DNA from: Vicinamibacterales bacterium
GTDB lineage: Bacteria > Acidobacteriota > Vicinamibacteria > Vicinamibacterales > SCN-69-37
Direction: 5' to 3'
NCBI GenBank assembly: GCA_030827135.1
Contig: JAURFE010000002.1
Span: 310,001-374,000 of the forward strand
Length of the DNA stretch: 64,000 nucleotides
In this document: positions 1-64,000 of the stretch, piece by piece
Layout of the letters: each line of letters starts with the position of its first letter
Numbering within the stretch: the first letter of the stretch is position 1
Notes under the pieces: generated by a model
Database searches by the model: none
Told to the model about the DNA's origin: nothing
The model's input: the letters and a program-made list of their open reading frames with translations, nothing else
Position numbers and translations under genes: made by a program

Positions 1-117
1 ACCGGTTGCCACCAGTACGCTGGCGGACATCCACCGGGAACTGCCCCACACGAGGTCTCCCTGTTCGTATACCAGCGGCTGGTACTTGAACAGGAATTGA
101 AAAATGGCGTCGAGCAC
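1..117 (-). CDS. Membrane-associated protein, N-terminal fragment (runs off window)
   Basis: An open frame begins with GTG at 117 and runs off the left edge, giving 39 codons. The translation has an amphipathic start (LDAIFQFLFKYQPLVYEQGD) and then a region turning hydrophobic (MSASVLVATG), which looks like the N-terminus of an inner-membrane protein. It lies 22 bases downstream of the AlaX-like gene on the same strand, so it probably shares its transcript. No strong ribosome-binding site is visible before the GTG. I cannot name the family from this much sequence. Confidence 0.5.
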   Translation of the reverse strand, partial: MLDAIFQFLFKYQPLVYEQGDLVWGSSRWMSASVLVATG

Positions 118-139
118 TGAAAGGCGGATTGTATCCCGA

Positions 140-1315
140 CTACCTGACCGATTCGCGCGCAAAGGCCAGGATCTGATCGGCATCAGCCGCTGCACCCTGG
201 GCCAATTCCGGTCGACCGCCACCACGTCCCCCCAACGCGCTGGTGATCTGCTTCACGCAGGCACCGGCGTCGAAGGCGACATTCGTCGCGCGTGCAACCA
301 CGAGCGGGGCCGGAGTACCCGTGCCGGTGACAACCGCCACCACTCCGGGGTGCGCCGCCAATGCAGACGCGAGCGCCTTGAGCGCCACCGCGTCCCACCC
401 TGGCTGCGAGACGATCACGCGACGGAACAGTCCGACATCCTCTGCCGACGCCGCAAGGCCCGTCGCGATCGAGGCCGCAAGTTCCTCCTGCAGCGCGCGA
501 ATCGTCTTGTTCGCCGTGCGATTGTCCGTCTGGAGCCGCTCGACTGCGCCGGCCAGCTCATGCGCCGCCACCGTCGTCTGCCGCACGAGGGCCGTCACGC
601 AGTCGCGCAACCGCTGATGCGACGCAAGCGCCCGGCCACCACAGACAAATTCGATACGGCTGCCCCCCTTGAACCGTTCCCACCCCGCAATCGCAATGAT
701 GCCGACCATCCCGGTACTCGGCACATGTGTGCCTCCACACGCCGACAGGTCGAAGTCGGTCACGTCAATCAATCGGAGAATCCCGGTCCGCAGCGATTCC
801 TTGCGCAGCGGCAGCCGCGCTGCCTCGGCGTCGTCGGCGAAACGCACGGAGACCGGGCGGTCCTCCCACACGACCGCATTAGCCATCTTCTCCGCCGCGG
901 CAATCTCCGTAGCGCTGACCTCACGAGCGAGATCAATCGTGCAGCTCGTGGTCCCCAGGTGAAAACTTTCGGTGCGTACGCCGCACGTCCGGTCAAACGC
1001 CGCCGACAGGATGTGTTGCCCGGTGTGCTGTTGCATGTGGTCGAACCGGCGCGGCCACGCGATCTCACCGCGCACCGTCTCGCCGACCGTCAGTGCCCGG
1101 TCCACCACATGTACCACCCCACGCGCGGCGTCATCAACTACATCAACGACCGATGCCGGCCCCAATGTGCCGGTGTCGTGCGGCTGACCGCCGGAGGTCG
1201 GATAAAACGCCGTGGTGTCGAGCACCACATGCCACCGCGTACCTGCGGGTTCTGCATGGGTCACAGTCGCGGAGAAAGTGGTCTGAAGAGCGTCGGTGTA
1301 ATAGAGGCGGGTCAT
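140..1315 (-). CDS. AlaX-like alanyl-tRNA editing hydrolase (long form)
   Basis: A free-standing homologue of the AlaRS editing domain, expected to hydrolyse mischarged Ser- or Gly-tRNA(Ala) in the cytoplasm. The zinc-site motifs are present: HTGQH (H97, H101) and CGGTH (C193, H197). The C-terminus has a glycine-rich DHHA1-type segment near residues 365-377 (GGRGGGRPELAQG), so this is the long AlaX type carrying the oligomerisation/RNA-binding domain. At 391 aa it is far too short for full AlaRS and lacks the class II catalytic core. A plus-strand frame of similar length over the same bases is its shadow. The start is ATG at 1315, and a REP hairpin lies just upstream. Confidence 0.85.
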   Translation of the reverse strand: MTRLYYTDALQTTFSATVTHAEPAGTRWHVVLDTTAFYPTSGGQPHDTGTLGPASVVDVVDDAARGVVHVVDRALTVGETVRGEIAWPRRFDHMQQHTGQHILSAAFDRTCGVRTESFHLGTTSCTIDLAREVSATEIAAAEKMANAVVWEDRPVSVRFADDAEAARLPLRKESLRTGILRLIDVTDFDLSACGGTHVPSTGMVGIIAIAGWERFKGGSRIEFVCGGRALASHQRLRDCVTALVRQTTVAAHELAGAVERLQTDNRTANKTIRALQEELAASIATGLAASAEDVGLFRRVIVSQPGWDAVALKALASALAAHPGVVAVVTGTGTPAPLVVARATNVAFDAGACVKQITSALGGRGGGRPELAQGAAADADQILAFARESVR

Positions 1316-1351
1316 ATGTAGGGTTGGGTCAGGTTGGGTCAGGTTGGGTAC

Positions 1352-1378
1352 GTAGGGCGCGCTGAACTGTAGCGCGCC
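1352..1378 (+). repeat. REP-like hairpin, copy 1
   Basis: GTAG followed by stem GGCGCGCT, loop GAACTGT and stem AGCGCGCC, 27 nt in all. It is preceded by three short GGTTGGGT-type tandem repeats (about 1322-1349). It lies between the AlaX-like gene and the histidine kinase. Confidence 0.75.
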
Positions 1379-1390
1379 ATCATCGCTCCA

Positions 1391-2698
1391 TCACGGCACG
1401 ACGGGAACATCGAACCACAGGATCGCGCCGACGGCGGCGGCGCGACGGTAGCCGATGCGGCCGCCGTAGGATTCAATGATCCCGTAGCTGACCGAGAGCC
1501 CCAGCCCGGTTCCCTCCCCCACGGGCTTGGTGGTAAAAAACGGCTGAAAGAGCTTCGGTTCGTCTGCAGACAACACGCCAGGGCCTGTGTCTTCCACTTC
1601 GCAGTACGCCCGATCCTCAACATCACGCGTCCGGATCGTCAACAGCCGCGGCCCACGCTTCATCGACGCCATGGCCTGCTCGGCATTCACCACAAAGTTC
1701 AGCAGCACCTGTTGAAACTCCGGCAGGACGCCCAGCACAGTCGCTCTCGACGCGTCATCCACCACCAGATGAATCCCGAGTTCCTCAAGGTGCCGCTGTC
1801 GCAGTTCCACGACGGAGGCGACGACCGCACCGAGCCGCATGAGCTCTGGTGAGACGTTATCCTGGCGGCTGAAGCGCGAGAGATTGCGGATAATCACACT
1901 GGCGCGAGCACTCTCCCGTTGAATCAGGTCGAGGTCGGCCTTTGCGGCATCGGTGGCCGCGGCCTCACGCATCAGCAACTGCGCACGCCCGGCAATCGCC
2001 TGGAGCGGGTTGTTCAGTTCGTGTGCGATGCCCGACATCAGGGTGCCGATCGCGGCCAGGCGTTCCTGCCGGACCACCTGCCGCTCCAGGGACACCAGAT
2101 TCTCTTCCATTGCCATCAGGGAGGCCTGGAGGCTCACCATCTCACTCGACGGCATCCTGGGCGGGGGGTCGGCGCGACGGTCACCCGCGCCGATGCGCAA
2201 GGCATGTTCCTCGAGCGCCCGCAATCCCCGCCGCCACCGGCGCGACAGGACGAACGCAATCACCGCGACACACAGCGTCACGGTGATGACGACGAGATAG
2301 TTGCGCTGGTAGATGGCCCAGGTGCGGTCCCATGCGATGCGTCCGGGCAGGTACACGGTGACCGCACCCAGACCAGCGGCTCGGGGGGCACTGCCCTGAC
2401 AGAACACTTCGAGCGCAGCCGGGACCGCACCAGCGATCACGTGTCCCTCGTCATCTGTGACGGCCACCTGCGTCAGCGGCGGCAACGTCCGCAGTGCATC
2501 GAGCACCAGCCCTTCAGCATTCGCTGCGCCATCGTCCAACCGCTGTGCGAGAAGGACCGCGTGCAGGCGCGCGTCCTCCTTCAGGGCCTCCTGGTGCTCC
2601 ACGTAGGTGGCGCGGGAGGCCTGTGACATCACCAGCACGACCGGCACAAAGAGGCCAAGGGCCGCCGCCAGAATCTGCGTCCTGATGGAGATTGACAC
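1391..2698 (-). CDS. NtrB-like membrane sensor histidine kinase (orphan)
   Basis: A two-component sensor kinase of 435 aa. A first membrane segment (about residues 8-25) and a second (about 133-152) flank a roughly 105-residue periplasmic sensor region. A HAMP-like linker follows, then HisKA with the phospho-acceptor H226 in GIAHELNNPL. The HATPase domain has the N-box NFVVNAEQAM (N334, N338), G1 DTGPG (370-374) and G2 GTGLGLS (396-402). The ELNNPL form is typical of NtrB-type kinases that pair with sigma-54 regulators, but no response regulator is encoded nearby, so its partner must lie outside the window. It starts 12 bases downstream of queC and could share its transcript. Confidence 0.9.
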   Translation of the reverse strand: MSISIRTQILAAALGLFVPVVLVMSQASRATYVEHQEALKEDARLHAVLLAQRLDDGAANAEGLVLDALRTLPPLTQVAVTDDEGHVIAGAVPAALEVFCQGSAPRAAGLGAVTVYLPGRIAWDRTWAIYQRNYLVVITVTLCVAVIAFVLSRRWRRGLRALEEHALRIGAGDRRADPPPRMPSSEMVSLQASLMAMEENLVSLERQVVRQERLAAIGTLMSGIAHELNNPLQAIAGRAQLLMREAAATDAAKADLDLIQRESARASVIIRNLSRFSRQDNVSPELMRLGAVVASVVELRQRHLEELGIHLVVDDASRATVLGVLPEFQQVLLNFVVNAEQAMASMKRGPRLLTIRTRDVEDRAYCEVEDTGPGVLSADEPKLFQPFFTTKPVGEGTGLGLSVSYGIIESYGGRIGYRRAAAVGAILWFDVPVVP

Positions 2699-2710
2699 GC
2701 CGCAGAGATT

Positions 2711-3376
2711 CTACAGTGCGGGGTCAGGAATGCCGGCGTCGAGAAAACCGCGTGCCCGCAGGAGGCAACTGTCGCAATGGCCACAAGGCCGGCCCGCCTC
2801 GGCGGGGTCGTAACAGCTGTGAGTCATCGAGAAGTCCACACCCAGCTCGGTGCCGAGTCGAACAATGCCGGCCTTGGTCAGGTGCTGCAGGGGGGTGTAC
2901 AGCGTGAGCGGACGACCTTCGACGCCGGCCTTCGTGGCAAGGCTGGCCAGATATTCAAATGCCGCGATGAATTCTGGCCTGCAATCGGGATATCCGGAAT
3001 AGTCGAGCGCGTTCACGCCGATCACGATGCGCTCGGCGCCGAGGACTTCGGCCCACGCCAGCGCGAGTGAGAGAAAGACGGTGTTGCGCGCGGGGACGTA
3101 CGTGCTCGGGACGTCGGCGTCACCCAACTGGTCTTTGGGGATCGCGCCATCACCGACCAACGAGGACCCGCCGAAGGCCGACAGGTCCACCGCGAGCTCG
3201 ACGTGACGGATGACACCAAGCGCGCTCGCGACACGTCGGGCGGCTTCGAGTTCAGCGGCGTGCACCTGTCCGTACCGAAGCGTGAGGGCGTAGAGCTCCC
3301 ATCCTTCACGTCGCGCCATGGCGGCGGCGGTGGTGGAATCCAGTCCACCCGACAGCAGCACCACCGCCCGCGTCAT
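2711..3376 (-). CDS. queC: 7-cyano-7-deazaguanine synthase QueC
   Basis: Converts 7-carboxy-7-deazaguanine to preQ0 with ATP and ammonia, in the queuosine pathway. The PP-loop SGGLDSTT is at residues 9-16. The C-terminal zinc-binding cysteines are C188, C198, C201 and C204 (CGHCDSC). At 221 aa the length is normal. The start ATG overlaps the queE stop (3373-3376), implying translational coupling of two consecutive pathway enzymes. queA, acting later in the same pathway, is at 17679-18725. Confidence 0.96.
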
Positions 3377-4014
3377 ACGCCTCTCGTCTCCGGGGGCCAG
3401 ATGTACTTGTGGGTCTGGATCTGGAGGCGCGCCGGCACGTGGTCAGCGAGCATCCACCCCGTGAGTGTCGCCGCCGGCAGGACGCCATGGACCGGCGAGA
3501 GCAACACGGCGCCGGCCTTGGCGTCGAGGGCGTGCGTCGCGATGACCTCGCGCGCGTACTCGTAGTCGGTGCGGTCCTTGATCACGAACTTCACTTCGTG
3601 ATCCCGCGACAGGGCGTCGATGTTCGGCCAGTGCATCTTGTCGGCTTCCCCGCTGCCGGGGCATTTGACGTCCATGATGGCGTGTACGCCATTTGGCAGG
3701 TTATGGATCGGCAGGTGTCCACCCGTCTCCACAAGGACCTCGAACCCGTCGTCGAGCATGCGCTGCATCAGAGGGATCGCGTCTTTCTGCAGGAGGGGCT
3801 CTCCACCGGTCAGCTCGACCAGCCGGCATCCCAGGGCCCGAACCTCGGTCATCACCTCATCGATCGACATCTTCCTGCCGCCCGTAAAGGCATAGGGCGT
3901 GTCGCACCACGAGCACCGCAGGTCGCACGCGGCCAGACGCACAAATACGCAAGGCCGGCCCACATGAGTGGATTCGCCCTGCACGGACAGGTAGATTTCG
4001 AACACGGTCAACAC
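3373..4014 (-). CDS. queE: 7-carboxy-7-deazaguanine synthase QueE (radical SAM)
   Basis: A radical SAM enzyme turning 6-carboxytetrahydropterin into 7-carboxy-7-deazaguanine, the substrate of QueC. The [4Fe-4S] motif is C30-x3-C34-x2-C37 (CDLRCSWC), preceded by the family N-terminus [12 protein letters not shown]; the SAM-binding [10 protein letters not shown] follows. I chose the GTG at 4014. The frame stays open to an ATG at 4053, but that ATG lies inside the GGTTCATG intergenic repeat, and the extra 13 residues are not family-like. The stop overlaps the queC start. Confidence 0.93.
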
Positions 4015-4046
4015 GCGGCACCAGTGTACTGAACCTTGAACTCCGT

Positions 4047-4080
4047 GGTTCATGGTTCATGGTTCATCGGTTCATGGTTC
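4047..4080 (+). repeat. GGTTCATG/GGTTCATC tandem octamer repeat
   Basis: Four near-identical copies of an 8-base unit GGTTCATG or GGTTCATC lie upstream of queE. Similar arrays are at 5066-5096 and 17196-17231, and single inverted copies occur at about 4176-4190 and 5199-5217. No coding function is apparent. Confidence 0.7.
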
Positions 4081-4092
4081 TGTTCCGGGTGC

Positions 4093-4119
4093 GTAGGGCG
4101 CGCTGGGGTTGAGCGCGCC
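4093..4119 (+). repeat. REP-like hairpin, copy 2
   Basis: GTAG, stem GGCGCGCT, loop GGGGTTG, stem AGCGCGCC. It is the first of two direct copies, spaced 30 bases apart start to start, between queE and the DUF72 gene. Confidence 0.8.
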
Positions 4120-4122
4120 AAC

Positions 4123-4149
4123 GTAGGGCGCGCTGGGGTTGAGCGCGCC
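4123..4149 (+). repeat. REP-like hairpin, copy 3
   Basis: Identical to the copy at 4093-4119 and separated from it by three bases. Confidence 0.8.
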
Positions 4150-4213
4150 GGACAGCGGTTCATGGCTTTGCACCCTGAACCGATGAACCCCGACGCGCTA
4201 CCATTCCGAGGGA

Positions 4214-5047
4214 ATGGTTCGCGTCGGGACGAGCGGGTGGAGCTACCCGAGTGGCAAGGGGACGTGGAACGGGGTGTTTTATCCGAAGCCGCGGCCGCGG
4301 GGGTTTGATGAGCTCGCCTTCTATGCCCGGCACTTCGACATCGTCGAGGTGAACTCCACGTTTTACCGGATGCCTGAGGCTGGACCGGTGGCGAAGTGGG
4401 TGGAGCGAACGCCGCCTGAGTTTCAGTTTGCGGTGAAGCTCTACCAGAAGTTCACGCACCCGGACATGTATCTTGCGCGCGCGGGTGTCACGGACTGGAG
4501 TCCATCGCTGGCCGACGTCGACCTCTTTCGCGCAGGTGTCGAGCCTTTAGCGGCGGCGGAACGTCTGCACTCGGTGCTGCTGCAGTTTCCAGCGAGTGTG
4601 CATGGCGTGCCGGCGGCGCGTGATTACCTGTCGTGGCTCCTCGAGGTGCTTGGCGCATATCCGCTCGCGGTCGAGGTGCGGCACCCAAGCTGGTTCGCGA
4701 CGGGCGCGGACACGGTCGCGCGCCTTGATCAGGGACGGGCCGCGCTGGTGATCGCCGATGACCCCGAAGCCAACGCGCGTACCAGGGTGCCGCTGATTGC
4801 GTCAGCGCCGCTCGTGTATTACCGGTTTCATGGCCGCAACGCGGCTGCCTGGTGGCACCACACGGCCGCAGAGGATCGCTACAACTACATGTACTCGCCG
4901 GCCGAGTTGCAGCCCTACGCCACGGAGATCGCCTTGCACGCCTCCGCCGGCCGCAAGGTCGCCGCGTTCATGAACAACCACTTCTCGGCCAAGGCGGTCG
5001 CGAATGCGTCGGCACTGCGCACCCTCGCGCTGAACCCTGAGCCTTGA
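4214..5047 (+). CDS. DUF72 (YecE-like) protein
   Basis: A 277-aa member of the DUF72/YecE family, a TIM-barrel-like fold of unknown biochemical role. Family hallmarks are the N-terminal VGTSGWSY, the FDIVEVNSTFYRMP block, FAVKLYQKFTH, the LLQFP block near residue 120, VEVRHPSW, and the C-terminal FMNNHFSAKAVANA. It is the only plus-strand gene in the first 18 kb and is flanked on both sides by REP hairpins and GGTTCATG repeats, so it is probably transcribed alone. ATG at 4214 follows a purine-rich GAGGGA with very short spacing. Confidence 0.9.
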   Translation: MVRVGTSGWSYPSGKGTWNGVFYPKPRPRGFDELAFYARHFDIVEVNSTFYRMPEAGPVAKWVERTPPEFQFAVKLYQKFTHPDMYLARAGVTDWSPSLADVDLFRAGVEPLAAAERLHSVLLQFPASVHGVPAARDYLSWLLEVLGAYPLAVEVRHPSWFATGADTVARLDQGRAALVIADDPEANARTRVPLIASAPLVYYRFHGRNAAAWWHHTAAEDRYNYMYSPAELQPYATEIALHASAGRKVAAFMNNHFSAKAVANASALRTLALNPEP

Positions 5048-5065
5048 GGCAGCTCGCACTACGCG

Positions 5066-5096
5066 GGTTCATGGTTCATCGGTTCATGGTTCATGG
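5066..5096 (+). repeat. GGTTCATG/GGTTCATC tandem octamer repeat
   Basis: Same octamer family as at 4047-4080, here just after the DUF72 stop codon. Confidence 0.7.
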
Positions 5097-5118
5097 TGCC
5101 GTTCCTGGTTCGGGGTAC

Positions 5119-5145
5119 GTAGGGCACGCTGGGGTTCAGCGTGCC
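5119..5145 (+). repeat. REP-like hairpin, copy 4 (compensatory stem variant)
   Basis: GTAG, stem GGCACGCT, loop GGGGTTC, stem AGCGTGCC. The G-to-A change in the left arm is matched by a C-to-T change in the right arm, so pairing is kept. Confidence 0.8.
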
Positions 5146-5154
5146 TCAAGGTTC

Positions 5155-5181
5155 GTATGGCGCGCTGGGGTTGAGCGCGCC
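5155..5181 (+). repeat. REP-like hairpin, copy 5 (GTAT variant)
   Basis: Stem GGCGCGCT, loop GGGGTTG, stem AGCGCGCC, but the tetranucleotide is GTAT instead of GTAG. It lies between the convergent DUF72 and cyclophilin genes. Confidence 0.7.
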
Positions 5182-5227
5182 ACTCGATTCAGGGTTCCGC
5201 ACCGATGAACCATGAACCCGCGAAGCG

Positions 5228-5758
5228 CTAGCGAATCGTCGCCAGCTTCAACACGTCCTCGAACCTGATCGCATCCACAACGGCCATGCCGGAGATCACG
5301 CGCCCGATGATGGTGTACTTGCCGTCGAGCGCCGGGCTTGCGGTCTTCATGATGTAGAACTGACTGCTCGCGGACTCGGGTCGGCCGGCGTGGGCCAGGC
5401 CGACGGCGCCGCGGGTGTGCGACACACGTTTGGACGCTTCGAGCAGTCCGACCGTGGGCGTGGCACCTGTCTGGCCCCACATGTTGCGCCGCGTGACGTT
5501 CCGCGAATTCGGATCACCAATTTGCACCAGCGTGCGCTCGGACCGATGGAAGCGCTGTCCGCGATAGAAGTTCTTGTTCACCAGCGCGATGACGTATTCG
5601 ACCGACTTTGGCGCGTCCTGACGGAAGAGCTCGATTTCAATCGTCCCACGCGCGGTCTCGAGCACCAGCACCGGGTTCTTCGTCGACGGTTTCGACTGGG
5701 CCGCCGTGGCTGCGACACACGCCACCACCACGAGTCCGCTGAGCAACTTCCCGATCAT
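5228..5758 (-). CDS. Exported cyclophilin-type peptidyl-prolyl isomerase
   Basis: A cyclophilin-family PPIase of 176 aa catalysing cis/trans isomerisation of X-Pro bonds. Residues 1-20 form a signal peptide (MIGKLLSGLVVVACVAATAA), so it probably folds proteins in the periplasm. Core motifs: GTIEIELF, FYRGQRFHR, VQIGDP, ASSQFYIM and the late GKYTIIGRVISGM. The frame opens further upstream (to 5821), but the ATG at 5758 overlaps the endonuclease III stop (ATGA) and places the signal peptide correctly. It is co-transcribed with nth. Confidence 0.88.
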   Translation of the reverse strand: MIGKLLSGLVVVACVAATAAQSKPSTKNPVLVLETARGTIEIELFRQDAPKSVEYVIALVNKNFYRGQRFHRSERTLVQIGDPNSRNVTRRNMWGQTGATPTVGLLEASKRVSHTRGAVGLAHAGRPESASSQFYIMKTASPALDGKYTIIGRVISGMAVVDAIRFEDVLKLATIR

Positions 5759-6420
5759 GTTCGCGACTCCTTCGTCACCCCTCGGCGCGCGCACAACGAC
5801 GACACCACACACACCCGGCACCGGGGATACACAGGTTTACATACGTTCTGCCCCCACGTCACCAGATACAGGTTCACGTCGGGCCACCACCGCTTCGGCA
5901 CCACGTTGTAGAGCGCGTGCTCGGTGTCGTCTGGCGTCCGCGTCCGAACCCAGCCCAGACGGTTCGAAATCCGGTGCACGTGGGTGTCCACGCAGATGTT
6001 GCTCTTGGACGCGTGCGAGAGGATGAGCACGAGGTTGGCTGTCTTGCGGCCGACGCCGGCCAGCGTGAGCAGCTCTTCCATCGTGCCCGGCACAACGCCA
6101 CCGAAGTCGTCGAGAATCTGCCGGCACGCCTGCTTTACGTGCCGCGCCTTGTTCCGATAGAAGCTCACCGGATAGATCAGCTTCTCAATCCGGCTCACCG
6201 GCAACGCGGCCATCGTCTTCGGCGTGTGCGCCACTTTGAAGAGCCGCGCCGACGCCTCGGCCGTGACGGCATCCTTGGTCTGGGCCGACAGCAGCGTCGC
6301 GATCAGCACGCGGAACGGATCGTCGTGTGTCTCCTCGGCGATCTTCTCGACCGCCGGTTCTTCCATCGACCGAATCGCCCGACCGATCTTCTTCAGGACA
6401 GGAACCGGATCAATGACCAT
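5755..6420 (-). CDS. nth: Endonuclease III (DNA glycosylase/AP lyase)
   Basis: Base-excision repair enzyme removing oxidised pyrimidines. The helix-hairpin-helix LTLAGVGRKTAN carries catalytic K126, and catalytic D145 lies in ICVDTHVHR. The C-terminal [4Fe-4S] motif is complete: C194-x6-C201-x2-C204-x5-C210. I used ATG at 6420 (221 aa); the frame extends to 6465, but the extra residues are unlike the family and overlap the end of the small microcompartment gene. The stop overlaps the cyclophilin start. Confidence 0.94.
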   Translation of the reverse strand: MVIDPVPVLKKIGRAIRSMEEPAVEKIAEETHDDPFRVLIATLLSAQTKDAVTAEASARLFKVAHTPKTMAALPVSRIEKLIYPVSFYRNKARHVKQACRQILDDFGGVVPGTMEELLTLAGVGRKTANLVLILSHASKSNICVDTHVHRISNRLGWVRTRTPDDTEHALYNVVPKRWWPDVNLYLVTWGQNVCKPVYPRCRVCVVSSLCARRGVTKESRT

Positions 6421-6718
6421 GCGACTTGCAGTATCCGCAGTGATCACACGGCACGGCGGGTTCAATCACACACACGTCGGACACGTTCACCAGACCGGCG
6501 TAGAGGACGTGGCTTGAGTGGGGCTGGGAGAGGTACGTAGGGCCGCCTGAACTGTAGACGGCCGAGTCGGTTGGGTGGGGTTGGGTGAGGTTGGGTACGT
6601 AGGGCGGCCTGGGGTTGAGGCCGCCGTGCAGGGTTCGGTCGGCCTGCGCTGGCAGAGGTTGCCCCATGTGGCGCGCAATCGCGTCACGAATCAGTGCACG
6701 AACAGCCTGCTCGTTCAT
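6410..6718 (-). CDS. Small putative microcompartment protein with encapsulation-like helix and Cys/His-rich tail
   Basis: A 102-aa frame directly downstream of the BMC shell genes and overlapping the nth start by 11 bases. I do not recognise the family. Residues 1-20 (MNEQAVRALIRDAIARHMGQ) form a predicted amphipathic helix like encapsulation peptides of BMC cargo. Residues about 31-66 (HGGLNPRP ... SSGGPTYLSQP) are encoded by two REP hairpins and their flanks. The last 35 residues end in CVIEPAVPCDHCGYCKSHGH, with four Cys and two His that could bind a metal or iron-sulfur cluster. The ATG at 6718 is preferred over a GTG at 6736; no strong ribosome-binding site is visible for either. Confidence 0.55.
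   Translation of the reverse strand: MNEQAVRALIRDAIARHMGQPLPAQADRTLHGGLNPRPPYVPNLTQPHPTDSAVYSSGGPTYLSQPHSSHVLYAGLVNVSDVCVIEPAVPCDHCGYCKSHGH
6537..6563 (+). repeat. REP-like hairpin, copy 6 (inside a coding frame)
   Basis: GTAG, stem GGCCGCCT, loop GAACTGT, stem AGACGGCC (one mismatch in the stem). It lies within the minus-strand small BMC gene without breaking its frame. Confidence 0.75.
6599..6625 (+). repeat. REP-like hairpin, copy 7 (inside a coding frame)
   Basis: GTAG, stem GGCGGCCT, loop GGGGTTG, stem AGGCCGCC. It also lies within the small BMC gene and is preceded by GGTTGGGT-type tandem repeats (about 6570-6598), as at copy 1. Confidence 0.8.
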
Positions 6719-6747
6719 CGGCAACCCAACTTTCACCTAACCGACTC

Positions 6748-6774
6748 GGCCGCCTGCAATTCAGGCGGCCCTAC
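6748..6774 (-). repeat. REP-like hairpin, copy 8
   Basis: In reverse orientation: GTAG, stem GGCCGCCT, loop GAATTGC, stem AGGCGGCC. First of three copies at an exact 42-base period (27-nt element plus a nearly identical 15-nt spacer). Confidence 0.8.
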
Positions 6775-6789
6775 ATGGACCACCGACGC

Positions 6790-6816
6790 GGCCGCCTGCA
6801 ATTCAGGCGGCCCTAC
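6790..6816 (-). repeat. REP-like hairpin, copy 9
   Basis: Identical to the copy at 6748-6774; second unit of the 42-base-period tandem array. Confidence 0.8.
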
Positions 6817-6831
6817 ATGGCCCACCGACGC

Positions 6832-6858
6832 GGCCGCCTGCAGTTCAGGCGGCCCTAC
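6832..6858 (-). repeat. REP-like hairpin, copy 10 (supplies a stop codon)
   Basis: Third unit of the array, with loop GAACTGC. Its GTAG (6858-6855, minus strand) contains the TAG stop codon of the upstream BMC-P gene. Confidence 0.8.
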
Positions 6859-7124
6859 GCCACGTCGACGTTGTCCACGATACCAATGACCGCGGCGTCC
6901 ACGGGGGCCCCTTTGCGGCGCAGGGCGTCCTGCGCGGCCTTGCCTTCGATCACCAGCAGCACCTTTTCGCCGACACCGGCGCCGACCGAGTCGATGGCCA
7001 GCACGGCGGTGCCTTTGGGTGTCTCATCCAGCGTCAACGGCTGCACGAGCAGCAACTTGGCCGCCTCGATCTTCCGATGCTTCTGCGTCGAGACGACGGT
7101 GCCTATCACGCGTCCTATTTGCAC
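6855..7124 (-). CDS. BMC-P shell pentamer protein (EutN/CcmL family), paralogue 3
   Basis: An 89-aa EutN/CcmL vertex protein that would cap microcompartment corners as a pentamer. Family features: N-terminal MQIGRVIGTVVSTQK, LLLVQPL, AIDSVGAGVGEKVLLVIEG and C-terminal DAAVIGIVDNVDV. The frame is open to 7157, but the GTG at 7124 follows AGGTGG at good spacing and gives the conserved N-terminus; it overlaps the previous BMC-P gene by 10 bases. Its TAG stop is part of a REP element. It is the last of three adjacent BMC-P paralogues. Confidence 0.92.
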   Translation of the reverse strand: MQIGRVIGTVVSTQKHRKIEAAKLLLVQPLTLDETPKGTAVLAIDSVGAGVGEKVLLVIEGKAAQDALRRKGAPVDAAVIGIVDNVDVA

Positions 7125-7384
7125 AGGTCCACCTGATCCACGATGCCGACGACGCACGCGTCGGCGGGCGGCTCGCCAGGAAAAAACGGAAACGTGGCTT
7201 CGCGGCCACGCACAAAAAACACGTGCTCGCCCACGCCCGCGCCGACGGCATCAAGCGCCACGACGGGCCGGCCAACCGGCGACTCATCGGCACCGACCGG
7301 CTGCACGAGCAGCAGTTTGTGGCCGTGCAGGTTCGCGTCCTTGATCGTGGCGACCACGTCCCCGATGACCTTCGCGAGTTGCAT
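7115..7384 (-). CDS. BMC-P shell pentamer protein (EutN/CcmL family), paralogue 2
   Basis: An 89-aa BMC-P protein: MQLAKVIGDVVATIK, KLLLVQPV, ALDAVGAGVGEHVFFVRG and DACVVGIVDQVDL. A four-residue insert with aromatic content (TFPFFPGEP) before the last strand distinguishes it from its neighbours. The annotated ATG (7384) gives the family N-terminus; the upstream open extension is out of family. It lies four bases downstream of paralogue 1. Distinct sequences among the three paralogues suggest non-redundant vertex roles. Confidence 0.92.
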   Translation of the reverse strand: MQLAKVIGDVVATIKDANLHGHKLLLVQPVGADESPVGRPVVALDAVGAGVGEHVFFVRGREATFPFFPGEPPADACVVGIVDQVDLCK

Positions 7385-7388
7385 GGAT

Positions 7389-7661
7389 CTACTTGCCGGG
7401 AATATCGATCTGATCGATGACGCCGATGATTGCGGCGTCGATGGGGGAATCCTTGTAGCCCTCGGCCATGCGTGCAGACGAGCCGGACACAATCAGCACC
7501 GTGTCTCCAAGACCGGCGTTCACCGTGTCCACGGCCACGAGATAGTTGCCGTCCGGTTGCCCAGACGAATCGAGCGGCCGCGCGACCAGCAACTTGCTGG
7601 CCACGAGCCGCTCGTCTTTCCGGGTCGCGACGACGGTGCCGACGACCTTCGCGAGAATCAT
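7389..7661 (-). CDS. BMC-P shell pentamer protein (EutN/CcmL family), paralogue 1
   Basis: A 90-aa BMC-P protein: MILAKVVGTVVATRK, LLVARPLD, AVDTVNAGLGDTVLIVSGSSAR and DAAIIGVIDQIDI. The pattern VNAGLGDTVLIVSGSSAR is the EutN-like pore/loop signature. It begins 18 bases after the BMC-H stop, first of the three pentamer genes in transcription order. Confidence 0.93.
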   Translation of the reverse strand: MILAKVVGTVVATRKDERLVASKLLVARPLDSSGQPDGNYLVAVDTVNAGLGDTVLIVSGSSARMAEGYKDSPIDAAIIGVIDQIDIPGK

Positions 7662-7679
7662 CCGGCCTGACCCCGCGCC

Positions 7680-7964
7680 TTATTTCGCCGCTTTGCCGAT
7701 CGGCAGAATGTCCTCGAGGTTGGCGTGCGGGCGCGGAATCACGTGCACCGACACCAGTTCGCCCACGCGCCGCGCGGCCGCCGCACCGGCATCGGTGGCA
7801 GCCTTCACCGCCGCCACGTCGCCGCGAACGATCGCCGTCACGTAGCCAGCGCCGATCTTCTCCCAGCCGACCAACGTCACCTTGGCAGCCTTGACCATGG
7901 CGTCGGCCGCCTCGATCATTGCGACCAAGCCCTTTGTCTCGACCATTCCCAGCGCCTCGCCCAT
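7680..7964 (-). CDS. BMC-H shell hexamer protein
   Basis: A 94-aa single-BMC-domain protein expected to form hexameric facet tiles. Hallmarks: [51 protein letters not shown] and the C-terminal [20 protein letters not shown]. The start ATG at 7964 has a strong GGAGG ribosome-binding site; the open frame upstream to 8042 is not coding. It is the only hexamer gene in the cluster, so facets would be built of one hexamer species unless others lie elsewhere. Confidence 0.95.
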
Positions 7965-7989
7965 GAATCCTCCAGATGTATCTGCCAAT

Positions 7990-8820
7990 TCACCCGCGGC
8001 TGTGTGCCCGGGTGCCTGCCAGCTGCCGGACGGCCTCATCAATCAGGGTCGTCAGCTGGCCGTATGTTAACTGAATCTCGCCACGGTTACCTACCGGCAC
8101 ATCGTCGCCGGCGACCACGACCTGGCAATTCGACGCCCCGGCCGCCGGCGGGTCCACACAGACGGGTGCCGGCGAGGCAATGCCATACCGGTCCCGCAGC
8201 TGCTGCAACCGGTCCACTTCCTGGCGCGACAGCAGCTGTTCGCGGCCGAGCAGGCGCGCCGTCAGACTGATGCGCGCGAAGTGTTCGATGGTCTCCATCT
8301 TGTAATAGGCGGCAGACAGATCCGCTCCCAGCGCCAGCGCACCATGATTGGCCAGCAGCACGGCATCGTGCGTCTTGACGTGGGGTTCGATCGACGCCGG
8401 CAACTCGGGCGTGGACGGCGTCGCGTACTCCGCAATGGGAATCGCCCCCAGCGTCGTCACCACCTCCGCCAGGACGGCCCGGTCGAGCGGCACGCCCGCG
8501 ACCGCAAATCCCGTGGAGAGCGGCGGATGGGCATGCACTACGGCGTGCACGTCCGGCCGATGGCGATAGGCCATCACGTGCATGAGAATTTCCGATGAGG
8601 CCTTGCGACCGGAGGCGGCCTCCACGACATGGCCGTCCATGTCGGTGACGACCATCATGTCCGGCGTCATGAAGCCTTTGGACACGCCAGCCGGCGTGAC
8701 GAGCAGGCGATCACTGGAAATCCGTACGCTGATGTTGCCGTCGTTGGAGGCGACATACCCACGCGTCCACAACCGCTTGCCGACCTCGACGATGTCCTGT
8801 CTGAGCTGGACGGGATCCAT
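7990..8820 (-). CDS. Class II aldolase/adducin-family enzyme with C-terminal encapsulation-like helix
   Basis: A class II (zinc) aldolase of the fuculose/rhamnulose-phosphate aldolase type, 276 aa from ATG 8820. The metal motif HAHPP (within VVHAHPPLS), the TPAGVSKG phosphate loop and the third His in [11 protein letters not shown] are visible. The product would be lactaldehyde plus DHAP if the substrate is fuculose- or rhamnulose-1-phosphate; the exact substrate is inferred from BMC context, not shown. Beyond the catalytic domain there is a linker and a final amphipathic stretch ([19 protein letters not shown]), a candidate encapsulation peptide. The BMC aldehyde dehydrogenase and PduL are absent from the window. 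Confidence 0.88.
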
Positions 8821-8828
8821 GAGGGCTG

Positions 8829-9125
8829 TCAGCCGGCGCGGCGGGCCGCGGACCACTGGTCGCGGCAGGTGGTGGAACAGAAGTAGACGGCGGTGTCACC
8901 CGACCCGACGCGAATCGCATTTGCCTCGGGTACGTGCGTGCCGCACTGCGGGTCGCGGACGAGGCGTCCACCCACACGAGGGCCGGGCGCCTGACGCCCG
9001 CCTGGGGCGGAGGTCGACGACGCGGCGCCGCTCAGTCCCTGGAAGAGGCCTCCGAGAAATCTGAAGACGAGCCTGACAATCAGCAGGACGGCCAGGATGC
9101 GGACGATCCAGCCGAAAGCCGACAT
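8829..9125 (-). CDS. PP0621-like small membrane protein with Cys motif
   Basis: A 98-aa protein with one N-terminal membrane helix (FGWIVRILAVLLIVRLVFRFLG), a Ser/Pro/Gly-rich linker, and a C-terminal treble-clef-like module with cysteines in DPQCGTHVP and YFCSTTCRDQW. This is the layout of the PP0621/YHS-like family, whose function is not established. Its ATG directly follows the TPR gene stop, and it lies 8 bases before the aldolase start, so it is in the same transcript. Confidence 0.75.
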   Translation of the reverse strand: MSAFGWIVRILAVLLIVRLVFRFLGGLFQGLSGAASSTSAPGGRQAPGPRVGGRLVRDPQCGTHVPEANAIRVGSGDTAVYFCSTTCRDQWSAARRAG

Positions 9126-9752
9126 TTACGGCTCGAGTCCGCCGCCGCCCCCGGGCGGTGGTGGCGTGGTGGGATGGTTCGTGCGCAACGTCTGCAGGGC
9201 GGTACGGGCGCGATTGGCCTCTTCCGTCGTTGGCGCCACGGCGATAAGTTGCTCCCAGGCCTTGGTGGCACCTTCCAGATCTTCCTTCCCGAAGGCGCGC
9301 ACGATCCCGACGTTGTAAAGCGTCTTGGCGTGCCCGGGTTCGAGCTTCAGCGAGTACTCAAACTGCGTCAAGGCGCGGTCGGCCTGATTGGTCATGTAGT
9401 AGCTCACACCAAGGTCGGTGGAGGCATTGACATTTTTGGGATCCAGCTTGAGGGCGGCTTCGTACCACGACCCCGCGATATCGAAGCGCTCTGCGTCGAA
9501 GTAGACATTGCCCAGTTCGACACGCACGTCGACGTTGTTCGGTTCGGTGTTCGCCTGGCGTTCGAGGGTCGACGCGCGCTGCACATCGAGCACGGGCGCC
9601 GCCGCCTGATTCGGCAGCTGCGCCGGAGGCTGCCCGGCCGCCGCCATCACTGCGGGCGTGGCAGGCCCTGTCTGCTGGGTGCCCAGGATCCAGCCCACCA
9701 AAAGGCCAAACATCACACCGGAGATTGCATACGCCAGAGATTCTCGGTTCAC
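9126..9752 (-). CDS. Membrane-anchored TPR protein
   Basis: A 208-aa protein with an N-terminal membrane anchor (residues about 8-24, AISGVMFGLLVGWILGT), an Ala/Pro/Gln-rich linker and about three tetratricopeptide repeats (PNNVDVRVELGNVYFDAERFD; YEAALKLDPKNVNASTDLGVSY; FEYSLKLEPGHAKTLYNVGIV), then a Pro/Gly-rich tail. TPRs mediate protein contacts; no partner can be named. It lies 25 bases after pdxJ. Confidence 0.82.
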   Translation of the reverse strand: MNRESLAYAISGVMFGLLVGWILGTQQTGPATPAVMAAAGQPPAQLPNQAAAPVLDVQRASTLERQANTEPNNVDVRVELGNVYFDAERFDIAGSWYEAALKLDPKNVNASTDLGVSYYMTNQADRALTQFEYSLKLEPGHAKTLYNVGIVRAFGKEDLEGATKAWEQLIAVAPTTEEANRARTALQTLRTNHPTTPPPPGGGGGLEP

Positions 9753-9777
9753 AGCAGGCCCTTTCCGTCTCGCAGTT

Positions 9778-10512
9778 TCATGTTAACACCGCGAGGTAGT
9801 CGCGCACGGAGCGCTCGAGGCCGACATAGAGCGCATGGCTGATCAGCGCGTGGCCGATCGACACCTCGTCGAGATACGGCACCTCGCGAAACACCACCAG
9901 ATTCCTGAGGTCGAGATCGTGCCCCGCGTTCACCCCCATGCCCAGGACGTGGGCCAGTTCCGCAGCGGCGGCATACATCGCGACCGACGCGCGCGCCGCG
10001 TCCGGCCCCTTTGCGAACGCGCGCGCAAACGGCTCGGTATACAACTCCACCCGATCGGCCCCGAGACGTTTGGCCCAGCGGATGGGGGCTTCCGCCGCCT
10101 CCACAAACAGGCTGACCCGGATGCCTTCGGCCCGCAGGCGCGCAACTACGGCCGTCAATCGTTCCGGAGATGTCTCCGCGGACCAACCAGCCTGGCTGGT
10201 GATCTCGCCGGGCACCACCGGCACCAGCGTGCACTGGTGCGGCCGCGCGGCCACGACCAGCTCAACAAAGTCCGCGCGTGGATCCCCTTCGATGTTGAAC
10301 TCCACCTGATCACGCACCGGCGCCAGGTGCGCGGCAATGGCGGAGACATCCGCCCGTGTGATGTGGCGTTCGTCCGCGCGCGGATGCACGGTGATGCCCC
10401 TTGCCCCGGCAGTCAGGCACGCGTCGATCGCCTCCAGCACGCTGGGTGTGTCACCGCCACGTGCATTGCGCAGCGTGGCAACCTTGTTGACGTTCACACT
10501 CAGCTGGATCAT
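9778..10512 (-). CDS. pdxJ: Pyridoxine 5'-phosphate synthase PdxJ
   Basis: Condenses 1-deoxyxylulose 5-phosphate with 3-amino-2-oxopropyl phosphate in vitamin B6 biosynthesis. It is a 244-aa TIM barrel with SVNVNKVATLRNARGG, GITVHPRADERHI, FNIEGDP and VNAGHDLDLRNL, all conserved family blocks. The start overlaps the glmM stop by four bases (ATGA). It follows glmM here as it does in several other bacterial lineages. Confidence 0.96.
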   Translation of the reverse strand: MIQLSVNVNKVATLRNARGGDTPSVLEAIDACLTAGARGITVHPRADERHITRADVSAIAAHLAPVRDQVEFNIEGDPRADFVELVVAARPHQCTLVPVVPGEITSQAGWSAETSPERLTAVVARLRAEGIRVSLFVEAAEAPIRWAKRLGADRVELYTEPFARAFAKGPDAARASVAMYAAAAELAHVLGMGVNAGHDLDLRNLVVFREVPYLDEVSIGHALISHALYVGLERSVRDYLAVLT

Positions 10513-11846
10513 CCGATCGTCGTCCTCACCGCATCGGCCACTTCTTCGGCCCAGGCCTGCACCGTGGCCTGGTTCTCGCCTTCGATCATGATCCGAAGCA
10601 GGGGCTCGGTGCCCGAGTAGCGGACCAGCAGGCGCCCGCGTCCATCAAGCGCCTGTTCCACGCGGCGCATCGCGGCGGCGATTGCCGGCACCGTCGCGAC
10701 GTCCACGCGTTCGCGCACCCGGACGTTCACCAGTGTCTGTGGATACGTGACCAAATCGGCGGCAAGGTCCGACAACTCACGCCCCGACTCGGCCATCACG
10801 CGCAGCACGGCAAGGGCCGTCGCCATGCCGTCACCCGTGTAGAGGTGCTCCGCGAGAATGACGTGGCCCGATTGTTCCCCGCCGACGACAAACCCGTCGC
10901 GCAACATGGCTTCGCTGACGTACTTGTCGCCCACCGGCGTCCGCACCAACGTGATGCCGCGGTCGCGCAGCGCGATCTCCAGGCCAATGTTGCTCATCAC
11001 GGTCGCCACCACGGTGTTCCCCGGGAGCCGGCCCTGACGCTGATAGTGCAGCCCCAGCATCAACAACAACGCGTCGCCGTCCACGACATTTCCCCGGTCA
11101 TCAACCAGGATCGCGCGATCCCCATCACCGTCGAAGGCCACACCGAGCCGGCATTTGTGCGCAACGACGGCAGCCGCGAGGCCGGCCGGGGCCGTCGAAC
11201 CACAGCCTTCGTTGATGTTGCGACCATCCGGTCGGTCGCCCAGCGTCACGATCGCAAAGCCGAGCCCCTCAAACAACCGCCGGGCCGTGGTCGTCGTCGA
11301 GCCATTCGCCATGTCGATCGCGATGGTGGCCCCACGGAGCCCTCGCGGATCGGGCAGCAGCAGGCGCGCGTGGTCGAGGTACGGTTCGCTCAGGTCGTGC
11401 ACCTGCACATGCGCCTCCGCCCCCGCGGGCACCGCCCACGAGGCATCCGCCACGATCGCTTCGATCGCACGCTCAGTGCCTTCGTCGAACTTCTCACCGC
11501 GGCCGGAGAACACCTTGATGCCGTTGTCGCGGAACGGGTTGTGGGACGCGGAAATCACGACGCCAAGATCGAACCCTCCCGTGCGCGCCAGATACGCCAC
11601 CGCCGGCGTGGGGATCACGCCCGTGGATTCCGTGACGGCCCCCTGTGAGGCGGCCCCACGCGCCAGTTCCCGCTCAATCCACTCCCCCGATTCACGGGTG
11701 TCCCGGCCGACCAGCAGGCGCGCCGGACGATCGAGGTTGAGCACCCGCACCAACGCGGCCCCAAGCCGGGCGACCGTCGGCGGGTCGAGCGGACGCGTCC
11801 CCGCCACGCCCCGAATACCATCCGTGCCAAACAACCGTGCCGCCAC
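10509..11846 (-). CDS. glmM: Phosphoglucosamine mutase GlmM
   Basis: Interconverts glucosamine 6- and 1-phosphate on the way to UDP-GlcNAc. The phosphoserine S101 is in ISASHNPFRDNGIKVF, the metal loop is FDGDGDR, the sugar-binding loop GEQSGH and the phosphate-binding C-terminal RYSGTEPLLRIM. At 445 aa it is full length. It is immediately downstream of cdaR: the cdaA-cdaR-glmM order is the known c-di-AMP/cell-wall module in which CdaA is controlled by CdaR and GlmM. Confidence 0.97.
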   Translation of the reverse strand: MAARLFGTDGIRGVAGTRPLDPPTVARLGAALVRVLNLDRPARLLVGRDTRESGEWIERELARGAASQGAVTESTGVIPTPAVAYLARTGGFDLGVVISASHNPFRDNGIKVFSGRGEKFDEGTERAIEAIVADASWAVPAGAEAHVQVHDLSEPYLDHARLLLPDPRGLRGATIAIDMANGSTTTTARRLFEGLGFAIVTLGDRPDGRNINEGCGSTAPAGLAAAVVAHKCRLGVAFDGDGDRAILVDDRGNVVDGDALLLMLGLHYQRQGRLPGNTVVATVMSNIGLEIALRDRGITLVRTPVGDKYVSEAMLRDGFVVGGEQSGHVILAEHLYTGDGMATALAVLRVMAESGRELSDLAADLVTYPQTLVNVRVRERVDVATVPAIAAAMRRVEQALDGRGRLLVRYSGTEPLLRIMIEGENQATVQAWAEEVADAVRTTIG

Positions 11847-12509
11847 TCAGCGCTTCTCCTGTCCGCCGTCTTTCACGATCACCACCGTGACACGTGCACT
11901 GCGCGGCTCCCGCAGCCGCACCAGAGCATCAGCAATGCCGATGTTGACCGTCCTCACCACGGAGGCCGTTGCGCCTTCGATCATGACCGTCTCGGTCATC
12001 GCGTGTTTCAACGCCGCGAGCGGCCGCTTGGGCCCGACCACTTCTACCTCGCCGGGCTCGACGAGGACCTCCTTGACGAAGAAGCCCTTGGCCGGTTCCC
12101 CTTCCACGGTGGCCTTCACCGGCACCAACCGCCGGTCCTTCTCCTCGAGCGTCAACGTGACGGCCGCCGGAAACACCTGCGTGACTTCCATCCCAAACGG
12201 CGTGGTCACCAGGTCTGTCCGCAGATGAAACACGTGTGAGCCGGACCGCGCATCGGCCAGGTCGATCGAGACGTTGACTTCCCCCTGTTCGCCCGTCAAC
12301 TGGCTCGAACGACCGCGGAGGTGCACCTCGACCGAACCCGGTGCACCAGGCGCGATCGCCAGGTGCGCGGGCAGGTTGCGGAACATGAGCGGCACACGCA
12401 CACTGCGCTCGACAAAGAAGTCGCTGCCGACCGACAGCCATAACAAGGTCGCCAGCCCGGTCGCGACCACCTTGAGTCCAAGATTCCTGAACGGATGCCA
12501 GGCCATCAC
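11847..12509 (-). CDS. cdaR: YbbR-domain protein, CdaR-like regulator of the diadenylate cyclase
   Basis: A 220-aa protein with an N-terminal membrane anchor (NLGLKVVATGLATLLWLSVG) and about two YbbR-type repeats, e.g. RSVRVPLMFRNLPAHLAIAPGAPGSVEVHLRG and RLVPVKATVEGEPAKGFFV followed by VEPGEVEVVGP. YbbR domains in CdaR act outside the membrane and modulate CdaA. The first codon may be GTG at 12509 or ATG at 12506, both overlapping the cdaA stop. Family CdaR proteins usually carry three or four YbbR repeats, so this one is short. Confidence 0.88.
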   Translation of the reverse strand: MMAWHPFRNLGLKVVATGLATLLWLSVGSDFFVERSVRVPLMFRNLPAHLAIAPGAPGSVEVHLRGRSSQLTGEQGEVNVSIDLADARSGSHVFHLRTDLVTTPFGMEVTQVFPAAVTLTLEEKDRRLVPVKATVEGEPAKGFFVKEVLVEPGEVEVVGPKRPLAALKHAMTETVMIEGATASVVRTVNIGIADALVRLREPRSARVTVVIVKDGGQEKR

Positions 12510-13312
12510 GCGCCCCCCGTCCCATTCGCCGGCGTCGTCCGCCGGTACAACACCAGTTCCTGCAGCCGTGCGCGAAGACGCTCGGGCGTCAGACCACGTT
12601 CAATGCGGCCATCCACCGCCAGTGAGACTTCGCCGCGCTCTTCCGAGACAACCACGGCCACGGCATCCGATTCTTCCGTCACGCCAATGGCCGCGCGATG
12701 GCGTGTGCCCAACTCACGATCAAACGACGGACTGATCGTCAGCGGCAGGAAACACGCCGCCGCCGCCACACGATTCTCCTGGACGATCACCGCGCCATCG
12801 TGCATCGGCGCCCCGGGTTGGAAGATGGTTGTGAGCAGGTCGTAACTGACGGCGGCATCAAGGGAGATGCCGCTCTCGACGTAGTTGCGCAGACCGATCT
12901 CGCGCTCCAGCACGATCAGGGCCCCCGTCCTGGCCCTGGCCAGCAGGCCCGCCGCCGTCAGCACCTCTTCGATGGTCTCGTCCGATTCCTTCGCGCCTGC
13001 GAGGTACCGGAAGAACCGCGCACGGCCCAGATGGGACAGCGCGCGCCGGATGTCCGACTGAAACAGGACAATGGCCGCAAACCCCGCGTACACAAACACG
13101 TTCTGAATCACCCAGTTCACCGTCTGCAGCGGAAACCGCCGTGACGCGTAAAACAGCAGCAACACCACGGCCGATCCCAGGGCCATCTGTGCCGCGCGGG
13201 TGCCGCGAATGAGTTTGAGTCCTTCGTAAATCAGGATCGAGACGATCAGAATGTCGACGACATCCCACCAGTTCACCGGAGGCCGCTGGAGAAGGGCGGT
13301 GAGCTGGTCCAT
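12506..13312 (-). CDS. cdaA: Membrane diadenylate cyclase CdaA (c-di-AMP synthase)
   Basis: Makes cyclic di-AMP from two ATP. The N-terminal three membrane helices (IVSILIYEGLKLI; MALGSAVVLLLFYA; VFVYAGFAAIVLFQ) precede the DisA_N catalytic domain with the DGA motif (APMHDGAVIV) and RHR motif (LGTRHRAAIGVTEESDA). Start ATG at 13312 is preferred over the GTG two codons upstream. c-di-AMP is unusual in Gram-negative bacteria generally, but cdaA is known from several deep-branching phyla. Confidence 0.95.
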   Translation of the reverse strand: MDQLTALLQRPPVNWWDVVDILIVSILIYEGLKLIRGTRAAQMALGSAVVLLLFYASRRFPLQTVNWVIQNVFVYAGFAAIVLFQSDIRRALSHLGRARFFRYLAGAKESDETIEEVLTAAGLLARARTGALIVLEREIGLRNYVESGISLDAAVSYDLLTTIFQPGAPMHDGAVIVQENRVAAAACFLPLTISPSFDRELGTRHRAAIGVTEESDAVAVVVSEERGEVSLAVDGRIERGLTPERLRARLQELVLYRRTTPANGTGGA

Positions 13313-13328
13313 GGGCACCGGTAGAGTA

Positions 13329-14210
13329 TCAAATCCTGGTTTGGCTGAGAGCGGTGCGGGAGACGATCGCGTCGGTCACCCGCGCGACATCCACCATCGC
13401 CTTCACGTCGTGGACGCGGACGATGTGGGCGCCCAGCCAGATGGACGCGGCCACGGCGGCGGCCGTGCCCCAGACCCGTTCGGCCGGCGGCCGGTCGCCA
13501 AGCGCCAGTTGCAGAAAGGACTTGCGTGACGGCCCGGAGAGAATGGGCACCCCAAGCGACGCCAACGCCGACAAACCCGCCAGCGTTTCCATCGACTGGG
13601 CAGCCCGTTTGGCGAATCCGAACCCCGGGTCAAGAATGAGCCGCTCGCGCGGCACGCCGGCCGCCTCCGCCTCCGACAGTCGCACCGCCAGTTCCTCGCG
13701 GACCTCGGCCACGACGTCGGCATACACCGCGCGGTCGTACATCGACGAGGACCGGCCCCGATGGTGCATCAGGATCGCGGCAGCCCCCCGGGAGGCCACC
13801 ACGCCGGCCATCGCCGGATCGGCGGCAAAGGCCGTCACGTCATTCACGATGGTCGCGCCCAGGTCGAGAGCCCGGGCCGCAATGGTCGCCTTGTAGGTAT
13901 CGATGGAGATGGGGACGCTGACGCGCCCCCGGAGACCTTCGAGCACCGGACCGACCCGCCGCCACTCCTCGTCGGCCGGCAGCGGCGCAGCGCCGGGCCT
14001 GGTGGATTCGCCGCCAAGGTCAAGCAGATCGGCGCCTTCGTCGACCATCCGCAGGGCATCCGCAACCGCGACGCCAGGGTCGAGACGTTCGCCCCCGTCC
14101 GAAAACGAATCCGGCGTGATGTTCACGATGGCCATGACGAGCGTACGCTCGCCGAGGGTCAGGACCTGCCCAGACGCCAGCGGAATCCGGAACGTCTGCC
14201 GACGATGCAC
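13329..14210 (-). CDS. folP: Dihydropteroate synthase FolP
   Basis: Joins 6-hydroxymethyl-dihydropterin diphosphate with p-aminobenzoate in folate synthesis; the target of sulfonamides. It is a 293-aa TIM barrel with MAIVNITPDSFSDGG, DLGGESTRPGA, ISIDTYKA, IVNDVTA, LDPGFGFAK and the late SRKSF. The start is GTG, overlapping the TAG of ftsH by one base (TAGTG). The tilS-ftsH-folP order resembles that of other bacteria. Confidence 0.96.
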   Translation of the reverse strand: MHRRQTFRIPLASGQVLTLGERTLVMAIVNITPDSFSDGGERLDPGVAVADALRMVDEGADLLDLGGESTRPGAAPLPADEEWRRVGPVLEGLRGRVSVPISIDTYKATIAARALDLGATIVNDVTAFAADPAMAGVVASRGAAAILMHHRGRSSSMYDRAVYADVVAEVREELAVRLSEAEAAGVPRERLILDPGFGFAKRAAQSMETLAGLSALASLGVPILSGPSRKSFLQLALGDRPPAERVWGTAAAVAASIWLGAHIVRVHDVKAMVDVARVTDAIVSRTALSQTRI

Positions 14211-16120
14211 TAGGCCTGCGTTGCGGGCTTGGGCAGCGGCGCCACGAGCGGCGGCGCGGGACGACCCGCGGTTTCCACCGGCGTCCCGCCCACGGGCGGC
14301 GTCGCCGGCAGATCTTCGAGCGGCTCGCCCTTGCAGATCTTGCGCACCTGATCCGCGTCGAGCACTTCGCGCAGCAGGAGTTCGTCGGCGATTTTGAGCA
14401 ACACGGCCTTGTTTTCGGTCAACACCGTCCGTGCGCGATCGTAGTTGGTGAGCACGAACCGTTTCACCTCGGAGTCGATGCGAACGGCCGTCTCCTGGCT
14501 GTAGTCCTGCGACTTCGAGATCTCGCGACCCAGGAACACCTGTTCATCGCGTTTGCCGAAGGTGAGCGGCCCCATTTCGTCACTCATGCCCCACTCACAC
14601 ACCATGCGACGCGCCAGTTCGGTGACACGCTCGAGGTCGTTGCCGGCGCCGGTCGTCAGCGCGCCGTTGGTGATCTCTTCGGCGATACGGCCACCGAGCA
14701 GAATGGCCAGCTGGTCCATGAGGTAGTCGCGCGAGTAGTTGTGCTTCTCCTCGGTGGGCAACTGCATCGTCAGCCCCAGCGCCATGCCGCGCGGGATGAT
14801 GGTGACCTTGTGGATCGGGTCGGCGTGCGGGAGCAGCACCGCGAGCAACGCGTGGCCGGCCTCGTGAATGGCCGTGACGCGTTTTTCGTCTTCGGTGATG
14901 ACCATCGAGCGGCGCTCGGTCCCCATCAGGACTTTGTCCTTCGCGTGCTCGAAGTCGGCCATGCGCACGACCTTCTGGTTGTACCGCGCGGCGTTCAGGG
15001 CCGCTTCGTTCACCAGATTGGCCAGGTCGGCACCACAGAAACCGGACGTGCCGCGCGCAATCACGCTGATGTTGACGTCGTCGGCGAGCGGAATCTTCTT
15101 GGTGTGAACCAGCAGAATGCCTTCGCGCCCCTTGAGGTCGGGACGGTTCACCACGATGCGGCGGTCAAAACGACCGGGACGCAGCAACGCGGGGTCGAGC
15201 ACGTCGGGCCGGTTGGTGGCCGCGATGAGGATGACGCCTTCGTTGGACTCGAAGCCGTCCATCTCGACGAGCAACTGGTTCAGCGTCTGCTCGCGTTCGT
15301 CGTGACCGCCGCCGAGACCGGCGCCACGATGGCGGCCGACGGCGTCGATTTCGTCGATAAACACGATGCAGGGCGCGTTCTTCTTGCCCTGCTCAAAGAG
15401 ATCGCGCACACGGGACGCGCCGACGCCGACAAACATTTCGACGAAGTCGGAACCGCTGATCGAGAAAAACGGGACGTTCGCTTCGCCGGCGACGGCGCGC
15501 GCGAGCAGCGTCTTGCCCGTGCCGGGCGACCCCATGAGCAACACGCCCTTCGGGATGCGGCCGCCGAGCTTCTGGAACTTCTGCGGCTCGCGCAGGAACT
15601 CGATGATTTCCTGGAGCTCTTCCTTGGCTTCGTCCGCGCCGGCCACCTCCTTGAACGTGACCTTTTTCTGCGTCGAGGACGACAGCTTCGCGCGGGACTT
15701 GCCGAACGAGAGGGCCTTGTTGCCGCCGCTCTGCATCTGGCGGGTCATGAAGACCCAGAAACCGATCATCAGGAGGACGGGCGCCCAGAAGAACAGGAAC
15801 TGCGTCCAGCCACCGGTGGTCTCTTCGTTGGCGACCAATTCGACGTTGCGCTCGGCCAGCTTCTCGTAGAAGCCGGGATACTCGACGGGCAGGTAGGACC
15901 GGACGGCCTTCCCTGCAGGATCATTCGGAAGCGCCAGACCGCGCAGCTGCCGACCGGTCAGTTCGACCTTCTCGATCTGGCCCTTGGCCACACGATCCAT
16001 GAACTCGGTCAGACTGATCCTGGTCTCAGCCTGACTGAAATTGGCCGTTGCCTGCCAGATCAGGACCCCGAAGACCACCATCGCGGTCCAGAACAAAAAT
16101 CCCTTGATCGTCGAATTCAT
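14210..16120 (-). CDS. ftsH: ATP-dependent zinc metalloprotease FtsH
   Basis: A membrane-bound AAA+ protease for quality control of membrane and regulatory proteins. Two membrane helices (about residues 7-23 and 108-126) flank a periplasmic domain. Walker A GSPGTGKT is at 197-204, Walker [10 protein letters not shown] near 252-260, the second region of homology contains [18 protein letters not shown], and the zinc site HEAGH is at 419-423. At 636 aa it is full length, with a Pro/Ala-rich tail. Confidence 0.97.
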
Positions 16121-16213
16121 CCTTTTTTCAGCTTCCTGACCTTCAAGGTTACCACGCTCACCCTGACTGGCTATGAGGTCGGACGCGCGTCCGGACCGTC
16201 TGGTTCCTGACCT

Positions 16214-17182
16214 TTACGACCGCGGCAGCAGCCGTACTTCGTTAGACACCCTTTCGACCAGAACGCCCGGCAAATCCAGTGTGCCGCCGCCCTGTGCGCG
16301 CCGCGCGAGGCGGAGCACGGCGTCGAGGTGCACGGTGGACCAGGGGCGATCGGGGGCGACCCGCCCCGCCGCCATTCGGACCACACGCCGAGCCAGGGGC
16401 GCCGGGGCGGTGACCAGGCCGCCTCGGGCAAGTGCGACGGCCCCGGGGGCCGAGGGCAGGACGAGGCGGGCCATCAATTCGACGGCCGCGCCCTCAAGAA
16501 ACAGTTCGTCGTCGGCCGCATAGGTCGCGAAGCGGGCCAGCGCCTCGACCCCGCCTGAGGCGATGTCCGCGGAGACGCGCTCAAGGGCGGGCAGGAGTTC
16601 ATGGCGGATGCGATTGCGAGGAATTGACACGTCCGTGTTGGATGCATCCTCTCGCCAGGGCCGACCCGCCGCGCGCAGCGCGGCTCGCAACTCTTCGCGC
16701 CGGCACTCAAGCAGCGGCCGCACCGTCCGCCCGTTGGTCACGCGAATACCCGAGAGTCCGCGCAAACCCGCGCCCCGCAGCAGACGCAGCAGCACGGTTT
16801 CTGCCTGATCGTCAGCAGTGTGGGCCGTGCACACGACCGTCGCGCCCAGGGCATCGGCCGCCCGCTCGAACGCGGCGTAGCGCAGATCCCGCGCGGCGGC
16901 TTCCGGCGAACGGCCCGAGGCCGGTACTGGTGCGGCGTGCACCTCGATTGGCAGGGCGAGCTCTGCGGCCAGGTCGCGGCAAAACTGCTCATCCGCAGCC
17001 GACTCGGCGCCGCGCAGGCCGTGGTTGACGTGGATGAGCCCGGCGAAGACCACGGCCGGTAGGGGCCGTGTCGCGAAGTCGTGCAGCCACCAGGCCATGG
17101 CGACCGAGTCAGCCCCGCCGGACACGGCGGCCGCGATGCGCTGCCCCATCAGGGCGTCACCGGGAACCGGGGGGAGGGGCAT
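16214..17182 (-). CDS. tilS: tRNA(Ile)-lysidine synthetase TilS
   Basis: Changes C34 of the CAU-anticodon tRNA(Ile2) to lysidine so that it reads AUA. The PP-loop SGGADS is at residues 21-26; HVNHGLRGAESAADEQFCRDLA and TAHTADDQAETVLLRLLRG are the family blocks. At 322 aa it is a short form that keeps the catalytic N-terminal domain and a helical linker but lacks most of the C-terminal tRNA-acceptor domain seen in longer enzymes. The start is ATG at 17182 (a later ATG at residue 12 is possible). A CAT-anticodon tRNA gene lies 125 bases upstream. Confidence 0.92.
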   Translation of the reverse strand: MPLPPVPGDALMGQRIAAAVSGGADSVAMAWWLHDFATRPLPAVVFAGLIHVNHGLRGAESAADEQFCRDLAAELALPIEVHAAPVPASGRSPEAAARDLRYAAFERAADALGATVVCTAHTADDQAETVLLRLLRGAGLRGLSGIRVTNGRTVRPLLECRREELRAALRAAGRPWREDASNTDVSIPRNRIRHELLPALERVSADIASGGVEALARFATYAADDELFLEGAAVELMARLVLPSAPGAVALARGGLVTAPAPLARRVVRMAAGRVAPDRPWSTVHLDAVLRLARRAQGGGTLDLPGVLVERVSNEVRLLPRS

Positions 17183-17195
17183 GGACCATTATCGC

Positions 17196-17231
17196 GGTTC
17201 ATGGTTCATCGGTTCATCGGTTCATGGTTCA
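17196..17231 (+). repeat. GGTTCATG/GGTTCATC tandem octamer repeat
   Basis: About four octamer units of the same family as at 4047 and 5066, directly upstream of tilS. Confidence 0.7.
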
Positions 17232-17235
17232 GGAA

Positions 17236-17283
17236 CCCAAGGGCTTCAGCCCCTGGGTCGACACGAGGGCTGAAGCCCTCGTG
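17236..17283. repeat. Pair of adjacent inverted repeats
   Basis: 17236-17257 is an imperfect inverted repeat (CCCAAGGGCT, TC, AGCCCCTGGG; one mismatch). 17262-17283 is a perfect 10-bp inverted repeat (CACGAGGGCT, GA, AGCCCTCGTG). Both share the GGGCT-AGCCC heart. They lie between tilS and the tRNA gene. No T-run follows on either strand, so they do not look like ordinary terminators. Confidence 0.65.
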
Positions 17284-17306
17284 CTCCGAAGAACGTGCTG
17301 GAAAAA

Positions 17307-17383
17307 TGGTGCCGGTGCAGGGACTTGAACCCCGGACCCTGCGGATATGAGCCGCATGCTCTAACCAGCTGAGCTACACCGGC
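17307..17383 (-). tRNA. tRNA with CAT anticodon (elongator Met, or Ile2)
   Basis: A 77-nt cloverleaf including an encoded CCA. The acceptor stem GCCGGTG pairs with CACCGGC, the D-arm is GCTC...GAGC, the anticodon stem TGCGG/CCGCA holds loop CTCATAT (anticodon CAT), and the T-arm is CGGGG-TTCAAGT-CCCTG (one G-T pair). G1 pairs with C72 and the anticodon stem lacks the three G-C pairs of initiator tRNA, so it is not tRNA(fMet). Elongator Met is the default call; Ile2, the substrate of the adjacent TilS, cannot be excluded by eye. Confidence 0.93.
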
Positions 17384-17402
17384 AAAGACTGTTGATGATA
17401 CC

Positions 17403-17682
17403 TCAGGTCAGGTCGGGGCCGAAGCGCGCCAGGAGGTCATGGCCCCCCAATGGAGTGGGTGATCCACCGCATTGGCGCCATCACGGGCTCCGGGACCACC
17501 GCCGGCGTGACCAGAAATCCGGATTCATCCAGCTGCGCGAGCGAACGGCCGACCACTCCAGAGTCAAGAGCCGGATTGGAGTCCGCGGCCGCGGGAAACG
17601 GCCTGTCGGTGATCGTGAGGTGGGGATTCAGTCGCCGGCAGAAGTCGGGATCGCCATCCGGCCGCGCCATAGGCGGCGTCAT
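17403..17682 (-). pseudogene. Small gene after queA, apparently frameshifted in a G6 run
   Basis: The ATG at 17682 overlaps the queA stop (ATGA), so it is placed for translational coupling. The frame stops at 17437 after 81 codons. Dropping one G from the G6 run near 17440-17450 would extend it by about 11 codons (HDLLARFGPDLT) to a TGA at 17403, giving about 92 aa. The segment LDESGFLVTPAVVPEPVMAPM faintly resembles the start of phytanoyl-CoA dioxygenase-like proteins, but the catalytic part is missing. It could be a gene remnant, a true small protein or a sequencing error. Confidence 0.35.
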
Positions 17683-18725
17683 CTTATCAACATGGCATCA
17701 CCGTAACTGTAGAAGGTGAAGCCGCGCGCAATCGCATCCCGATACGCGGCCAGCACCAGGTCGCGTCCGGCAAACGCCGACACCAGCAGCAGCAGCGACG
17801 ATTTCGGCAGGTGGAAATTTGTCAGCAACATGTCCACAGCCCGGAACGAGTGACCCGGCAGAATGCAGAGATCGGTCGCGTCCACACCTGCGGTGACCTG
17901 CCCTGTCGCGCGCGCGGCCGACTCAAGCGCCCGCGTCGTGGTGGTGCCGATCGCCACCACGCGCCCGCCACGCGCACGCGTGCCCGCCATCTCCGCTGCC
18001 GCCGCGGCCGACACCACGAACCGTTCGGCATCCACCCGATGATTCGCAATATCCTCCACCTTCACCGGTTTGAAGGTGCCGTACCCGACGTGCAACGTGA
18101 CGGTCGCCTGCGCAATGCCCTTCGCCGCGAGCGCCGCCGTCAGCGCGGCATCAAAGTGCAGGCCGGCCGTCGGCGCCGCTATCGACCCGACCTCGCGGGC
18201 AAACATCGTCTGATACCGCTCGCGGTCCTCGGCAGCATCAGGCCGGCGGATGTAGGGCGGCAGCGGAATGTGTCCGAGGCGATCGATCGCGTCCGCCACC
18301 GACACCCCTGTGGATGCCAGACGCACACAGCGGCGGCCGTCCGCATCACGCGACTGGATGGTGCCCTGCAGCGTGACGCCCGGCGCGCGAACGGCCTCCG
18401 TGAAATCGATTGTCGCACCGATGGGCAGCCGCTGGCCCGGCTGCACCAGCGCCCACCAGTCATCTCCGGATTCCGGATGCAGCAACAGACACTCGGCGCG
18501 CCCACCGCCGGCGCGACGGCCCAGCAGTCGCGCGGGAAATACCCGTGAATCGTTCGCCACCACCAGATCGCCCGGCGACAGCCACTCCGCAAGATCCGCC
18601 ACCCGGGACTCGGACCATGTGCCTGTCGCCCGATCAACGACCAGCATCCGGGACGCCCCTCGCGGACGCGGATGCTGCGCGATCAACGACTCGGGCAGAT
18701 CGAAGTCAAACTCGGAAAGACGCAT
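17679..18725 (-). CDS. queA: S-adenosylmethionine:tRNA ribosyltransferase-isomerase QueA
   Basis: Transfers and isomerises the ribosyl part of SAM onto preQ1-modified tRNA, giving epoxyqueuosine. It is 348 aa with the family N-terminus MRLSEFDFDLPESLIAQHP, then GDLVVANDSRVFPARL, PLPPYIRR, SIAAPTAGLHFD, TLHVGYGTFKPV, IGTTTTRALESA and the C-terminal LLTNFHLPKSSLLLLVSAFAG. With queC and queE this gives three queuosine steps in the window. tgt is not seen here. Confidence 0.97.
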   Translation of the reverse strand: MRLSEFDFDLPESLIAQHPRPRGASRMLVVDRATGTWSESRVADLAEWLSPGDLVVANDSRVFPARLLGRRAGGGRAECLLLHPESGDDWWALVQPGQRLPIGATIDFTEAVRAPGVTLQGTIQSRDADGRRCVRLASTGVSVADAIDRLGHIPLPPYIRRPDAAEDRERYQTMFAREVGSIAAPTAGLHFDAALTAALAAKGIAQATVTLHVGYGTFKPVKVEDIANHRVDAERFVVSAAAAAEMAGTRARGGRVVAIGTTTTRALESAARATGQVTAGVDATDLCILPGHSFRAVDMLLTNFHLPKSSLLLLVSAFAGRDLVLAAYRDAIARGFTFYSYGDAMLIR

Positions 18726-18782
18726 GCGGACATGTTACTGGGCGGATGGGCGGATGGGCGGATGAGAGATGCTAGTGGGCGC

Positions 18783-20540
18783 ATGTACGGGGCGACGTGG
18801 GATGGGGTGGGCACCGGGTTCAGCGTGTGGTCGCGTGCGACGCGGGTGGAGTTGTGTCTGTTTGACGCGGCTGATGCGGTGCGGGAGCGGACGCGCATTC
18901 CGATGGAGAGCGACGCGCATCAGTGGCACGTGTACGTTCCCGGCGCAGGCCCGGGCACGATCTACGGCTTCCGCACGGACCTGACGCCCGGTGTGCTCTT
19001 TGACCCGTACGGCCGCGCGTTCGCGGAAACGTTTTCGTGGACGCACGGACGGACGCCGCGGGCGGTGGTCATCGACGACCGCTTTGACTGGGGCGCCGAC
19101 CGTTCCCCACGCACCCCGTGGACAGAGACGGTCATCTACGAAATGCACGTCAAGGGATTCACGGCGAGACATCCCGACATTCCGCCTGGGCTTCGGGGCA
19201 CATACGCCGGACTGGCCTCCGCCCCCGCCATCGCGCACCTGCGGTCACTGGGCGTCACGGCCGTGGAATTGCTGCCGGTGCACGCCCGGGTGGACGAACC
19301 GGCGCTCCAGGCGCGCGGCCTGACGAACTACTGGGGCTACAACACGCTCGGTTTCTTCGCCCCCGAGCCACGGCTCGCCGCCGCGCGCTCGCCACAGGGT
19401 GTGGTTGATGAATTCAAATCGATGGTCCGCGCCCTCCACACGGCCGGCATCGAGGTGCTGCTCGACGTGGTCTACAACCACACGGCCGAGGGCCACGAGA
19501 CCGGCCCGACGCTCTCCATGCGCGGGCTCGACCCCGCCCGTTATTACCGCCACCGCGCCGACGACCCGACCCGGTACGACGATGTCACCGGCTGCGGCAA
19601 CACGCTCGATACGCGCCAGCCGCTCGTGCGCCGCCTGATTCTCGACAGCCTCCGATACTGGGTGGAGGAAATGCACGTCGACGGATTCCGTTTTGACCTC
19701 GCGTCGGCGCTGGCCCGGGGCGACCATCACTTCGATCCCGCCGCGCCCGTGCTCCGCGAGATCCAGGACGACCCGGTGCTCTCTCCCGTCAAGCGCATCG
19801 CCGAACCGTGGGACGCGACCGCAGAGGGATATCAGGTCGGGCACTTCCCCGCCGGCTGGGCCGAGTGGAATGGCCGCTACCGCGATGACGTCCGGCGGTA
19901 CTGGCGCCGGGACGCGGGCACACGCGCCGCACTGGCGACACGCCTGTCCGGCAGCAGCGACCTGTACGGCGCCCCGGGACGGGGTCCGACCGCCAGCATC
20001 AACTTCGTGACCTCACACGACGGATTCACGCTCGCGGATCTCGTGGCGTATGCCCACAAACACAACGCCGGCAACGGCGAAGACAATCGCGACGGGGACT
20101 CGCACAACCTGAGCCAGAACTTCGGGATCGAGGGGCCCACTCACGAACCGGCCGTGCGCGCCGCACGCGCTGCCGCACAACGCGACTTCTTCCGCACCCT
20201 CTTCGCGTCGCTTGGCGTTCCGATGATCAGCGGCGGCGACGAACTCGGCCGTACGCAGATGGGCAACAACAACGCCTACTGCCAGGACTCGGCGGTCAGT
20301 TGGACACCCTGGAGCGTGGACGACGGCGCCGACCTCGCGCTGCTCGACTACGTACGTGCGCTGGCCGCGTGGCGACGCGCCACGCCGGGCCTTGCGCGGT
20401 CGACCTTTTTCGCTCCGGGCAGCGGGGATGTTGAATGGCGGCGCCCCGACGGCTCGCCGATGACCGAGGCGGACTGGCACGACGCCCACGCGCGCGGGCT
20501 GATCATGCGCGTGGGGGACGTGGAGATCGTGTTTGACTGA
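18783..20540 (+). CDS. glgX: Glycogen debranching enzyme GlgX-like isoamylase, C-terminally shortened
   Basis: A GH13 isoamylase/debranching enzyme hydrolysing alpha-1,6 branches of glycogen. An N-terminal CBM48 (FSVWSRATRVELCLFD...GTIYGFR) is followed by the catalytic barrel: LLDVVYNHTAEG, nucleophile region DGFRFDLASAL, acid region RIAEPWD and FVTSHDGFTLADL; NYWGYNTLGFFAPEP is the GlgX block. The start is taken as ATG 18783; the longer frame upstream runs through GGGCGGAT repeats. The protein (585 aa) ends at MRVGDVEIVFD, where homologues continue into the rest of a C-terminal beta domain, and a REP hairpin starts two bases after the stop codon. Confidence 0.9.
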   Translation: MYGATWDGVGTGFSVWSRATRVELCLFDAADAVRERTRIPMESDAHQWHVYVPGAGPGTIYGFRTDLTPGVLFDPYGRAFAETFSWTHGRTPRAVVIDDRFDWGADRSPRTPWTETVIYEMHVKGFTARHPDIPPGLRGTYAGLASAPAIAHLRSLGVTAVELLPVHARVDEPALQARGLTNYWGYNTLGFFAPEPRLAAARSPQGVVDEFKSMVRALHTAGIEVLLDVVYNHTAEGHETGPTLSMRGLDPARYYRHRADDPTRYDDVTGCGNTLDTRQPLVRRLILDSLRYWVEEMHVDGFRFDLASALARGDHHFDPAAPVLREIQDDPVLSPVKRIAEPWDATAEGYQVGHFPAGWAEWNGRYRDDVRRYWRRDAGTRAALATRLSGSSDLYGAPGRGPTASINFVTSHDGFTLADLVAYAHKHNAGNGEDNRDGDSHNLSQNFGIEGPTHEPAVRAARAAAQRDFFRTLFASLGVPMISGGDELGRTQMGNNNAYCQDSAVSWTPWSVDDGADLALLDYVRALAAWRRATPGLARSTFFAPGSGDVEWRRPDGSPMTEADWHDAHARGLIMRVGDVEIVFD

Positions 20541-20541
20541 T

Positions 20542-20568
20542 GGCGCGCTACCACCCAGCGCGCCCTAC
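20542..20568 (-). repeat. REP-like hairpin, copy 11 (between convergent genes, supplies fabH stop)
   Basis: On the minus strand: GTAG, stem GGCGCGCT, loop GGGTGGT, stem AGCGCGCC. It fills the gap between the glgX stop and the fabH stop, and its TAG is the fabH stop codon. The hairpin could act as a bidirectional terminator. Confidence 0.8.
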
Positions 20569-21560
20569 AGCGACCAGCGCAGCAACACCGACCCGACGGT
20601 GAAGCCGGCGCCAACCGAAGTCAGCAGCACGAGATCGCCGCGCTTGAGTCGGCCGTCCGTGCGCGCGTCGGCCAGCGCCAGCGGAATCGTCCCGGCGGTC
20701 GTGTTGCCGAACCGTTCGAGATTAATAATGACCTTCTCGGGAGCGAGGCCGATGCGCTCCGCCGTCGCCTCGATGATGCGGCGATTCGCCTGATGGGACA
20801 CGAACAGATCGAGATCGGCGCCCGTAAGCCCGTGCCGCTCAAGCAGGCGCTGCGCGATCTCGCCGCTCTTCTTCACGGCAAACTTGAACACGGCCGCCCC
20901 GTCCTGCTTCACGTAGTGCTGCCGCTGGTCGACGGTCTCATGGGACGCCGGGCGGCGGCTGCCCCCGGCCGGCATACAGAGCGACGGCCCGCCGTGGCCG
21001 TCAATTTCGTGCAGAAAGTCGATCAGGCACGGCTCATCCGGCGCGGCCACCGACAACACCACCGCGCCTGCCCCGTCACCAAACAACACACACGTGGAGC
21101 GATCGGTGTAGTCGATGATGCTCGACATCACGTCGGCCCCAATCACGAGGGCGTGGTCCACGGCGCCCGACGCCACCATCTTCCAGCCCACCGTGAGCGA
21201 ATAGGTGAATCCTGAACACGCCGCACCCAGGTCAAACCCCCAGGCCTTCGTGGCGCCGATCTTCGCCTGCAGCACACACGCCGTGCTCGGGAAGACGGTA
21301 TCCGGCGTGGTGGTGCCCACGACGATGAAACCGATGTCGGCGGGCGTCAGGCCCGCCTCGGCGATCGCCGCCCGCGCGGCCGGCTCCGCGATATCGGACG
21401 TGGCCATGCCGGGGTCGACAATGTGCCGTTCCTTGATGCCCGTGCGCTGGAGGATCCACTCGTTGGAGGTCTCGACCAGCTTCTCCAGGTCGTCATTGGT
21501 CAGCACATGCGGGGGGACAAACGTCGACAACCCCGCAACCTTCACCGGTCGTATCACCAC
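20565..21560 (-). CDS. fabH: 3-oxoacyl-ACP synthase III (KAS III) FabH
   Basis: Condenses acetyl-CoA with malonyl-ACP to start fatty acid synthesis. The catalytic triad is visible: C115 in GAACSGF, His in SHQANRRI and Asn in FGNTTAGT. At 331 aa it is full length, and the C-terminus [15 protein letters not shown] is normal, so the REP at its stop codon did not shorten it. The start overlaps the ruvB stop by seven bases. Confidence 0.96.
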
Positions 21561-22570
21561 AAACGATCCTTTCCTGGTGCCATCAGTCCGAAGTAGTCAT
21601 ACGCGCGCGCGGTGGCGACCCGGCCGCGCGACGTGCGTTCGAGGAATCCGATCTGAATCAGATACGGCTCGTAGATGTCCTCGATCGCGTCCCGTTCTTC
21701 CCCAATGGCGGCTGCAAGGCTGCTCAGCCCCACCGGCCCGCCGCCAAACTTGTCGATGATCGTCCGCAGCAACCGGCGGTCGGCTTCATCAAAGCCGTGC
21801 GCATCCACTTCGAGCAGCTTCAGCGCTTCGTGGCACACCTCGGCCGTGATGATGCCATCGGCCCGCACCTGCGCAAAATCCCGGATGCGCCGCAGCAGCC
21901 GGTTCGCGATGCGCGGCGTCCCGCGCGACCGCCGCGCGATTTCCTCCGCCGCTCCCGCCGACGTTTCCACCCCGAGAATGCGCGCGGACCGCGTCACGAT
22001 CTCGGTCAGATCCACGTCCTGGTAGAAGTCCAACCGGTGGACGATCCCGAACCGCGCGCGCAGCGGCGACGTCAGCAACCCGGCTCGCGTCGTCGCACCG
22101 ATGAGCGTGAACGGCTGCAGCGGCACCTTCACCGACCGGGCACTCGGGCCCTGACCGATGAGAATGTCGAGTTCAAAGTCCTCCATCGCCGGATAGAGGA
22201 TTTCCTCGATCACCGGACTCATCCGATGGATTTCGTCGATAAAGAGGACCTCGCGCGCCTGCAGGTTCGTCAGCATCGCCGCCAGATCGCCCGGCTTTTC
22301 GAGCACGGGGCCCGACGTCGACCGCACCGCCACGCCAAGTTCGTTCGCGATCACGTACGCCAGCGTGGTCTTGCCCAGCCCCGGCGGGCCGTACACCAGC
22401 ACGTGGTCCAGCGCTTCCCCGCGCTGCCGCGTCGCTTCGATCGACACATGCAGGTTCTCCCGCACCCGGTCCTGGCCGATGTATTCGTTCAGTGTGCGCG
22501 GACGCAATCCGGCGTCGTACTGCGCGTCATCGTCGACGGGACGTGCGTTGACCAGGGTCTCGTCTTTCAC
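21554..22570 (-). CDS. ruvB: Holliday junction branch-migration helicase RuvB
   Basis: AAA+ motor of the RuvAB complex. Walker [12 protein letters not shown], Walker [11 protein letters not shown], sensor-1 [18 protein letters not shown], and the C-terminal winged helix [21 protein letters not shown]...FLERTSRGR. It is 338 aa with a GTG start (22570). It lies 13 bases after ruvA in the order yebC-ruvC-ruvA-ruvB-fabH. Confidence 0.97.
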
Positions 22571-22583
22571 CGGGCAGCCCCCG

Positions 22584-23192
22584 TCATCGCGCGAGTTCCT
22601 TCAGGACGTCACGCAGGGTCTGTTCGAACGCCGCGGGCTCGCCCTCACGCCCCAACACACGGTCCGCGGCCTTCTCGGCTGTCGCGCGCTGATAGCCGAG
22701 GTTCGCCAGGGCCGAGAGCACGTCCTCCCGGATGCTGTCGCCCTGCGCCATCGGTGCCGTCGGACCACCACCGACGTCTTCCTGCGCGAGACGGTCCTTC
22801 AGGTCCACCACGAGGCGCTCTGCGGTCTTGCGTCCCACACCGGGAATCGCCGTCAACCGGCCGAGGTCATTGCTGCGGATGGCGCGTACGAGTTCCTGCG
22901 GCTCGAGGCCGGACAACACGGCGAGGGCGAGCTTCGGGCCCACGCCGCTCACGCCGATGAGGCGCTCGAACAGATTCTGTTCAAGGTCCGTGGCAAACCC
23001 GAACAACTGCAGCACGTCCTCACGCACGTGCGTATGGATCCGGAGCGTGACGCGCGCTCCCGGATCCCCCAGCGTGTAGATCGTATAGAGCGGAGCCCAC
23101 ACTTCGTAGCCGACGCCGCTCACGTCGATCACGATGCGCTGGGGACGACGCGCGTCCTTGACGGCGAGGACGCCGGTCAGGGAGGCGATCAC
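22584..23192 (-). CDS. ruvA: Holliday junction-binding protein RuvA
   Basis: The tetrameric junction-binding subunit, 202 aa from GTG 23192, whose GTGA overlaps the ruvC stop. N-terminal OB-fold: [11 protein letters not shown]...[11 protein letters not shown]. Helix-hairpin-helix motifs: [16 protein letters not shown] and [21 protein letters not shown]. The C-terminal domain III ([21 protein letters not shown]) contacts RuvB. The frame is open far upstream, but that part is antisense to conserved ruvC sequence. Confidence 0.96.
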
Positions 23193-23755
23193 GGCGCCTG
23201 CCGCCGCGTCGTCGCTGCGGGCTTGTAGTCGCGCCAGTTGCGAAGGTGTTTCGGCAGGGCGCGCGTGGCCCGCGCTTCGAGCGCCGAGGTGCCGGAGTGC
23301 ACATGACACAGCGCCGCCGCGAGGGCGTCCGCCGCGTCGTGGGGCGTGGGAACCTCGGCGAGGCCCAGCAGCAGTTTCACCATCTGCTGCATCTGCACCT
23401 TGTCGGCACGGCCAAATCCCACCACCGCGAGTTTGATCTCCGCCGGGGTGTATTCCACGATCGGCAGGCCCAGTTGCTGGGCCGCGAGCAGCGCCACACC
23501 ACGGGCGTGTCCGAGTTGCAGCGCCGACCGGACATTCTTGGCGTAGAACAGATTCTCGACCACCACGCACGCCGGCGCGGTGTCACGCAGCAGGCGCGCG
23601 AGTCCGTCGTGAATGACATGCAGTCGTTCGGGAAAACTCGATCCTGCAGGCGGCGCCAGCGCGCCGCACACCACGAGGCGATGCCGGGTCCCGTCGGTCT
23701 CGACGCACCCGTAACCGGTGCGCGTCGAGCCCGGGTCAATCCCGAAAATTCTCAC
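23189..23755 (-). CDS. ruvC: Holliday junction endonuclease RuvC
   Basis: Resolves Holliday junctions. The start GTG 23755 (overlapping the yebC stop) gives MRIFGIDPGSTRTGYG with the first catalytic Asp; further acidic residues lie in VVVENLFYAKN, PAEIK and PHDAADALAAAL. It is 188 aa, with a basic C-terminal tail. Frame continuity upstream to 23803 is out of family. Confidence 0.96.
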   Translation of the reverse strand: MRIFGIDPGSTRTGYGCVETDGTRHRLVVCGALAPPAGSSFPERLHVIHDGLARLLRDTAPACVVVENLFYAKNVRSALQLGHARGVALLAAQQLGLPIVEYTPAEIKLAVVGFGRADKVQMQQMVKLLLGLAEVPTPHDAADALAAALCHVHSGTSALEARATRALPKHLRNWRDYKPAATTRRQAP

Positions 23756-24501
23756 GTCAGAGACGCCTCGATATCCTTTTCGTCGAAGTCGGCGTTGGTC
23801 CACACGTTGCGCGTGTCTTCGCTGTCGTCGAGCGCGTCCATCAGCTTCATCATCTGCTGGATGGCCTTGCCCTCAAGGGTGACGTAGTTCTTCGGCAACA
23901 TGGCCACCTCGGACCGGGTGGGTTCCACGCCGGTCGCCTTGATGGCGTCGAGCACCGCCTGATGGGCGTCCGGACCGCACGTGACCTCCCACGCGTCGCC
24001 ATCCTCGGTCATGTCGTCAGCCCCGGCCTCAAGGGCCACGTTCATCAGCACGTCTTCGGCCGCGGCCTTTTTGTCGACCACGACAAGGCCCTTCTTCTCG
24101 AACATCCAGCCCACGCTGTTCGCTTCGCCGAGGTTCCCGCCGTACTTGCCGAAGATGTGCCGGATTTCCGAGACCGTGCGATTGCGATTGTCCGTGATGG
24201 TATCCACCAGCACCGCCACGCCGCCCGGGCCGTAGCCCTCGTACATGATCTCGTCGTAGATCAGGCCTTCTTCTTCACCCGTGCCGCGACGAATCGCGCG
24301 CTTGATGTTGTCGGCAGGCATGTTCACCGATTTCGCTTCCGCGATGATCGTCCGAAGACGCGGGTTCATGTCGGGGTCGCCGCCGCCGTTCCTCGCGGCG
24401 ATGGTCAACTCCTTGATGATCCGGGTGAAGATCTTGCCGCGCTTGGCGTCAGCGGCGCCCTTCTTGTGTTTGATCGTGTGCCACTTTGAATGGCCTGACA
24501 T
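23752..24501 (-). CDS. yebC: YebC/PmpR-family DNA-binding/translation-associated protein
   Basis: A 249-aa TACO1/YebC protein with the invariant N-terminus MSGHSKWHTIKHKKGAADAK, RIIKELTIAARNGGGDPDMN, MPADNIKRAI and YEGYGPGGVAVLVD. Members have been described as regulators and as translation-associated factors. It heads the ruvC-ruvA-ruvB-fabH unit, a classic neighbourhood. GGGGAG lies before the ATG. Confidence 0.96.
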   Translation of the reverse strand: MSGHSKWHTIKHKKGAADAKRGKIFTRIIKELTIAARNGGGDPDMNPRLRTIIAEAKSVNMPADNIKRAIRRGTGEEEGLIYDEIMYEGYGPGGVAVLVDTITDNRNRTVSEIRHIFGKYGGNLGEANSVGWMFEKKGLVVVDKKAAAEDVLMNVALEAGADDMTEDGDAWEVTCGPDAHQAVLDAIKATGVEPTRSEVAMLPKNYVTLEGKAIQQMMKLMDALDDSEDTRNVWTNADFDEKDIEASLT

Positions 24502-24542
24502 GCCGTACTCCCCGCAATGAAACAGCCCCCTTGCGGGTGGCC

Positions 24543-24570
24543 AAAATAACGCTAAATGTTAACACGTCAA
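24543..24570 (-). promoter_or_regulatory. Candidate sigma-70-like promoter for yebC-ruvCAB-fabH
   Basis: Read on the minus strand: -35 TTGACG (24570-24565), 16-bp spacer, -10 TATTTT (24548-24543), about 42 bases before the yebC ATG. The -35 box overlaps the last codons of the upstream methyltransferase gene. Seen by eye only. Confidence 0.45.
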
Positions 24571-25343
24571 CGTTTACGGGCCAGAATCACCCAGGTGTCC
24601 GCCTCCGGATGCCAGACTTCCCCCCGATATCCGCCCAGCACGTTGTCCACCCGGAATCCAGCCCGCTCGAGCCGGGTGAGGACCTGTGCCATCGGCAACG
24701 TGCGGAACGTCAGTTGAAACTGGTGCCGCCGCACCGTGCGTCCCGTGCGGACCACGTACTGCTCGTCGAAGATGGTCAGCCCCTTGCGGCGATCCTGCCG
24801 CACCGATTCGACCAGCGTCAGCGTCGTGCCGGCCGAGAGGCGACCTTTCAACGGGATGCGACGCTCGTATTCCTCCCACGCGGACAGGTCAGGCACAAGG
24901 TCGATCGCCAGCAATCCTCCGCGCGACAGGCCGGCGGCTGCGGCGTCGAGGGTCGCGGTGACGTCCGCGTCACGGACCAGTGACTGCAGGAGGCCATAGG
25001 CCGCGATCACCGCCTTGAATCGCCGGGGGCGAAAGGGCCACGTGCGCACGTCTCCACGAACCAGCGCCGGTCGAAGGCCGGCGGGCATCCGGCGCAGGCG
25101 ACGACGGGCGCGGTCGAGCATGGGCTCGGAGCGGTCGACCCCGATGGTGCGGCCGGTATCTTCGCGGACGCGCGCCATCGGCGCGAGCAGGCGGCCGGTG
25201 CCGCAGCCGAGCTCAAGCAGATCGCCGTCGATCGACGCAGCGATCTTCCGCCAGAACGCGACGTCGCGGCGCCCAAGGGTGCGCGCGTTTTCCCAATCGT
25301 AGAAGGGCGCGTAGGCGTCCCACCCCTGCCAACCTTCAGACAT
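24567..25343 (-). CDS. Class I SAM-dependent methyltransferase, last gene of the lasso operon
   Basis: A 258-aa methyltransferase with motif I LLELGCGTGRLL, GVDRSEPMLDRARRR (acidic ribose-binding residue), DVRTWPFRPRRFKAVIA and LSRGGLLAIDLVPD. The substrate is unknown. The ATG at 25343 overlaps the ABC permease stop by eight bases, so it is co-transcribed with the lasso-type genes upstream and could act on the peptide; it could equally be an unrelated passenger. The next gene, yebC, seems to have its own promoter. Confidence 0.82.
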   Translation of the reverse strand: MSEGWQGWDAYAPFYDWENARTLGRRDVAFWRKIAASIDGDLLELGCGTGRLLAPMARVREDTGRTIGVDRSEPMLDRARRRLRRMPAGLRPALVRGDVRTWPFRPRRFKAVIAAYGLLQSLVRDADVTATLDAAAAGLSRGGLLAIDLVPDLSAWEEYERRIPLKGRLSAGTTLTLVESVRQDRRKGLTIFDEQYVVRTGRTVRRHQFQLTFRTLPMAQVLTRLERAGFRVDNVLGGYRGEVWHPEADTWVILARKR

Positions 25344-26133
25344 GTCCCAACGTTCCTTCCTCGCGCGCGTACCGGATGGCACGCGCCAACACCCACAGAC
25401 CGAGCGGCACACCAACCAGCGCCCACCCGCCCAACATCATCAGCGACGGCCACACGGCGTCGACGCCCGCGCCGTCGAGCATCGTGGCACGCAGTCCATT
25501 CAACGCGTGGGTGGAGGGGAACCACGGTGACAGCCGCGCAAGCACCGGGGGCAGACTGCTGGTCGGGTACAACACACCGGCGAGCAACATGTTGGCCGAG
25601 GCAAAGGCCCAGATGATGGGATCCCCGCGTTTGAAGACCACCGCGAACGCGGCCGCGACAAATCCGAAGCCGGCCATCGCGAGCGCGGCGCCGCCAAAGA
25701 CCAGCGCCGTGGCCATCAGGCTGCCGGGCGTCACGCCGGCCAGCGGCGCGCCGAGCAGGAACGCCACACCCATCCACACCACGAGATCCAGCGCCGCGCG
25801 AAGCATGGGGTAGAGGGACGATAGCACCACCGTCACGAGCGGTGAGGTGGGCGTCGCCATCACGGCCTTGATCACACCGACGGCCTGGACGCCGCGGACC
25901 ACCTGCGAAAAACAGATGAGCGCGGTCATCAGCGCGCCGTTTGCCGCAACGCCCACCAGCAGAAACCCCAGCGGGGTGTAGCCATCGAGGGCGCGATCCT
26001 CAAACAGTCCCGCCAGAACGCCATACACAATCAGCATCAGCACACCATCGATCGCATCGAAGGCGAACACCAGCCGGTAGCTGAGATCGATCCGCACATC
26101 TTTCCGGAGACAAGCCCACGCTTTGGCAATCAC
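25336..26133 (-). CDS. ABC-2 type transporter permease
   Basis: A 265-aa membrane protein with about six helices (VLMLIVYGVLAGLF; FLLVGVAANGALMTALICF; VVWMGVAFLLGAPLAG; TALVFGGAALAMAGFGFVAA; IIWAFASANMLLAGVLY; WALVGVPLGLWVLA). It belongs to the ABC-2 exporter class of drug and natural-product pumps and has no peptidase domain. The start overlaps the ATPase stop by four bases. With the ATPase it is the likely exporter of the lasso-type peptide. Confidence 0.88.
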   Translation of the reverse strand: MIAKAWACLRKDVRIDLSYRLVFAFDAIDGVLMLIVYGVLAGLFEDRALDGYTPLGFLLVGVAANGALMTALICFSQVVRGVQAVGVIKAVMATPTSPLVTVVLSSLYPMLRAALDLVVWMGVAFLLGAPLAGVTPGSLMATALVFGGAALAMAGFGFVAAAFAVVFKRGDPIIWAFASANMLLAGVLYPTSSLPPVLARLSPWFPSTHALNGLRATMLDGAGVDAVWPSLMMLGGWALVGVPLGLWVLARAIRYAREEGTLGHV

Positions 26134-26897
26134 GACGGGGCTCCGTCACTGGTGGCCGCGCCGTACGCCGCGGTCAACGCGCCGCGTTCGCCGCGCAGAT
26201 CGGCCGTGGCGCAATTGAGCGACACGCGGCCGCGATGCAGCACGACCACCTGATCACACAGGGTCTGCGCTTCGTCGAGGTCGTGGGTGGAAATCAGCAT
26301 CGTCGCCCCACGCTCGCGCGCCCAGCGCCGCAGCGCGGTCTGCGTCAACGCACGGGCCTGCGGATCAAGCCCCCGGGTCGGTTCATCGAGGAGCCAGAGC
26401 CGCGCGCGTGCCATCGCTGCGCGGGCGAGCCCGAGCCGCTGGCGCATGCCATCCGAATAGGTATCGACACGCCGGTCCAACGCATCCGCGATCGCCAATT
26501 CCTCCGCGGCCTCAGCACCACGTTCGCGCCACTGCGCCCGCGGGATGTCGTACAGCGCGGCAAAAAATTCGAGGTTCTGTCTGCCCGTCAGCCTGGGGAA
26601 AAATGCCGAGCCCCCCGCCGGTGCGTACGCCATCAGGCGGCGCACCGCCGACGGGCTGGACACGACGTCCTGACCGAACACCAACGCGTGGCCGCCCTGC
26701 GGGATCAGCAGCGTGGCCAGGATTTCAAGGAGGGTCGTTTTGCCGGCGCCGTTGTGGCCGAGCACGCCGCACAAAGTGCCGGCAGGCACGACAAACGAGA
26801 CGGCATCCAGCGCGACAACAGGCGGGGGACCGGTAAACCGTCGAACGCGATAACGCCGCGTCACCGCGTCTAGCGTGAGGGCCGGACCTACAAGCAC
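26130..26897 (-). CDS. ABC transporter ATP-binding protein
   Basis: A 255-aa ABC ATPase: Walker A GHNGAGKTTLLE, signature YSDGMRQRLGLARAAM, Walker B LWLLDEPTRGLDP and the H-loop STHDLDEA. It has no fused membrane or C39 peptidase domain. The start is GTG at 26897, inside the last codons of the lasso precursor gene (10-base overlap), so translation of exporter and precursor is probably coupled. Confidence 0.92.
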   Translation of the reverse strand: MLVGPALTLDAVTRRYRVRRFTGPPPVVALDAVSFVVPAGTLCGVLGHNGAGKTTLLEILATLLIPQGGHALVFGQDVVSSPSAVRRLMAYAPAGGSAFFPRLTGRQNLEFFAALYDIPRAQWRERGAEAAEELAIADALDRRVDTYSDGMRQRLGLARAAMARARLWLLDEPTRGLDPQARALTQTALRRWARERGATMLISTHDLDEAQTLCDQVVVLHRGRVSLNCATADLRGERGALTAAYGAATSDGAPS

Positions 26898-27058
26898 ATG
26901 CCGGTTTGACGCCTGGTGGTGCCCTCAGCCGAGGTGCCGCTGGTACCCTGCGTGAGCTTGCCGATGTGGCCGTACTCCAACAGGCGCGGCGCCGTCCACG
27001 GCTGACGCGCGGGCCTGGGGGTCGTTCCGTCAACCTTGGTCGAAGGATGCTCTGCCAT
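26888..27058 (-). CDS. Lasso-peptide-type RiPP precursor (leader plus 19-residue core)
   Basis: A 56-aa peptide nested between the kinase and ABC ATPase genes, overlapping them by 29 and 10 bases. The leader fits the lasso recognition consensus YxxPxLxxxGxxxxxTx exactly in spacing, with W for Y: W21, P24, L26, G30, and T36 at the penultimate leader position. Cleavage after Q37 would release core GTSGTSAEGTTRRQTGMCL: Gly at position 1 and Glu at 8, predicting an 8-residue macrolactam and an 11-residue loop/tail with two Arg and one Cys. An in-frame TAG four codons upstream fixes ATG 27058 as the start. No strong ribosome-binding site is seen, consistent with coupling to the kinase gene. The ring and cleavage site are inferred. 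Confidence 0.82.
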   Translation of the reverse strand: MAEHPSTKVDGTTPRPARQPWTAPRLLEYGHIGKLTQGTSGTSAEGTTRRQTGMCL

Positions 27059-28025
27059 GCTTCGATACTATGCCCGGTTCGGCGGCTGGCCGCAACGCCG
27101 ACCCGCGCAGCACCCGTTCGGCGACATCCAGCGCCCGCCGGTCGGCGCACGGCTGGTCGATGCGGGCCACCGACACGCCCGCCGCCAGATCCGCGACGAG
27201 ATGAAATAACCGCACGGCGTCCGAGCGGTCACGTACGTCGAGCCTGAAGACCTGCGAAAACAGCTCGACCGCCGCCGGCCGCCGCGGCTGGGTGTCGGAG
27301 GCCAGCAGGAGGATGCGCGTCAGGGGACGGGCACCATCGGCGAACCGCCACCCGCCGGTGTGGGGCACCACGCGCCGCTTTTCGGAATAGTGCGCGACGA
27401 CGGCGGCGTCGGCCGGGTCCCACCCGACATGATCCATGGCGGACTCCCACAAGCGAACGGCCGGATAACTGGGAATCGCGCGCCACCCGCCGGACTCCGG
27501 GTACACCACGAGGCTGTCGTCGGCCATCACCTCGGCGCCAAGCCGCGCGCAGGCCGCCACCAGGGTGGACTTGCCCGCTCCCGTGGGTCCGACAAATGCC
27601 ACCACCGCGCCATCGGTCGCCACGGCGCCCGCGTGCAACACCAATGGGCGGAGACGGCTCAGCACCAGCGGCAGCACCTGATTCAGCAGGAGGTGCCGGG
27701 CGGTGACCATCGGCGCGCGGGGCCGCACCTGGGCGTCGATGCGGCGCCCGTCGCGGGCGATGACAAACGTCCCCGTCTCCGGGAACTCCACGACATATCC
27801 TTCGGCTGTCTCACCGAAGCGCGCCCACACGTCATCGTCGCCCCACTGGTGAAACCACTCGGCACCAACGGACGCCGCCCGCGGTGTCCAGTCGACTCGA
27901 ACGATGTCCGCGCGTGCCTCGGCGGGGGCGCGCGCCGGCACCAGCTCCGGCAGGGGACGTGACGACAGGAGATGGAGGTCCGCGAAGGTGTACGCGTGTT
28001 CGCGGGAGTTACCGGTCGTCGGCAC
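27030..28025 (-). CDS. HPr-kinase-like protein of the lasso operon
   Basis: A protein related to HprK-type Ser kinases. From GTG 28025 it has 331 aa: an N-terminal alpha/beta region, then H131 in LVLHAGAV, Walker A GPTGAGKST (146-154) and the acidic pair DD (169-170) in MADDSLVV. HprK-like kinases occur in some lasso clusters (paeninodin type), where they phosphorylate the peptide, and also in polysaccharide clusters. The longer open frame upstream (to 28289) is a shadow of the methyltransferase gene. It overlaps the methyltransferase end by 17 bases and the precursor start by 29. Confidence 0.82.
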   Translation of the reverse strand: MPTTGNSREHAYTFADLHLLSSRPLPELVPARAPAEARADIVRVDWTPRAASVGAEWFHQWGDDDVWARFGETAEGYVVEFPETGTFVIARDGRRIDAQVRPRAPMVTARHLLLNQVLPLVLSRLRPLVLHAGAVATDGAVVAFVGPTGAGKSTLVAACARLGAEVMADDSLVVYPESGGWRAIPSYPAVRLWESAMDHVGWDPADAAVVAHYSEKRRVVPHTGGWRFADGARPLTRILLLASDTQPRRPAAVELFSQVFRLDVRDRSDAVRLFHLVADLAAGVSVARIDQPCADRRALDVAERVLRGSALRPAAEPGIVSKHGRASFDQG

Positions 28026-29157
28026 GGCCGTACCTGGTGACCACTTCGGCGACGAAAATCGCGGCGGCGTCAGGCGACACGAAGAGATCCGGGTGGCGCA
28101 CCGCCGTTTCCTGTTCGATCTCCGCCAGGGTGTGCATGCCGTCGCACAACTGGAGAATCGTCGCGCGCGCATCCGCCCACGGCGACAGTCGCGGCCGTCG
28201 CTGGGGATTGGTCTGCTCAAGCATCTCAGGCAGGATGAGCATGCCGGCCAATGTAGACTGCCGCGAACGGCGCAGCACCTGGTCGCCACGGCGCACCGTC
28301 AGTTGCCACGCCACGATTGAATCGACCGGGCGCACCAGCACCGTGCAGGCAACCGTGTCCCCCGGCTCAACGGCCACCGGGTGGTCGAGCGGGAGGAAGG
28401 CCTGACGGCGCCCGATCTGGTCTGGGGCGCCTGGCGCGTTGGTCATCGTCACGCCCTCAGCCATGTCGGCGACGAACCAGCCGCCGAGGCCCGACAACAG
28501 GCCGGCGCGCGTCACCGTGAATGTCGCGGTGCCGCGACAGGACTCGCTGGCCGGGTCGCCGAAGCGCATCGACAACAGCGGCGTCCCCTCGGCCAGGCAC
28601 TGCGAGGGATTCAGGTGCGCCGGGTACCCCGTATTGACCGCGCCCTGTCGGACGATTGAGACGTCAAACCCGGCAGGCTTCGTATTCCAGAACTCGACCC
28701 ACGCCGTCATCTCCGGCGCCTCGATGGGTGCCATCCAGGTGGCGACGCTTCGAGGAAGAAGCCGGCCGCCCGGCTTGAGCATGCGGCGCGAGGCGTCGGC
28801 GAAGAACTCAACGACGCCCGCTTCAAACCCGAGCCGCCCCATCTGATCGGACACGATCACATCGGCGCGTTCGGGAAGGTCCGCCCGCGTCGAGTACGCG
28901 TGCACGTGCACAATGCGATCCGCCAGTCCATTGGCGGCGGCAATCTGGCGCGCGATGCCGATCATGCCGCCGTCGTCAATCGCATAGACGCGTGAGGCCC
29001 CGGCGCGGCACGCGAACAGCCCGAGAATCCCGGTGCCACACCCGAGGTCGACGACCACATCGCCCGGCGTCACCACACGCGCGATCGCCTGTTCAAACGC
29101 GGCGAGGCGATGAGGATCCGCGAGGTATTGTCGGTGTTCGTCAAACTGCAGGGACAT
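28009..29157 (-). CDS. PRMT-like methyltransferase fused to a C-terminal PqqD-type domain
   Basis: A 382-aa two-domain protein. The N-terminal part is a class I methyltransferase of protein-arginine type: VVVDLGCGTGILGLFACRAG (motif I, residues 35-54), VYAIDD and SDQMGRLGFE (104-113), which aligns with the double-E loop of PRMTs, the first Glu being Asp; a beta-sandwich-like region follows. Residues about 318-382 (LSPWADARATILQLCDGMHTLAEIEQE...) form a PqqD-like winged-helix fold, which as an RRE could dock a precursor peptide. Start ATG 29157 overlaps the cyclase end by 17 bases. Arginine in the precursor core (positions 12-13) is a plausible target, by inference. Confidence 0.8.
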   Translation of the reverse strand: MSLQFDEHRQYLADPHRLAAFEQAIARVVTPGDVVVDLGCGTGILGLFACRAGASRVYAIDDGGMIGIARQIAAANGLADRIVHVHAYSTRADLPERADVIVSDQMGRLGFEAGVVEFFADASRRMLKPGGRLLPRSVATWMAPIEAPEMTAWVEFWNTKPAGFDVSIVRQGAVNTGYPAHLNPSQCLAEGTPLLSMRFGDPASESCRGTATFTVTRAGLLSGLGGWFVADMAEGVTMTNAPGAPDQIGRRQAFLPLDHPVAVEPGDTVACTVLVRPVDSIVAWQLTVRRGDQVLRRSRQSTLAGMLILPEMLEQTNPQRRPRLSPWADARATILQLCDGMHTLAEIEQETAVRHPDLFVSPDAAAIFVAEVVTRYGRADDR

Positions 29158-31003
29158 CGCTGTGTCGAGATGATAGCGCACGCACCGAGGCCTCTGCGGC
29201 GAGGATCTGCCAGAGCATCTGCACCTCGGGATCGTGGCGGTCATCACCCGCGGCGATCCGCTGCCGGATGCGTTGCCATGCCGCGCGCGCATAGGCAAGA
29301 TCGACCCAGCCGCGTGCCACCACCTCCATCGGGCGGCTGAGCGTGCCGTCCGGATCAGCCGCGCACAGGCCATCACGCGTAAGGCGCGCGAAGTCGGCTT
29401 TGTCCACACGCGTCGCGACGGCCGGCGGCAGGTGGGCGTCGAAGGCGCGACGCAGCAGATACCGCGGCTGGCGATGCCGGAAGCGGAGATCATCGGGCAA
29501 CGTGATGAGAAATTCCACCAGACGCCGATCCAGGAACGGCTGGCGCATGTCGAGTCCGGCATTCCGGCCTGCGCGCAGCAACGCGTCGTGGAGATGCGAG
29601 GAGTCGCCGGACCAGAGATGCACCAGCGACGCCCGGACGACGGCGGACCGCCGCTTCGGCACGCGACAGAACCCTCCTTTCATGCGATCGGGCAGGCCCG
29701 TCCGCGTGATGAAGCCGGCCTGCAACCACGGCACCCGCAACGCGGGCCTGCTGGCGCGCACGGCGCGCGTCACCATCTCGGGCACAAACGGCGCGACCGC
29801 CGCGCGCAGCGCGCCGATCCGGCTGATGTCCCACATGGCGCGGTAGTCGCGGAGGTAGAACGCCGCAGACAGGACCCGGCCCTGGCGCAACAAATCGGCC
29901 GCCCGGAATACGCTCCCCGACAGGTAATCATCGCCGCCAACGCCGGTCAACATGACGCGATGCCCCTGCGTGTACGCGCGCCGCAGCAGCGGCGCAAACA
30001 GGACCTCGCCGGTGGCCAGTTCCGGCAGATCGCCGTGGTCGAGCGCCGGCTGAAACACGGCCGGACCTGTGGCTCCGGGCGCCTGATACCGGACCGGTGT
30101 CCCGCGACACCGATGGCGGGCCACCACGGCGTCAATGAACGGCGACTCGTCGGCCTCCGGGCGATCCGGAAACGTCAGCGAGTACGTGGCCGGCGGCAAG
30201 ACGCCGAGGGCATGCGCCACACCGACGATCGACGACGAATCGAGGCCGCCACTGAGCTGGAAGGCCGCCGGGGAGTCGGCTGGCAGGCGTGCGGCCACCG
30301 CCGTCGTGAACAATGCCCGCAATTGATCGACGGCATCGCCTTCCGCAATCGGCCGCTCGTCGTCGGGGTCGAAGGTCCAGTAGGGCGTGACACGCGCCAC
30401 ACCACGGACCAGTTCCAGCTGGGACCCCTGCGGCACGCGGAAGGCACCGACGATCGGCGTTTCGGTGAGTGACACCGGCGCGTCCGCGAGGTACTCGGCA
30501 AAGTACCCCTCGTTCAGCGTGGCCGGCAGCCACCCTGTGGCACACAGTCCGGCGAGCGTCGAGGCCCAGCAGAACACGTCCGGTGTCGCGGCGTAGTAGA
30601 GGGGGCGCATCCCCATCGCGTCGCGCGCCAGGACCAATCGACGGTCGGACGGAAACCAGGCCGCGAAGGCAAAGTCTCCCAGACAGGCGCGAATACCATC
30701 CGCGCCCCGCGCGACGGCCGCCGCCAGGAGCGTGGCCCGCGCACTGCCGGCGCTCACCCCCATCTGTGCCGCAAGTTCGGTTGGATGATCGAGACGCCCC
30801 GACCACGTCAGCCGGACGGGTCCGGCATCCGCGCCAACAGCAAGATCATCCGGGACCAGGCCCAGGACGGCCGGTCCGGATTCGATGATGCGGGGGGGAT
30901 GTCGCGGGACGTTGACCGACGGCTGCAGCGCCGCCACCATGCGACGAACGACCGCCGTGTCGTGGCGGCCGTCACCCGACTGCCGCACCAGCCCAGCGAT
31001 CAC
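29141..31003 (-). CDS. Asparagine-synthetase-like lasso cyclase
   Basis: A 620-aa member of the asparagine synthetase family. The protein starts MIAGLVRQ, so the Cys2 nucleophile of glutamine-hydrolysing enzymes is missing, although the N-terminal Ntn-like fold remains (GDFAFAAW; LARDAMGMRPLYY). The synthetase domain has the PP-loop SGGLDSSS (251-258) and LTGVGGDDYLSGS. In lasso biosynthesis the homologous C protein adenylates the ring Asp/Glu and closes the macrolactam. It lies two bases after the PqqD gene, with the precursor in the same operon. A role in small-molecule amide formation is the alternative. Confidence 0.85.
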   Translation of the reverse strand: MIAGLVRQSGDGRHDTAVVRRMVAALQPSVNVPRHPPRIIESGPAVLGLVPDDLAVGADAGPVRLTWSGRLDHPTELAAQMGVSAGSARATLLAAAVARGADGIRACLGDFAFAAWFPSDRRLVLARDAMGMRPLYYAATPDVFCWASTLAGLCATGWLPATLNEGYFAEYLADAPVSLTETPIVGAFRVPQGSQLELVRGVARVTPYWTFDPDDERPIAEGDAVDQLRALFTTAVAARLPADSPAAFQLSGGLDSSSIVGVAHALGVLPPATYSLTFPDRPEADESPFIDAVVARHRCRGTPVRYQAPGATGPAVFQPALDHGDLPELATGEVLFAPLLRRAYTQGHRVMLTGVGGDDYLSGSVFRAADLLRQGRVLSAAFYLRDYRAMWDISRIGALRAAVAPFVPEMVTRAVRASRPALRVPWLQAGFITRTGLPDRMKGGFCRVPKRRSAVVRASLVHLWSGDSSHLHDALLRAGRNAGLDMRQPFLDRRLVEFLITLPDDLRFRHRQPRYLLRRAFDAHLPPAVATRVDKADFARLTRDGLCAADPDGTLSRPMEVVARGWVDLAYARAAWQRIRQRIAAGDDRHDPEVQMLWQILAAEASVRALSSRHSDVPAV

Positions 31004-31005
31004 AA

Positions 31006-31293
31006 CTACGACGTCACAATCACGGCAAGGCCGGTGTCGATCAACTGCGTGAACAGCGCGGCAAGGTCCCGGTCAATCTGATCTCCAGGGGCGTCGTACT
31101 CCGTGACGAGACTGTCCCGCAGCGTCCCCAGGCTGGTGCCCTCCGCCGGCACGAGCGCCCAGACCCGGGATCCAACAGGGTCCAGGCTGTAATACAGTCC
31201 CGACGTCACGTTCAGCAGGACCACCTCGCCGTCAACGAGGCGCCAGACCACGTCCGGGTGGGGTGCTACGCGGGTCTCTGATTCCACGGGCAT
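31006..31293 (-). CDS. PqqD-family peptide chaperone (RiPP recognition element)
   Basis: A 95-aa PqqD-type protein: VAPHPDVVWRLVDGEVVLLNVTSGLYYSLDPVGSRVWAL, then a helical part (DSLVTEYDAPGDQIDRDLAALFTQLIDTGLA). Such stand-alone RREs (lasso B1/E proteins) bind the leader and deliver it to the peptidase and cyclase. It is the first gene of the operon, 54 bases downstream of a near-consensus promoter -10 box. Confidence 0.92.
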   Translation of the reverse strand: MPVESETRVAPHPDVVWRLVDGEVVLLNVTSGLYYSLDPVGSRVWALVPAEGTSLGTLRDSLVTEYDAPGDQIDRDLAALFTQLIDTGLAVIVTS

Positions 31294-31346
31294 AGGTATT
31301 AGGGCGCTGTCGCAGATGCACGCACTGGCCGAGAAGTTGCAAAAGT

Positions 31347-31375
31347 ATTGTAGGAGCCGGTCAGGGGAGCGTCAA
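31347..31375 (-). promoter_or_regulatory. Sigma-70-like promoter of the lasso operon
   Basis: Read on the minus strand: -35 TTGACG (31375-31370), 17-bp spacer, -10 TACAAT (31352-31347), 5 of 6 matches to consensus in each box. The PqqD ATG at 31293 is 54 bases downstream of the -10 box. Confidence 0.7.
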
Positions 31376-31400
31376 CTTTCGCGGGGGGAATGCACCTCAG

Positions 31401-31423
31401 AAGTCATTAATAAATAATGACTT
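31401..31423. promoter_or_regulatory. Perfect AT-rich inverted repeat between divergent operons
   Basis: AAGTCATTA, ATAAA, TAATGACTT: a perfect 9-bp inverted repeat, strikingly AT-rich for this genome, 26 bases upstream of the lasso-operon -35 box and about 85 bases before the plus-strand -35 candidate. It could be an operator for one or both divergent operons, or a hairpin. Confidence 0.5.
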
Positions 31424-31507
31424 ATGTCCAGACAATCCCACGAAGTTTGGTCTCGAAATCGCGCGGCGCCGTGGCGCAGGTTATTCAAAATCCGGTGATT
31501 TCCCCTG

Positions 31508-31536
31508 TTGCCGTACGGATAGAGTGTAGATAAAAC
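31508..31536 (+). promoter_or_regulatory. Weak promoter candidate for the plus-strand exopolysaccharide block
   Basis: TTGCCG (31508-31513), 17-bp spacer, TAAAAC (31531-31536), 16 bases before the ATG at 31553, which would give a very short leader. The ribosome-binding site AGGTAG lies at about 31540-31545. Tentative. Confidence 0.3.
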
Positions 31537-31552
31537 TGTAGGTAGTAAATAT

Positions 31553-32221
31553 ATGACTATAAGCGACACGAAGCTCAGGAAAGCCCTCATCGCCGCGATG
31601 TTGTGCGTGCTCCTGGTGCCGACCGCGCTCAGCGCACAAGCCCAGGCGCCCGCCACGACCGCTGGCCGGCAGGCTGTGCAGCAGCTTCGGGTCCTGCCGA
31701 CCGGTCCGATGACCGCGACCAGCAAGGCAGCCGCGTCGATTCGGGCCGCACGCGCCGCGCAGTTGGATGCGGCGCGGGGCGCGGCCACTGGTGCCGCCGC
31801 ATCGGCTCGCAGCACATCGGTCGTGGGATATCTGTGGACGGCCAACAACTCCGTCGTGACCGATGCCACCGTGCAGCTGCGCAACACGGTCACGGGCCAG
31901 ATCGAAATGTTCACGCAGACGAACTCCCTTGGGGAGTTCACGTTCAACAACGTGGTCGGCGGCTCCTACGTCATCGAGTACGCCTCTGAGCAGGCCGGCA
32001 GCCTGCTGGCGCTGGGGCATCCGTTTACCGTGGCCCCGGGCCAGACGCTCGCCACCTTTGTGCGGATGTCGAATGCGCTGCCGATCATCATTCCGGACTT
32101 CGCCCGCAACGTGGCGGCCGCGGCCCTGCAGGCGGCAGCCAGCAGCGGCGTGACTACGGTCCTCACGCCGCTTTCGCCCGTCGTGGATCCGCCACCACCA
32201 CCCGCGAGCCCCATCCGGTAA
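31553..32221 (+). CDS. Secreted protein with carboxypeptidase-regulatory-like domain
   Basis: A 222-aa exported protein. Residues about 8-29 are a signal peptide (KALIAAMLCVLLVPTALSAQAQA). An Ala-rich helical segment follows, then a beta-sandwich like a carboxypeptidase regulatory domain (VVGYLWTANNSVVTDATVQLRN ... GEFTFNNVVGGSYVIEY), an Ala-rich stretch and a proline-rich tail (VVDPPPPPASPIR). It is the first gene of the plus-strand exopolysaccharide block, so a role in surface-polymer attachment or envelope structure is possible but not shown. Confidence 0.75.
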   Translation: MTISDTKLRKALIAAMLCVLLVPTALSAQAQAPATTAGRQAVQQLRVLPTGPMTATSKAAASIRAARAAQLDAARGAATGAAASARSTSVVGYLWTANNSVVTDATVQLRNTVTGQIEMFTQTNSLGEFTFNNVVGGSYVIEYASEQAGSLLALGHPFTVAPGQTLATFVRMSNALPIIIPDFARNVAAAALQAAASSGVTTVLTPLSPVVDPPPPPASPIR

Positions 32222-32247
32222 CGCTTCAGGGCTGGACACAGACTCCA

Positions 32248-34539
32248 ATGTTTGGTGATCGCAACAACGTCCTCATCGAGCCGCCGGCCCCGGCCGCGCC
32301 GATCTCAGGTTTGCCCGGCGCGCCTGGGCATCCCGAGGGCGAGACCCATCTGCTCGATCGCCTGAGCGTCATCTATCGCTACCGCAAAGTGGTGGTGACC
32401 GTCATCGTGGTGGTCCTCATCGCCGGCGTCGTCCAGACGATGACGACAACCCCGGAATATCGCGCGTCGGCGCGTGTACAAATCGACGACGAACGCAGTC
32501 TGCCGGGCCTGTCGCTGGGTAACGAGCAGATGTGGGTCGAGACCAGCACACTGATGTCGACGCAGGTGCAGGCACTGCGCAGCAAGGACCTGATCCGCAC
32601 GATTGTGCCGCAGCTCAACCTGACCGCCGTGGCGGAGTTCAACGGGACGGGCACCGGTCCCACGGGCCTGAGCGGCGCGTTGTCCTCGCTGCGCGCGCGG
32701 ATCACCAATCCGATCAGCAGCTTCCTCTCCGGCCAGGAGACGGGCGCGACAGCGTCCGCAGAGCCGACCATCCCCGCCGATCCGGAGCGCCTGCTTGAGG
32801 ACCGCGTCGTTGACATTTTTCTCAGCCGGATGTCCACAACGCCGATCACCGACAGCCGGGCCATTCGCATTGACTTCGTCTCGCAGGACCCGGCCCTGGC
32901 CGCAGCGGCCGCCAATGCGCTGGCGAAGGCCTACATCGAGCAGAACCTGAAACGCCGCCGGGGCAACCTGGACGCGATCGTGGCCGACCTCGAAAAACAG
33001 GTCAAGGACGGCGACCAGCGCATCAAGAGCGCCGAAGCCAACATGGTCGCGTTTCGCGACAACAACAATGCGGCCGCGCTGGCGGACCCGTCGGTGCTCG
33101 CCACGCAGGAACTGGAACGGCAGGCCGAGCTGGCCCGGGCCGTGGAGTCGGCCCGGGTGGCCCGTGAGCACTACACGCGCCTGCAGGCCGTCCCGTACGA
33201 CGACCAGAGAATCGATACATTTCCCCAGATGAATGCGGACCCCGATGTCCGCCGGTGGAAATCGGAACTCAGCGCGCGGCAAAGCGCGTTGTCGCGCCTG
33301 ACGTTTGGTGAGGACCACCCGGTGCGCCTTGATGCCGTGCGAGGCATCGCGGAGGCCCGCGAAGGGCTGAAAGTCGCGCGTGACACCGTGGTCGACCGGC
33401 TGCGCCTCGCCGCCGAGAGTGCCGACAGCGATGTCACAGTGCGTCGCCAAAACCTTGCGACCATCCGAGCGACGCGCGAACAGCTCGGCACCAAGGGGAT
33501 CGACTACGACAGCCTCCTTCGGTTGCGGGATTCCGAGCGGGCGCTGATCACCACCCTGCAGGACCGGCTGGCCAACTTCAACATCGAGGCCAACGCCATC
33601 CGCAACAACGTGTGGCTGCAGGACAGCGCGGTGGCGCCCGCACGGCCGTTCAAGCCGGACGTGTCGCGCAACCTGCTGCTCTCCCTGTTTGTCGGATTTG
33701 CACTCGCCGGGGCGCTGGCATTCGGTCTCGACTATCTCGATGACACGATCAAGACGCCCGAAGACATCACGCGCAAACTGCGGATTCCGTTCCTCGGCCT
33801 CGTGCCGTCTGTACGCGGCGACAGACCGCACGTACTCTCCGGCCCGGTCCCGCACGACTTCGGCGAAGCCTACCGCGCGCTGCGCACCTCGCTCGTATTC
33901 ACCAGCGGCGGCGAATCCACGCGCATTATCACGTGTACGAGCGCACAACCGCTGGAGGGCAAGACGACGACCGCCTGCAACCTGGCGATGGTGCTCGCGT
34001 TCGGCGGGTCACGCGTCCTTCTGATCGACGCCGACATGCGGCGTCCAGGCGTCCACAAGACGCTCAAGATCAACAACACCGTGGGATTGTCCCATCTGCT
34101 CGTCGGTCAGGCCCGTGTGCGTGAGGCAATCCAGCGCACGAGTGATCCGAATTTCTGCGTGATGACGGCCGGGCGTACGCCGCCCAACCCGTCGGAACTG
34201 CTCTCCTCAGAGCGCATGAAACAGTTGATCGCGAACCTCAAGCAGGGCCCGTTTGACTGGGTCGTGATCGACACGCCGCCGGTGCTCGCCGTGACGGATG
34301 CCGTCATTCTGACGCCACTGGTGGACGGCGTGGCGTTTGTGCTCGGTGCGGAAATGACGAGGCGCCGCCTCGCAGAGCGCGCCGTGCAGATGTTGATGGT
34401 CAGCCGTCCCCGCGTCGTGGGCGCCGTGCTGAATCGCGTGAATTTTGACCGCAACAAGTACTACTATTCGCGGTATTACGGCTACCAATACAAGAGTTAC
34501 TACGGCAGCGGCACCTCGGGCGCCACAGAGAAGGCCTGA
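32248..34539 (+). CDS. Polysaccharide co-polymerase/tyrosine autokinase (Wzz plus BY-kinase)
   Basis: A 763-aa fused Wzc-like protein controlling chain length and export. The N-terminal Wzz part has a membrane helix (VVVTVIVVVLIAGVVQTM) and a long periplasmic coiled-coil region; a second membrane helix (LLLSLFVGFALAGALAFGL) follows the Pro-rich VAPARPFKPD. The cytoplasmic BY-kinase has Walker A SAQPLEGKTTTACN, Walker A' VLLIDADMRRPG and Walker B WVVIDTPPVLAVTDA. The C-terminal tyrosine cluster (KYYYSRYYGYQYKSYYG) is the autophosphorylation site. Confidence 0.94.
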   Translation: MFGDRNNVLIEPPAPAAPISGLPGAPGHPEGETHLLDRLSVIYRYRKVVVTVIVVVLIAGVVQTMTTTPEYRASARVQIDDERSLPGLSLGNEQMWVETSTLMSTQVQALRSKDLIRTIVPQLNLTAVAEFNGTGTGPTGLSGALSSLRARITNPISSFLSGQETGATASAEPTIPADPERLLEDRVVDIFLSRMSTTPITDSRAIRIDFVSQDPALAAAAANALAKAYIEQNLKRRRGNLDAIVADLEKQVKDGDQRIKSAEANMVAFRDNNNAAALADPSVLATQELERQAELARAVESARVAREHYTRLQAVPYDDQRIDTFPQMNADPDVRRWKSELSARQSALSRLTFGEDHPVRLDAVRGIAEAREGLKVARDTVVDRLRLAAESADSDVTVRRQNLATIRATREQLGTKGIDYDSLLRLRDSERALITTLQDRLANFNIEANAIRNNVWLQDSAVAPARPFKPDVSRNLLLSLFVGFALAGALAFGLDYLDDTIKTPEDITRKLRIPFLGLVPSVRGDRPHVLSGPVPHDFGEAYRALRTSLVFTSGGESTRIITCTSAQPLEGKTTTACNLAMVLAFGGSRVLLIDADMRRPGVHKTLKINNTVGLSHLLVGQARVREAIQRTSDPNFCVMTAGRTPPNPSELLSSERMKQLIANLKQGPFDWVVIDTPPVLAVTDAVILTPLVDGVAFVLGAEMTRRRLAERAVQMLMVSRPRVVGAVLNRVNFDRNKYYYSRYYGYQYKSYYGSGTSGATEKA

Positions 34540-34552
34540 GTCCAGCGGTACC

Positions 34553-35914
34553 ATGCTGACCATGACGGCAGCGTTGAACCTGCTGCTGGCGTGGTCGGTG
34601 TTTGCCTTCGGCGCCGTCTACGACTGGGCGTTCGCGCCGGCCGCGCTGCTGGCGCTCACTGGCGCTGCCTGGTCCCTCCGATCCCCTCTGCGACAACGTG
34701 CCTGGCTCGACCTGTGGCTGTGCCTGCTGGCCGGGGTCGCGATCCTGCAGTTGATTCCGCTGCCCGAGGCCGTCCGCGCCATCCTCTCACCCGGTCAGGC
34801 CGGCTATGTCACGCGCGTCAGTCTGGCGCCCCCGGCGCCCGGCTCGTGGCTGCCGCTGTCCCTGCACCCAGGTGCATGGCTGTTCGGCGCCGGCGCCCTC
34901 ATCGCTGGCATCGCCACATTCCTGTGGACCCGCGACACTCTGGAGTCGCGCGGCGTGCGGCGCGTCGCGCGGGCCATCGCGTGGATGGCCCTGATTGTGT
35001 CGGCGTTCGCGCTGGTCCAGCCCGTCGTCTTCCCCACCGGCGGAATTTACGGCTTCTGGGATCCCCTCGCCAGCGGCACCCGCCCCACCGGGCCCATTGT
35101 GAGCCGCCCCCACTTCGCGTCGTGGGTGATTCTGGCGTGGCCGCTGACGGTCGGCTATTTGTTTTCGCATGCACGCTCCCACTGGCGGAGCCGCCGCGTC
35201 TCGCGCGGTGCCGCCATTCTCGGGGACACACGGACGTGGTGGCTGCTCCTGTCGATTGCGCTGATGGCCGCTGCGGTGCTGGTCACGCAATCGCGGTCCG
35301 GCGTCATCGGGTTGGGGGTGGCGGGCCTCGTGCTGATGCTGGAGGCCTGGAAGCGCACCGGCCTGGCCGGACGCGCCGGCCTGGTGGGGTTCCTCGCCCT
35401 GGTGACGGTGGCAGCGTCCCTGTGGGCGACCCCTGACGCGGTCTTATACCGCTTCGAACACGCCTGGTCCGGCGTCGACGGCGGTCGCCCGCAGATCTGG
35501 GATCAGGTCTGGGTGCTCGTACGCGATTTCCCGATCGCGGGGATCGGACTCGGCGCCTTTGACGTCGTGATGCCGGCCTATCAGACAAGCGCCTTCGTGG
35601 CGCTGCTCAATCACGCGCACAACCAGTATCTGCATCTGCTCGCGGAGGGCGGTCTCCTGCTTGCCGTGCCGGCCGTCGGCGCCGTTGTGACGTTCCTCGG
35701 CACGGCGTGGCGGCGCAGCCGCGAGGATCGGACCCCGCTGGTGCACGTCCGGCACGGCGCGTTCGCCGGCCTGGCCGGTCTGGCCGTACAATCCCTCTTC
35801 GAAACGCCCATGCTCACACCGGCCGTGATGTTTCTCGCGGCGGTCAGTGCGGCTTTGGTGGTCCGCGGCGCCGACCCGGTGAGGGCGGACGTCAGCGGGG
35901 AGTCGGACGGCTGA
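34553..35914 (+). CDS. O-antigen ligase/polymerase family membrane protein
   Basis: A 453-aa protein with about ten to twelve membrane helices and the Wzy_C region ending in NHAHNQYLHLLAEGG, typical of WaaL/Wzy-type enzymes that join or polymerise lipid-linked glycans in the periplasm. The start is ATG 34553 after the BY-kinase stop; the frame extends upstream through that gene's Tyr cluster. Its stop overlaps the next gene start (TGATG). A second protein of this family is at 47382-48689; one may be the polymerase and the other a ligase. Confidence 0.85.
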   Translation: MLTMTAALNLLLAWSVFAFGAVYDWAFAPAALLALTGAAWSLRSPLRQRAWLDLWLCLLAGVAILQLIPLPEAVRAILSPGQAGYVTRVSLAPPAPGSWLPLSLHPGAWLFGAGALIAGIATFLWTRDTLESRGVRRVARAIAWMALIVSAFALVQPVVFPTGGIYGFWDPLASGTRPTGPIVSRPHFASWVILAWPLTVGYLFSHARSHWRSRRVSRGAAILGDTRTWWLLLSIALMAAAVLVTQSRSGVIGLGVAGLVLMLEAWKRTGLAGRAGLVGFLALVTVAASLWATPDAVLYRFEHAWSGVDGGRPQIWDQVWVLVRDFPIAGIGLGAFDVVMPAYQTSAFVALLNHAHNQYLHLLAEGGLLLAVPAVGAVVTFLGTAWRRSREDRTPLVHVRHGAFAGLAGLAVQSLFETPMLTPAVMFLAAVSAALVVRGADPVRADVSGESDG

Positions 35915-36627
35915 TGTCTCTGCGCGTCGGTGTGGATCTTGACGGTGTCGTCGCCAACTTTCGTTCCGCGTTTGAATCCGCGGCGTCAGAAGCCGGCGTG
36001 TCCCTGCCTGTCGCGGGTCTTGAGGCGTCGACCAACGACCCCCTGTCCTCCCGAGACATCCGAAAGATCTGGGACTACGTCAAACGGACGCCCAACTGGT
36101 GGGTGCGGCTCTCGCCGTATGAACCCGCACAGATCGTCCGGCTGTACGAAACCGCGAGGCGGCTCCGGTGGGAAGTGGTGTTTGTGACCCGGAGACCCGT
36201 CACGATCGGCGACCCGGTGCAGTTCCAGTCGCAGTGGTGGCTCGAACAGCAGGGGTTCTTCTACCCGGCCGTGCTCACCGTACCGGGCTCACGGGGAGAA
36301 CTCGCCAACGCCCTGCGGCTCGACGTGCTCATCGATGACCAGATTCACAACTGTGTGGATGTCATCAGCGCATCCACGGCCAAGGCCGTGCTGCTGCTGC
36401 GCGACCGCACCGACTCGTCCGTGGAGGATCACGCCGTCAGTCGCGGCATCGGCGTCGTGGGCTCGCTCGAAGAGGCGCTGGACGTGCTCGACCATCTGCA
36501 TTCGGTGCTGCGCGAGCGCCGCGGGCGCCTCCAGCGACTCGCCGACTGGTTTGTCGTCAAACCCAGGACGGACGACCGCCTGCCTATCCGTCCCGATCCA
36601 CATCGCGTGACGCTGCGGAATGACTGA
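35914..36627 (+). CDS. HAD-like hydrolase (5'-nucleotidase/phosphatase type)
   Basis: A 237-aa HAD-superfamily protein. The motif I Asp pair is in RVGVDLDGVVANF, motif II is around VVFVTRRP, and motif III/IV Asp residues are in LDVLIDDQIHNCVD. The substrate is unknown; by position it may dephosphorylate a sugar or nucleotide intermediate of the polysaccharide pathway. Start ATG 35914 overlaps the previous stop. Its last 44 bases overlap the end of the convergent nucleotidyltransferase gene. Confidence 0.78.
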   Translation: MSLRVGVDLDGVVANFRSAFESAASEAGVSLPVAGLEASTNDPLSSRDIRKIWDYVKRTPNWWVRLSPYEPAQIVRLYETARRLRWEVVFVTRRPVTIGDPVQFQSQWWLEQQGFFYPAVLTVPGSRGELANALRLDVLIDDQIHNCVDVISASTAKAVLLLRDRTDSSVEDHAVSRGIGVVGSLEEALDVLDHLHSVLRERRGRLQRLADWFVVKPRTDDRLPIRPDPHRVTLRND

Positions 36628-37744
36628 CCGCGCCTGACCGGCGATCCCGCCACCACCGCCACAGCCACTGCGCACCTCCGCGCACCAGCCGATGTCCGTA
36701 CAACGCCGGCAGCAGGACCCGCCGCCGCGTCCGGTACTGCGCGAACATGAACTCGCGCGGCGGCAACACATGTTCCCGCACCAGCCTGACCCGCGCACGC
36801 CACCCCGGCAGCGCGCGCAGATCATCAACGGCGTCCTGCAGTCGGCCCCGTTCAGGGCGCAACCAGCGCCGCGACCGATCGTTCGCGCCGTCGGCGGCGA
36901 TGCCCGCAATACAGGTCGCCTCAAGGATCGGCGCGGTGATCGCCTCCAGGGCCGCGCACGCGCGGGCGTGCGTCAGCGCCTGCGCGATCAGGGCGGACAC
37001 CCCGGCGTCGGCAACCCGGGCGCGGAAGGCCGCAGCGTCGGCGCTCGTCAGCCGCCGCGCCACCAGCGCCACATCCAGCGCCCACTTGAGGACCGGGTCC
37101 TTCGAGTGATGCGCGCGCGGATGCAGGCACGCGATTAGGAGGCCATCGTCGTCACTCACGCGCCACACCCCGGGTCCCGCAAACGGCGCGAGGACACTGC
37201 GGGTCATGACGTCGGACGTTGGAAGCATGGCTGACAGCCACACGCGATTGGAGATCCGCCAGTGCAGATCAATCGCCATCGTCGTGCCGGCGACACCGGT
37301 GCGTTCGAAGACCTCCTGTCCGTTCACCAGATCCCCGGGAATGCGACCCGCCGGGGTGTACCCGGCGGCGGCCAGCGCCGCAAAAGCACGCGCCCGATCG
37401 GCCACGTCGATGAGCACGTCCAGGTCGAGGCACGGACGACACCACGGCTCTGGGTAGTCGGTATACGCCCATGCTCCGCCTTTGAAGAGCACGGGGCGCA
37501 CACCAGCAGCCACCAGTGCCGCGCAGGCGCGCACCATCTCCGCCTGTTGCACCGCCGTGGTCATGGCGGCGCGCCGACGGTCATCGGCCAGCGCCGCCAC
37601 GTCGGGACGCAGCCAGGCCATGTAGGGCGCGAGCCCATCGTGGCGCAACGCGTCGATCACAGCGTCCGCGCCGTACCGGCTGAAGGCGGAATCCAGTTGT
37701 GGGGGATGGCGAAGTACCGCGGCCAGATCGGCCAGGGACACCAC
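36584..37744 (-). CDS. Nucleotidyltransferase family protein (NTP_transf_5-like)
   Basis: A 386-aa protein of the uncharacterised nucleotidyltransferase group: VRPVLFKGGAWAYTDYPEPWCRPCLDLDVLID holds the KGG loop and the DxD metal motif, followed by AIDLHWRISN and a helical C-terminal half. Members recur next to HprK-like kinases, PqqD proteins and asparagine synthetases in polysaccharide and lasso clusters, though their substrate is unknown. It is the last gene of the long minus-strand exopolysaccharide run. Confidence 0.78.
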   Translation of the reverse strand: MVSLADLAAVLRHPPQLDSAFSRYGADAVIDALRHDGLAPYMAWLRPDVAALADDRRRAAMTTAVQQAEMVRACAALVAAGVRPVLFKGGAWAYTDYPEPWCRPCLDLDVLIDVADRARAFAALAAAGYTPAGRIPGDLVNGQEVFERTGVAGTTMAIDLHWRISNRVWLSAMLPTSDVMTRSVLAPFAGPGVWRVSDDDGLLIACLHPRAHHSKDPVLKWALDVALVARRLTSADAAAFRARVADAGVSALIAQALTHARACAALEAITAPILEATCIAGIAADGANDRSRRWLRPERGRLQDAVDDLRALPGWRARVRLVREHVLPPREFMFAQYRTRRRVLLPALYGHRLVRGGAQWLWRWWRDRRSGAVSHSAASRDVDRDG

Positions 37745-37747
37745 GGG

Positions 37748-38932
37748 TCAACTCCAGAGGGAGCTGATGACGGCGCGCCGGAAGGCGGGATGGCGCAGGA
37801 GCGCCAGCGCGGCGCGACGATGCCAGTTGAAGTCTGCGTGTTGCTTGAGCAGCGGCACGATGCCGTCCACTCTGGCTACTTCCACCAGTGTGCGAATGCC
37901 GCGATCACTGATACGGGTCGCGAGCGCGCGGAAGGCGAGTCCTGCGCGAATGTCGGGCCCGATGGACGCGCGCCACCGGTCTTCGTACACCCGAAGATCG
38001 CGCGCACCCAACGCGTTGCGGGAGAGCGCGTCGGCAAGCACGTCGGCGGCGAGGCGGCCGCTCAGCAGGCTGTAGTAGATGCCGCCACCAGTGGTCGGCT
38101 TCACCATGCCGGCGGCGTCGCCGACGGCGACAACGCGATCGCCGACGGTCCTGCGCACCGGCCCCAGCGGCAACATCTTCAACCGGGCGCCGGGAATGGC
38201 CGCCGGATCCACACCGGCCTCAGCGGCCACACCGGACGCAAACGCGCGGAACCGCCGTGGCGCTTCGGTATCGCAGAACAGGCCGAGCCGCACGTGCGGC
38301 ACGTCACCGCGATCAAACGGGACCGCCCAGGCGAACCCCCCGGGCGCCACCGACCGGCCGAGCCGGACGTCGATCCGCGGCAAGCGCGCAAAGGGCATTT
38401 CGACCTGCGCGGTCTGGACGAACGCGCGCGGCACCCCGAGGCCCAGTTCGCGATTAAACCGGTAGTTTGCGCCACACGCCAACACGCACACCCGTGCGCG
38501 CACGGGGAGGTCATCGCCGCGTACCTGCACGTGCACCCCATCGGCGTCGACCGTCAGTCCGTTCACGCGGGCATCGGTCCGGATCTCCGCGCCGTGCGCC
38601 AGCGCCCGCTCGGCCAGGCGGCCGTCAAACGAGGCGCGGTCGACGACCGCCGCGATGATGCGGTCGGTGTCGACCACCACCGGTTCACCGTCCTCATGGC
38701 GGAACGCCGCCGCCGTGGACAGGGCAAGAATCGTATCTTTCGGAAGGTCGAGTTCGGCAAACGCATCAAAACCCAGGACCCCGGTGCAATGCACGGGCCG
38801 GCCCACCACGGCATGTTCTTCGAGCACCACGACACGGTGTCCGCGCACGGCGAGGTCGGCGGCTGCCATGAGCCCGCCGGGGCCGGCGCCAATGACGACG
38901 GCATCGTAATGCGATGAAGAAAATCCGGTCAC
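37748..38932 (-). CDS. Geranylgeranyl-reductase-family FAD oxidoreductase
   Basis: A 394-aa flavoprotein with N-terminal Rossmann motif VVIGAGPGGLMAAADLAVRGH, CTGVLG, a second FAD motif VGDRVVAVGDAAGMVKPTTGGGIYYSLLSG and a geranylgeranyl reductase-like C-terminus. Such enzymes saturate isoprenoid chains. GTG 38932 overlaps the sugar transferase stop (GTGA). Its place directly after the initiating sugar transferase suggests action on a polyprenyl carrier, or it may be unrelated to the polymer. Confidence 0.82.
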   Translation of the reverse strand: MTGFSSSHYDAVVIGAGPGGLMAAADLAVRGHRVVVLEEHAVVGRPVHCTGVLGFDAFAELDLPKDTILALSTAAAFRHEDGEPVVVDTDRIIAAVVDRASFDGRLAERALAHGAEIRTDARVNGLTVDADGVHVQVRGDDLPVRARVCVLACGANYRFNRELGLGVPRAFVQTAQVEMPFARLPRIDVRLGRSVAPGGFAWAVPFDRGDVPHVRLGLFCDTEAPRRFRAFASGVAAEAGVDPAAIPGARLKMLPLGPVRRTVGDRVVAVGDAAGMVKPTTGGGIYYSLLSGRLAADVLADALSRNALGARDLRVYEDRWRASIGPDIRAGLAFRALATRISDRGIRTLVEVARVDGIVPLLKQHADFNWHRRAALALLRHPAFRRAVISSLWS

Positions 38933-39597
38933 AGGGTTCGCTGTTGTTGTCCGCGGTGCTCCCACCGGCCGGACACGGTGACCCACAACGATTGCAGAAT
39001 CAGTCCGAGGTCCACCCGCAGGGATTGGCGCCGGATGTAGAGCCTATCGTACCGGAATTTCTGACGCCTCGGTAGATTCCTGGAGGCGTGGAGCTGAGCG
39101 ACACCCGTCAGCCCCGGACGCACGAGCGACCGGACCTCGAATCCGGGCACGTCCTCGAGGCGGACATGCCGTCCATCTCCGACCGCATCAATTTCGCCGG
39201 GGCGGAGGGCCCGCGGCCCCACCACGCTCATGTCGCCTCTGAGAATATGCCAGAGTTGCGGCACCTCATCCATCGCGGTGGCACGCAGGACCCGGCCGAC
39301 CCGGGTCACCCGGGCGTCTCCGGCCACCGCCTGGCGGGCCCCATCGCGCTCCGCATGCACCACCATCGATCGGAACTTGGTGACCTGGAACTCGCGTCCG
39401 CCCATGCCTGATCGCGCCTGGTGAAAGAATACGGGACCGCGGTCGTCGATCCAGATAAGCACAGGCACCAGCACCCAGAGCGGCGCGCTCACCACCAGTG
39501 ACACCGTCGCAAAGCCTATGTCGACCGCGCGTTTTGCGATCGACGCGCGCACTCGCGCCGCGGCGTCAGTGATCGGCTCCAGGGTCACCTGCGCCAT
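38929..39597 (-). CDS. Initiating sugar (phosphoglycosyl) transferase
   Basis: A bacterial sugar transferase of 222 aa that moves a sugar-1-phosphate onto undecaprenyl phosphate, the first step of repeat-unit assembly. It has one N-terminal hydrophobic segment (IGFATVSLVVSAPLWVLVPVLIWI), VTKFRSMVV, and the catalytic Asp-Glu dyad in ATAMDEVPQLWHILRGDMSVVGPR; this is the short monotopic form. ATG 39597 is used; the open frame upstream is non-family. Confidence 0.93.
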   Translation of the reverse strand: MAQVTLEPITDAAARVRASIAKRAVDIGFATVSLVVSAPLWVLVPVLIWIDDRGPVFFHQARSGMGGREFQVTKFRSMVVHAERDGARQAVAGDARVTRVGRVLRATAMDEVPQLWHILRGDMSVVGPRALRPGEIDAVGDGRHVRLEDVPGFEVRSLVRPGLTGVAQLHASRNLPRRQKFRYDRLYIRRQSLRVDLGLILQSLWVTVSGRWEHRGQQQRTL

Positions 39598-40445
39598 CCC
39601 GCCATCATCCACAACCACCCGGCGCGGCCCCAGATCACACTCCACACGATCGCGTCCTTCGGGAAGAAGGACCGGAAGTGCTTGCGGTAGTACCGCCACA
39701 TGCTGCGGTGACGCGCGAGGATCATCGGCCGATTGACCTGCCGACTGCTGCCGCCAATCTCGTGCTCCATGATGATGCCTGGGTGAAAGTAGACCTTCCA
39801 CGCTGCGTCCCACGCGCGTCTGCAGAAATCGACGTCCTCGACGTACATGAAGAACTGCTCATCCAGCCCGTTGAGCGCGTCGCTCACCGCGCGACGATGC
39901 AACAGACACGCGCCCGAGACCCAGTCGACGGGTTCTGCCACGGCATACGACGCCTCCGCGCGCAGATACCGGCGCGACCACGGATTGCGGGGGAACCACC
40001 GTGTCAACACCGAATACCGATGCCCCAACGCCGCGCCATACGACGGGAACGCGCGTGCAGATCGCTGGACGGTGCCGCCCGGATCGAGGATCTTTCCCCC
40101 CACAATCCCGACGTCCGGGTGTTCATCCATCCAGGCGACCACCGCGGGCAGGCTGCCGCCGGTGAGACGACCGTCGGGGTTCATCCAGAGCACGTAGCGA
40201 CCGGTAGTGGCGCGGAGTCCGGCATTGATCCCGGCGCCAAACCCGACGTTCCGGTCCAACGCCACGACCGTGACATCGGGGTGACGACGCACCACCTCGA
40301 CGGTGCGATCCCCGGACGCATTGTCCACAACCACGATATCCGCGCGCATGCCGGCCAGCGCCGTGCGGACAGACGTCAGGCACTCGTCGATATCACGCTC
40401 CGACCGATAGGTCACGATCACCACAGACAGGTCGGGTGCACTCAC
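39585..40445 (-). CDS. Glycosyltransferase family 2
   Basis: A 286-aa GT-A glycosyltransferase: LSVVIVTYRSERDIDECL, VVDNASGDRTVEV, LDRNVGFGAGINAGL, and the DxD-like motif LWMNPDG; CRRAWDAAWKVYFHPG near the end fits rhamnosyltransferase-like members. The GTG 40445 start overlaps the asnB stop (GTGA). Its C-terminus has a possible membrane-associated helix. Confidence 0.9.
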   Translation of the reverse strand: MSAPDLSVVIVTYRSERDIDECLTSVRTALAGMRADIVVVDNASGDRTVEVVRRHPDVTVVALDRNVGFGAGINAGLRATTGRYVLWMNPDGRLTGGSLPAVVAWMDEHPDVGIVGGKILDPGGTVQRSARAFPSYGAALGHRYSVLTRWFPRNPWSRRYLRAEASYAVAEPVDWVSGACLLHRRAVSDALNGLDEQFFMYVEDVDFCRRAWDAAWKVYFHPGIIMEHEIGGSSRQVNRPMILARHRSMWRYYRKHFRSFFPKDAIVWSVIWGRAGWLWMMAGWRR

Positions 40446-42283
40446 GACGGTGTCTCCATCCGTTCCAGCACATACACCGCCCACAGGCGCGACCAGTGCA
40501 GCCGTCCCGCGAGAAACGCCGCCACATCACCCGCATACCGGGGCTGCCGCAACCGGGTTGCGACATCCCGCCACGCCGTCGGTCGCGGCGAGGACAGCGC
40601 TATCCGCAGCCACACGTCAATCGGCAGCACAAATCCCTGCTTGGGCCGATGACGGGCCGCGGGCGTGGTCCACTCCGGCCACGCCTCACACAGGGCCGCC
40701 TTCCAACTCGACCGCGATCCGCGCGGCCACCGGCCGGCGGCAGCGACCGCCTCGACCACATGATGATCCACAAACGGTGTGCGGAGTTCCAGCGCGCGGC
40801 ACATCGTGACCGCATCGGCATCGGGCAGCAACTGCCGTTGCAGGAAACGACGCCACTCAAGGTCCCGGATGATATCGAACGGATCAGCCGGGTTCCCTCC
40901 GGATGACGGGACCGGCGGCACCGCACGGCCCGTCAGACGGGCAACATCCATCCGCGACCAGAGGCCCCGGTACGCCCACCACGTCTCGTCCAGCGTGGAC
41001 GGCGCCTCGACCGCGATCGTGCCGAGTTTAGTCATGCGCGACGACGGCCAGCGGGCCAGCACGGGACCGGCAAACCGCGCCGCGCTGCCCCAGCGCGTCA
41101 GGGATGCGAACAGCGTGGGCACCTCCGTGAAGGACGGATACCCACCGAGCAGTTCGTCGCCGCCCACCCCAGACAACGCCACCTGCACACCGGCCATCCG
41201 GGCCGCGCGAGCCACCAGGAAGGTATTGAAGCCATCGACCGTCGGCTCGGCGAGCGAGGCCACGAATTCGTCGAGCACCTGATCCAGGTCGAGATCCTCG
41301 AGGGCCACCTCGGTGTGCGTCGTGCCAAAGCGCTCGGCGGCCGCGCGCGCCGACGCGCTCTCATCAAGGCGCGACGCCGCCATCGTGACCGTCAGCGACT
41401 GCAACGGTCCGGACGTCTGCGCGCGTGCAGCGGCCGCGATGATCGAGGAATCAAGGCCGCCGCTGAGGAACACCGCGACGGGCACGTCACTGACGAGATG
41501 CGCGCCGACGCTCTCGGCAATCGCCGCGCGGATGCGTGGCGCCACCTCGGCGACGGGCCGCTCCGGACGGGGCTGGCGCCACACGTGATCGATCGACCAG
41601 TACGTCCGGGCCGCGTCACCACCACGCCGGGCAGTCACGCACGTGCCAGGCGCAACCACCGACACGCCCTCCCAGAAACTCTCGCCGCCCGGGACCGACC
41701 CGGTCGCCAGAAACGCCGCCCGCTGTCGCGGCGACGGTCGCAACGTCCAGAGACCCGACGCTTCAAGCGCCTGCGGTGTTGACGCAAACAGCAGCAGGTC
41801 CGGCTGCGGCCGCACAAAAACAAGCGGTTTGATCCCGAACCGGTCGCGCCCGAGCGTCAGCGCCCCTCGTCCGGTGTCAAACCACGCGAACGCGAACATG
41901 CCCCGCACCTGCGGAAGCGCCTCGACGCCGTCGTGCGCAAGCAGTTCGAGCAGCACCTCCGTGTCGGAGTGCGATCGCAGCACCACGCCACGATCGGCGA
42001 TGCGCGGCTGCAGTTCGAGAAAATTGTAGATCTCGCCGTTGTAGGTGATCCAGTGACGACGATCCGCGGACACCATCGGCTGCCGACCGGCGGACGACCG
42101 ATCAAGAATGGCCAGCCGGCGATGCGCCAGATACGCCACCGCCCCGTCCGTGCCGCACACGATCTCGCGCCCGGCACCGTCCGGGCCTCGACGGGCTATC
42201 GCCGCGTCCATACGCTCAAGCACGGCGGTCATCGTGTCGCGATCGCGCGCGCCCCAGTCGACGAGTCCGGCGATGCCGCACAT
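40442..42283 (-). CDS. asnB: Glutamine-hydrolysing asparagine synthetase-like amidotransferase
   Basis: A 613-aa enzyme with the intact nucleophile Cys2 (MCGIAGLVDWG), glutaminase motifs ITYNGEIYNFLEL and RGMFAFAWFDT, PP-loop VFLSGGLDSSIIAA and GVGGDELLGGYPSF. It should hydrolyse glutamine and amidate a carboxyl group. Among glycosyltransferases it may amidate a uronic acid residue of the polymer, as reported for some exopolysaccharide amidotransferases; ordinary asparagine synthesis is the alternative. The start overlaps the next upstream gene (TGATG). Confidence 0.88.
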   Translation of the reverse strand: MCGIAGLVDWGARDRDTMTAVLERMDAAIARRGPDGAGREIVCGTDGAVAYLAHRRLAILDRSSAGRQPMVSADRRHWITYNGEIYNFLELQPRIADRGVVLRSHSDTEVLLELLAHDGVEALPQVRGMFAFAWFDTGRGALTLGRDRFGIKPLVFVRPQPDLLLFASTPQALEASGLWTLRPSPRQRAAFLATGSVPGGESFWEGVSVVAPGTCVTARRGGDAARTYWSIDHVWRQPRPERPVAEVAPRIRAAIAESVGAHLVSDVPVAVFLSGGLDSSIIAAAARAQTSGPLQSLTVTMAASRLDESASARAAAERFGTTHTEVALEDLDLDQVLDEFVASLAEPTVDGFNTFLVARAARMAGVQVALSGVGGDELLGGYPSFTEVPTLFASLTRWGSAARFAGPVLARWPSSRMTKLGTIAVEAPSTLDETWWAYRGLWSRMDVARLTGRAVPPVPSSGGNPADPFDIIRDLEWRRFLQRQLLPDADAVTMCRALELRTPFVDHHVVEAVAAAGRWPRGSRSSWKAALCEAWPEWTTPAARHRPKQGFVLPIDVWLRIALSSPRPTAWRDVATRLRQPRYAGDVAAFLAGRLHWSRLWAVYVLERMETPS

Positions 42284-43467
42284 CAGGCGCGCCCCCCGAC
42301 CACATCGGCATACACGCGGTGGACGCCCGCGATATACGCCGTGCTCGAGTACTCCACCACCGCCCGGCGTCTGCCGGCCTCGCCCATGGCGCGGGCGCGG
42401 ACGGGATCATCAATCAGCGACCGGATGGCTTCCGCCAGCGCGTCCACATGCTTCGGCGGTATCAGCACACCGGTCACCCCATCCACCACAATCTCGCACG
42501 GGCCGCCGTGCGCCGTCGCGATCACCGGCCGCGCACTCGCCATGCCCTCGACGACGACGAGTCCGAAGGGCTCGGGCTCGGTGGACGCGAGGACGAGCAC
42601 ATCGATCGCCCGATGCACAGCGGGCATGTCGGCCGGACCGAACTGCCAGTCCGTCCACGTCATCCGCGCGTCGAGTCCGAGGGCCGTGGCGCGGGCACGC
42701 AACGACGTTGCATAGTGTTCCAGTCCGATCACCGGGCCACCCACGACCACAAAACGCGCCTGGGGTCGATCCGCAACGACGCGGGCCGCCGCCTCAAGGA
42801 AAACATCCACGCCCTTCCACACGTCGAGCCGGCACACCATGCCGACAAGTGTCTCGGCGGCCGAGACACCCCACGCCTCGCGGAGATCGGCGGACGCTCC
42901 TGGACAAAACCGATCGGTTTCGATCCCGTTGGAGACCTTCACGAGGTGACTTGGCCGTGCCGGGGACGGCCCGAACATCGCCGCGACCGCATCGGACGTC
43001 ACAATCACTCTGCTGGCAAGGTGACGCGCCATCCACAGTTCCAGTCGGCGCAGCCACCCGCGCTGCCACACGATCTCGCGGATGTGCCACACATGCCGGG
43101 TGCCGGTCAGCCACGCAACGGGCCCTCCGTACAGGTTGTGAATCGTATTGGTATGCACCAAGGCCACGCGCTCGCGGCGAATCACCGCGCGCAGCGCCCA
43201 CAAGGCCCGCGGGAAGTTGCAGGCGTATCCCACCAGGTAGCCCCAGCCCCTGCGGGACGTCAGCTTCCGCAAGACCGGCATCACGGCAACGGTTGCGCCG
43301 GCCGCCCGCAATCTGGGCACCAAGGGACCGTCCGACGGCACGGCCACGATGGCGCGGTAGCGAGTGCGATCGAGGCCTTCCACTAACCGCACCAGCGACA
43401 CGTCCGACCCGCCGACCTCGGAGGTCGTATGCAGGTACAGGATCGTGGCGGGATCACGCGCGGGCAC
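42283..43467 (-). CDS. Glycosyltransferase family 4 (first of several)
   Basis: A 394-aa GT-B enzyme: N-terminal ILYLHTTSEVGGSDVSLVRLVEGLD, linker VSNGIETDRFCPG, nucleotide-binding EPFGLVVVEGMASARPVIAT (the E-x7-E motif). The donor sugar cannot be told from sequence. The start overlaps the neighbouring GT4 by 14 bases. Confidence 0.9.
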   Translation of the reverse strand: MPARDPATILYLHTTSEVGGSDVSLVRLVEGLDRTRYRAIVAVPSDGPLVPRLRAAGATVAVMPVLRKLTSRRGWGYLVGYACNFPRALWALRAVIRRERVALVHTNTIHNLYGGPVAWLTGTRHVWHIREIVWQRGWLRRLELWMARHLASRVIVTSDAVAAMFGPSPARPSHLVKVSNGIETDRFCPGASADLREAWGVSAAETLVGMVCRLDVWKGVDVFLEAAARVVADRPQARFVVVGGPVIGLEHYATSLRARATALGLDARMTWTDWQFGPADMPAVHRAIDVLVLASTEPEPFGLVVVEGMASARPVIATAHGGPCEIVVDGVTGVLIPPKHVDALAEAIRSLIDDPVRARAMGEAGRRRAVVEYSSTAYIAGVHRVYADVVGGRA

Positions 43468-44503
43468 GGGCGATCACCTGCGCATACACAGCTTCATACT
43501 GGGCGGCCACGACGGACCAGTCATACCGCGTCACATCCGCGAGCGCGGCGCGCTCGAGCCGCGCGCGCTCCTCCGGCGACTGCAGCACCCGAGTCAGCAC
43601 CGCCGCCAGCGAGGCGTCGTCGGCGAGGACGCCCAGCGCGCCGTCACGGAGCACCTCGCGCGCACCGGCATTGGGTGAAGCCACAACCGTGGTGCCCGAC
43701 GCCATCGCCTCGATGTACGGACGGCCAAATCCCTCATAGGCACTCGGGAGGCACAGCACCCAGGCCTCCCCCAGCAGACGGTGCAGGGTCGCATCATCCA
43801 CGCGCCCCCAGCTTCGGCAGCCGTCCTCCGGCGCAATTTCGGGACCCACCAGCCACAACTGCGCGGTGGGCAGGGTGCGGCGCACGTCACGCATCGCCGC
43901 GATCAGGAGGCGGCCACGCTTGCGCGAATCCACTTCGCCGACAAACACCACGGTCGGCGTCCTCGACTTCGACGCCGGGTCCGGCCGCAGCACCGACAAG
44001 TCGATACCGTTGGGAATCACCACGCCCCGGCCCGGATACCACCGCAACGTATGGGCCGAAATCCCCACAAGCGCTTCAGCGCGCAACGCGGCCAGCCACT
44101 CGCTCACGAAGAACCAGAGATGCAGCAGGAATCGCTTGGGCGACAGGCCTAGTACGCCGTTGACCCACGCCTCCGCGAGCGCCGTGCCGTGCATCGTACG
44201 CACGACCGGAGGGAGTCCCAGGCGAGGCAGCCACTGATCGTCGCCCTGCGCGTGCACCACATCGAACCGGGAGAAATCGCACCGGCGCAGCGTCCATGGG
44301 AACCGGATCGGCGCCAGCCGGCCGGCGGTCACCGGAACGCGTACGACGGCATACGGAGCACCCGCCGGCGCGGGATCCTGGCTGAAGATGGTGACCATGT
44401 GGCCACGTCCGACCAGCGCGCGCGCCAGACCGTCGGTGAAGTACCCGACGCCGCCTCTGGACGCACTCGGCAGAAACCGCTGAATCAGCGCAATGTCAGC
44501 CAC
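43454..44503 (-). CDS. Glycosyltransferase family 4
   Basis: A 349-aa GT-B enzyme: IALIQRFLPSASRGGVGYFTDGLARALVGRGH at the N-terminus, VIPNGIDLSVLRPDP, VVFVGEVDSRKRG and the E-x7-E region YEGFGRPYIEAMASGTTVVAS. It overlaps the next GT4 gene by eight bases. Confidence 0.9.
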   Translation of the reverse strand: MADIALIQRFLPSASRGGVGYFTDGLARALVGRGHMVTIFSQDPAPAGAPYAVVRVPVTAGRLAPIRFPWTLRRCDFSRFDVVHAQGDDQWLPRLGLPPVVRTMHGTALAEAWVNGVLGLSPKRFLLHLWFFVSEWLAALRAEALVGISAHTLRWYPGRGVVIPNGIDLSVLRPDPASKSRTPTVVFVGEVDSRKRGRLLIAAMRDVRRTLPTAQLWLVGPEIAPEDGCRSWGRVDDATLHRLLGEAWVLCLPSAYEGFGRPYIEAMASGTTVVASPNAGAREVLRDGALGVLADDASLAAVLTRVLQSPEERARLERAALADVTRYDWSVVAAQYEAVYAQVIARARA

Positions 44504-45563
44504 GCGACACGGACCGGTACAACTCGACCATGCGCCGCGTGGTCTGCGTCCACTCGAACCGCGCAGCCCGATCGAAACCGCGCTCGACCTGCCGCCGGCG
44601 CGTCTGGGGCTGGCTCAGGATCTCGGCCATGGCGTCGGCCATCGCATTGTCATCCTCGGCGTCCACCAGGATGCCGCCGTCTCCCACCACTTCGGGGATG
44701 GCGCCACGATTGGAGGCGACCACCGGTGTGCCACACGCCATCGCCTCGAGCGGGGGCAGCCCGAAGCCGGCGAGCAGCGGCACATACAACAACACATCGG
44801 CGGCATGGTAGTAGCCGGGCAGATCCGCAAACGGCACGCGGCCGACCATCCGAATGTGATCGTCCAGTTCCAGCTGGGAAATCAGGCGCATCTGATCGGG
44901 CGTAAACGGCAGGCCCACTTTCACGAGCGTCGCCTCACTGCCGTGTTGCGCACGCAGCTGTCCGAACGCGCGAATCAGCCGGTCGATGTTCATGTAGGGC
45001 TGCGTATGCCCGACAGCCAGCACGATGTCGCCGGATAGTCCGAGACGTCGGCGCGCCTGCTGGCGATCCGGGGACGGCCGGAACGCTTCGTCGATACCGA
45101 GCGGCACGACGTGGACGCGATCGTCCGGGAGATCCACATACGACTTCAGATCCTGCCGGGCCGACTCGCTGTCACAGACCACGGCGGCCGCCCGCCGGAG
45201 CGCGCGGACGCTGTACTCAAACGCGCGACGGGTGCGCCAGCTGACACCCGGGACCTTCATCACGACGGCGTCGTGAAACGATACAACCGTCCGATCTCCG
45301 GGCAGGCTCCGGATCAAATGGCTGAACCCGTGATCGACGATGTGATTGACGCTGCCTCCGTGGTGGCCCGCAAACCGCTGGTAGCGCACGTACTGGTCCC
45401 AATACCGCCACGGCCCCTCCAGACGTGGGCCCGGAAACTCCACCGACCGAACCGTCTCCCCTGCATTCAGCCACGCACCGACCCGCCGTTCCAGCGTGTC
45501 GGCATACATCGTCATGCTCGAACGATACGGATCACGAAACGGACGAAAGAGCACGACGTTCAC
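44496..45563 (-). CDS. Glycosyltransferase family 4 (mannosyltransferase-like)
   Basis: A 355-aa GT-B enzyme: DHGFSHLIRSLPGDRTVVSFHD, VPLGIDEAFRPSPDRQ, VLAVGHTQPYMNIDRLIRAF and GFGLPPLEAMACGTPVVASNRG, the last resembling WbaZ/mannosyltransferase-type enzymes. Donor specificity is inferred only. Confidence 0.9.
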   Translation of the reverse strand: MNVVLFRPFRDPYRSSMTMYADTLERRVGAWLNAGETVRSVEFPGPRLEGPWRYWDQYVRYQRFAGHHGGSVNHIVDHGFSHLIRSLPGDRTVVSFHDAVVMKVPGVSWRTRRAFEYSVRALRRAAAVVCDSESARQDLKSYVDLPDDRVHVVPLGIDEAFRPSPDRQQARRRLGLSGDIVLAVGHTQPYMNIDRLIRAFGQLRAQHGSEATLVKVGLPFTPDQMRLISQLELDDHIRMVGRVPFADLPGYYHAADVLLYVPLLAGFGLPPLEAMACGTPVVASNRGAIPEVVGDGGILVDAEDDNAMADAMAEILSQPQTRRRQVERGFDRAARFEWTQTTRRMVELYRSVSRG

Positions 45564-46261
45564 GATCGGTGCCCCAGCACCCGTGCCGGATTGCCGACAA
45601 CGATCGCGCGCGGCGCCACGTCACGCGTCACCACCGCCCCGGCGCCAACGACGGCGCCGGCCCCGATCGTGACGCCGTCAAGCACGATTACCTGATTGCC
45701 AATCCACACGTCGTCGCCCACGGTGATGCCCGATCGCGTCACGCCCTGGTCCTGAATCAGCGTCGAGGCATCGCGAAAATTGTGGTTCTCGGCGAGCAGA
45801 TGCACGCCGGCACCGAAGGTCACGCGCGATCCGATGCGGATGCCGCCACCAGCCCCAAGCAGGCATCGCGGCCCGATATAGGTCCCGCTGCCGATCGACA
45901 GCCCCACACCCGGATCATCAAGCGTACTCGTGGCCTGAATCCACGCGCCCTCGCGAATGCGCACGTGATCGCCGAAAGACATGCCGGTGACCGCGAAGGC
46001 GCTGATGTAACTGTCCTGACCGATGGCGACGTTGGCGCCCACCGACAGTCGGCGCGGGAAGAGAATGCGTGTGCGCGCCCCCACAAACAACCGGCCGCCG
46101 CAGGCACCGAGACGGGGCGCGATCAGCATGCCCCGGACCCGCGCCCACCCACCGCGCGACCACAGGAAGCGGATCAACTCGACCCACGACACGTCGATGG
46201 GCGTCTTGAGAGTCACGGGACGCCCGATGGCCATCGTGTACAGACGCGACTTGAGGCTCAT
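45560..46261 (-). CDS. Left-handed beta-helix acyltransferase
   Basis: A 233-aa hexapeptide-repeat (LbH) acetyltransferase of the WcaF/maltose-acetyltransferase kind: repeats such as VGANVAIGQDSYIS, LSIGSGTYIGPRCLLGAGGGIRIGSRVTFGAG, catalytic His region LLAENHNFRDAS, and ITVGDDVWIGNQVIVLDGVTIGAGAVVGAGAVVTRDV with the NPARVLG end. It probably O-acetylates a sugar of the repeat unit. The start overlaps the GT4 stop upstream by four bases. Confidence 0.9.
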   Translation of the reverse strand: MSLKSRLYTMAIGRPVTLKTPIDVSWVELIRFLWSRGGWARVRGMLIAPRLGACGGRLFVGARTRILFPRRLSVGANVAIGQDSYISAFAVTGMSFGDHVRIREGAWIQATSTLDDPGVGLSIGSGTYIGPRCLLGAGGGIRIGSRVTFGAGVHLLAENHNFRDASTLIQDQGVTRSGITVGDDVWIGNQVIVLDGVTIGAGAVVGAGAVVTRDVAPRAIVVGNPARVLGHRS

Positions 46262-47385
46262 GCTCGGACCTGCGCGCGATCGTATGCCGATTCAATGCGT
46301 TCCACCATGGCCGCCACGCTGAACCGCTCGGCGGCGCGGCACCGGCCCGCGACGCCCCACGCACGAGCCCGCGCAGGATCCGCGAGCAACCGGACAATCG
46401 CATCAGCCATGCCGGACACGTCGCCGGGAGGCACGAGTGCGCCGGTCTCACCCGACACGATCTGTTCCTGCGGCCCGCCCTGCGCAAACGCCACCACCGG
46501 ACGCCCCTGCGCCATGGCCTCCGCCACGACCAGCCCGAACGGCTCCGGAGCGACCGACGTGTGCGCCACAACATCGGCAGCGGCCAACCAGGGCCGCGCA
46601 TCGTCGACCTGCCCCGTCCAGGTGATCGCCTCGGCCACGCCAAGCGCCTCGGCCGCGCGGCGCACGTCGGCGGCGTAGTCGGGCTCAAGACCAAACAGGG
46701 TTCCGCCCACCACCGCGAACCTCGCCGCCGGACACGCGCGCCGGACACGCGCGGCTACGTCGACGAACACGTGCGCTCCCTTCCAGCGCTGCAGCCGGCC
46801 GCACCAGACTACAAGCGGCCCCGGTACGTGCTCAACCGCGGCGACCGGGGTCAGGTCCACGCCGTTGTGCGCGATCCGCAGACGATCCGGCGGCAGGCGG
46901 GGGCGCCAGCTCAGGGCCACCGCTTCGGACACCGCGAGGATCTCGTCCGCCCGCACGGCGGCCGCCATTCGGTGGATGAGCCCGTCGGCATTCCAGCGGG
47001 TTTCAAAACAATCGTGCACATGCCACACCACGGGCCGCGCCGCGAGCGCTGCGGCACGTCCGCCATACAGGTGCCCGGCAATCCCGTGCGTGTGCACCAC
47101 CGACGCGCCCGTTTCCGCGATGGCGACCTGCAGCGCGCGCACGAGCGACCGCGCACCACGCCACTCGCGAAAGCGCGGTAGGGCCGGCACCCCGATCACG
47201 GGTATCCCCATCGATCGCCATCGTCCCGACAACGCGGACCCCACCGGCACGGCCACCACGGGCCGATAGCGGGCCTCGGCCCTGGCCAACTCCGCCGTGG
47301 CAACCGTTTCGACGACGGCTTCCGCCCCACCGCGGGCAGTGGCCAGCGCCACGTGCAGGACCACCGGCGGTGCCGACCCCGTCAC
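46258..47385 (-). CDS. Glycosyltransferase family 4
   Basis: A 375-aa GT-B enzyme with VVLHVALATARGGAEAVVETVA, VVHTHGIAGHLYGG, VVWHVHDCFETRWN, IAHNGVDLTPV, VVWCGRLQRWKGAHVFVD and EPFGLVVAEAMAQGRPVVAF. GTG 47385 is used because it overlaps the polymerase stop (GTGA); the open frame to 47808 runs antisense-like over the conserved end of that gene and is not family sequence. Confidence 0.9.
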   Translation of the reverse strand: MTGSAPPVVLHVALATARGGAEAVVETVATAELARAEARYRPVVAVPVGSALSGRWRSMGIPVIGVPALPRFREWRGARSLVRALQVAIAETGASVVHTHGIAGHLYGGRAAALAARPVVWHVHDCFETRWNADGLIHRMAAAVRADEILAVSEAVALSWRPRLPPDRLRIAHNGVDLTPVAAVEHVPGPLVVWCGRLQRWKGAHVFVDVAARVRRACPAARFAVVGGTLFGLEPDYAADVRRAAEALGVAEAITWTGQVDDARPWLAAADVVAHTSVAPEPFGLVVAEAMAQGRPVVAFAQGGPQEQIVSGETGALVPPGDVSGMADAIVRLLADPARARAWGVAGRCRAAERFSVAAMVERIESAYDRAQVRA

Positions 47386-48689
47386 CGGGGCCCCGCGTCT
47401 CCGGGGGCCGGGCCCATCTGATTCCAGAGCAGCCGCGTGCGCTCGAGGTCCACCATCTTCACCGCCACGCCGACGAAGAACCAGAAATAGAGATTGCCGG
47501 GCATGGCATCGAGCCCGGTGCTGTTGGACGTCAGCAGGATCGTCATCAGCGACTGCAGGAAGATGGCCGTCCAGATGGACCGCCCAGGCGCATTCGTCAT
47601 CCAGCGCCGGGACGAGACGAGAAACACGCCAATACTCATCACGACGGCCAGGAACGCCGTGAGGCCAAGCACCCCCATCTCTGTACCCAGCACGCCGAGG
47701 TAGCTCTCCACCAGCCGCACCGTCCCCGGAGGACTGAAGTGTCTGGCGCCAACGGTCGCCACCCCGAGTCCCAACCCCAGTGGCTCGGAAACGGTCTGCG
47801 TGAACCACAACTGCCCGAAAAACGTCTTGCGGAATCGATCGAGGTTCTCGGCGCTGGCCACTGAGGAGAGGCGGTCGGCGACGCCGCTACCGAGGAAGTC
47901 AAGACTGACGACGACCAGTATGTAAAATACGCCGGCCGCGATGCCGGCGCGCGACATCTGGCGGGACAACATCGTGATCAGTCCGGCTTGCACCAGGAAG
48001 AGCAGCAGCGGGGCGCGCGACCCTGTGACCAGCATCGCCGGCAGCAGGCACGCCAGCGCGATCGCAATCATGATGCGGTCGCGCTTTCCGAGATCCTTGA
48101 CCAGCAGGAACCCGACGAGCAACGCAGCCACGGTGGACAGGTACGCACCGAACTGGCCGGGCGAGTTGAACGTGCCGGGCACGCGCCAGAACGACACACC
48201 GGACTCACCCATCGTCGAGAAGAAGACGTGCGAGTACTCGGCGCCCAGCATCCGGAGTGCCATCGGCCCGCCAAAGTACAGGTAGATGCCGAAGAGGCTG
48301 ACCGGAATGGAGGACCACCCGATGACCCGCAGCAGTCGCGCCAGGTCCGCATCGCCACGAAGGTAGTGATAGCCCACAAAGAGCAGCGGCAGATAGAAAA
48401 TCCGCTGCTTGATCGCCACGCTGATACCCAGCGGCGTCACCGGCGTCGGCATCGCGACAAACAGAAGGCAGACGACGGTAAACACCACGGCCGGGCCGGT
48501 AAACCGCGAGGCCGACCCGGACGCCGTCATCCCGCTTGAGAGCATGGTCAGGTACAGCACCCCAATCAGCGCATCCTTGGGCAGATACGCGATCGGATTC
48601 GGATACAGGATGTTGACGACCAGCCCTTCGATACACGTGTACAGGAAGGCGGCATACACGAGCCGCCGCTGTGTCTCTGTCATGCCCAT
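47382..48689 (-). CDS. Wzy/O-antigen-ligase-like polysaccharide polymerase
   Basis: A 435-aa membrane protein with about eleven helices and a periplasmic loop containing FFGQLWFTQTVSEPLGLGLGVATVGARHF, ending VESYLGVLGTEMGVLGLTAFLAVVMSIGVFLVS, typical of the O-antigen ligase/polymerase superfamily. Being inside the glycosyltransferase run it is the better candidate for the repeat-unit polymerase. The start may be ATG 48689 or the next ATG two codons later. Confidence 0.82.
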   Translation of the reverse strand: MGMTETQRRLVYAAFLYTCIEGLVVNILYPNPIAYLPKDALIGVLYLTMLSSGMTASGSASRFTGPAVVFTVVCLLFVAMPTPVTPLGISVAIKQRIFYLPLLFVGYHYLRGDADLARLLRVIGWSSIPVSLFGIYLYFGGPMALRMLGAEYSHVFFSTMGESGVSFWRVPGTFNSPGQFGAYLSTVAALLVGFLLVKDLGKRDRIMIAIALACLLPAMLVTGSRAPLLLFLVQAGLITMLSRQMSRAGIAAGVFYILVVVSLDFLGSGVADRLSSVASAENLDRFRKTFFGQLWFTQTVSEPLGLGLGVATVGARHFSPPGTVRLVESYLGVLGTEMGVLGLTAFLAVVMSIGVFLVSSRRWMTNAPGRSIWTAIFLQSLMTILLTSNSTGLDAMPGNLYFWFFVGVAVKMVDLERTRLLWNQMGPAPGDAGPR

Positions 48690-50084
48690 TCAGCGCACCA
48701 CCCGATAGTCACGTCGCTCCGGCACATCTTCACGTTCCACGTCATCCTGCACGCTCCGGCGATCGGTCACATACCGCCCGAGGAACTGGCTCACGCGTGC
48801 CGGCACGACCGTGATCTGGTTCACGGCCACCTCCCGGAAACTCACGGGTCCCCGGTTGGGAATGATATTGGTGCCCCACTGAAACGCGAAACCGGCGTTC
48901 CAGACGATCAACACCGCGAGGCCCGCGCCCGCCAGCCGCCACGCGCCGACGCCGCGCGTCCGGCACCAGTCCAGACACACCGCAACGCCGACCACGAGGA
49001 ACACGGAAAGCGACACAAAGAACCGATTGCCGAAAGACGACTGCCCGTGCCAGTTCTGGTAGCTGGCGACCACCAGGTAGAACGCACCCGATGACAACAT
49101 CCATGGGCGCAACGAGCCATGCGCCCCCCAGGCCCGCACGAGTCCCACGAGCGCGACGGCGACAACCGGGGTCCAGACGACCCACCCGTGATTGGCCGAA
49201 AACGCCGTGTGCCACAACCGGGGCTCCGACCATGCAAACGTGTCCTGATACCCGGTGGTCAGCGGCGTGCCGTACACGATCGCCTTGCCCAGCAACTGCG
49301 GCACCCCCACCAGCACCGCGGCCGCCGTAAACGCGACCCCATGCCGAAGCGCCATCACCACACCGTCGCGCCCAAGCGTCGCCGCCCACACCCACATGGC
49401 CGCCAGCGCAAATACGCCGTTGAGCTGATACACCTGCACCATGAGGCCGGCCAACGCCCCCCACACAGCCCAGTGCCCGAGGCGTGACGAGTCGTGCTGG
49501 GTAACACCCCACATCACAAATGCCGCAACGGCACAGGCCGCCAGCGCGTGAACATGAAACGGCAGGAACACCTGATACACCGGCAGCGACGACGCGAGAC
49601 CGATCGCGATCGCGGCGAGGCCCGCGCTGCGCCCGTACCCCAGGTGCGTGGCGGTGCGCACCGACAGCCACAACGCGAGCATGCCGTACACCACCGTGCC
49701 CATCGCGACGGTCCAGAGATACGGCCAGCTGTACCCATCCGCCGGGAGGGTCGCGCCCAGCAGACGCGCCCCCGTCACGCCGAGGTGTGCCGCCAGAAAC
49801 CACGGTGCCCACAACACGGCGGGCCCCACACTCCACTGATTCCCGACGCGCCCCACGGGCGTGATCGCCTCAGGGCGCACAATGCCGTCGTCGGCGAACA
49901 CCAGCTGCTGAAACAGCGGATCGGCGCGACGGAACTGATTGGTAAAGTCGAGATCGCCATCCACGACCGGAGACACCAGCCAGGCGTAGTAGCCGTTGCC
50001 GTCACCACGGACGTAGGGGTTCACAAGCAGACACGCCAGCACGGTCGCGCCCCCCCACACGCGCCAAGCCTGGCGATTCGTCAT
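48690..50084 (-). CDS. Multi-pass membrane protein, GT-C-like
   Basis: A 464-aa protein with about ten membrane helices, an N-terminal TM followed by an acidic periplasmic loop (YVRGDGNGYYAWLVSPVVDGDLDF), and Trp-rich loops (FSANHGWVVWTPVVAVAL). The layout is that of GT-C glycosyltransferases using polyprenyl-linked sugars, but I do not see a diagnostic family motif. It lies one base upstream of the polymerase gene and overlaps the carbamoyltransferase end by four bases. Confidence 0.75.
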   Translation of the reverse strand: MTNRQAWRVWGGATVLACLLVNPYVRGDGNGYYAWLVSPVVDGDLDFTNQFRRADPLFQQLVFADDGIVRPEAITPVGRVGNQWSVGPAVLWAPWFLAAHLGVTGARLLGATLPADGYSWPYLWTVAMGTVVYGMLALWLSVRTATHLGYGRSAGLAAIAIGLASSLPVYQVFLPFHVHALAACAVAAFVMWGVTQHDSSRLGHWAVWGALAGLMVQVYQLNGVFALAAMWVWAATLGRDGVVMALRHGVAFTAAAVLVGVPQLLGKAIVYGTPLTTGYQDTFAWSEPRLWHTAFSANHGWVVWTPVVAVALVGLVRAWGAHGSLRPWMLSSGAFYLVVASYQNWHGQSSFGNRFFVSLSVFLVVGVAVCLDWCRTRGVGAWRLAGAGLAVLIVWNAGFAFQWGTNIIPNRGPVSFREVAVNQITVVPARVSQFLGRYVTDRRSVQDDVEREDVPERRDYRVVR

Positions 50085-51823
50085 GCATCCACCAGGAACG
50101 GCCCGAGCACCAGAGTGTCGAGGTGGCCCTGCACAAACGCCCGCGCGGCGTCATCGGGGGACGCCACAATCGGCTCTTCATGCATGTTGAAGCTGGTGTT
50201 GACCAGTGACGGCACGCCCGTGCGCGCGAAGCAGGCCTGCAACACCGCGTGATAAAAAGCGTCGGTGGTCGGCCGGATGATTTGCGGCCGCGCCGTGCCG
50301 TCCAGATGCACGACCGCTGGTGACTGCTCGCGCATCTGGGGCGTGCAGTCAAAGGTCACGGTCATGTAGTCCGCCGACGCGCGCGCCTTGTCGAGACCGA
50401 CATAACACGCATCCGCATGCGCCTCCAGCGTCACCGGCGCAAACGGCATGAACTCCGTGCGCTGCAACCGCGCGTTCAGCCACTGATTCACCGCCGGGTC
50501 ACTGGCCCGATACAGGATCGTGCGGTGCCCCAGCGCGCGTGGACCGAGTTCCATCCGGCCCCGGGCAATCGCCACGACCTTTCCGGCGACGATGCGATCG
50601 GCCACGGCCTCCGCCAGGGGGCCGTCAGCAAGCCGCTGCCCCGTCAGCCCGTACGTCGACAGCGCCTGCTGCATCTCGGACTCGGGGTACTCCGGTCCAA
50701 GGAACAACGTCGGGACGCGCGAGGGCCGGACGCCGAACCGCTGACCGGCAGCCCACAACGCGGCGCCGACCCCGAGCCCTTCGTCGCCCATCAGCGGGCA
50801 CACAAACAGCGACTCCACCTCCGGCAATTCCGCGATGGCCTGATTCATGCGGACGTTTGCAAAGACGCCGCCGGCCACGGCCACCTTTCGCCGGCCCGTG
50901 TGGGCCACGGCGGCGCGGACCAGATCGACGACCACTTCGGTCAGGCGGCGTTGTGCTGTGGCTGCGATATCCTCCCTCGACACGCCGTGGAGCGCCTCGC
51001 GCATCGCCACGGGATCGAGCTGGGTGCGGATGGTGAGTCCCGACGCGCTGATGGTGTCCCGCATGACGGCGTAACACGGCGCATCCGCGCGGCCATGCGC
51101 CGCCAGACCGGTGATTTTCCCCCCGTGCTTCATGTGGTGGAACCCGCACAGCGTCGTCACCACTTCCCAGAATTCACCGGCCGAATGCGGATAAAAGGTG
51201 CGTGCGCGCACATCCAGCCCCGTGCCGGTGCCGACCGCCACGATCCCGCTCTTGAGGGCGCCGACACCATCCACCGTGATCACCAGCGCGTCTTCGACGC
51301 CGCTCATCCAGTACGCGGCGGCAGCGTGCGCGACATGGTGATCCACCTGTACGAGTGGCACGTTCCCAAGGCCCGAGGCTGCGAGAAACTCGCGCCAGTC
51401 ACTCACGGACGGTCGATGGTCGCGCGCCCGCACGGCCGCCGACCGGCGCTTGAACTCGTCAAGGTAGCCATAGGCGCCGAGCGCCGACATGCCGGCCTGA
51501 AAACGGTCCTTCCCGCGACGGGTCGCCCATTGCGCGGTCAGCAGCGCCGGATCTGACGTGGCGGCGGCCAGCAGTCGCGCGCCTTCGCGGAGTTGATCGC
51601 CCGGGGCCAGGAACGGGACAGCCACCGCGTCGAGATCCCGCCATTCGATCCCGGTCATGGTCCGGACCATCTCAAGCGCGCGGAAGGGAAAGCCGCCGTC
51701 CATCTTGACGCGGCTCAACCGTTCCTCCGACAACGCCGCCACAATGCGGCCCTGCCGATCGATCAGCGCAACGCCGGTGTCATGGCCGACGCCGCGCGCC
51801 GGATGGTAAATACCAAGGATCAT
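50081..51823 (-). CDS. NodU/CmcH-type carbamoyltransferase
   Basis: A 580-aa O-carbamoyltransferase. The N-terminal YrdC-like/ASKHA-fold part has MILGIYHPARGVGHDTGVALID, LSEERLSRVKMDGGFP, VDHHVAHAAAAYWMSG (metal His residues) and ITVDGVGALKSG; the C-terminal half has VAVAGGVFANVRMNQ, GRMELGPRALGHRTILYRASD and LVNTSFNMHEEPIV. It would add a carbamoyl group to a sugar hydroxyl of the polymer. ATG 51823 overlaps the preceding gene stop (ATGA). Confidence 0.92.
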   Translation of the reverse strand: MILGIYHPARGVGHDTGVALIDRQGRIVAALSEERLSRVKMDGGFPFRALEMVRTMTGIEWRDLDAVAVPFLAPGDQLREGARLLAAATSDPALLTAQWATRRGKDRFQAGMSALGAYGYLDEFKRRSAAVRARDHRPSVSDWREFLAASGLGNVPLVQVDHHVAHAAAAYWMSGVEDALVITVDGVGALKSGIVAVGTGTGLDVRARTFYPHSAGEFWEVVTTLCGFHHMKHGGKITGLAAHGRADAPCYAVMRDTISASGLTIRTQLDPVAMREALHGVSREDIAATAQRRLTEVVVDLVRAAVAHTGRRKVAVAGGVFANVRMNQAIAELPEVESLFVCPLMGDEGLGVGAALWAAGQRFGVRPSRVPTLFLGPEYPESEMQQALSTYGLTGQRLADGPLAEAVADRIVAGKVVAIARGRMELGPRALGHRTILYRASDPAVNQWLNARLQRTEFMPFAPVTLEAHADACYVGLDKARASADYMTVTFDCTPQMREQSPAVVHLDGTARPQIIRPTTDAFYHAVLQACFARTGVPSLVNTSFNMHEEPIVASPDDAARAFVQGHLDTLVLGPFLVDA

Positions 51824-52893
51824 GCGGGTCGGTGCCCTTTGTGTGTCTGCATCAGCGAGGTGTACGCCCCGGCGATTCTGGCCCAACTCATGTGGGCGTC
51901 AAACAGGCGCTCGGCGTCGTCGCCAAGACGCCGACGCGCATCGAGTTCACGCCAGAGGGCGTCCACCGCGTTGACAAACGCCCCGGGGCGGCCATCAGGC
52001 ACCAGGCGCAGACCGGGCGACCCCTGCAGCCAGCTGTCCGTCGCCACTCCGGTAATCCCGACCACCGGTACACCGTGCTGCAGCATCGCCGCCAGCGTCG
52101 AGCGCCGTGCGGACGCGCCATTGGCGTACGGCGCGAGTCCCAGGGTGGCCTTCGCCAGGACGGTGGAGACCGCTGCGTCGGGAATCCCCCCCAGCAGTGT
52201 CACGTGGTCAACATCGAGACCCGCAGCAGTACTCGCCTGCTGCAGTTCTTCCAGCGACCGCCCGATCCATGTGAGACGCCGACCTCCGGGATCCCCGGCC
52301 ATCCATCGCGCCACAGCCGCCACCACGTCGAGCTGCATCGCTGCGGGCTGTCCGAACAGCACCAGCCCGCCATCGCGGACCGCCTCGGCTGCGCTGCGTG
52401 TGATGTTGCTGCCGACGGGCACAACCACGACAGGCGTAGCACCGGTGACTCCTGATGCGACGACCTCGCGCCGACCGATCTCCTGTGTGAGTACGAGGAC
52501 CGAGGCCTCACGCGCAAGGTGCTGCACCCGGCGCCTCAGGCACCACCGCAGCCACGCTCGCCATGGAGACATCGTGGCCGGCGGCCAATACTCGTGCACC
52601 GTCACGATGAGCGGGTGTCCGTGCGAGCGCACCGTGCGCAACCACGCGTGCACCGCGTCGAACCGGGCCGAGGGTGAATACTGGAACAACACACCGCCGA
52701 CGGTCGCCGCATCGGGCAGGGCATCGACGTCCTGCACCACGACGCAGACGTCGGCCACACCGGCGTCCCTCACCGCAGTGGCGAGGCGTGCGGCGTAATC
52801 GCCGATGCCGTCGTGGTGACCTGCGGGAGCAGGTGACACGACCACCCATGGCAGAGACGGGGCCTCAGCCCCCGGCTGCGTGTGCGCGCTCAT
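51820..52893 (-). CDS. GT4-like glycosyltransferase (divergent)
   Basis: A 357-aa GT-B-like protein: PWVVVSPAPAGHHDGIGDYAARLATAVRDAG at the N-terminus, VTVHEYWPP, VPVGSNI, VLFGQPAAMQLDVV and LGLAPYANGASARRSTLAAMLQHGVPVVGI. The E-x7-E motif is degenerate compared with its neighbours, so activity on a different donor, or loss of activity, is possible. It overlaps the next GT4 gene by 29 bases. Confidence 0.78.
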   Translation of the reverse strand: MSAHTQPGAEAPSLPWVVVSPAPAGHHDGIGDYAARLATAVRDAGVADVCVVVQDVDALPDAATVGGVLFQYSPSARFDAVHAWLRTVRSHGHPLIVTVHEYWPPATMSPWRAWLRWCLRRRVQHLAREASVLVLTQEIGRREVVASGVTGATPVVVVPVGSNITRSAAEAVRDGGLVLFGQPAAMQLDVVAAVARWMAGDPGGRRLTWIGRSLEELQQASTAAGLDVDHVTLLGGIPDAAVSTVLAKATLGLAPYANGASARRSTLAAMLQHGVPVVGITGVATDSWLQGSPGLRLVPDGRPGAFVNAVDALWRELDARRRLGDDAERLFDAHMSWARIAGAYTSLMQTHKGHRPA

Positions 52894-54061
52894 ACAGGGG
52901 AATCAGCCGGTCCAGATGCACGGCCGCGGAGAACTCGCGGCCCACGCGCGCATGCCCACGAGCCGCGATCCGCGCCGCCTCGTCGGGATTGTTCAGCAAC
53001 GCGTCGATCTGCGAGGCCATTGACGCGGCATCGCCGGGAGGCACCAGGCGGCCGCCGTCCCCATCCCGCAACCACTCGGGAATGCCGCCGATGTCACACG
53101 CCACGACAGGCCGCGCCTGGGCCATGGCCTCAAGCCCCACAATTCCGAACGGTTCGGGCCAACGGGAGGGCACCACCACCACGGTCGCCTGCTGATACGC
53201 CTCGGTCAGCGCCCGGCCATCAAGCCACCCCCGCAGCGTCACGCGATCGGACCACCCGGCGTGTTCGACGCGCCGCCGGATCGCCGGCAGGGCCAGTCCA
53301 TCGCCCACCACCGTCAATCGCCAGGGACCAGCCACGTGCGCCAGGGCGTCGAGGAGCAGATCGAGGCCTTTTTCCGGGGTCACGCGGCCGACAAACAGAA
53401 TCGAACGGCCACTCGCCGCCGTCGTGGAGGCCGGCGCGGGCGTGAAGTACGGGATGACTGTGACGCGATCGGCACTCACGCCGCTGCGCACCAGCAGTTG
53501 CTTCACGAACGCCGACGCCACCACCACGTGTCCGTAGGTGCGAAGTCGCGACTCCATCGTGGTGGCATAACGATACCCACGCCACCACACCGGCGGGCGT
53601 TTGCTGAGGGTGCACCGCAGATAGGCCTGCCGCGGCACGCACAGCAGCCCGGTGTCGTGCCGGCATACCTTCCCCGTGGCGTAGTGAAACCTGGTCCCGG
53701 ACGGGCACACGTCCAGCGTGTGGACGGTCTTGATGGTTGGCACCCGCGTGCGGACCGCGTCTTCCACAAGAAAGTTGGTGCATGCGTGGATGTGTGCAAG
53801 GTCCGCGCGGAACGCCGCCAGGGCCAGACACACCCGATCCACCGCAGCGCGATTGGCCGGCGCAGACTGGTCCCGCAGGGCACCAGGAATCGCCTGAACG
53901 GTCACGCCTGCCGGCAGCGGAGCCTCGCTGTCGCGAGGATCGCCGGCATGGACCACCAGAACATCGTGTCCTGCGGCGGCGAGGGCCGGCGCGACCAGTC
54001 GCACATGGCGGACCACGCCCCCGGTGGGACGCCAGTCATCCGTCAAAAGTGCGAGGCGCAC
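52865..54061 (-). CDS. Glycosyltransferase family 4
   Basis: A 398-aa GT-B enzyme: LALLTDDWRPTGGVVRHVRLVAPALAAAGH, a cysteine-containing insert (VCPSGTRFHYATGKVCRHDTGLLCVPRQAYLRCTLSKR) seen in some GT4 members, VIPYFTPAP, ILFVGRVTPEKGLDLLLDALA and EPFGIVGLEAMAQARPVVACDIGG. It lies seven bases downstream of the export protein gene. Confidence 0.9.
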   Translation of the reverse strand: MRLALLTDDWRPTGGVVRHVRLVAPALAAAGHDVLVVHAGDPRDSEAPLPAGVTVQAIPGALRDQSAPANRAAVDRVCLALAAFRADLAHIHACTNFLVEDAVRTRVPTIKTVHTLDVCPSGTRFHYATGKVCRHDTGLLCVPRQAYLRCTLSKRPPVWWRGYRYATTMESRLRTYGHVVVASAFVKQLLVRSGVSADRVTVIPYFTPAPASTTAASGRSILFVGRVTPEKGLDLLLDALAHVAGPWRLTVVGDGLALPAIRRRVEHAGWSDRVTLRGWLDGRALTEAYQQATVVVVPSRWPEPFGIVGLEAMAQARPVVACDIGGIPEWLRDGDGGRLVPPGDAASMASQIDALLNNPDEAARIAARGHARVGREFSAAVHLDRLIPLYERAHAAGG

Positions 54062-54068
54062 CGGGAAA

Positions 54069-54944
54069 TCAGCCGAACCACTTCCGCGAGATCACCAGCT
54101 CGTCGTCGGGCTGAATCGGCGTCTCGAGTTTCAGGCCCTTGATCTTCTCGTACTTGATCACCTTCCCGCTGTCGTCCTTGCGCGGCCGCATGATGTGTCC
54201 GAGCTTGCCCTTGGCCGTCATCCCGTTGGAGAGGCCGAGTGCGCGCCCAACCGTCATACCCGGCTGCCACGCTTTCTGCCCGCCGCTGTTGACCTCGCCA
54301 TTGACGAAGAAGACCTGGCCCTGCTTGACCATGATTTCGTCGTCGGCAAGCAACTGCGGATCTTCGCCGCTCTCAAGCTGCGTTCGGGTGAGCTGGATGA
54401 CCACGCGCTTGCCGTCGACCATCCGCTTGAGCTCGATCTCCTGACCGGCCAGCGACGTGAAGCCGCGCGCGGCGGTAATCGCGCGGTTGACGGTCATCTG
54501 GTTGCCGCGCAGTTTCAGCAGGCCGGGCGAATTCACCTGGCCCTGCACCGTGACTTCCTGTTCGCGCTGTTCCGAGACAACGGCGGTCACCTGGATCACC
54601 CCGGGCAGGTAGAACCTCGGCACCAGCGCCTTCAGGACCGCATCTTCGATCTCGCGCTCCGTCATGCCGTGCACACGCACGGCGCCGACGTACTTCAACA
54701 CGATGTTGCCGTCGAGCGCGACGAGATAGACATCCTTCATGTCCATGTCGCGCGCCTCGAGATTGTAGAAATCAAGACGGATCGTGTCGCCCGCCGCGAC
54801 CGTATAGGGCTTTGGCGCGAACTCGGGAGACAGCGGTATCCCCGAGCCCCGGCCCGTCGCCTGTCCGGCCTGGGCGGCGCCCGCGCCGATGGTCGTCGCG
54901 ATGACCATCGCGATCCCGGCAAGTCCGAAAACGAATGTCCGCAT
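54069..54944 (-). CDS. Polysaccharide export protein (Wza-like, SLBB domains)
   Basis: A 291-aa exported protein. Signal peptide MRTFVFGLAGIAMVIATTIGAGAAQA with no lipobox Cys seen. The poly-export domain begins YTVAAGDTIRLDFYNLEARDMDMKDVYLVALDGNIVLKYVGAVRVHGMTEREIEDAV, followed by SLBB repeats (VTVQGQVNSPGLLKLRGNQMTVNRAITAARGFT; FFVNGEVNSGGQKAW). ATG 54944 has AGGGGA at good spacing; the in-frame start at 54968 is rejected. It works with the BY-kinase at 32248 across the periplasm and outer membrane. Confidence 0.92.
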   Translation of the reverse strand: MRTFVFGLAGIAMVIATTIGAGAAQAGQATGRGSGIPLSPEFAPKPYTVAAGDTIRLDFYNLEARDMDMKDVYLVALDGNIVLKYVGAVRVHGMTEREIEDAVLKALVPRFYLPGVIQVTAVVSEQREQEVTVQGQVNSPGLLKLRGNQMTVNRAITAARGFTSLAGQEIELKRMVDGKRVVIQLTRTQLESGEDPQLLADDEIMVKQGQVFFVNGEVNSGGQKAWQPGMTVGRALGLSNGMTAKGKLGHIMRPRKDDSGKVIKYEKIKGLKLETPIQPDDELVISRKWFG

Positions 54945-54975
54945 CAGCGTCCCCTCTTGCACCAGCACAGCTCCG

Positions 54976-56205
54976 TCAGAACGACAACGAGAACTGCGAA
55001 TAGAACCGGCTGCGCTTGTAGTTCTTCAACGCCACCGGCGATGTCCGTTCCGCGTACTCGTACCGAATCCCGACGCGGGAGCCCGACGTTCCCCCCAGGA
55101 AATATCCGAATTCGCCGCCGAGCACCAACGACCGGTCCTGCCGCGGATCCTCCGTGCCGGTCACTGTATTGCGATACGACAGCCAACGCAGTTGTGCGTC
55201 AAACCGGAGATCGAACTGGGGCATGAATCGAATGGTCGTTCGGGCGTCGCCACCCGCTTCGATGTAGTACGGATACCGTTCCAGATACGAGAGCCCAATC
55301 CTGCGGTCGGCGCCAAACCGGAGCTGCATGACGTCTGCGACCACGAACGTCGTGCTGCCACTGGCAACCACGCCGGAGAATCCCTGCACCGCCGGGTCCT
55401 TGTGGCGCTGCTCCATCCAGCCAATTTTCAGGTTCAGCCCCAGCCGGGACTCGGCCGTCGATTCCAGTCCCGCGAAGTAATAGACGTCGTCAGAGTTGCG
55501 GATGGCCGCCCTGTCGAACCGCATGCGGAAGTAGTCCACGCCACCGACGGCGCTTGTGAAGTCGGTCAACTGGAGTCGGCCGTGCCCGCGGAATTCCTCC
55601 CCTTCGTAATCCAGAACCTCTCGGAGTTCGACGTCTTCGAACCGTTCACCCTCGGCATACCGTTGCGAGCGCTTGCGGTAGGCGCCTGTCGCGCCGATCC
55701 GCCAGCCGAACTGAATGTCGGACCCAAACTCCCAGGCGGGCGCCTGACGGCCGGCGCGAGCGTCAATTTCGAACCCGCGTGCATGCGACTCGGAGCGCTC
55801 GATGGCCGCCCACGGCCGCAGCGCGCCGAGACGCAACTCACCCACGACTTTGAGTGAGCCATCAACCGACCGCTCCGAGGTGTAGGTGCGGAACCAGATA
55901 TAGCTGTTGTTCTGCTGCGCGGTCACCAGCAGCCGCCGGACCTGCAACCCCGCCTGTGACGTCATCGACAGCGTCCCCGTGAGGTCGCGGCGCTCCGCTC
56001 CAGGGACATCGTTGAACACGTTCTGATCGACGCCGAGGTCCTTGATCTGGAACGTGGGATTAAAAAACAGCGGGCCGATCCGCAACCGGGCGTCGCGCCA
56101 CGGTTCGGCCTTCGGATCCGGTCGTGACCAATCCTGCGCCGCTGCCGGCGCTGCCACCACTGTCAGCAGTGCGACAGCCGCGATCCTGAACAGTCTCTGT
56201 GTCAT
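54976..56205 (-). CDS. Outer-membrane beta-barrel protein of the exopolysaccharide locus
   Basis: A 409-aa protein with a signal peptide (FRIAAVALLTVVAAPAAAQ), then alternating amphipathic beta strands over the whole length (e.g. LQVRRLLVTAQQNNSYIWFRTYTSE; AVGGVDYFRMRFDRAAI; SRVGIRYEYAERTS) and a terminal Phe (FYSQFSLSF), the usual sign of BamA-dependent outer-membrane proteins. It lies next to the export gene, so it may be the secretin/porin-like outlet. It is the first gene of the minus-strand exopolysaccharide run. Confidence 0.82.
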   Translation of the reverse strand: MTQRLFRIAAVALLTVVAAPAAAQDWSRPDPKAEPWRDARLRIGPLFFNPTFQIKDLGVDQNVFNDVPGAERRDLTGTLSMTSQAGLQVRRLLVTAQQNNSYIWFRTYTSERSVDGSLKVVGELRLGALRPWAAIERSESHARGFEIDARAGRQAPAWEFGSDIQFGWRIGATGAYRKRSQRYAEGERFEDVELREVLDYEGEEFRGHGRLQLTDFTSAVGGVDYFRMRFDRAAIRNSDDVYYFAGLESTAESRLGLNLKIGWMEQRHKDPAVQGFSGVVASGSTTFVVADVMQLRFGADRRIGLSYLERYPYYIEAGGDARTTIRFMPQFDLRFDAQLRWLSYRNTVTGTEDPRQDRSLVLGGEFGYFLGGTSGSRVGIRYEYAERTSPVALKNYKRSRFYSQFSLSF

Positions 56206-56303
56206 TTCGATCTCAAGTCGATCTCAACGAGTGGTTGCTGGGCTTTGGCTCGCGCCAGGAATATCTCCAGCGTATGACAGCTTTGACGTAGCTTCGCCCT
56301 TTC

Positions 56304-56322
56304 AGTCACAGCTGAAGTGACT
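56304..56322. other. Short inverted repeat upstream of the exopolysaccharide run
   Basis: AGTCAC, 7-nt centre, GTGACT, at the end of the GT87 gene and about 100 bases before the OMP start. It may be an operator for the minus-strand exopolysaccharide genes; no T-run follows on the minus strand. Confidence 0.3.
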
Positions 56323-57430
56323 ATTTTGTCATATCAAGTCTCATTAAACTCCACGTCAGGAGGCCAAAGACCCAGGCACACAACAGTCGATCGAGTTCAA
56401 CGACAAGACCGAGCGACTCCGGCCAACCCATCGGCTCGAAGACCCGCCGCCACCAGCCCGGAAACTGCCCAATCAGCAGCACGGCTGTCACCCCCCACGC
56501 CGGCCGCCTGGGTGTGGCGCCCCAGGCCACCAGCAGGGGCAGGAGAAGCAGGAAGTCGTACGACAAGTGACGGGTCGCCAGCAGAGACACGACCCCGCAC
56601 AGGGCATACAGCTCCAACTGACGCGGGGGCGCCCAGTGCGCCCAACGGCGCCAGCCGGCCACCACGGCCGGCGTGATCAACACCAGTCCAATCACCGCCG
56701 CGCCCGCCACCGTCGTCACGGCCGGAAACCACGGTGCGAGCCATCCTTCCAACTCGGTGTGGCCGGTGAACCGTTCGGCCCCCCCATGGACGGCTTCGAG
56801 CACACGGGCGAAGTCGATCAGAAGCTGGACCGGTCCGATCCCGCCTGCGGCGGCAGCCCCCAGCGTCAGCGCCGCAGGCACTGCAGCGGCGATCGCGACG
56901 CGACGCCAGTCCCCCATCAGCAGATGCGCCAGCCAGATGGCTCCGCCCACCTGGGGTTTCATCAGTCCCAGCCCGAGCAGCACGCCGCCGGTCAGCACGG
57001 ACGGGTGGCGCGCGCCGACAATCGCACACGCAAACGACAGCAGACTGAATTGCCCGAGCACACGAAAGCACGAGGCGGCCAGGAGGACGCCGAGCAGCAG
57101 GCGCTGGGTGTCCCTGGGGGCATCGAGGGTCCGCACAAGCGTGCGCGCCACCACCACGGCCAGAAGCAGATTGAGGCCGATCCAGATCGACGACTGCAGC
57201 GATGCCGGCACCAACAGCAGCGGCGCGAGCGTCAGCAGCGCCCACGGGGGATAGTCGGTCTCCTGCGCGAGGGTGTAGGGGGACGCGCCGTCGGCCAGGA
57301 TGCGCGTCCATTCGACGACCCGGTCAAAATCGACGAGGGCGTCAGGCTGTACGGATCGCCAGACGCCGAACGCGAGGCTCACACACGCGAGCCCCCACAC
57401 CGCGCGTCGAATCAGTACTGCACGAGCCAT
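56321..57430 (-). CDS. GT87/DUF2029-type membrane glycosyltransferase
   Basis: A 369-aa protein with about ten membrane helices. The periplasmic loop DFDRVVEWTRILADGASPYTLAQETDYPPWALLTLAPLLLVPASLQ and LGLGLMKPQVGGAIWLAHLLMGDWR are typical of the GT87 (DUF2029) polyprenyl-phosphate-mannose-dependent family. ATG 57430 overlaps the dehydrogenase end by 19 bases; the open frame to 57544 is a shadow. Sequence between it and the next gene downstream (about 115 bases) holds only an inverted repeat. Confidence 0.85.
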   Translation of the reverse strand: MARAVLIRRAVWGLACVSLAFGVWRSVQPDALVDFDRVVEWTRILADGASPYTLAQETDYPPWALLTLAPLLLVPASLQSSIWIGLNLLLAVVVARTLVRTLDAPRDTQRLLLGVLLAASCFRVLGQFSLLSFACAIVGARHPSVLTGGVLLGLGLMKPQVGGAIWLAHLLMGDWRRVAIAAAVPAALTLGAAAAGGIGPVQLLIDFARVLEAVHGGAERFTGHTELEGWLAPWFPAVTTVAGAAVIGLVLITPAVVAGWRRWAHWAPPRQLELYALCGVVSLLATRHLSYDFLLLLPLLVAWGATPRRPAWGVTAVLLIGQFPGWWRRVFEPMGWPESLGLVVELDRLLCAWVFGLLTWSLMRLDMTK

Positions 57431-59874
57431 CGGGCCGCGCGCTCCACGTCGGCTTCGGTAGGCAGGAACACGTCCTCGAGCGGCGGGGAGTACGGCACCG
57501 GCGTATCCAGCGCACCGATGATGCGCACGGGCGCGTCGAGCCACTCGAACGCGTCTTCCTGGATGATCGCCGCGAGGGACTCACCGATGCCGCCGGTCCT
57601 GGAGTCCTCCTGCAGGATCAGCACACGGCCGGTCTGGCGCGCGACCGCCAGTACGGCGTCACGATCAAGCGGTGCAATCGTGCGCAGGTCGAGCACCGAG
57701 GCCTGAATGCCGTCGGTACTCAGCCGGTCGGCAACGCGCAACCCGACGTGCACATAGGCGCCATACGAAATGATCGCAAGGTCCTGCCCCGCCCGCCGGA
57801 GCGCCGCTTTGCCGATAGGCAGCGGCGCGGGTGCGCCCTCATCGATCAACTGTTTGACGCGGGGGTCACGGTACAGCGCGATGTGCTCGTAATAGAGCAC
57901 GGGATCGGGGTCTGCGACCGCGGCGGCAAGCAACGCCCGTGCATCGTGCGGCGTGGAGGGACACACGATCTTCAGGCCGGGCGTGCGATAAAACCACGGC
58001 TCGGTGTTCTGCGAGTGGTACGGCCCGGCATGGCGCAATCCACCCCACGGCATGCGCACCACCATCGGGACTTCCCCGCCCCAGCGATATCGGATCTTCG
58101 CAGCGTTGTTCACCAGCTGATTGAAGCCGGTCGCGACGAAGTCGTTGAATTGAATCTCGCCGATCGGCCGCAGTCCCGCCAGGGCGGCCCCGACACACGC
58201 GCCGAGCACCGCGCCTTCCGCGAGCGGCGCATTCAGAATGCGATCGCCGTAGTCCTTCAGCAGCGGGCGCAACAGCAGGAACGCATTGCCGTACTGGCCG
58301 CCGCAGTCTTCACCAAAGACAAACGTGCGCGAATCAGCGCGCAGCGCGTCCCCCACACCGAGCATCACGGCTTCGAGGAATGTGGTGCCCTTCTTGTCGA
58401 ACGCGGGCGCGGCCTCCACCTGCAGCGGGGTCGTCGACGGCGCACGCTGGCGACGCACCGCCGGATCGAGCACCTCGACGCGCCGCCGATCGACCGGATC
58501 GTGCTTGAAGACACCGACCGTCACGGCGGCCGGGTCCGGCCACGGCGCCGCGATTACCGCCTGCGCTTCGGCCTCGACCAGCGCTTCGACCTCGGCCTTG
58601 ATCGCCGCCACGCCGGACTCCGTCAGCACGCCGCGCGCCATGAGGCGCTGCGCGTAGCATTTGATGGGATCCCGTTCACTCCAGAACGCGTAGAGCTCCG
58701 GGTTGGCGTACCCCTGCGGCGCGAGCGGCGGGTAATCCCACCCGAGCTGCGGATCCTTGCCCAAATACAACATGTCGTCGTGGTGCGCGTGACCGCACAT
58801 CCGCATCGCGACCACTTCGATCAGCGTCGGTCCGGCGCCGGCGCGCGCGCGATCGGCCGCCCACGTGAACGCCGCCATCACCGCCTCGGGATCCGTGCCG
58901 TCGATCGTCAGTCCCGGGATGCCATACCCGACCGCCTTGTCGGCAAACACGCGCACTGCGGACTGATCCCGCACCGGCGTGGACAACGCCGTCTGGTTGT
59001 TCTGCAGGCAGAAGATCACCGGCAGTCGCCGCGCCGCGCACAGGTTGATCGCCTCGTGCCACTCCCCCAGCGACGACCCGCCTTCGCCGATGAACGACAC
59101 CGCGATGCGCTCGGCCTGTGTCTGCGCGAACGCAAACCCCATCCCCGCGGCCGTCAACGTGCTGATGGAGAGGGGCGCCGACGCGGGCAATACCCCCCAA
59201 CTGAAGTCGCCGAGATGCAGATCGCGCCCATCCATGGGTGGGCCCGCCTTGCCCATCTGCGCGCTCAGCACGGCGCGCACCGCCTCGCCATCACCGCGCA
59301 TGGCCAGGGCCACGCCAAGATCGCGAATCAGCGGCGCGACCACGTCCCCGCGCCACTCGCCATTCGCCGTGCGATACGCGGAGCCGCGCCGGAAGCGCAA
59401 CGCCGCCGCGTACACTGCTTCCTGTCCGAGCGAGCGGAAGCCCTTGCCCTGAAACGACGCAGCCCCATACCGAACTTCCCCGCCAGAGAAGAACTGTTTC
59501 AGCCGGTTGTCCACGGCGCGTGTGAGCGCCATGCCGCGCAACATCTCCACTCGCTCGTCGTCCCGAAGGCTCTGCGCGATCGTCGTACGGCAGAAAAAGC
59601 CGTCCACCGCGTCGATGAGTTCGGTCGCCGCCTGCACGGCGCGGATGTCACTGGTCATGCCGGGAATCGTTTCCACCCCTGGAGACGCGTGACTGGTGAG
59701 ATGCGTCCGGATTGCGTCCGGCAGAACCTTGCGGAGCTGCGTCCTGATGCGTGGGAGACCGGCGCCGTTCAGTGCGTCGAAGGCGCCGAGAACAGCGGGG
59801 AGTCCGAATGGATATCGCTCGGCGATGAAGGCGCGCAGGCTTTCCCGCAGGGCATTCTGATGCTTCCGGCTCAT
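57412..59874 (-). CDS. Fused E1 alpha/beta 2-oxo acid dehydrogenase (ThDP-dependent)
   Basis: An 820-aa protein combining both E1 chains of a branched-chain 2-oxo acid (or pyruvate) dehydrogenase. The N-terminal 100 or so residues are an uncharacterised extension. The alpha part has the ThDP block VSFIGEGGSSLGEW...VIFCLQNNQ and MRMCGHAHHDD. The beta part starts near residue 500 (GTTFLEAVMLGVGDAL) and has FVFGEDCGGQYG, PLAEGAVLGACVGAALAGLRPIGEIQF and the C-terminal VLILQEDSRTGGIGESLAA. Start ATG 59874 overlaps the hrpB stop (TAATG). E2 and E3 are not in the window. Confidence 0.9.
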   Translation of the reverse strand: MSRKHQNALRESLRAFIAERYPFGLPAVLGAFDALNGAGLPRIRTQLRKVLPDAIRTHLTSHASPGVETIPGMTSDIRAVQAATELIDAVDGFFCRTTIAQSLRDDERVEMLRGMALTRAVDNRLKQFFSGGEVRYGAASFQGKGFRSLGQEAVYAAALRFRRGSAYRTANGEWRGDVVAPLIRDLGVALAMRGDGEAVRAVLSAQMGKAGPPMDGRDLHLGDFSWGVLPASAPLSISTLTAAGMGFAFAQTQAERIAVSFIGEGGSSLGEWHEAINLCAARRLPVIFCLQNNQTALSTPVRDQSAVRVFADKAVGYGIPGLTIDGTDPEAVMAAFTWAADRARAGAGPTLIEVVAMRMCGHAHHDDMLYLGKDPQLGWDYPPLAPQGYANPELYAFWSERDPIKCYAQRLMARGVLTESGVAAIKAEVEALVEAEAQAVIAAPWPDPAAVTVGVFKHDPVDRRRVEVLDPAVRRQRAPSTTPLQVEAAPAFDKKGTTFLEAVMLGVGDALRADSRTFVFGEDCGGQYGNAFLLLRPLLKDYGDRILNAPLAEGAVLGACVGAALAGLRPIGEIQFNDFVATGFNQLVNNAAKIRYRWGGEVPMVVRMPWGGLRHAGPYHSQNTEPWFYRTPGLKIVCPSTPHDARALLAAAVADPDPVLYYEHIALYRDPRVKQLIDEGAPAPLPIGKAALRRAGQDLAIISYGAYVHVGLRVADRLSTDGIQASVLDLRTIAPLDRDAVLAVARQTGRVLILQEDSRTGGIGESLAAIIQEDAFEWLDAPVRIIGALDTPVPYSPPLEDVFLPTEADVERAARWLVQY

Positions 59875-62180
59875 TACTTTCGCAACTTTACACGGAAAGT
59901 CGGGGGTGCCGACCAGGGATCCTCCGGCCACGGGTGCTTCGGATAGCGGCCACGCAGTTCCTTGCGCACCTCGGGGTATCCGCGCTCCCAGAAACTCTTC
60001 AGGTCGCGCGTCACCTGGACCGGCCGCTGATTCGGCGCCAGGAGCGTGAAGGTCACCGGCACCGCACGCGGGCCCAGCCGGGGCGTGTCGGCCAGCCCGA
60101 ACACTTCCTGCAACTTCACCGCAACCTCCACGCCGCCATCAGCGCGATACGTGAGCGGATGCTCGCGGCCACTCGGGACCCGCAGCACGTCGGGTGCCAG
60201 CCGATCGAGATCAGCACGGACGTGGCCCGCCAGGTGGTCGGTGAGTCGCACATCGTCCAGACGGGTCGCCGACGAGACGGCAGCGGCGACCAGCGCTTCG
60301 CGGTTGATGGTGAGGCCGGCGAACTCAAGCCGGCGCAGGAGCCGCAGGTCGCGCTCGGATGGACCACGACGATGCCAGGCAGCGAGGAGCAGCCGGGCGG
60401 CGGCGTCGGGGTTGGGAGACACCGCCCGCTCGCGCAACACGAGCGCGTCGTACCACTCCACCCGCCGGGCGCGCACCATCGACGTCGCCTCGACAAACTC
60501 ATGCACCACCTCGGTGCGCGTCGGCACCAGCCACTCCACATCAACAGCGCTGGCGAGACGAATCAGCGCTTCCGCCCCTGGTGCGATTCCCGCCGTCACC
60601 TCAACCGCCACGATGAAGTCTGCGTGCCGGACGCCGCTCTCGCGGGCGAGCGTACCGCCCGATCCGGACGCCAGCAGCAACGACTCCTTGCCGGAGCTGC
60701 GCCGGCGCGCCACGCGATCGGGATACGCCGAAAGGACGGCCCGCCGCAGATCCTCATCACTCACCGGTGAGGCCCGCGGATCCGTGAGCTGCTGCACGAC
60801 CTGACGCAGGTGCGGCGGGAGGGCGGCGGCGTCCCCGAAGACGTCAAGGTCGGACTCGCGCGTATCCCCGGCAACGGCCGCGCGCAGGCGCACGCCTTCC
60901 GCCAGCGACGCGCAGACGCGGGCCGCGCGAACGTCGCCCCCGGCGGCCATCAACAGTCGCGCGAGTCGCGGATGCAGTGGCAGTCGTCGCATCTCTCGAC
61001 CGTCACGGGTCAAACGGCCATTCGCGTCTATCGCGCCAAGGCGATGCAACAGCGCCATGGCGGCCTCGAGCGCATGGGCAGGCGGTGCGTCGAACCAGTC
61101 GAAGGTCCGGGGATCACCACCCCACGCCACCACATCAAGGACGGGCCCGGCGAGATCGATCCGCACAATGTCCGGGTCGCGATGCGGCCGTAACCGATCG
61201 CGCGAGTCCCACAGCCGGTAGACAACACCGGCCTGCGTCCGCCCCGCGCGACCGGCACGCTGGTCGGCGGAATCCCTCGAGATGCGCTCCGTCACCAGGG
61301 CATCGAGGGCGCGGCCGGCATCGTAGCGAGCAACTTTATGGAGCCCCGCATCGACGACGGCGGTCACGTCGGGCACGGTCACCGTCGTTTCGGCAAGGTT
61401 GGTGGCCAGCACGATCCGCGCGCCGCCCCCGACTGGAGGCGTCAAGGCCCGATCCTGTTCGTCGGCTTCAAGACCGCCATGAAGCGGCAGCACCGGCCAC
61501 GGCACTGCGTGCAGCGCGCGGGCCACATCCTGAATCTCCCGGGCACCAGGAAGAAAGCACAGCACGGCGCCAACATTGGCTGTGGCACCCGCGAGCCGAC
61601 GAGCGGCCTCCGCCACAGAGACGCCCGGGTGATACGTCACGTCGAGCGCGAACTGGCGCCCCGGCACCGTGATGACGGGGCACCCACCCAGATACGCGGC
61701 AATGCGCCCAGGATCGATCGTCGCGGACATGACGACGATGCGGAGGTCGTCGCGGGCGATCCAGGCCTGCTTCACGAGCGCGAGCCCAAGGTCGGCGTGG
61801 ATGCTCCGCTCGTGAAACTCGTCGAGGACGACCGTGCGAATACCGGTCAGCAACGGGTCCTGATGCAGCATGGCCGTGAGAACACCTTCCGTGGCCACCG
61901 TGAGGCGCGTCTCCGCCGACACGCGCTTGTCGAACCGGACGTGCCAGCCCACCTCGCGACCGATCGTCCATCCACGTTCCTCAGCAATACGCCGGGCAAT
62001 GGACCGCGCTGCGACCCGGCGGGGCTGCAGAACGAGCACGGGACCGTCACCAACAAGTGCCGGCGGCACCCTCGTCGTCTTTCCGGCGCCTGGCGATGCG
62101 ACGATCACCCCCGCGCGATGAGTGGCCAGTGCGCCGGCAATGCGCGACAAATGGTCGTCAATTGGCAGCGGTTGGAGCAT
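59874..62180 (-). CDS. hrpB: ATP-dependent RNA helicase HrpB
   Basis: A DEAH-box helicase of 768 aa. Walker A ASPGAGKTTRVP (residues 29-40), DEFH box VVLDEFHERSIHADLG, SAT motif VMSATIDPG, motif V TNLAETTVTVPDV and motif VI QRAGRAGRTQAG, then a HrpB-specific C-terminal domain (HPLTYRADGGVEVAVKLQEVFGLADTPRLG). The start is ATG 62180 with AAGGTG before it; the frame stays open to 63119, but that part is antisense to the dus gene. Its physiological role in most bacteria is unclear. Confidence 0.95.
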   Translation of the reverse strand: MLQPLPIDDHLSRIAGALATHRAGVIVASPGAGKTTRVPPALVGDGPVLVLQPRRVAARSIARRIAEERGWTIGREVGWHVRFDKRVSAETRLTVATEGVLTAMLHQDPLLTGIRTVVLDEFHERSIHADLGLALVKQAWIARDDLRIVVMSATIDPGRIAAYLGGCPVITVPGRQFALDVTYHPGVSVAEAARRLAGATANVGAVLCFLPGAREIQDVARALHAVPWPVLPLHGGLEADEQDRALTPPVGGGARIVLATNLAETTVTVPDVTAVVDAGLHKVARYDAGRALDALVTERISRDSADQRAGRAGRTQAGVVYRLWDSRDRLRPHRDPDIVRIDLAGPVLDVVAWGGDPRTFDWFDAPPAHALEAAMALLHRLGAIDANGRLTRDGREMRRLPLHPRLARLLMAAGGDVRAARVCASLAEGVRLRAAVAGDTRESDLDVFGDAAALPPHLRQVVQQLTDPRASPVSDEDLRRAVLSAYPDRVARRRSSGKESLLLASGSGGTLARESGVRHADFIVAVEVTAGIAPGAEALIRLASAVDVEWLVPTRTEVVHEFVEATSMVRARRVEWYDALVLRERAVSPNPDAAARLLLAAWHRRGPSERDLRLLRRLEFAGLTINREALVAAAVSSATRLDDVRLTDHLAGHVRADLDRLAPDVLRVPSGREHPLTYRADGGVEVAVKLQEVFGLADTPRLGPRAVPVTFTLLAPNQRPVQVTRDLKSFWERGYPEVRKELRGRYPKHPWPEDPWSAPPTFRVKLRK

Positions 62181-62207
62181 CACCTTCAGAGAATAATCAA
62201 TACACGT

Positions 62208-63308
62208 ATGTCCACAGGTACCTCGTTTTCGTCCCTCGTGTCCGGCGCCCTGATTGCGGCGCCGATGACCAAGGGGTCCAATCTGCCCTTCCGGTTGCTC
62301 TGCATGGAACTGGGCGCGCGCGTCCTGATCAGCGAAATGGTGGTGGCCCGCAGGCTCAAGCAGCGGAAGCGCAGCGAGTTCGCACTCATCCGTCGCGCAC
62401 CGGGCGAACCGGTGTTTGGTGTGCAGCTGGCCGGGAACAAGCCGGAGGAGATGGCGTGGGCGGCGGCGCTGGTGGAGTCCCGCCAGGCGGACTTCATCGA
62501 CATCAATCTCGGATGCCCGATCGATCACTTCACGCGGATGGGCCTCGGTGCCGCGCTGGGCCGCCAGCCCGGTCGTGTGCGACGCATCGTGGAAACAATG
62601 AAGGCCGCAGTCAAGGTGCCGGTCACGGTGAAGATTCGGCTTGGGTGGAAGGCCGACCAGTTGAACTACCTTGAGTTGGCGAAAGCCGCCGTCGATGGCG
62701 GTGCGGACGGCGTGTTTGTGCACGGCCGCACGCGCGAGGCCCGGTATCGGCACCCCGCGGACTGGGCGGCGATCGCGGAAATCGCCGCCGCGGTGCCGGT
62801 GCCTGTGGTGGGCAACGGTGACGTGCTGTTTCCGCACGACTTCCACGACCACATGACCCACTCCGGCTGCGCGGCTGTGATGACTGCCCGCGGCGCACTG
62901 ATTAAGCCGTGGATCTTTCGCGAGATCACCGACGGGTACTGGGAGATCACTGCCGGCGAACGTGTGACGCTGTACAGGCGCTACGTGGAACTCGCCCTGT
63001 CGCATTGGGGCGGCGACGACTACGGCCGCGAACGGGTGCGCGACTTTCTGCGCTGGCATGTCGGCTTCTGGTGCCGCTACGTTCCCCGCCGCGCCGACGG
63101 CACGTGGCCGACGATGCAACAGCGGGAAGTGCTCGAGAACCCGCGATCGCCGCTGGAGGCACTGCTGGCGCGGACCGATGGGCCGGCGCTCGATTACGTG
63201 ACCGATGAACTGCTGGCCGGTGGAGATCTGTCCGCGCCGCCTCCCATTCCCGAGGTGCGGCCGGATACACGACGTGACATGCGGGATGACCCGGTGGAGG
63301 CTGGATGA
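62208..63308 (+). CDS. tRNA-dihydrouridine synthase, Dus3-like
   Basis: A 366-aa FMN-dependent Dus enzyme reducing a uridine in tRNA. APMTKGSNLPFRLLCMELGA (Dus barrel start) leads to the catalytic C103 in INLGCPIDHFTRMGLGAAL; further blocks are VTVKIRLGWK, VDGGADGVFVHGRTREARYRHPADW and VGNGDVLFPHD. The CPID form and the LPFR block resemble the Dus3/DUS3L class more than DusB. ATG 62208 is used because the open frame upstream is antisense to hrpB. The gene is divergent from hrpB with only 27 bases between starts. Confidence 0.9.
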   Translation: MSTGTSFSSLVSGALIAAPMTKGSNLPFRLLCMELGARVLISEMVVARRLKQRKRSEFALIRRAPGEPVFGVQLAGNKPEEMAWAAALVESRQADFIDINLGCPIDHFTRMGLGAALGRQPGRVRRIVETMKAAVKVPVTVKIRLGWKADQLNYLELAKAAVDGGADGVFVHGRTREARYRHPADWAAIAEIAAAVPVPVVGNGDVLFPHDFHDHMTHSGCAAVMTARGALIKPWIFREITDGYWEITAGERVTLYRRYVELALSHWGGDDYGRERVRDFLRWHVGFWCRYVPRRADGTWPTMQQREVLENPRSPLEALLARTDGPALDYVTDELLAGGDLSAPPPIPEVRPDTRRDMRDDPVEAG

Positions 63309-64000
63309 TCCTCGTCGCGCTGGCCGTGTGGCTGAGCGCCGCGCTCGGCGCGGACGCGGTACGCATCACCGTGATCGATGCGCGCACACAGGCCCCGGTC
63401 CCGGGCGTGCGCGTACAGCTGCAATCGGCCGACAACGTCGCGCGCGACCTCCACACCGGCGACACCGATGCAACAGGGACGGTGGTCTTCGCGGCCGTGC
63501 CCGCCGGGCGGTATCTGGTCACGGTGTCGACCGTCGGGTACGCCTTCGTGCGGCGAGGTCTGACGACCGTGGCCGGCACCCCGGTCACCTTGACCATTCC
63601 CATGACGGAAGGCACCGGGACGTATCAGGAGGAAGTGACGGTCGCCGCGGCACAGGTCGGCAGCGCAGAAGTCGGCATCTCGTCGCAGGTCACGCTGGGA
63701 TCGGCGGCGATTCAGGATCTGCGTGGCATCGCCACCGATGATCCGATGCGCGCCATCCAGGGACTCCCGGGCGTCGTCACGGGTGACGACTTCCAGGCGG
63801 AGTTCTCGGTGCGGGGCTCGGCGTTTCGCCACGTGGGGCTCGTGATTGACGACACGCCGTCGCCGTTGCTGCTGCATGCGGTGCGTGGACGCGACGACAC
63901 CGGATCGCTGGCGATGGTGAACGCCGACGTGCTGGATCGCGCGGCCCTGTTCTCCGGGCCACATCCGCAACGCCACGGCGAGTGGATTGGCGCCACGTTG
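63305..64000 (+). CDS. TonB-dependent receptor, N-terminal fragment (runs off window)
   Basis: The ATG at 63305 overlaps the dus stop (ATGA), and the frame stays open to the right edge (232 codons). A short signal peptide (MILVALAVWLSAALGADA) is followed by a carboxypeptidase-regulatory-like domain (VRITVIDARTQAPVPGVRVQLQS ... DATGTVVFAAVPAGRYLVTVSTVGYAF) and then the plug (IATDDPMRAIQGLPGVVTGDDFQAEFSVRGSAFRHVGLVIDD ... LFSGPHPQRHGEW). This is the CarboxypepD_reg-plus-TonB architecture common in Acidobacteriota and Bacteroidota. The substrate is unknown. Confidence 0.88.
   Translation, partial: MILVALAVWLSAALGADAVRITVIDARTQAPVPGVRVQLQSADNVARDLHTGDTDATGTVVFAAVPAGRYLVTVSTVGYAFVRRGLTTVAGTPVTLTIPMTEGTGTYQEEVTVAAAQVGSAEVGISSQVTLGSAAIQDLRGIATDDPMRAIQGLPGVVTGDDFQAEFSVRGSAFRHVGLVIDDTPSPLLLHAVRGRDDTGSLAMVNADVLDRAALFSGPHPQRHGEWIGATL

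Follow-up and report, generated by a model that had tools for sequence, protein, structure and literature searches.

An operon in the genome of a soil-type Vicinamibacterales bacterium is a lasso-type RiPP cluster, in which a precursor gene (A) is combined with genes for a leader-binding protein (B1), a macrolactam cyclase (C), an HprK-like kinase, a methyltransferase of the protein arginine methyltransferase (PRMT) fold and an ABC exporter. We are highly confident that its biology is that of lasso peptides. The window, the whole 64,000-nucleotide stretch of DNA that was analysed, carries no B2 leader peptidase in this operon; the genome encodes one on a different contig. Our full proposal, in which the operon makes a tailored lasso peptide with the remote B2 acting in trans, we consider a good deal more probable than its rivals together; in it we infer every enzymatic step, the threaded fold and the partnership with B2.

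Architecture of the operon

The genes all lie on the minus strand and are transcribed in the order B1, C, PRMT, HprK, A, the ABC exporter pair and a SAM methyltransferase; every operon frame is unbroken and the overlaps are tight. The original prediction had all of them joined by overlaps behind one promoter. They are co-directional, with one promoter-like site upstream of B1 (TTGACG-17-TACAAT; 31347–31375, minus strand; 10/12, by consensus match alone), but B1 and C stand 2 nt apart.

B1 (31006–31293, minus strand), a stand-alone PqqD-type RRE predicted to bind the leader, matches PF05402 with 51 bits against a cut-off of 23.4. C (29141–31003, minus strand) is an asparagine-synthetase-like lasso macrolactam cyclase that matches PF00733 with 141 bits, over the cut-off, and has the SGGLDSS ATP motif and no Cys2. 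For both proteins the best NCBIfam models are lasso models: C reaches 224 bits against NF033535 (lasso cyclase; cut-off, 525) and B1 reaches 41 bits against NF033536 (lasso PqqD chaperone; cut-off, 80). Except for B2, all NCBIfam lasso models stay under their cut-offs, which we count against the preferred explanation. The exporter comprises a DrrA-like ATPase (26130–26897, minus strand; PF00005, 99 bits) and a DrrB-like ABC-2 type permease (25336–26133, minus strand; PF01061, 50 bits), and permease remnants persist in the cluster-less sister genomes G003 and G004. The kinase (27030–28025, minus strand) has the P-loop GPTGAGKS, a DD motif and His131; it scores 33 bits against TIGR04352, below the cut-off of 200, and its AF2 model (pLDDT 88.8) matches PEPCK and HPr kinase; the fold, the P-loop and the DD motif are all in place. 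Pfam, NCBIfam and fold matches bear out the stand-alone RRE, the Cys2-less cyclase, the HprK-like kinase and the exporter as originally named.

The last methyltransferase (24567–25343, minus strand; assigned as a yebC neighbour by synteny in relatives) had been counted as part of the lasso operon. It is present and co-directional but belongs to the yebC neighbourhood: it adjoins yebC in 7/7 relatives checked, including five in which the site has no lasso operon. As it stands beside yebC with or without the operon, it is not evidence for lasso tailoring; we rejected it as an unneeded tailoring gene, and from this synteny it is probably outside the lasso pathway.

The window and G011, which belongs to another genus, share one block of polysaccharide genes, lasso operon, methyltransferase, yebC, ruvC and ruvA, and relatives of the cluster are found at the same yebC site in G045, G015, G035 and L044. 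Because the block is common to G011 and these relatives share the site, the operon is probably old at the yebC site, with repeated losses.

A conserved precursor with an acid at the ring position

The 56-codon frame of A (26888–27058, minus strand; 56 aa) has a leader that ends at Q37, followed by the core GTSGTSAEGTTRRQTGMCL, with G1, Ser3, E8 and a C-terminal Cys-Leu. Every leader and core residue originally claimed for it is present: W21, P24, L26, G30 and T36 in the leader, of which W, P, L and T are W-17, P-14, L-12 and T-2 in core numbering. An in-frame TAG four codons upstream fixes the start, as claimed, and A does overlap both neighbours, sharing 29 nt with HprK and 10 nt with the ABC ATPase. 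A single match to the combined leader and core pattern (aromatic-xx-P-x-L ... G ... LT-x-[GASCT] ... acid) is present in the window, against none in 60 shuffled windows. The lasso leader model NF033521, suggested as a check, matches A but at 16.1 bits, under its cut-off of 19; that cut-off is exceeded by the precursor of L043. A is 50–59% identical to the precursors of G002 and G011, and the computed mass of its unmodified core minus water is 1894.86 Da.

Relatives were collected from sister genomes and from a scan of 84,980 species genomes using the PRMT protein as query; the family was represented by 14 genomes. Related loci turned up in Acidobacteriota, Nitrospira, Rokubacteria, Burkholderiales, Binatota and other MAGs, and in most of them a short gene encodes the leader [YW]xxPxL..YG..xKLTx followed by 14–25 core residues. 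An acid occupies core position 7–9 in 37/39 precursors (position 8 in 28 and position 9 in 9), a count that is not independent, the precursors being related sequences; when each core was shuffled in 20,000 trials, an acid fell at 7–9 in 6.8 precursors on average and in 17 at most. The ring acid is kept while the remaining core varies. The core of G045, TCGITTKATGNMLRVCL, has no acid at all, which we count against the preferred explanation; L044, a close relative of G045, has the core TGGITTKDNGNMFRVCL with D8. Residue 1 is Gly in 20/39 precursors and Ser, Thr, Ala, Lys or His in the other 19, and the Thr, Lys or His of some relatives, unusual among lasso peptides, again counts against that explanation. 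In the proposed co-variation check at homologous loci, the leader and the acid at position 8 or 9 are therefore conserved, but Gly1 is relaxed in 19/39. Taken together, the conserved precursor, its leader and the acid at core position 8 or 9 strongly support the reading of A as a lasso precursor with an eight-residue ring.

A Cys-Leu C terminus is present in 29/39 precursors. Many precursors, those of Nitrospira above all, have Met-rich tails. The window, G002 and G011 cores share Ser3, and no core checked is without a Ser or Thr in the ring region.

A PRMT-fold enzyme with an altered catalytic loop

The PRMT-fold methyltransferase (28009–29157, minus strand; profile match to PRMT6, 2e-57) carries a C-terminal helical domain. 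Its AF2 model (pLDDT 93.6) has the PRMT fold with the SAM site and retrieves PRMT6/PRMT2 in Foldseek with E 1e-28. The original prediction described a PRMT–PqqD fusion; the PRMT part holds, but a PqqD or RRE domain is detectable neither by profile nor by fold. The C-terminal domain had no Pfam match and an hhalign probability of 0.9% against B1 profiles, and in the AF2 model it consists of helices alone, with no beta hairpin; we therefore set the fusion aside as unsupported. By eye, the helical sequence LxLCDGxRxLxxIE resembles the second half of PqqD.

Canonical PRMTs have a double-E loop, in which two Glu residues grip the arginine. The catalytic loop here is of the type ADQIGxFGFEAG (SDQMGRLGFE in the window), and the window enzyme lacks the double-E that marks a protein arginine methyltransferase: in the loop alignment Asp replaces the first Glu in almost every member of the clade, and most members, G011 not among them, keep the second. 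Among the cores, 25/39 have no Arg and 15/39 have neither Arg nor Lys; arginine is therefore not the general acceptor, and arginine methylation for the whole family was rejected on the count of Arg-less cores. The window core contains RR, in which arginine may be the methyl acceptor. No paper in the open-access literature searched was found to describe a PRMT as part of a lasso cluster.

A putative partner B2 peptidase on another contig

The usual gene order in PRMT-type loci is B1-B2-C-A-PRMT-HprK, with B2 inside the operon in most of them, and B2 is therefore part of the system. A precedes PRMT in most loci and stands behind HprK in the window clade (G000, G002 and G011): in this clade A has shifted to a place behind HprK and the operon lacks B2. 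The operon had been called peptidase-less, and so it is, but B2 is not absent from the genome, an option that we rejected: it has a single protein above the threshold for the lasso peptidase family, of 142 aa and on contig 11, which is lasso_biosyn_B2 in NCBIfam (88.7 bits against a cut-off of 33). Its triad of Cys, His and Asp is complete. The gene lies between PBP1a, whose end it overlaps, and prfB; both neighbours were named from their own sequence.

The arrangement PBP1a-B2-prfB recurs in G002 and G003. In G004, the site between PBP1a and prfB holds a B2 lacking the C-terminal part, including the Asp, beside a PRMT remnant, and at the operon site an ABC permease piece alone remains; in G001 and G006, PBP1a adjoins prfB and there is neither B2 nor operon. 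The stand-alone B2 is intact in G000 and G002, both of which have a B2-less operon. The four stand-alone B2s form one clade (support 100/99), placed with moderate support (88/73) beside the B2s of PRMT-type clusters. Between G000 and G002, NG86 gave a dN of 0.41 and a dS of 1.31 for the remote B2, a dN of about a third of dS with dS near saturation.

The main counter-example to a B2 acting in trans is G003, with an intact-looking stand-alone B2 and no cyclase detected. G011 has the operon and no B2 was found there; the prfB locus is missing from this assembly, so G011 cannot be judged. The G002 operon contig is cut at both ends, and an in-operon B2 just outside it is therefore possible. No second lasso cluster that could own the remote B2 was found in the window genome; the only other cyclase match is an asparagine-synthetase relative in a polysaccharide-type block of the window (41147–42283), which from its place and match pattern we take for an XrtA-type amidotransferase. 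A second PqqD match, L040, was also seen. From the phylogeny and the shared site, the stand-alone B2 is likely to derive from a PRMT-type cluster and now to serve the operon in trans.

A separate instance of a split pathway is seen in Nitrospira. L052 and L060 keep A, PRMT and HprK together without cyclase, B1 or B2, and carry B1-B2-C together on a different contig without a recognisable precursor; in a third Nitrospira C is part of the cluster, and the unlinked C shares 70% identity with it. Parts of the lasso/PRMT pathway therefore do lie apart elsewhere.

Alternative explanations

The operon could instead be a decaying lasso cluster that B2 has left and that yields no peptide, the remote B2 then being an unrelated relic of a second cluster. 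Sister species without the operon or with remnants alone would fit such a history, as would the damaged B2 beside a PRMT remnant in G004 and the B2 without a cyclase in G003, but the operon's unbroken frames and tight overlaps speak against decay, as does the fact that G011, of a different genus, retains it at this site. So does the remote B2, with a dN well under its nearly saturated dS and a triad that is intact where the operon is intact. We judge this history unlikely, although it is the strongest of the competitors. Less probable still is a RiPP that uses lasso-type enzymes without threading, in which C would join residue 1 to the acid or activate some other carboxylate, the product being a simple branched peptide or a cyclic one of another kind with an active Cys-Leu tail. 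The range of residue 1 (G, S, T, A, K or H), the one core without any acid and a Cys-Leu end nearly as conserved as the acid all suit it; the acid at 7–9 in nearly every precursor speaks against it, as does the lasso type of the leader, B1, B2 and C in all cases.

That the 56-codon frame arose by chance between the kinase and ABC genes, as its overlap with both neighbours and its score under the NF033521 cut-off might suggest, we reject as practically impossible: relatives keep the frame, in two different places with respect to the kinase, it matches a sister precursor with E 1e-13, and this conservation refutes a chance origin.

Proposed pathway and known systems

In the proposed tailored lasso pathway, B1 would bind the leader through W(-17)xxPxL, the kinase would phosphorylate a core Ser or Thr, probably in the ring and with Ser3 the best candidate, and the PRMT-fold enzyme would methylate a residue or terminus other than a conserved Arg. 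The remote B2 cysteine peptidase, encoded between PBP1a and prfB, would cut after T(-2)Q(-1); C would activate Glu8 and close the Gly1–Glu8 macrolactam around the tail ...TTRRQTGMCL, and the ABC pair would export the product.

One of the nearest parallels is the Bradymonas sediminis bsf cluster (BsfA/B1/B2/C/K), in which BsfK, a distant HprK-like enzyme, phosphorylates core Ser3 of the lasso precursor with the help of B1 (PMC10368454). The two share split B1 and B2, a leader of the YxxPxL kind at -17 to -12, a ring acid at position 8 and, next to an HprK-like kinase, the Ser3 on which it acts in bsf and which the window core also has; they differ in Ile(-2) in bsf against Thr(-2) here, in the added PRMT-fold methyltransferase and in the placing of B2 on another contig (PMC10368454). 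Kinase-tailored clusters of the paeninodin/pseudomycoidin type likewise unite A, B1, B2 and C with an HPr-kinase-like enzyme, but it is the C-terminal Ser that is phosphorylated there (PMC9266682); the window tail ends in Cys-Leu, and the phosphorylation site must therefore differ. Lasso clusters with a SAM methyltransferase are known from lassomycin-like StspM and PIMT-type examples, in which StspM is a C-terminal carboxyl O-methyltransferase and PIMT an isoaspartyl enzyme (PMC9266682), in contrast to the PRMT fold and altered catalytic loop of the window. A leader peptidase encoded away from its cluster has a counterpart in lanthipeptides with an unclustered leader protease (PMC8960859), which are another RiPP class with another peptidase, whereas the window case involves a dedicated lasso B2.

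Discussion

Genome mining readily passes over clusters that seem incomplete; in this one the missing enzyme turned up elsewhere in the genome. Together with the Nitrospira split, this suggests that searches for lasso clusters should also look for unlinked parts. A new peptide tailoring reaction may be carried out, in hard-to-culture phyla, by the PRMT-fold enzyme with its altered catalytic loop. Tentatively, and with slightly less than even confidence, we suggest that these loci may represent a widespread lasso family of uncultivated bacteria, typically ending in Cys-Leu and often with a Met-rich tail, in which a repurposed PRMT would methylate a non-arginine target and the pathway could be split, with B2 in Acidobacteriota or B1-B2-C in Nitrospira supplied in trans.

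Genomic context of lasso-type clusters

The lasso-type operon adjoins a polysaccharide-type block (window 32248-46000) containing a Wzz-like/tyrosine kinase protein (window 32248-34539) and an asparagine-synthetase relative (window 41147-42283), and the operon-proximal part of this block is conserved beside the operon in G011, a relative of another genus. A second PqqD-like protein is encoded elsewhere in the window's genome (L040:6993-7280; G000:C11:1217031-1217201). In the sister genome G004, a PRMT remnant (L029:9127-9603), flanked by a damaged B2 (leader peptidase) and prfB, is the relic of a second-site lasso-type cluster. The pathway in two Nitrospira genomes is split into unlinked modules, A-PRMT-HprK (precursor, PRMT and HprK-like kinase) and B1-B2-C (PqqD-type RRE, leader peptidase and cyclase), as seen in L136 and L137 (G060:C53 and G061:C2) taken with L052 and L060.

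Variation among precursors

One Acidobacteria cluster carries three tandem precursors with nearly identical S1...E8 cores (L064:7340-7994). The precursor (L021:9196-9405) of G045, a relative with a PRMT-type cluster, has a core, TCGITTKATGNMLRVCL, that is free of Asp and Glu; its cluster still retains B2, C, PRMT and kinase, all of them. The tails of Nitrospira cores (L043, L049, L052 and L060; for example, GGGGSVPDGMSGMAASMMMMCL) are very Met-rich and end in Cys-Leu, for which one idea is metal binding.
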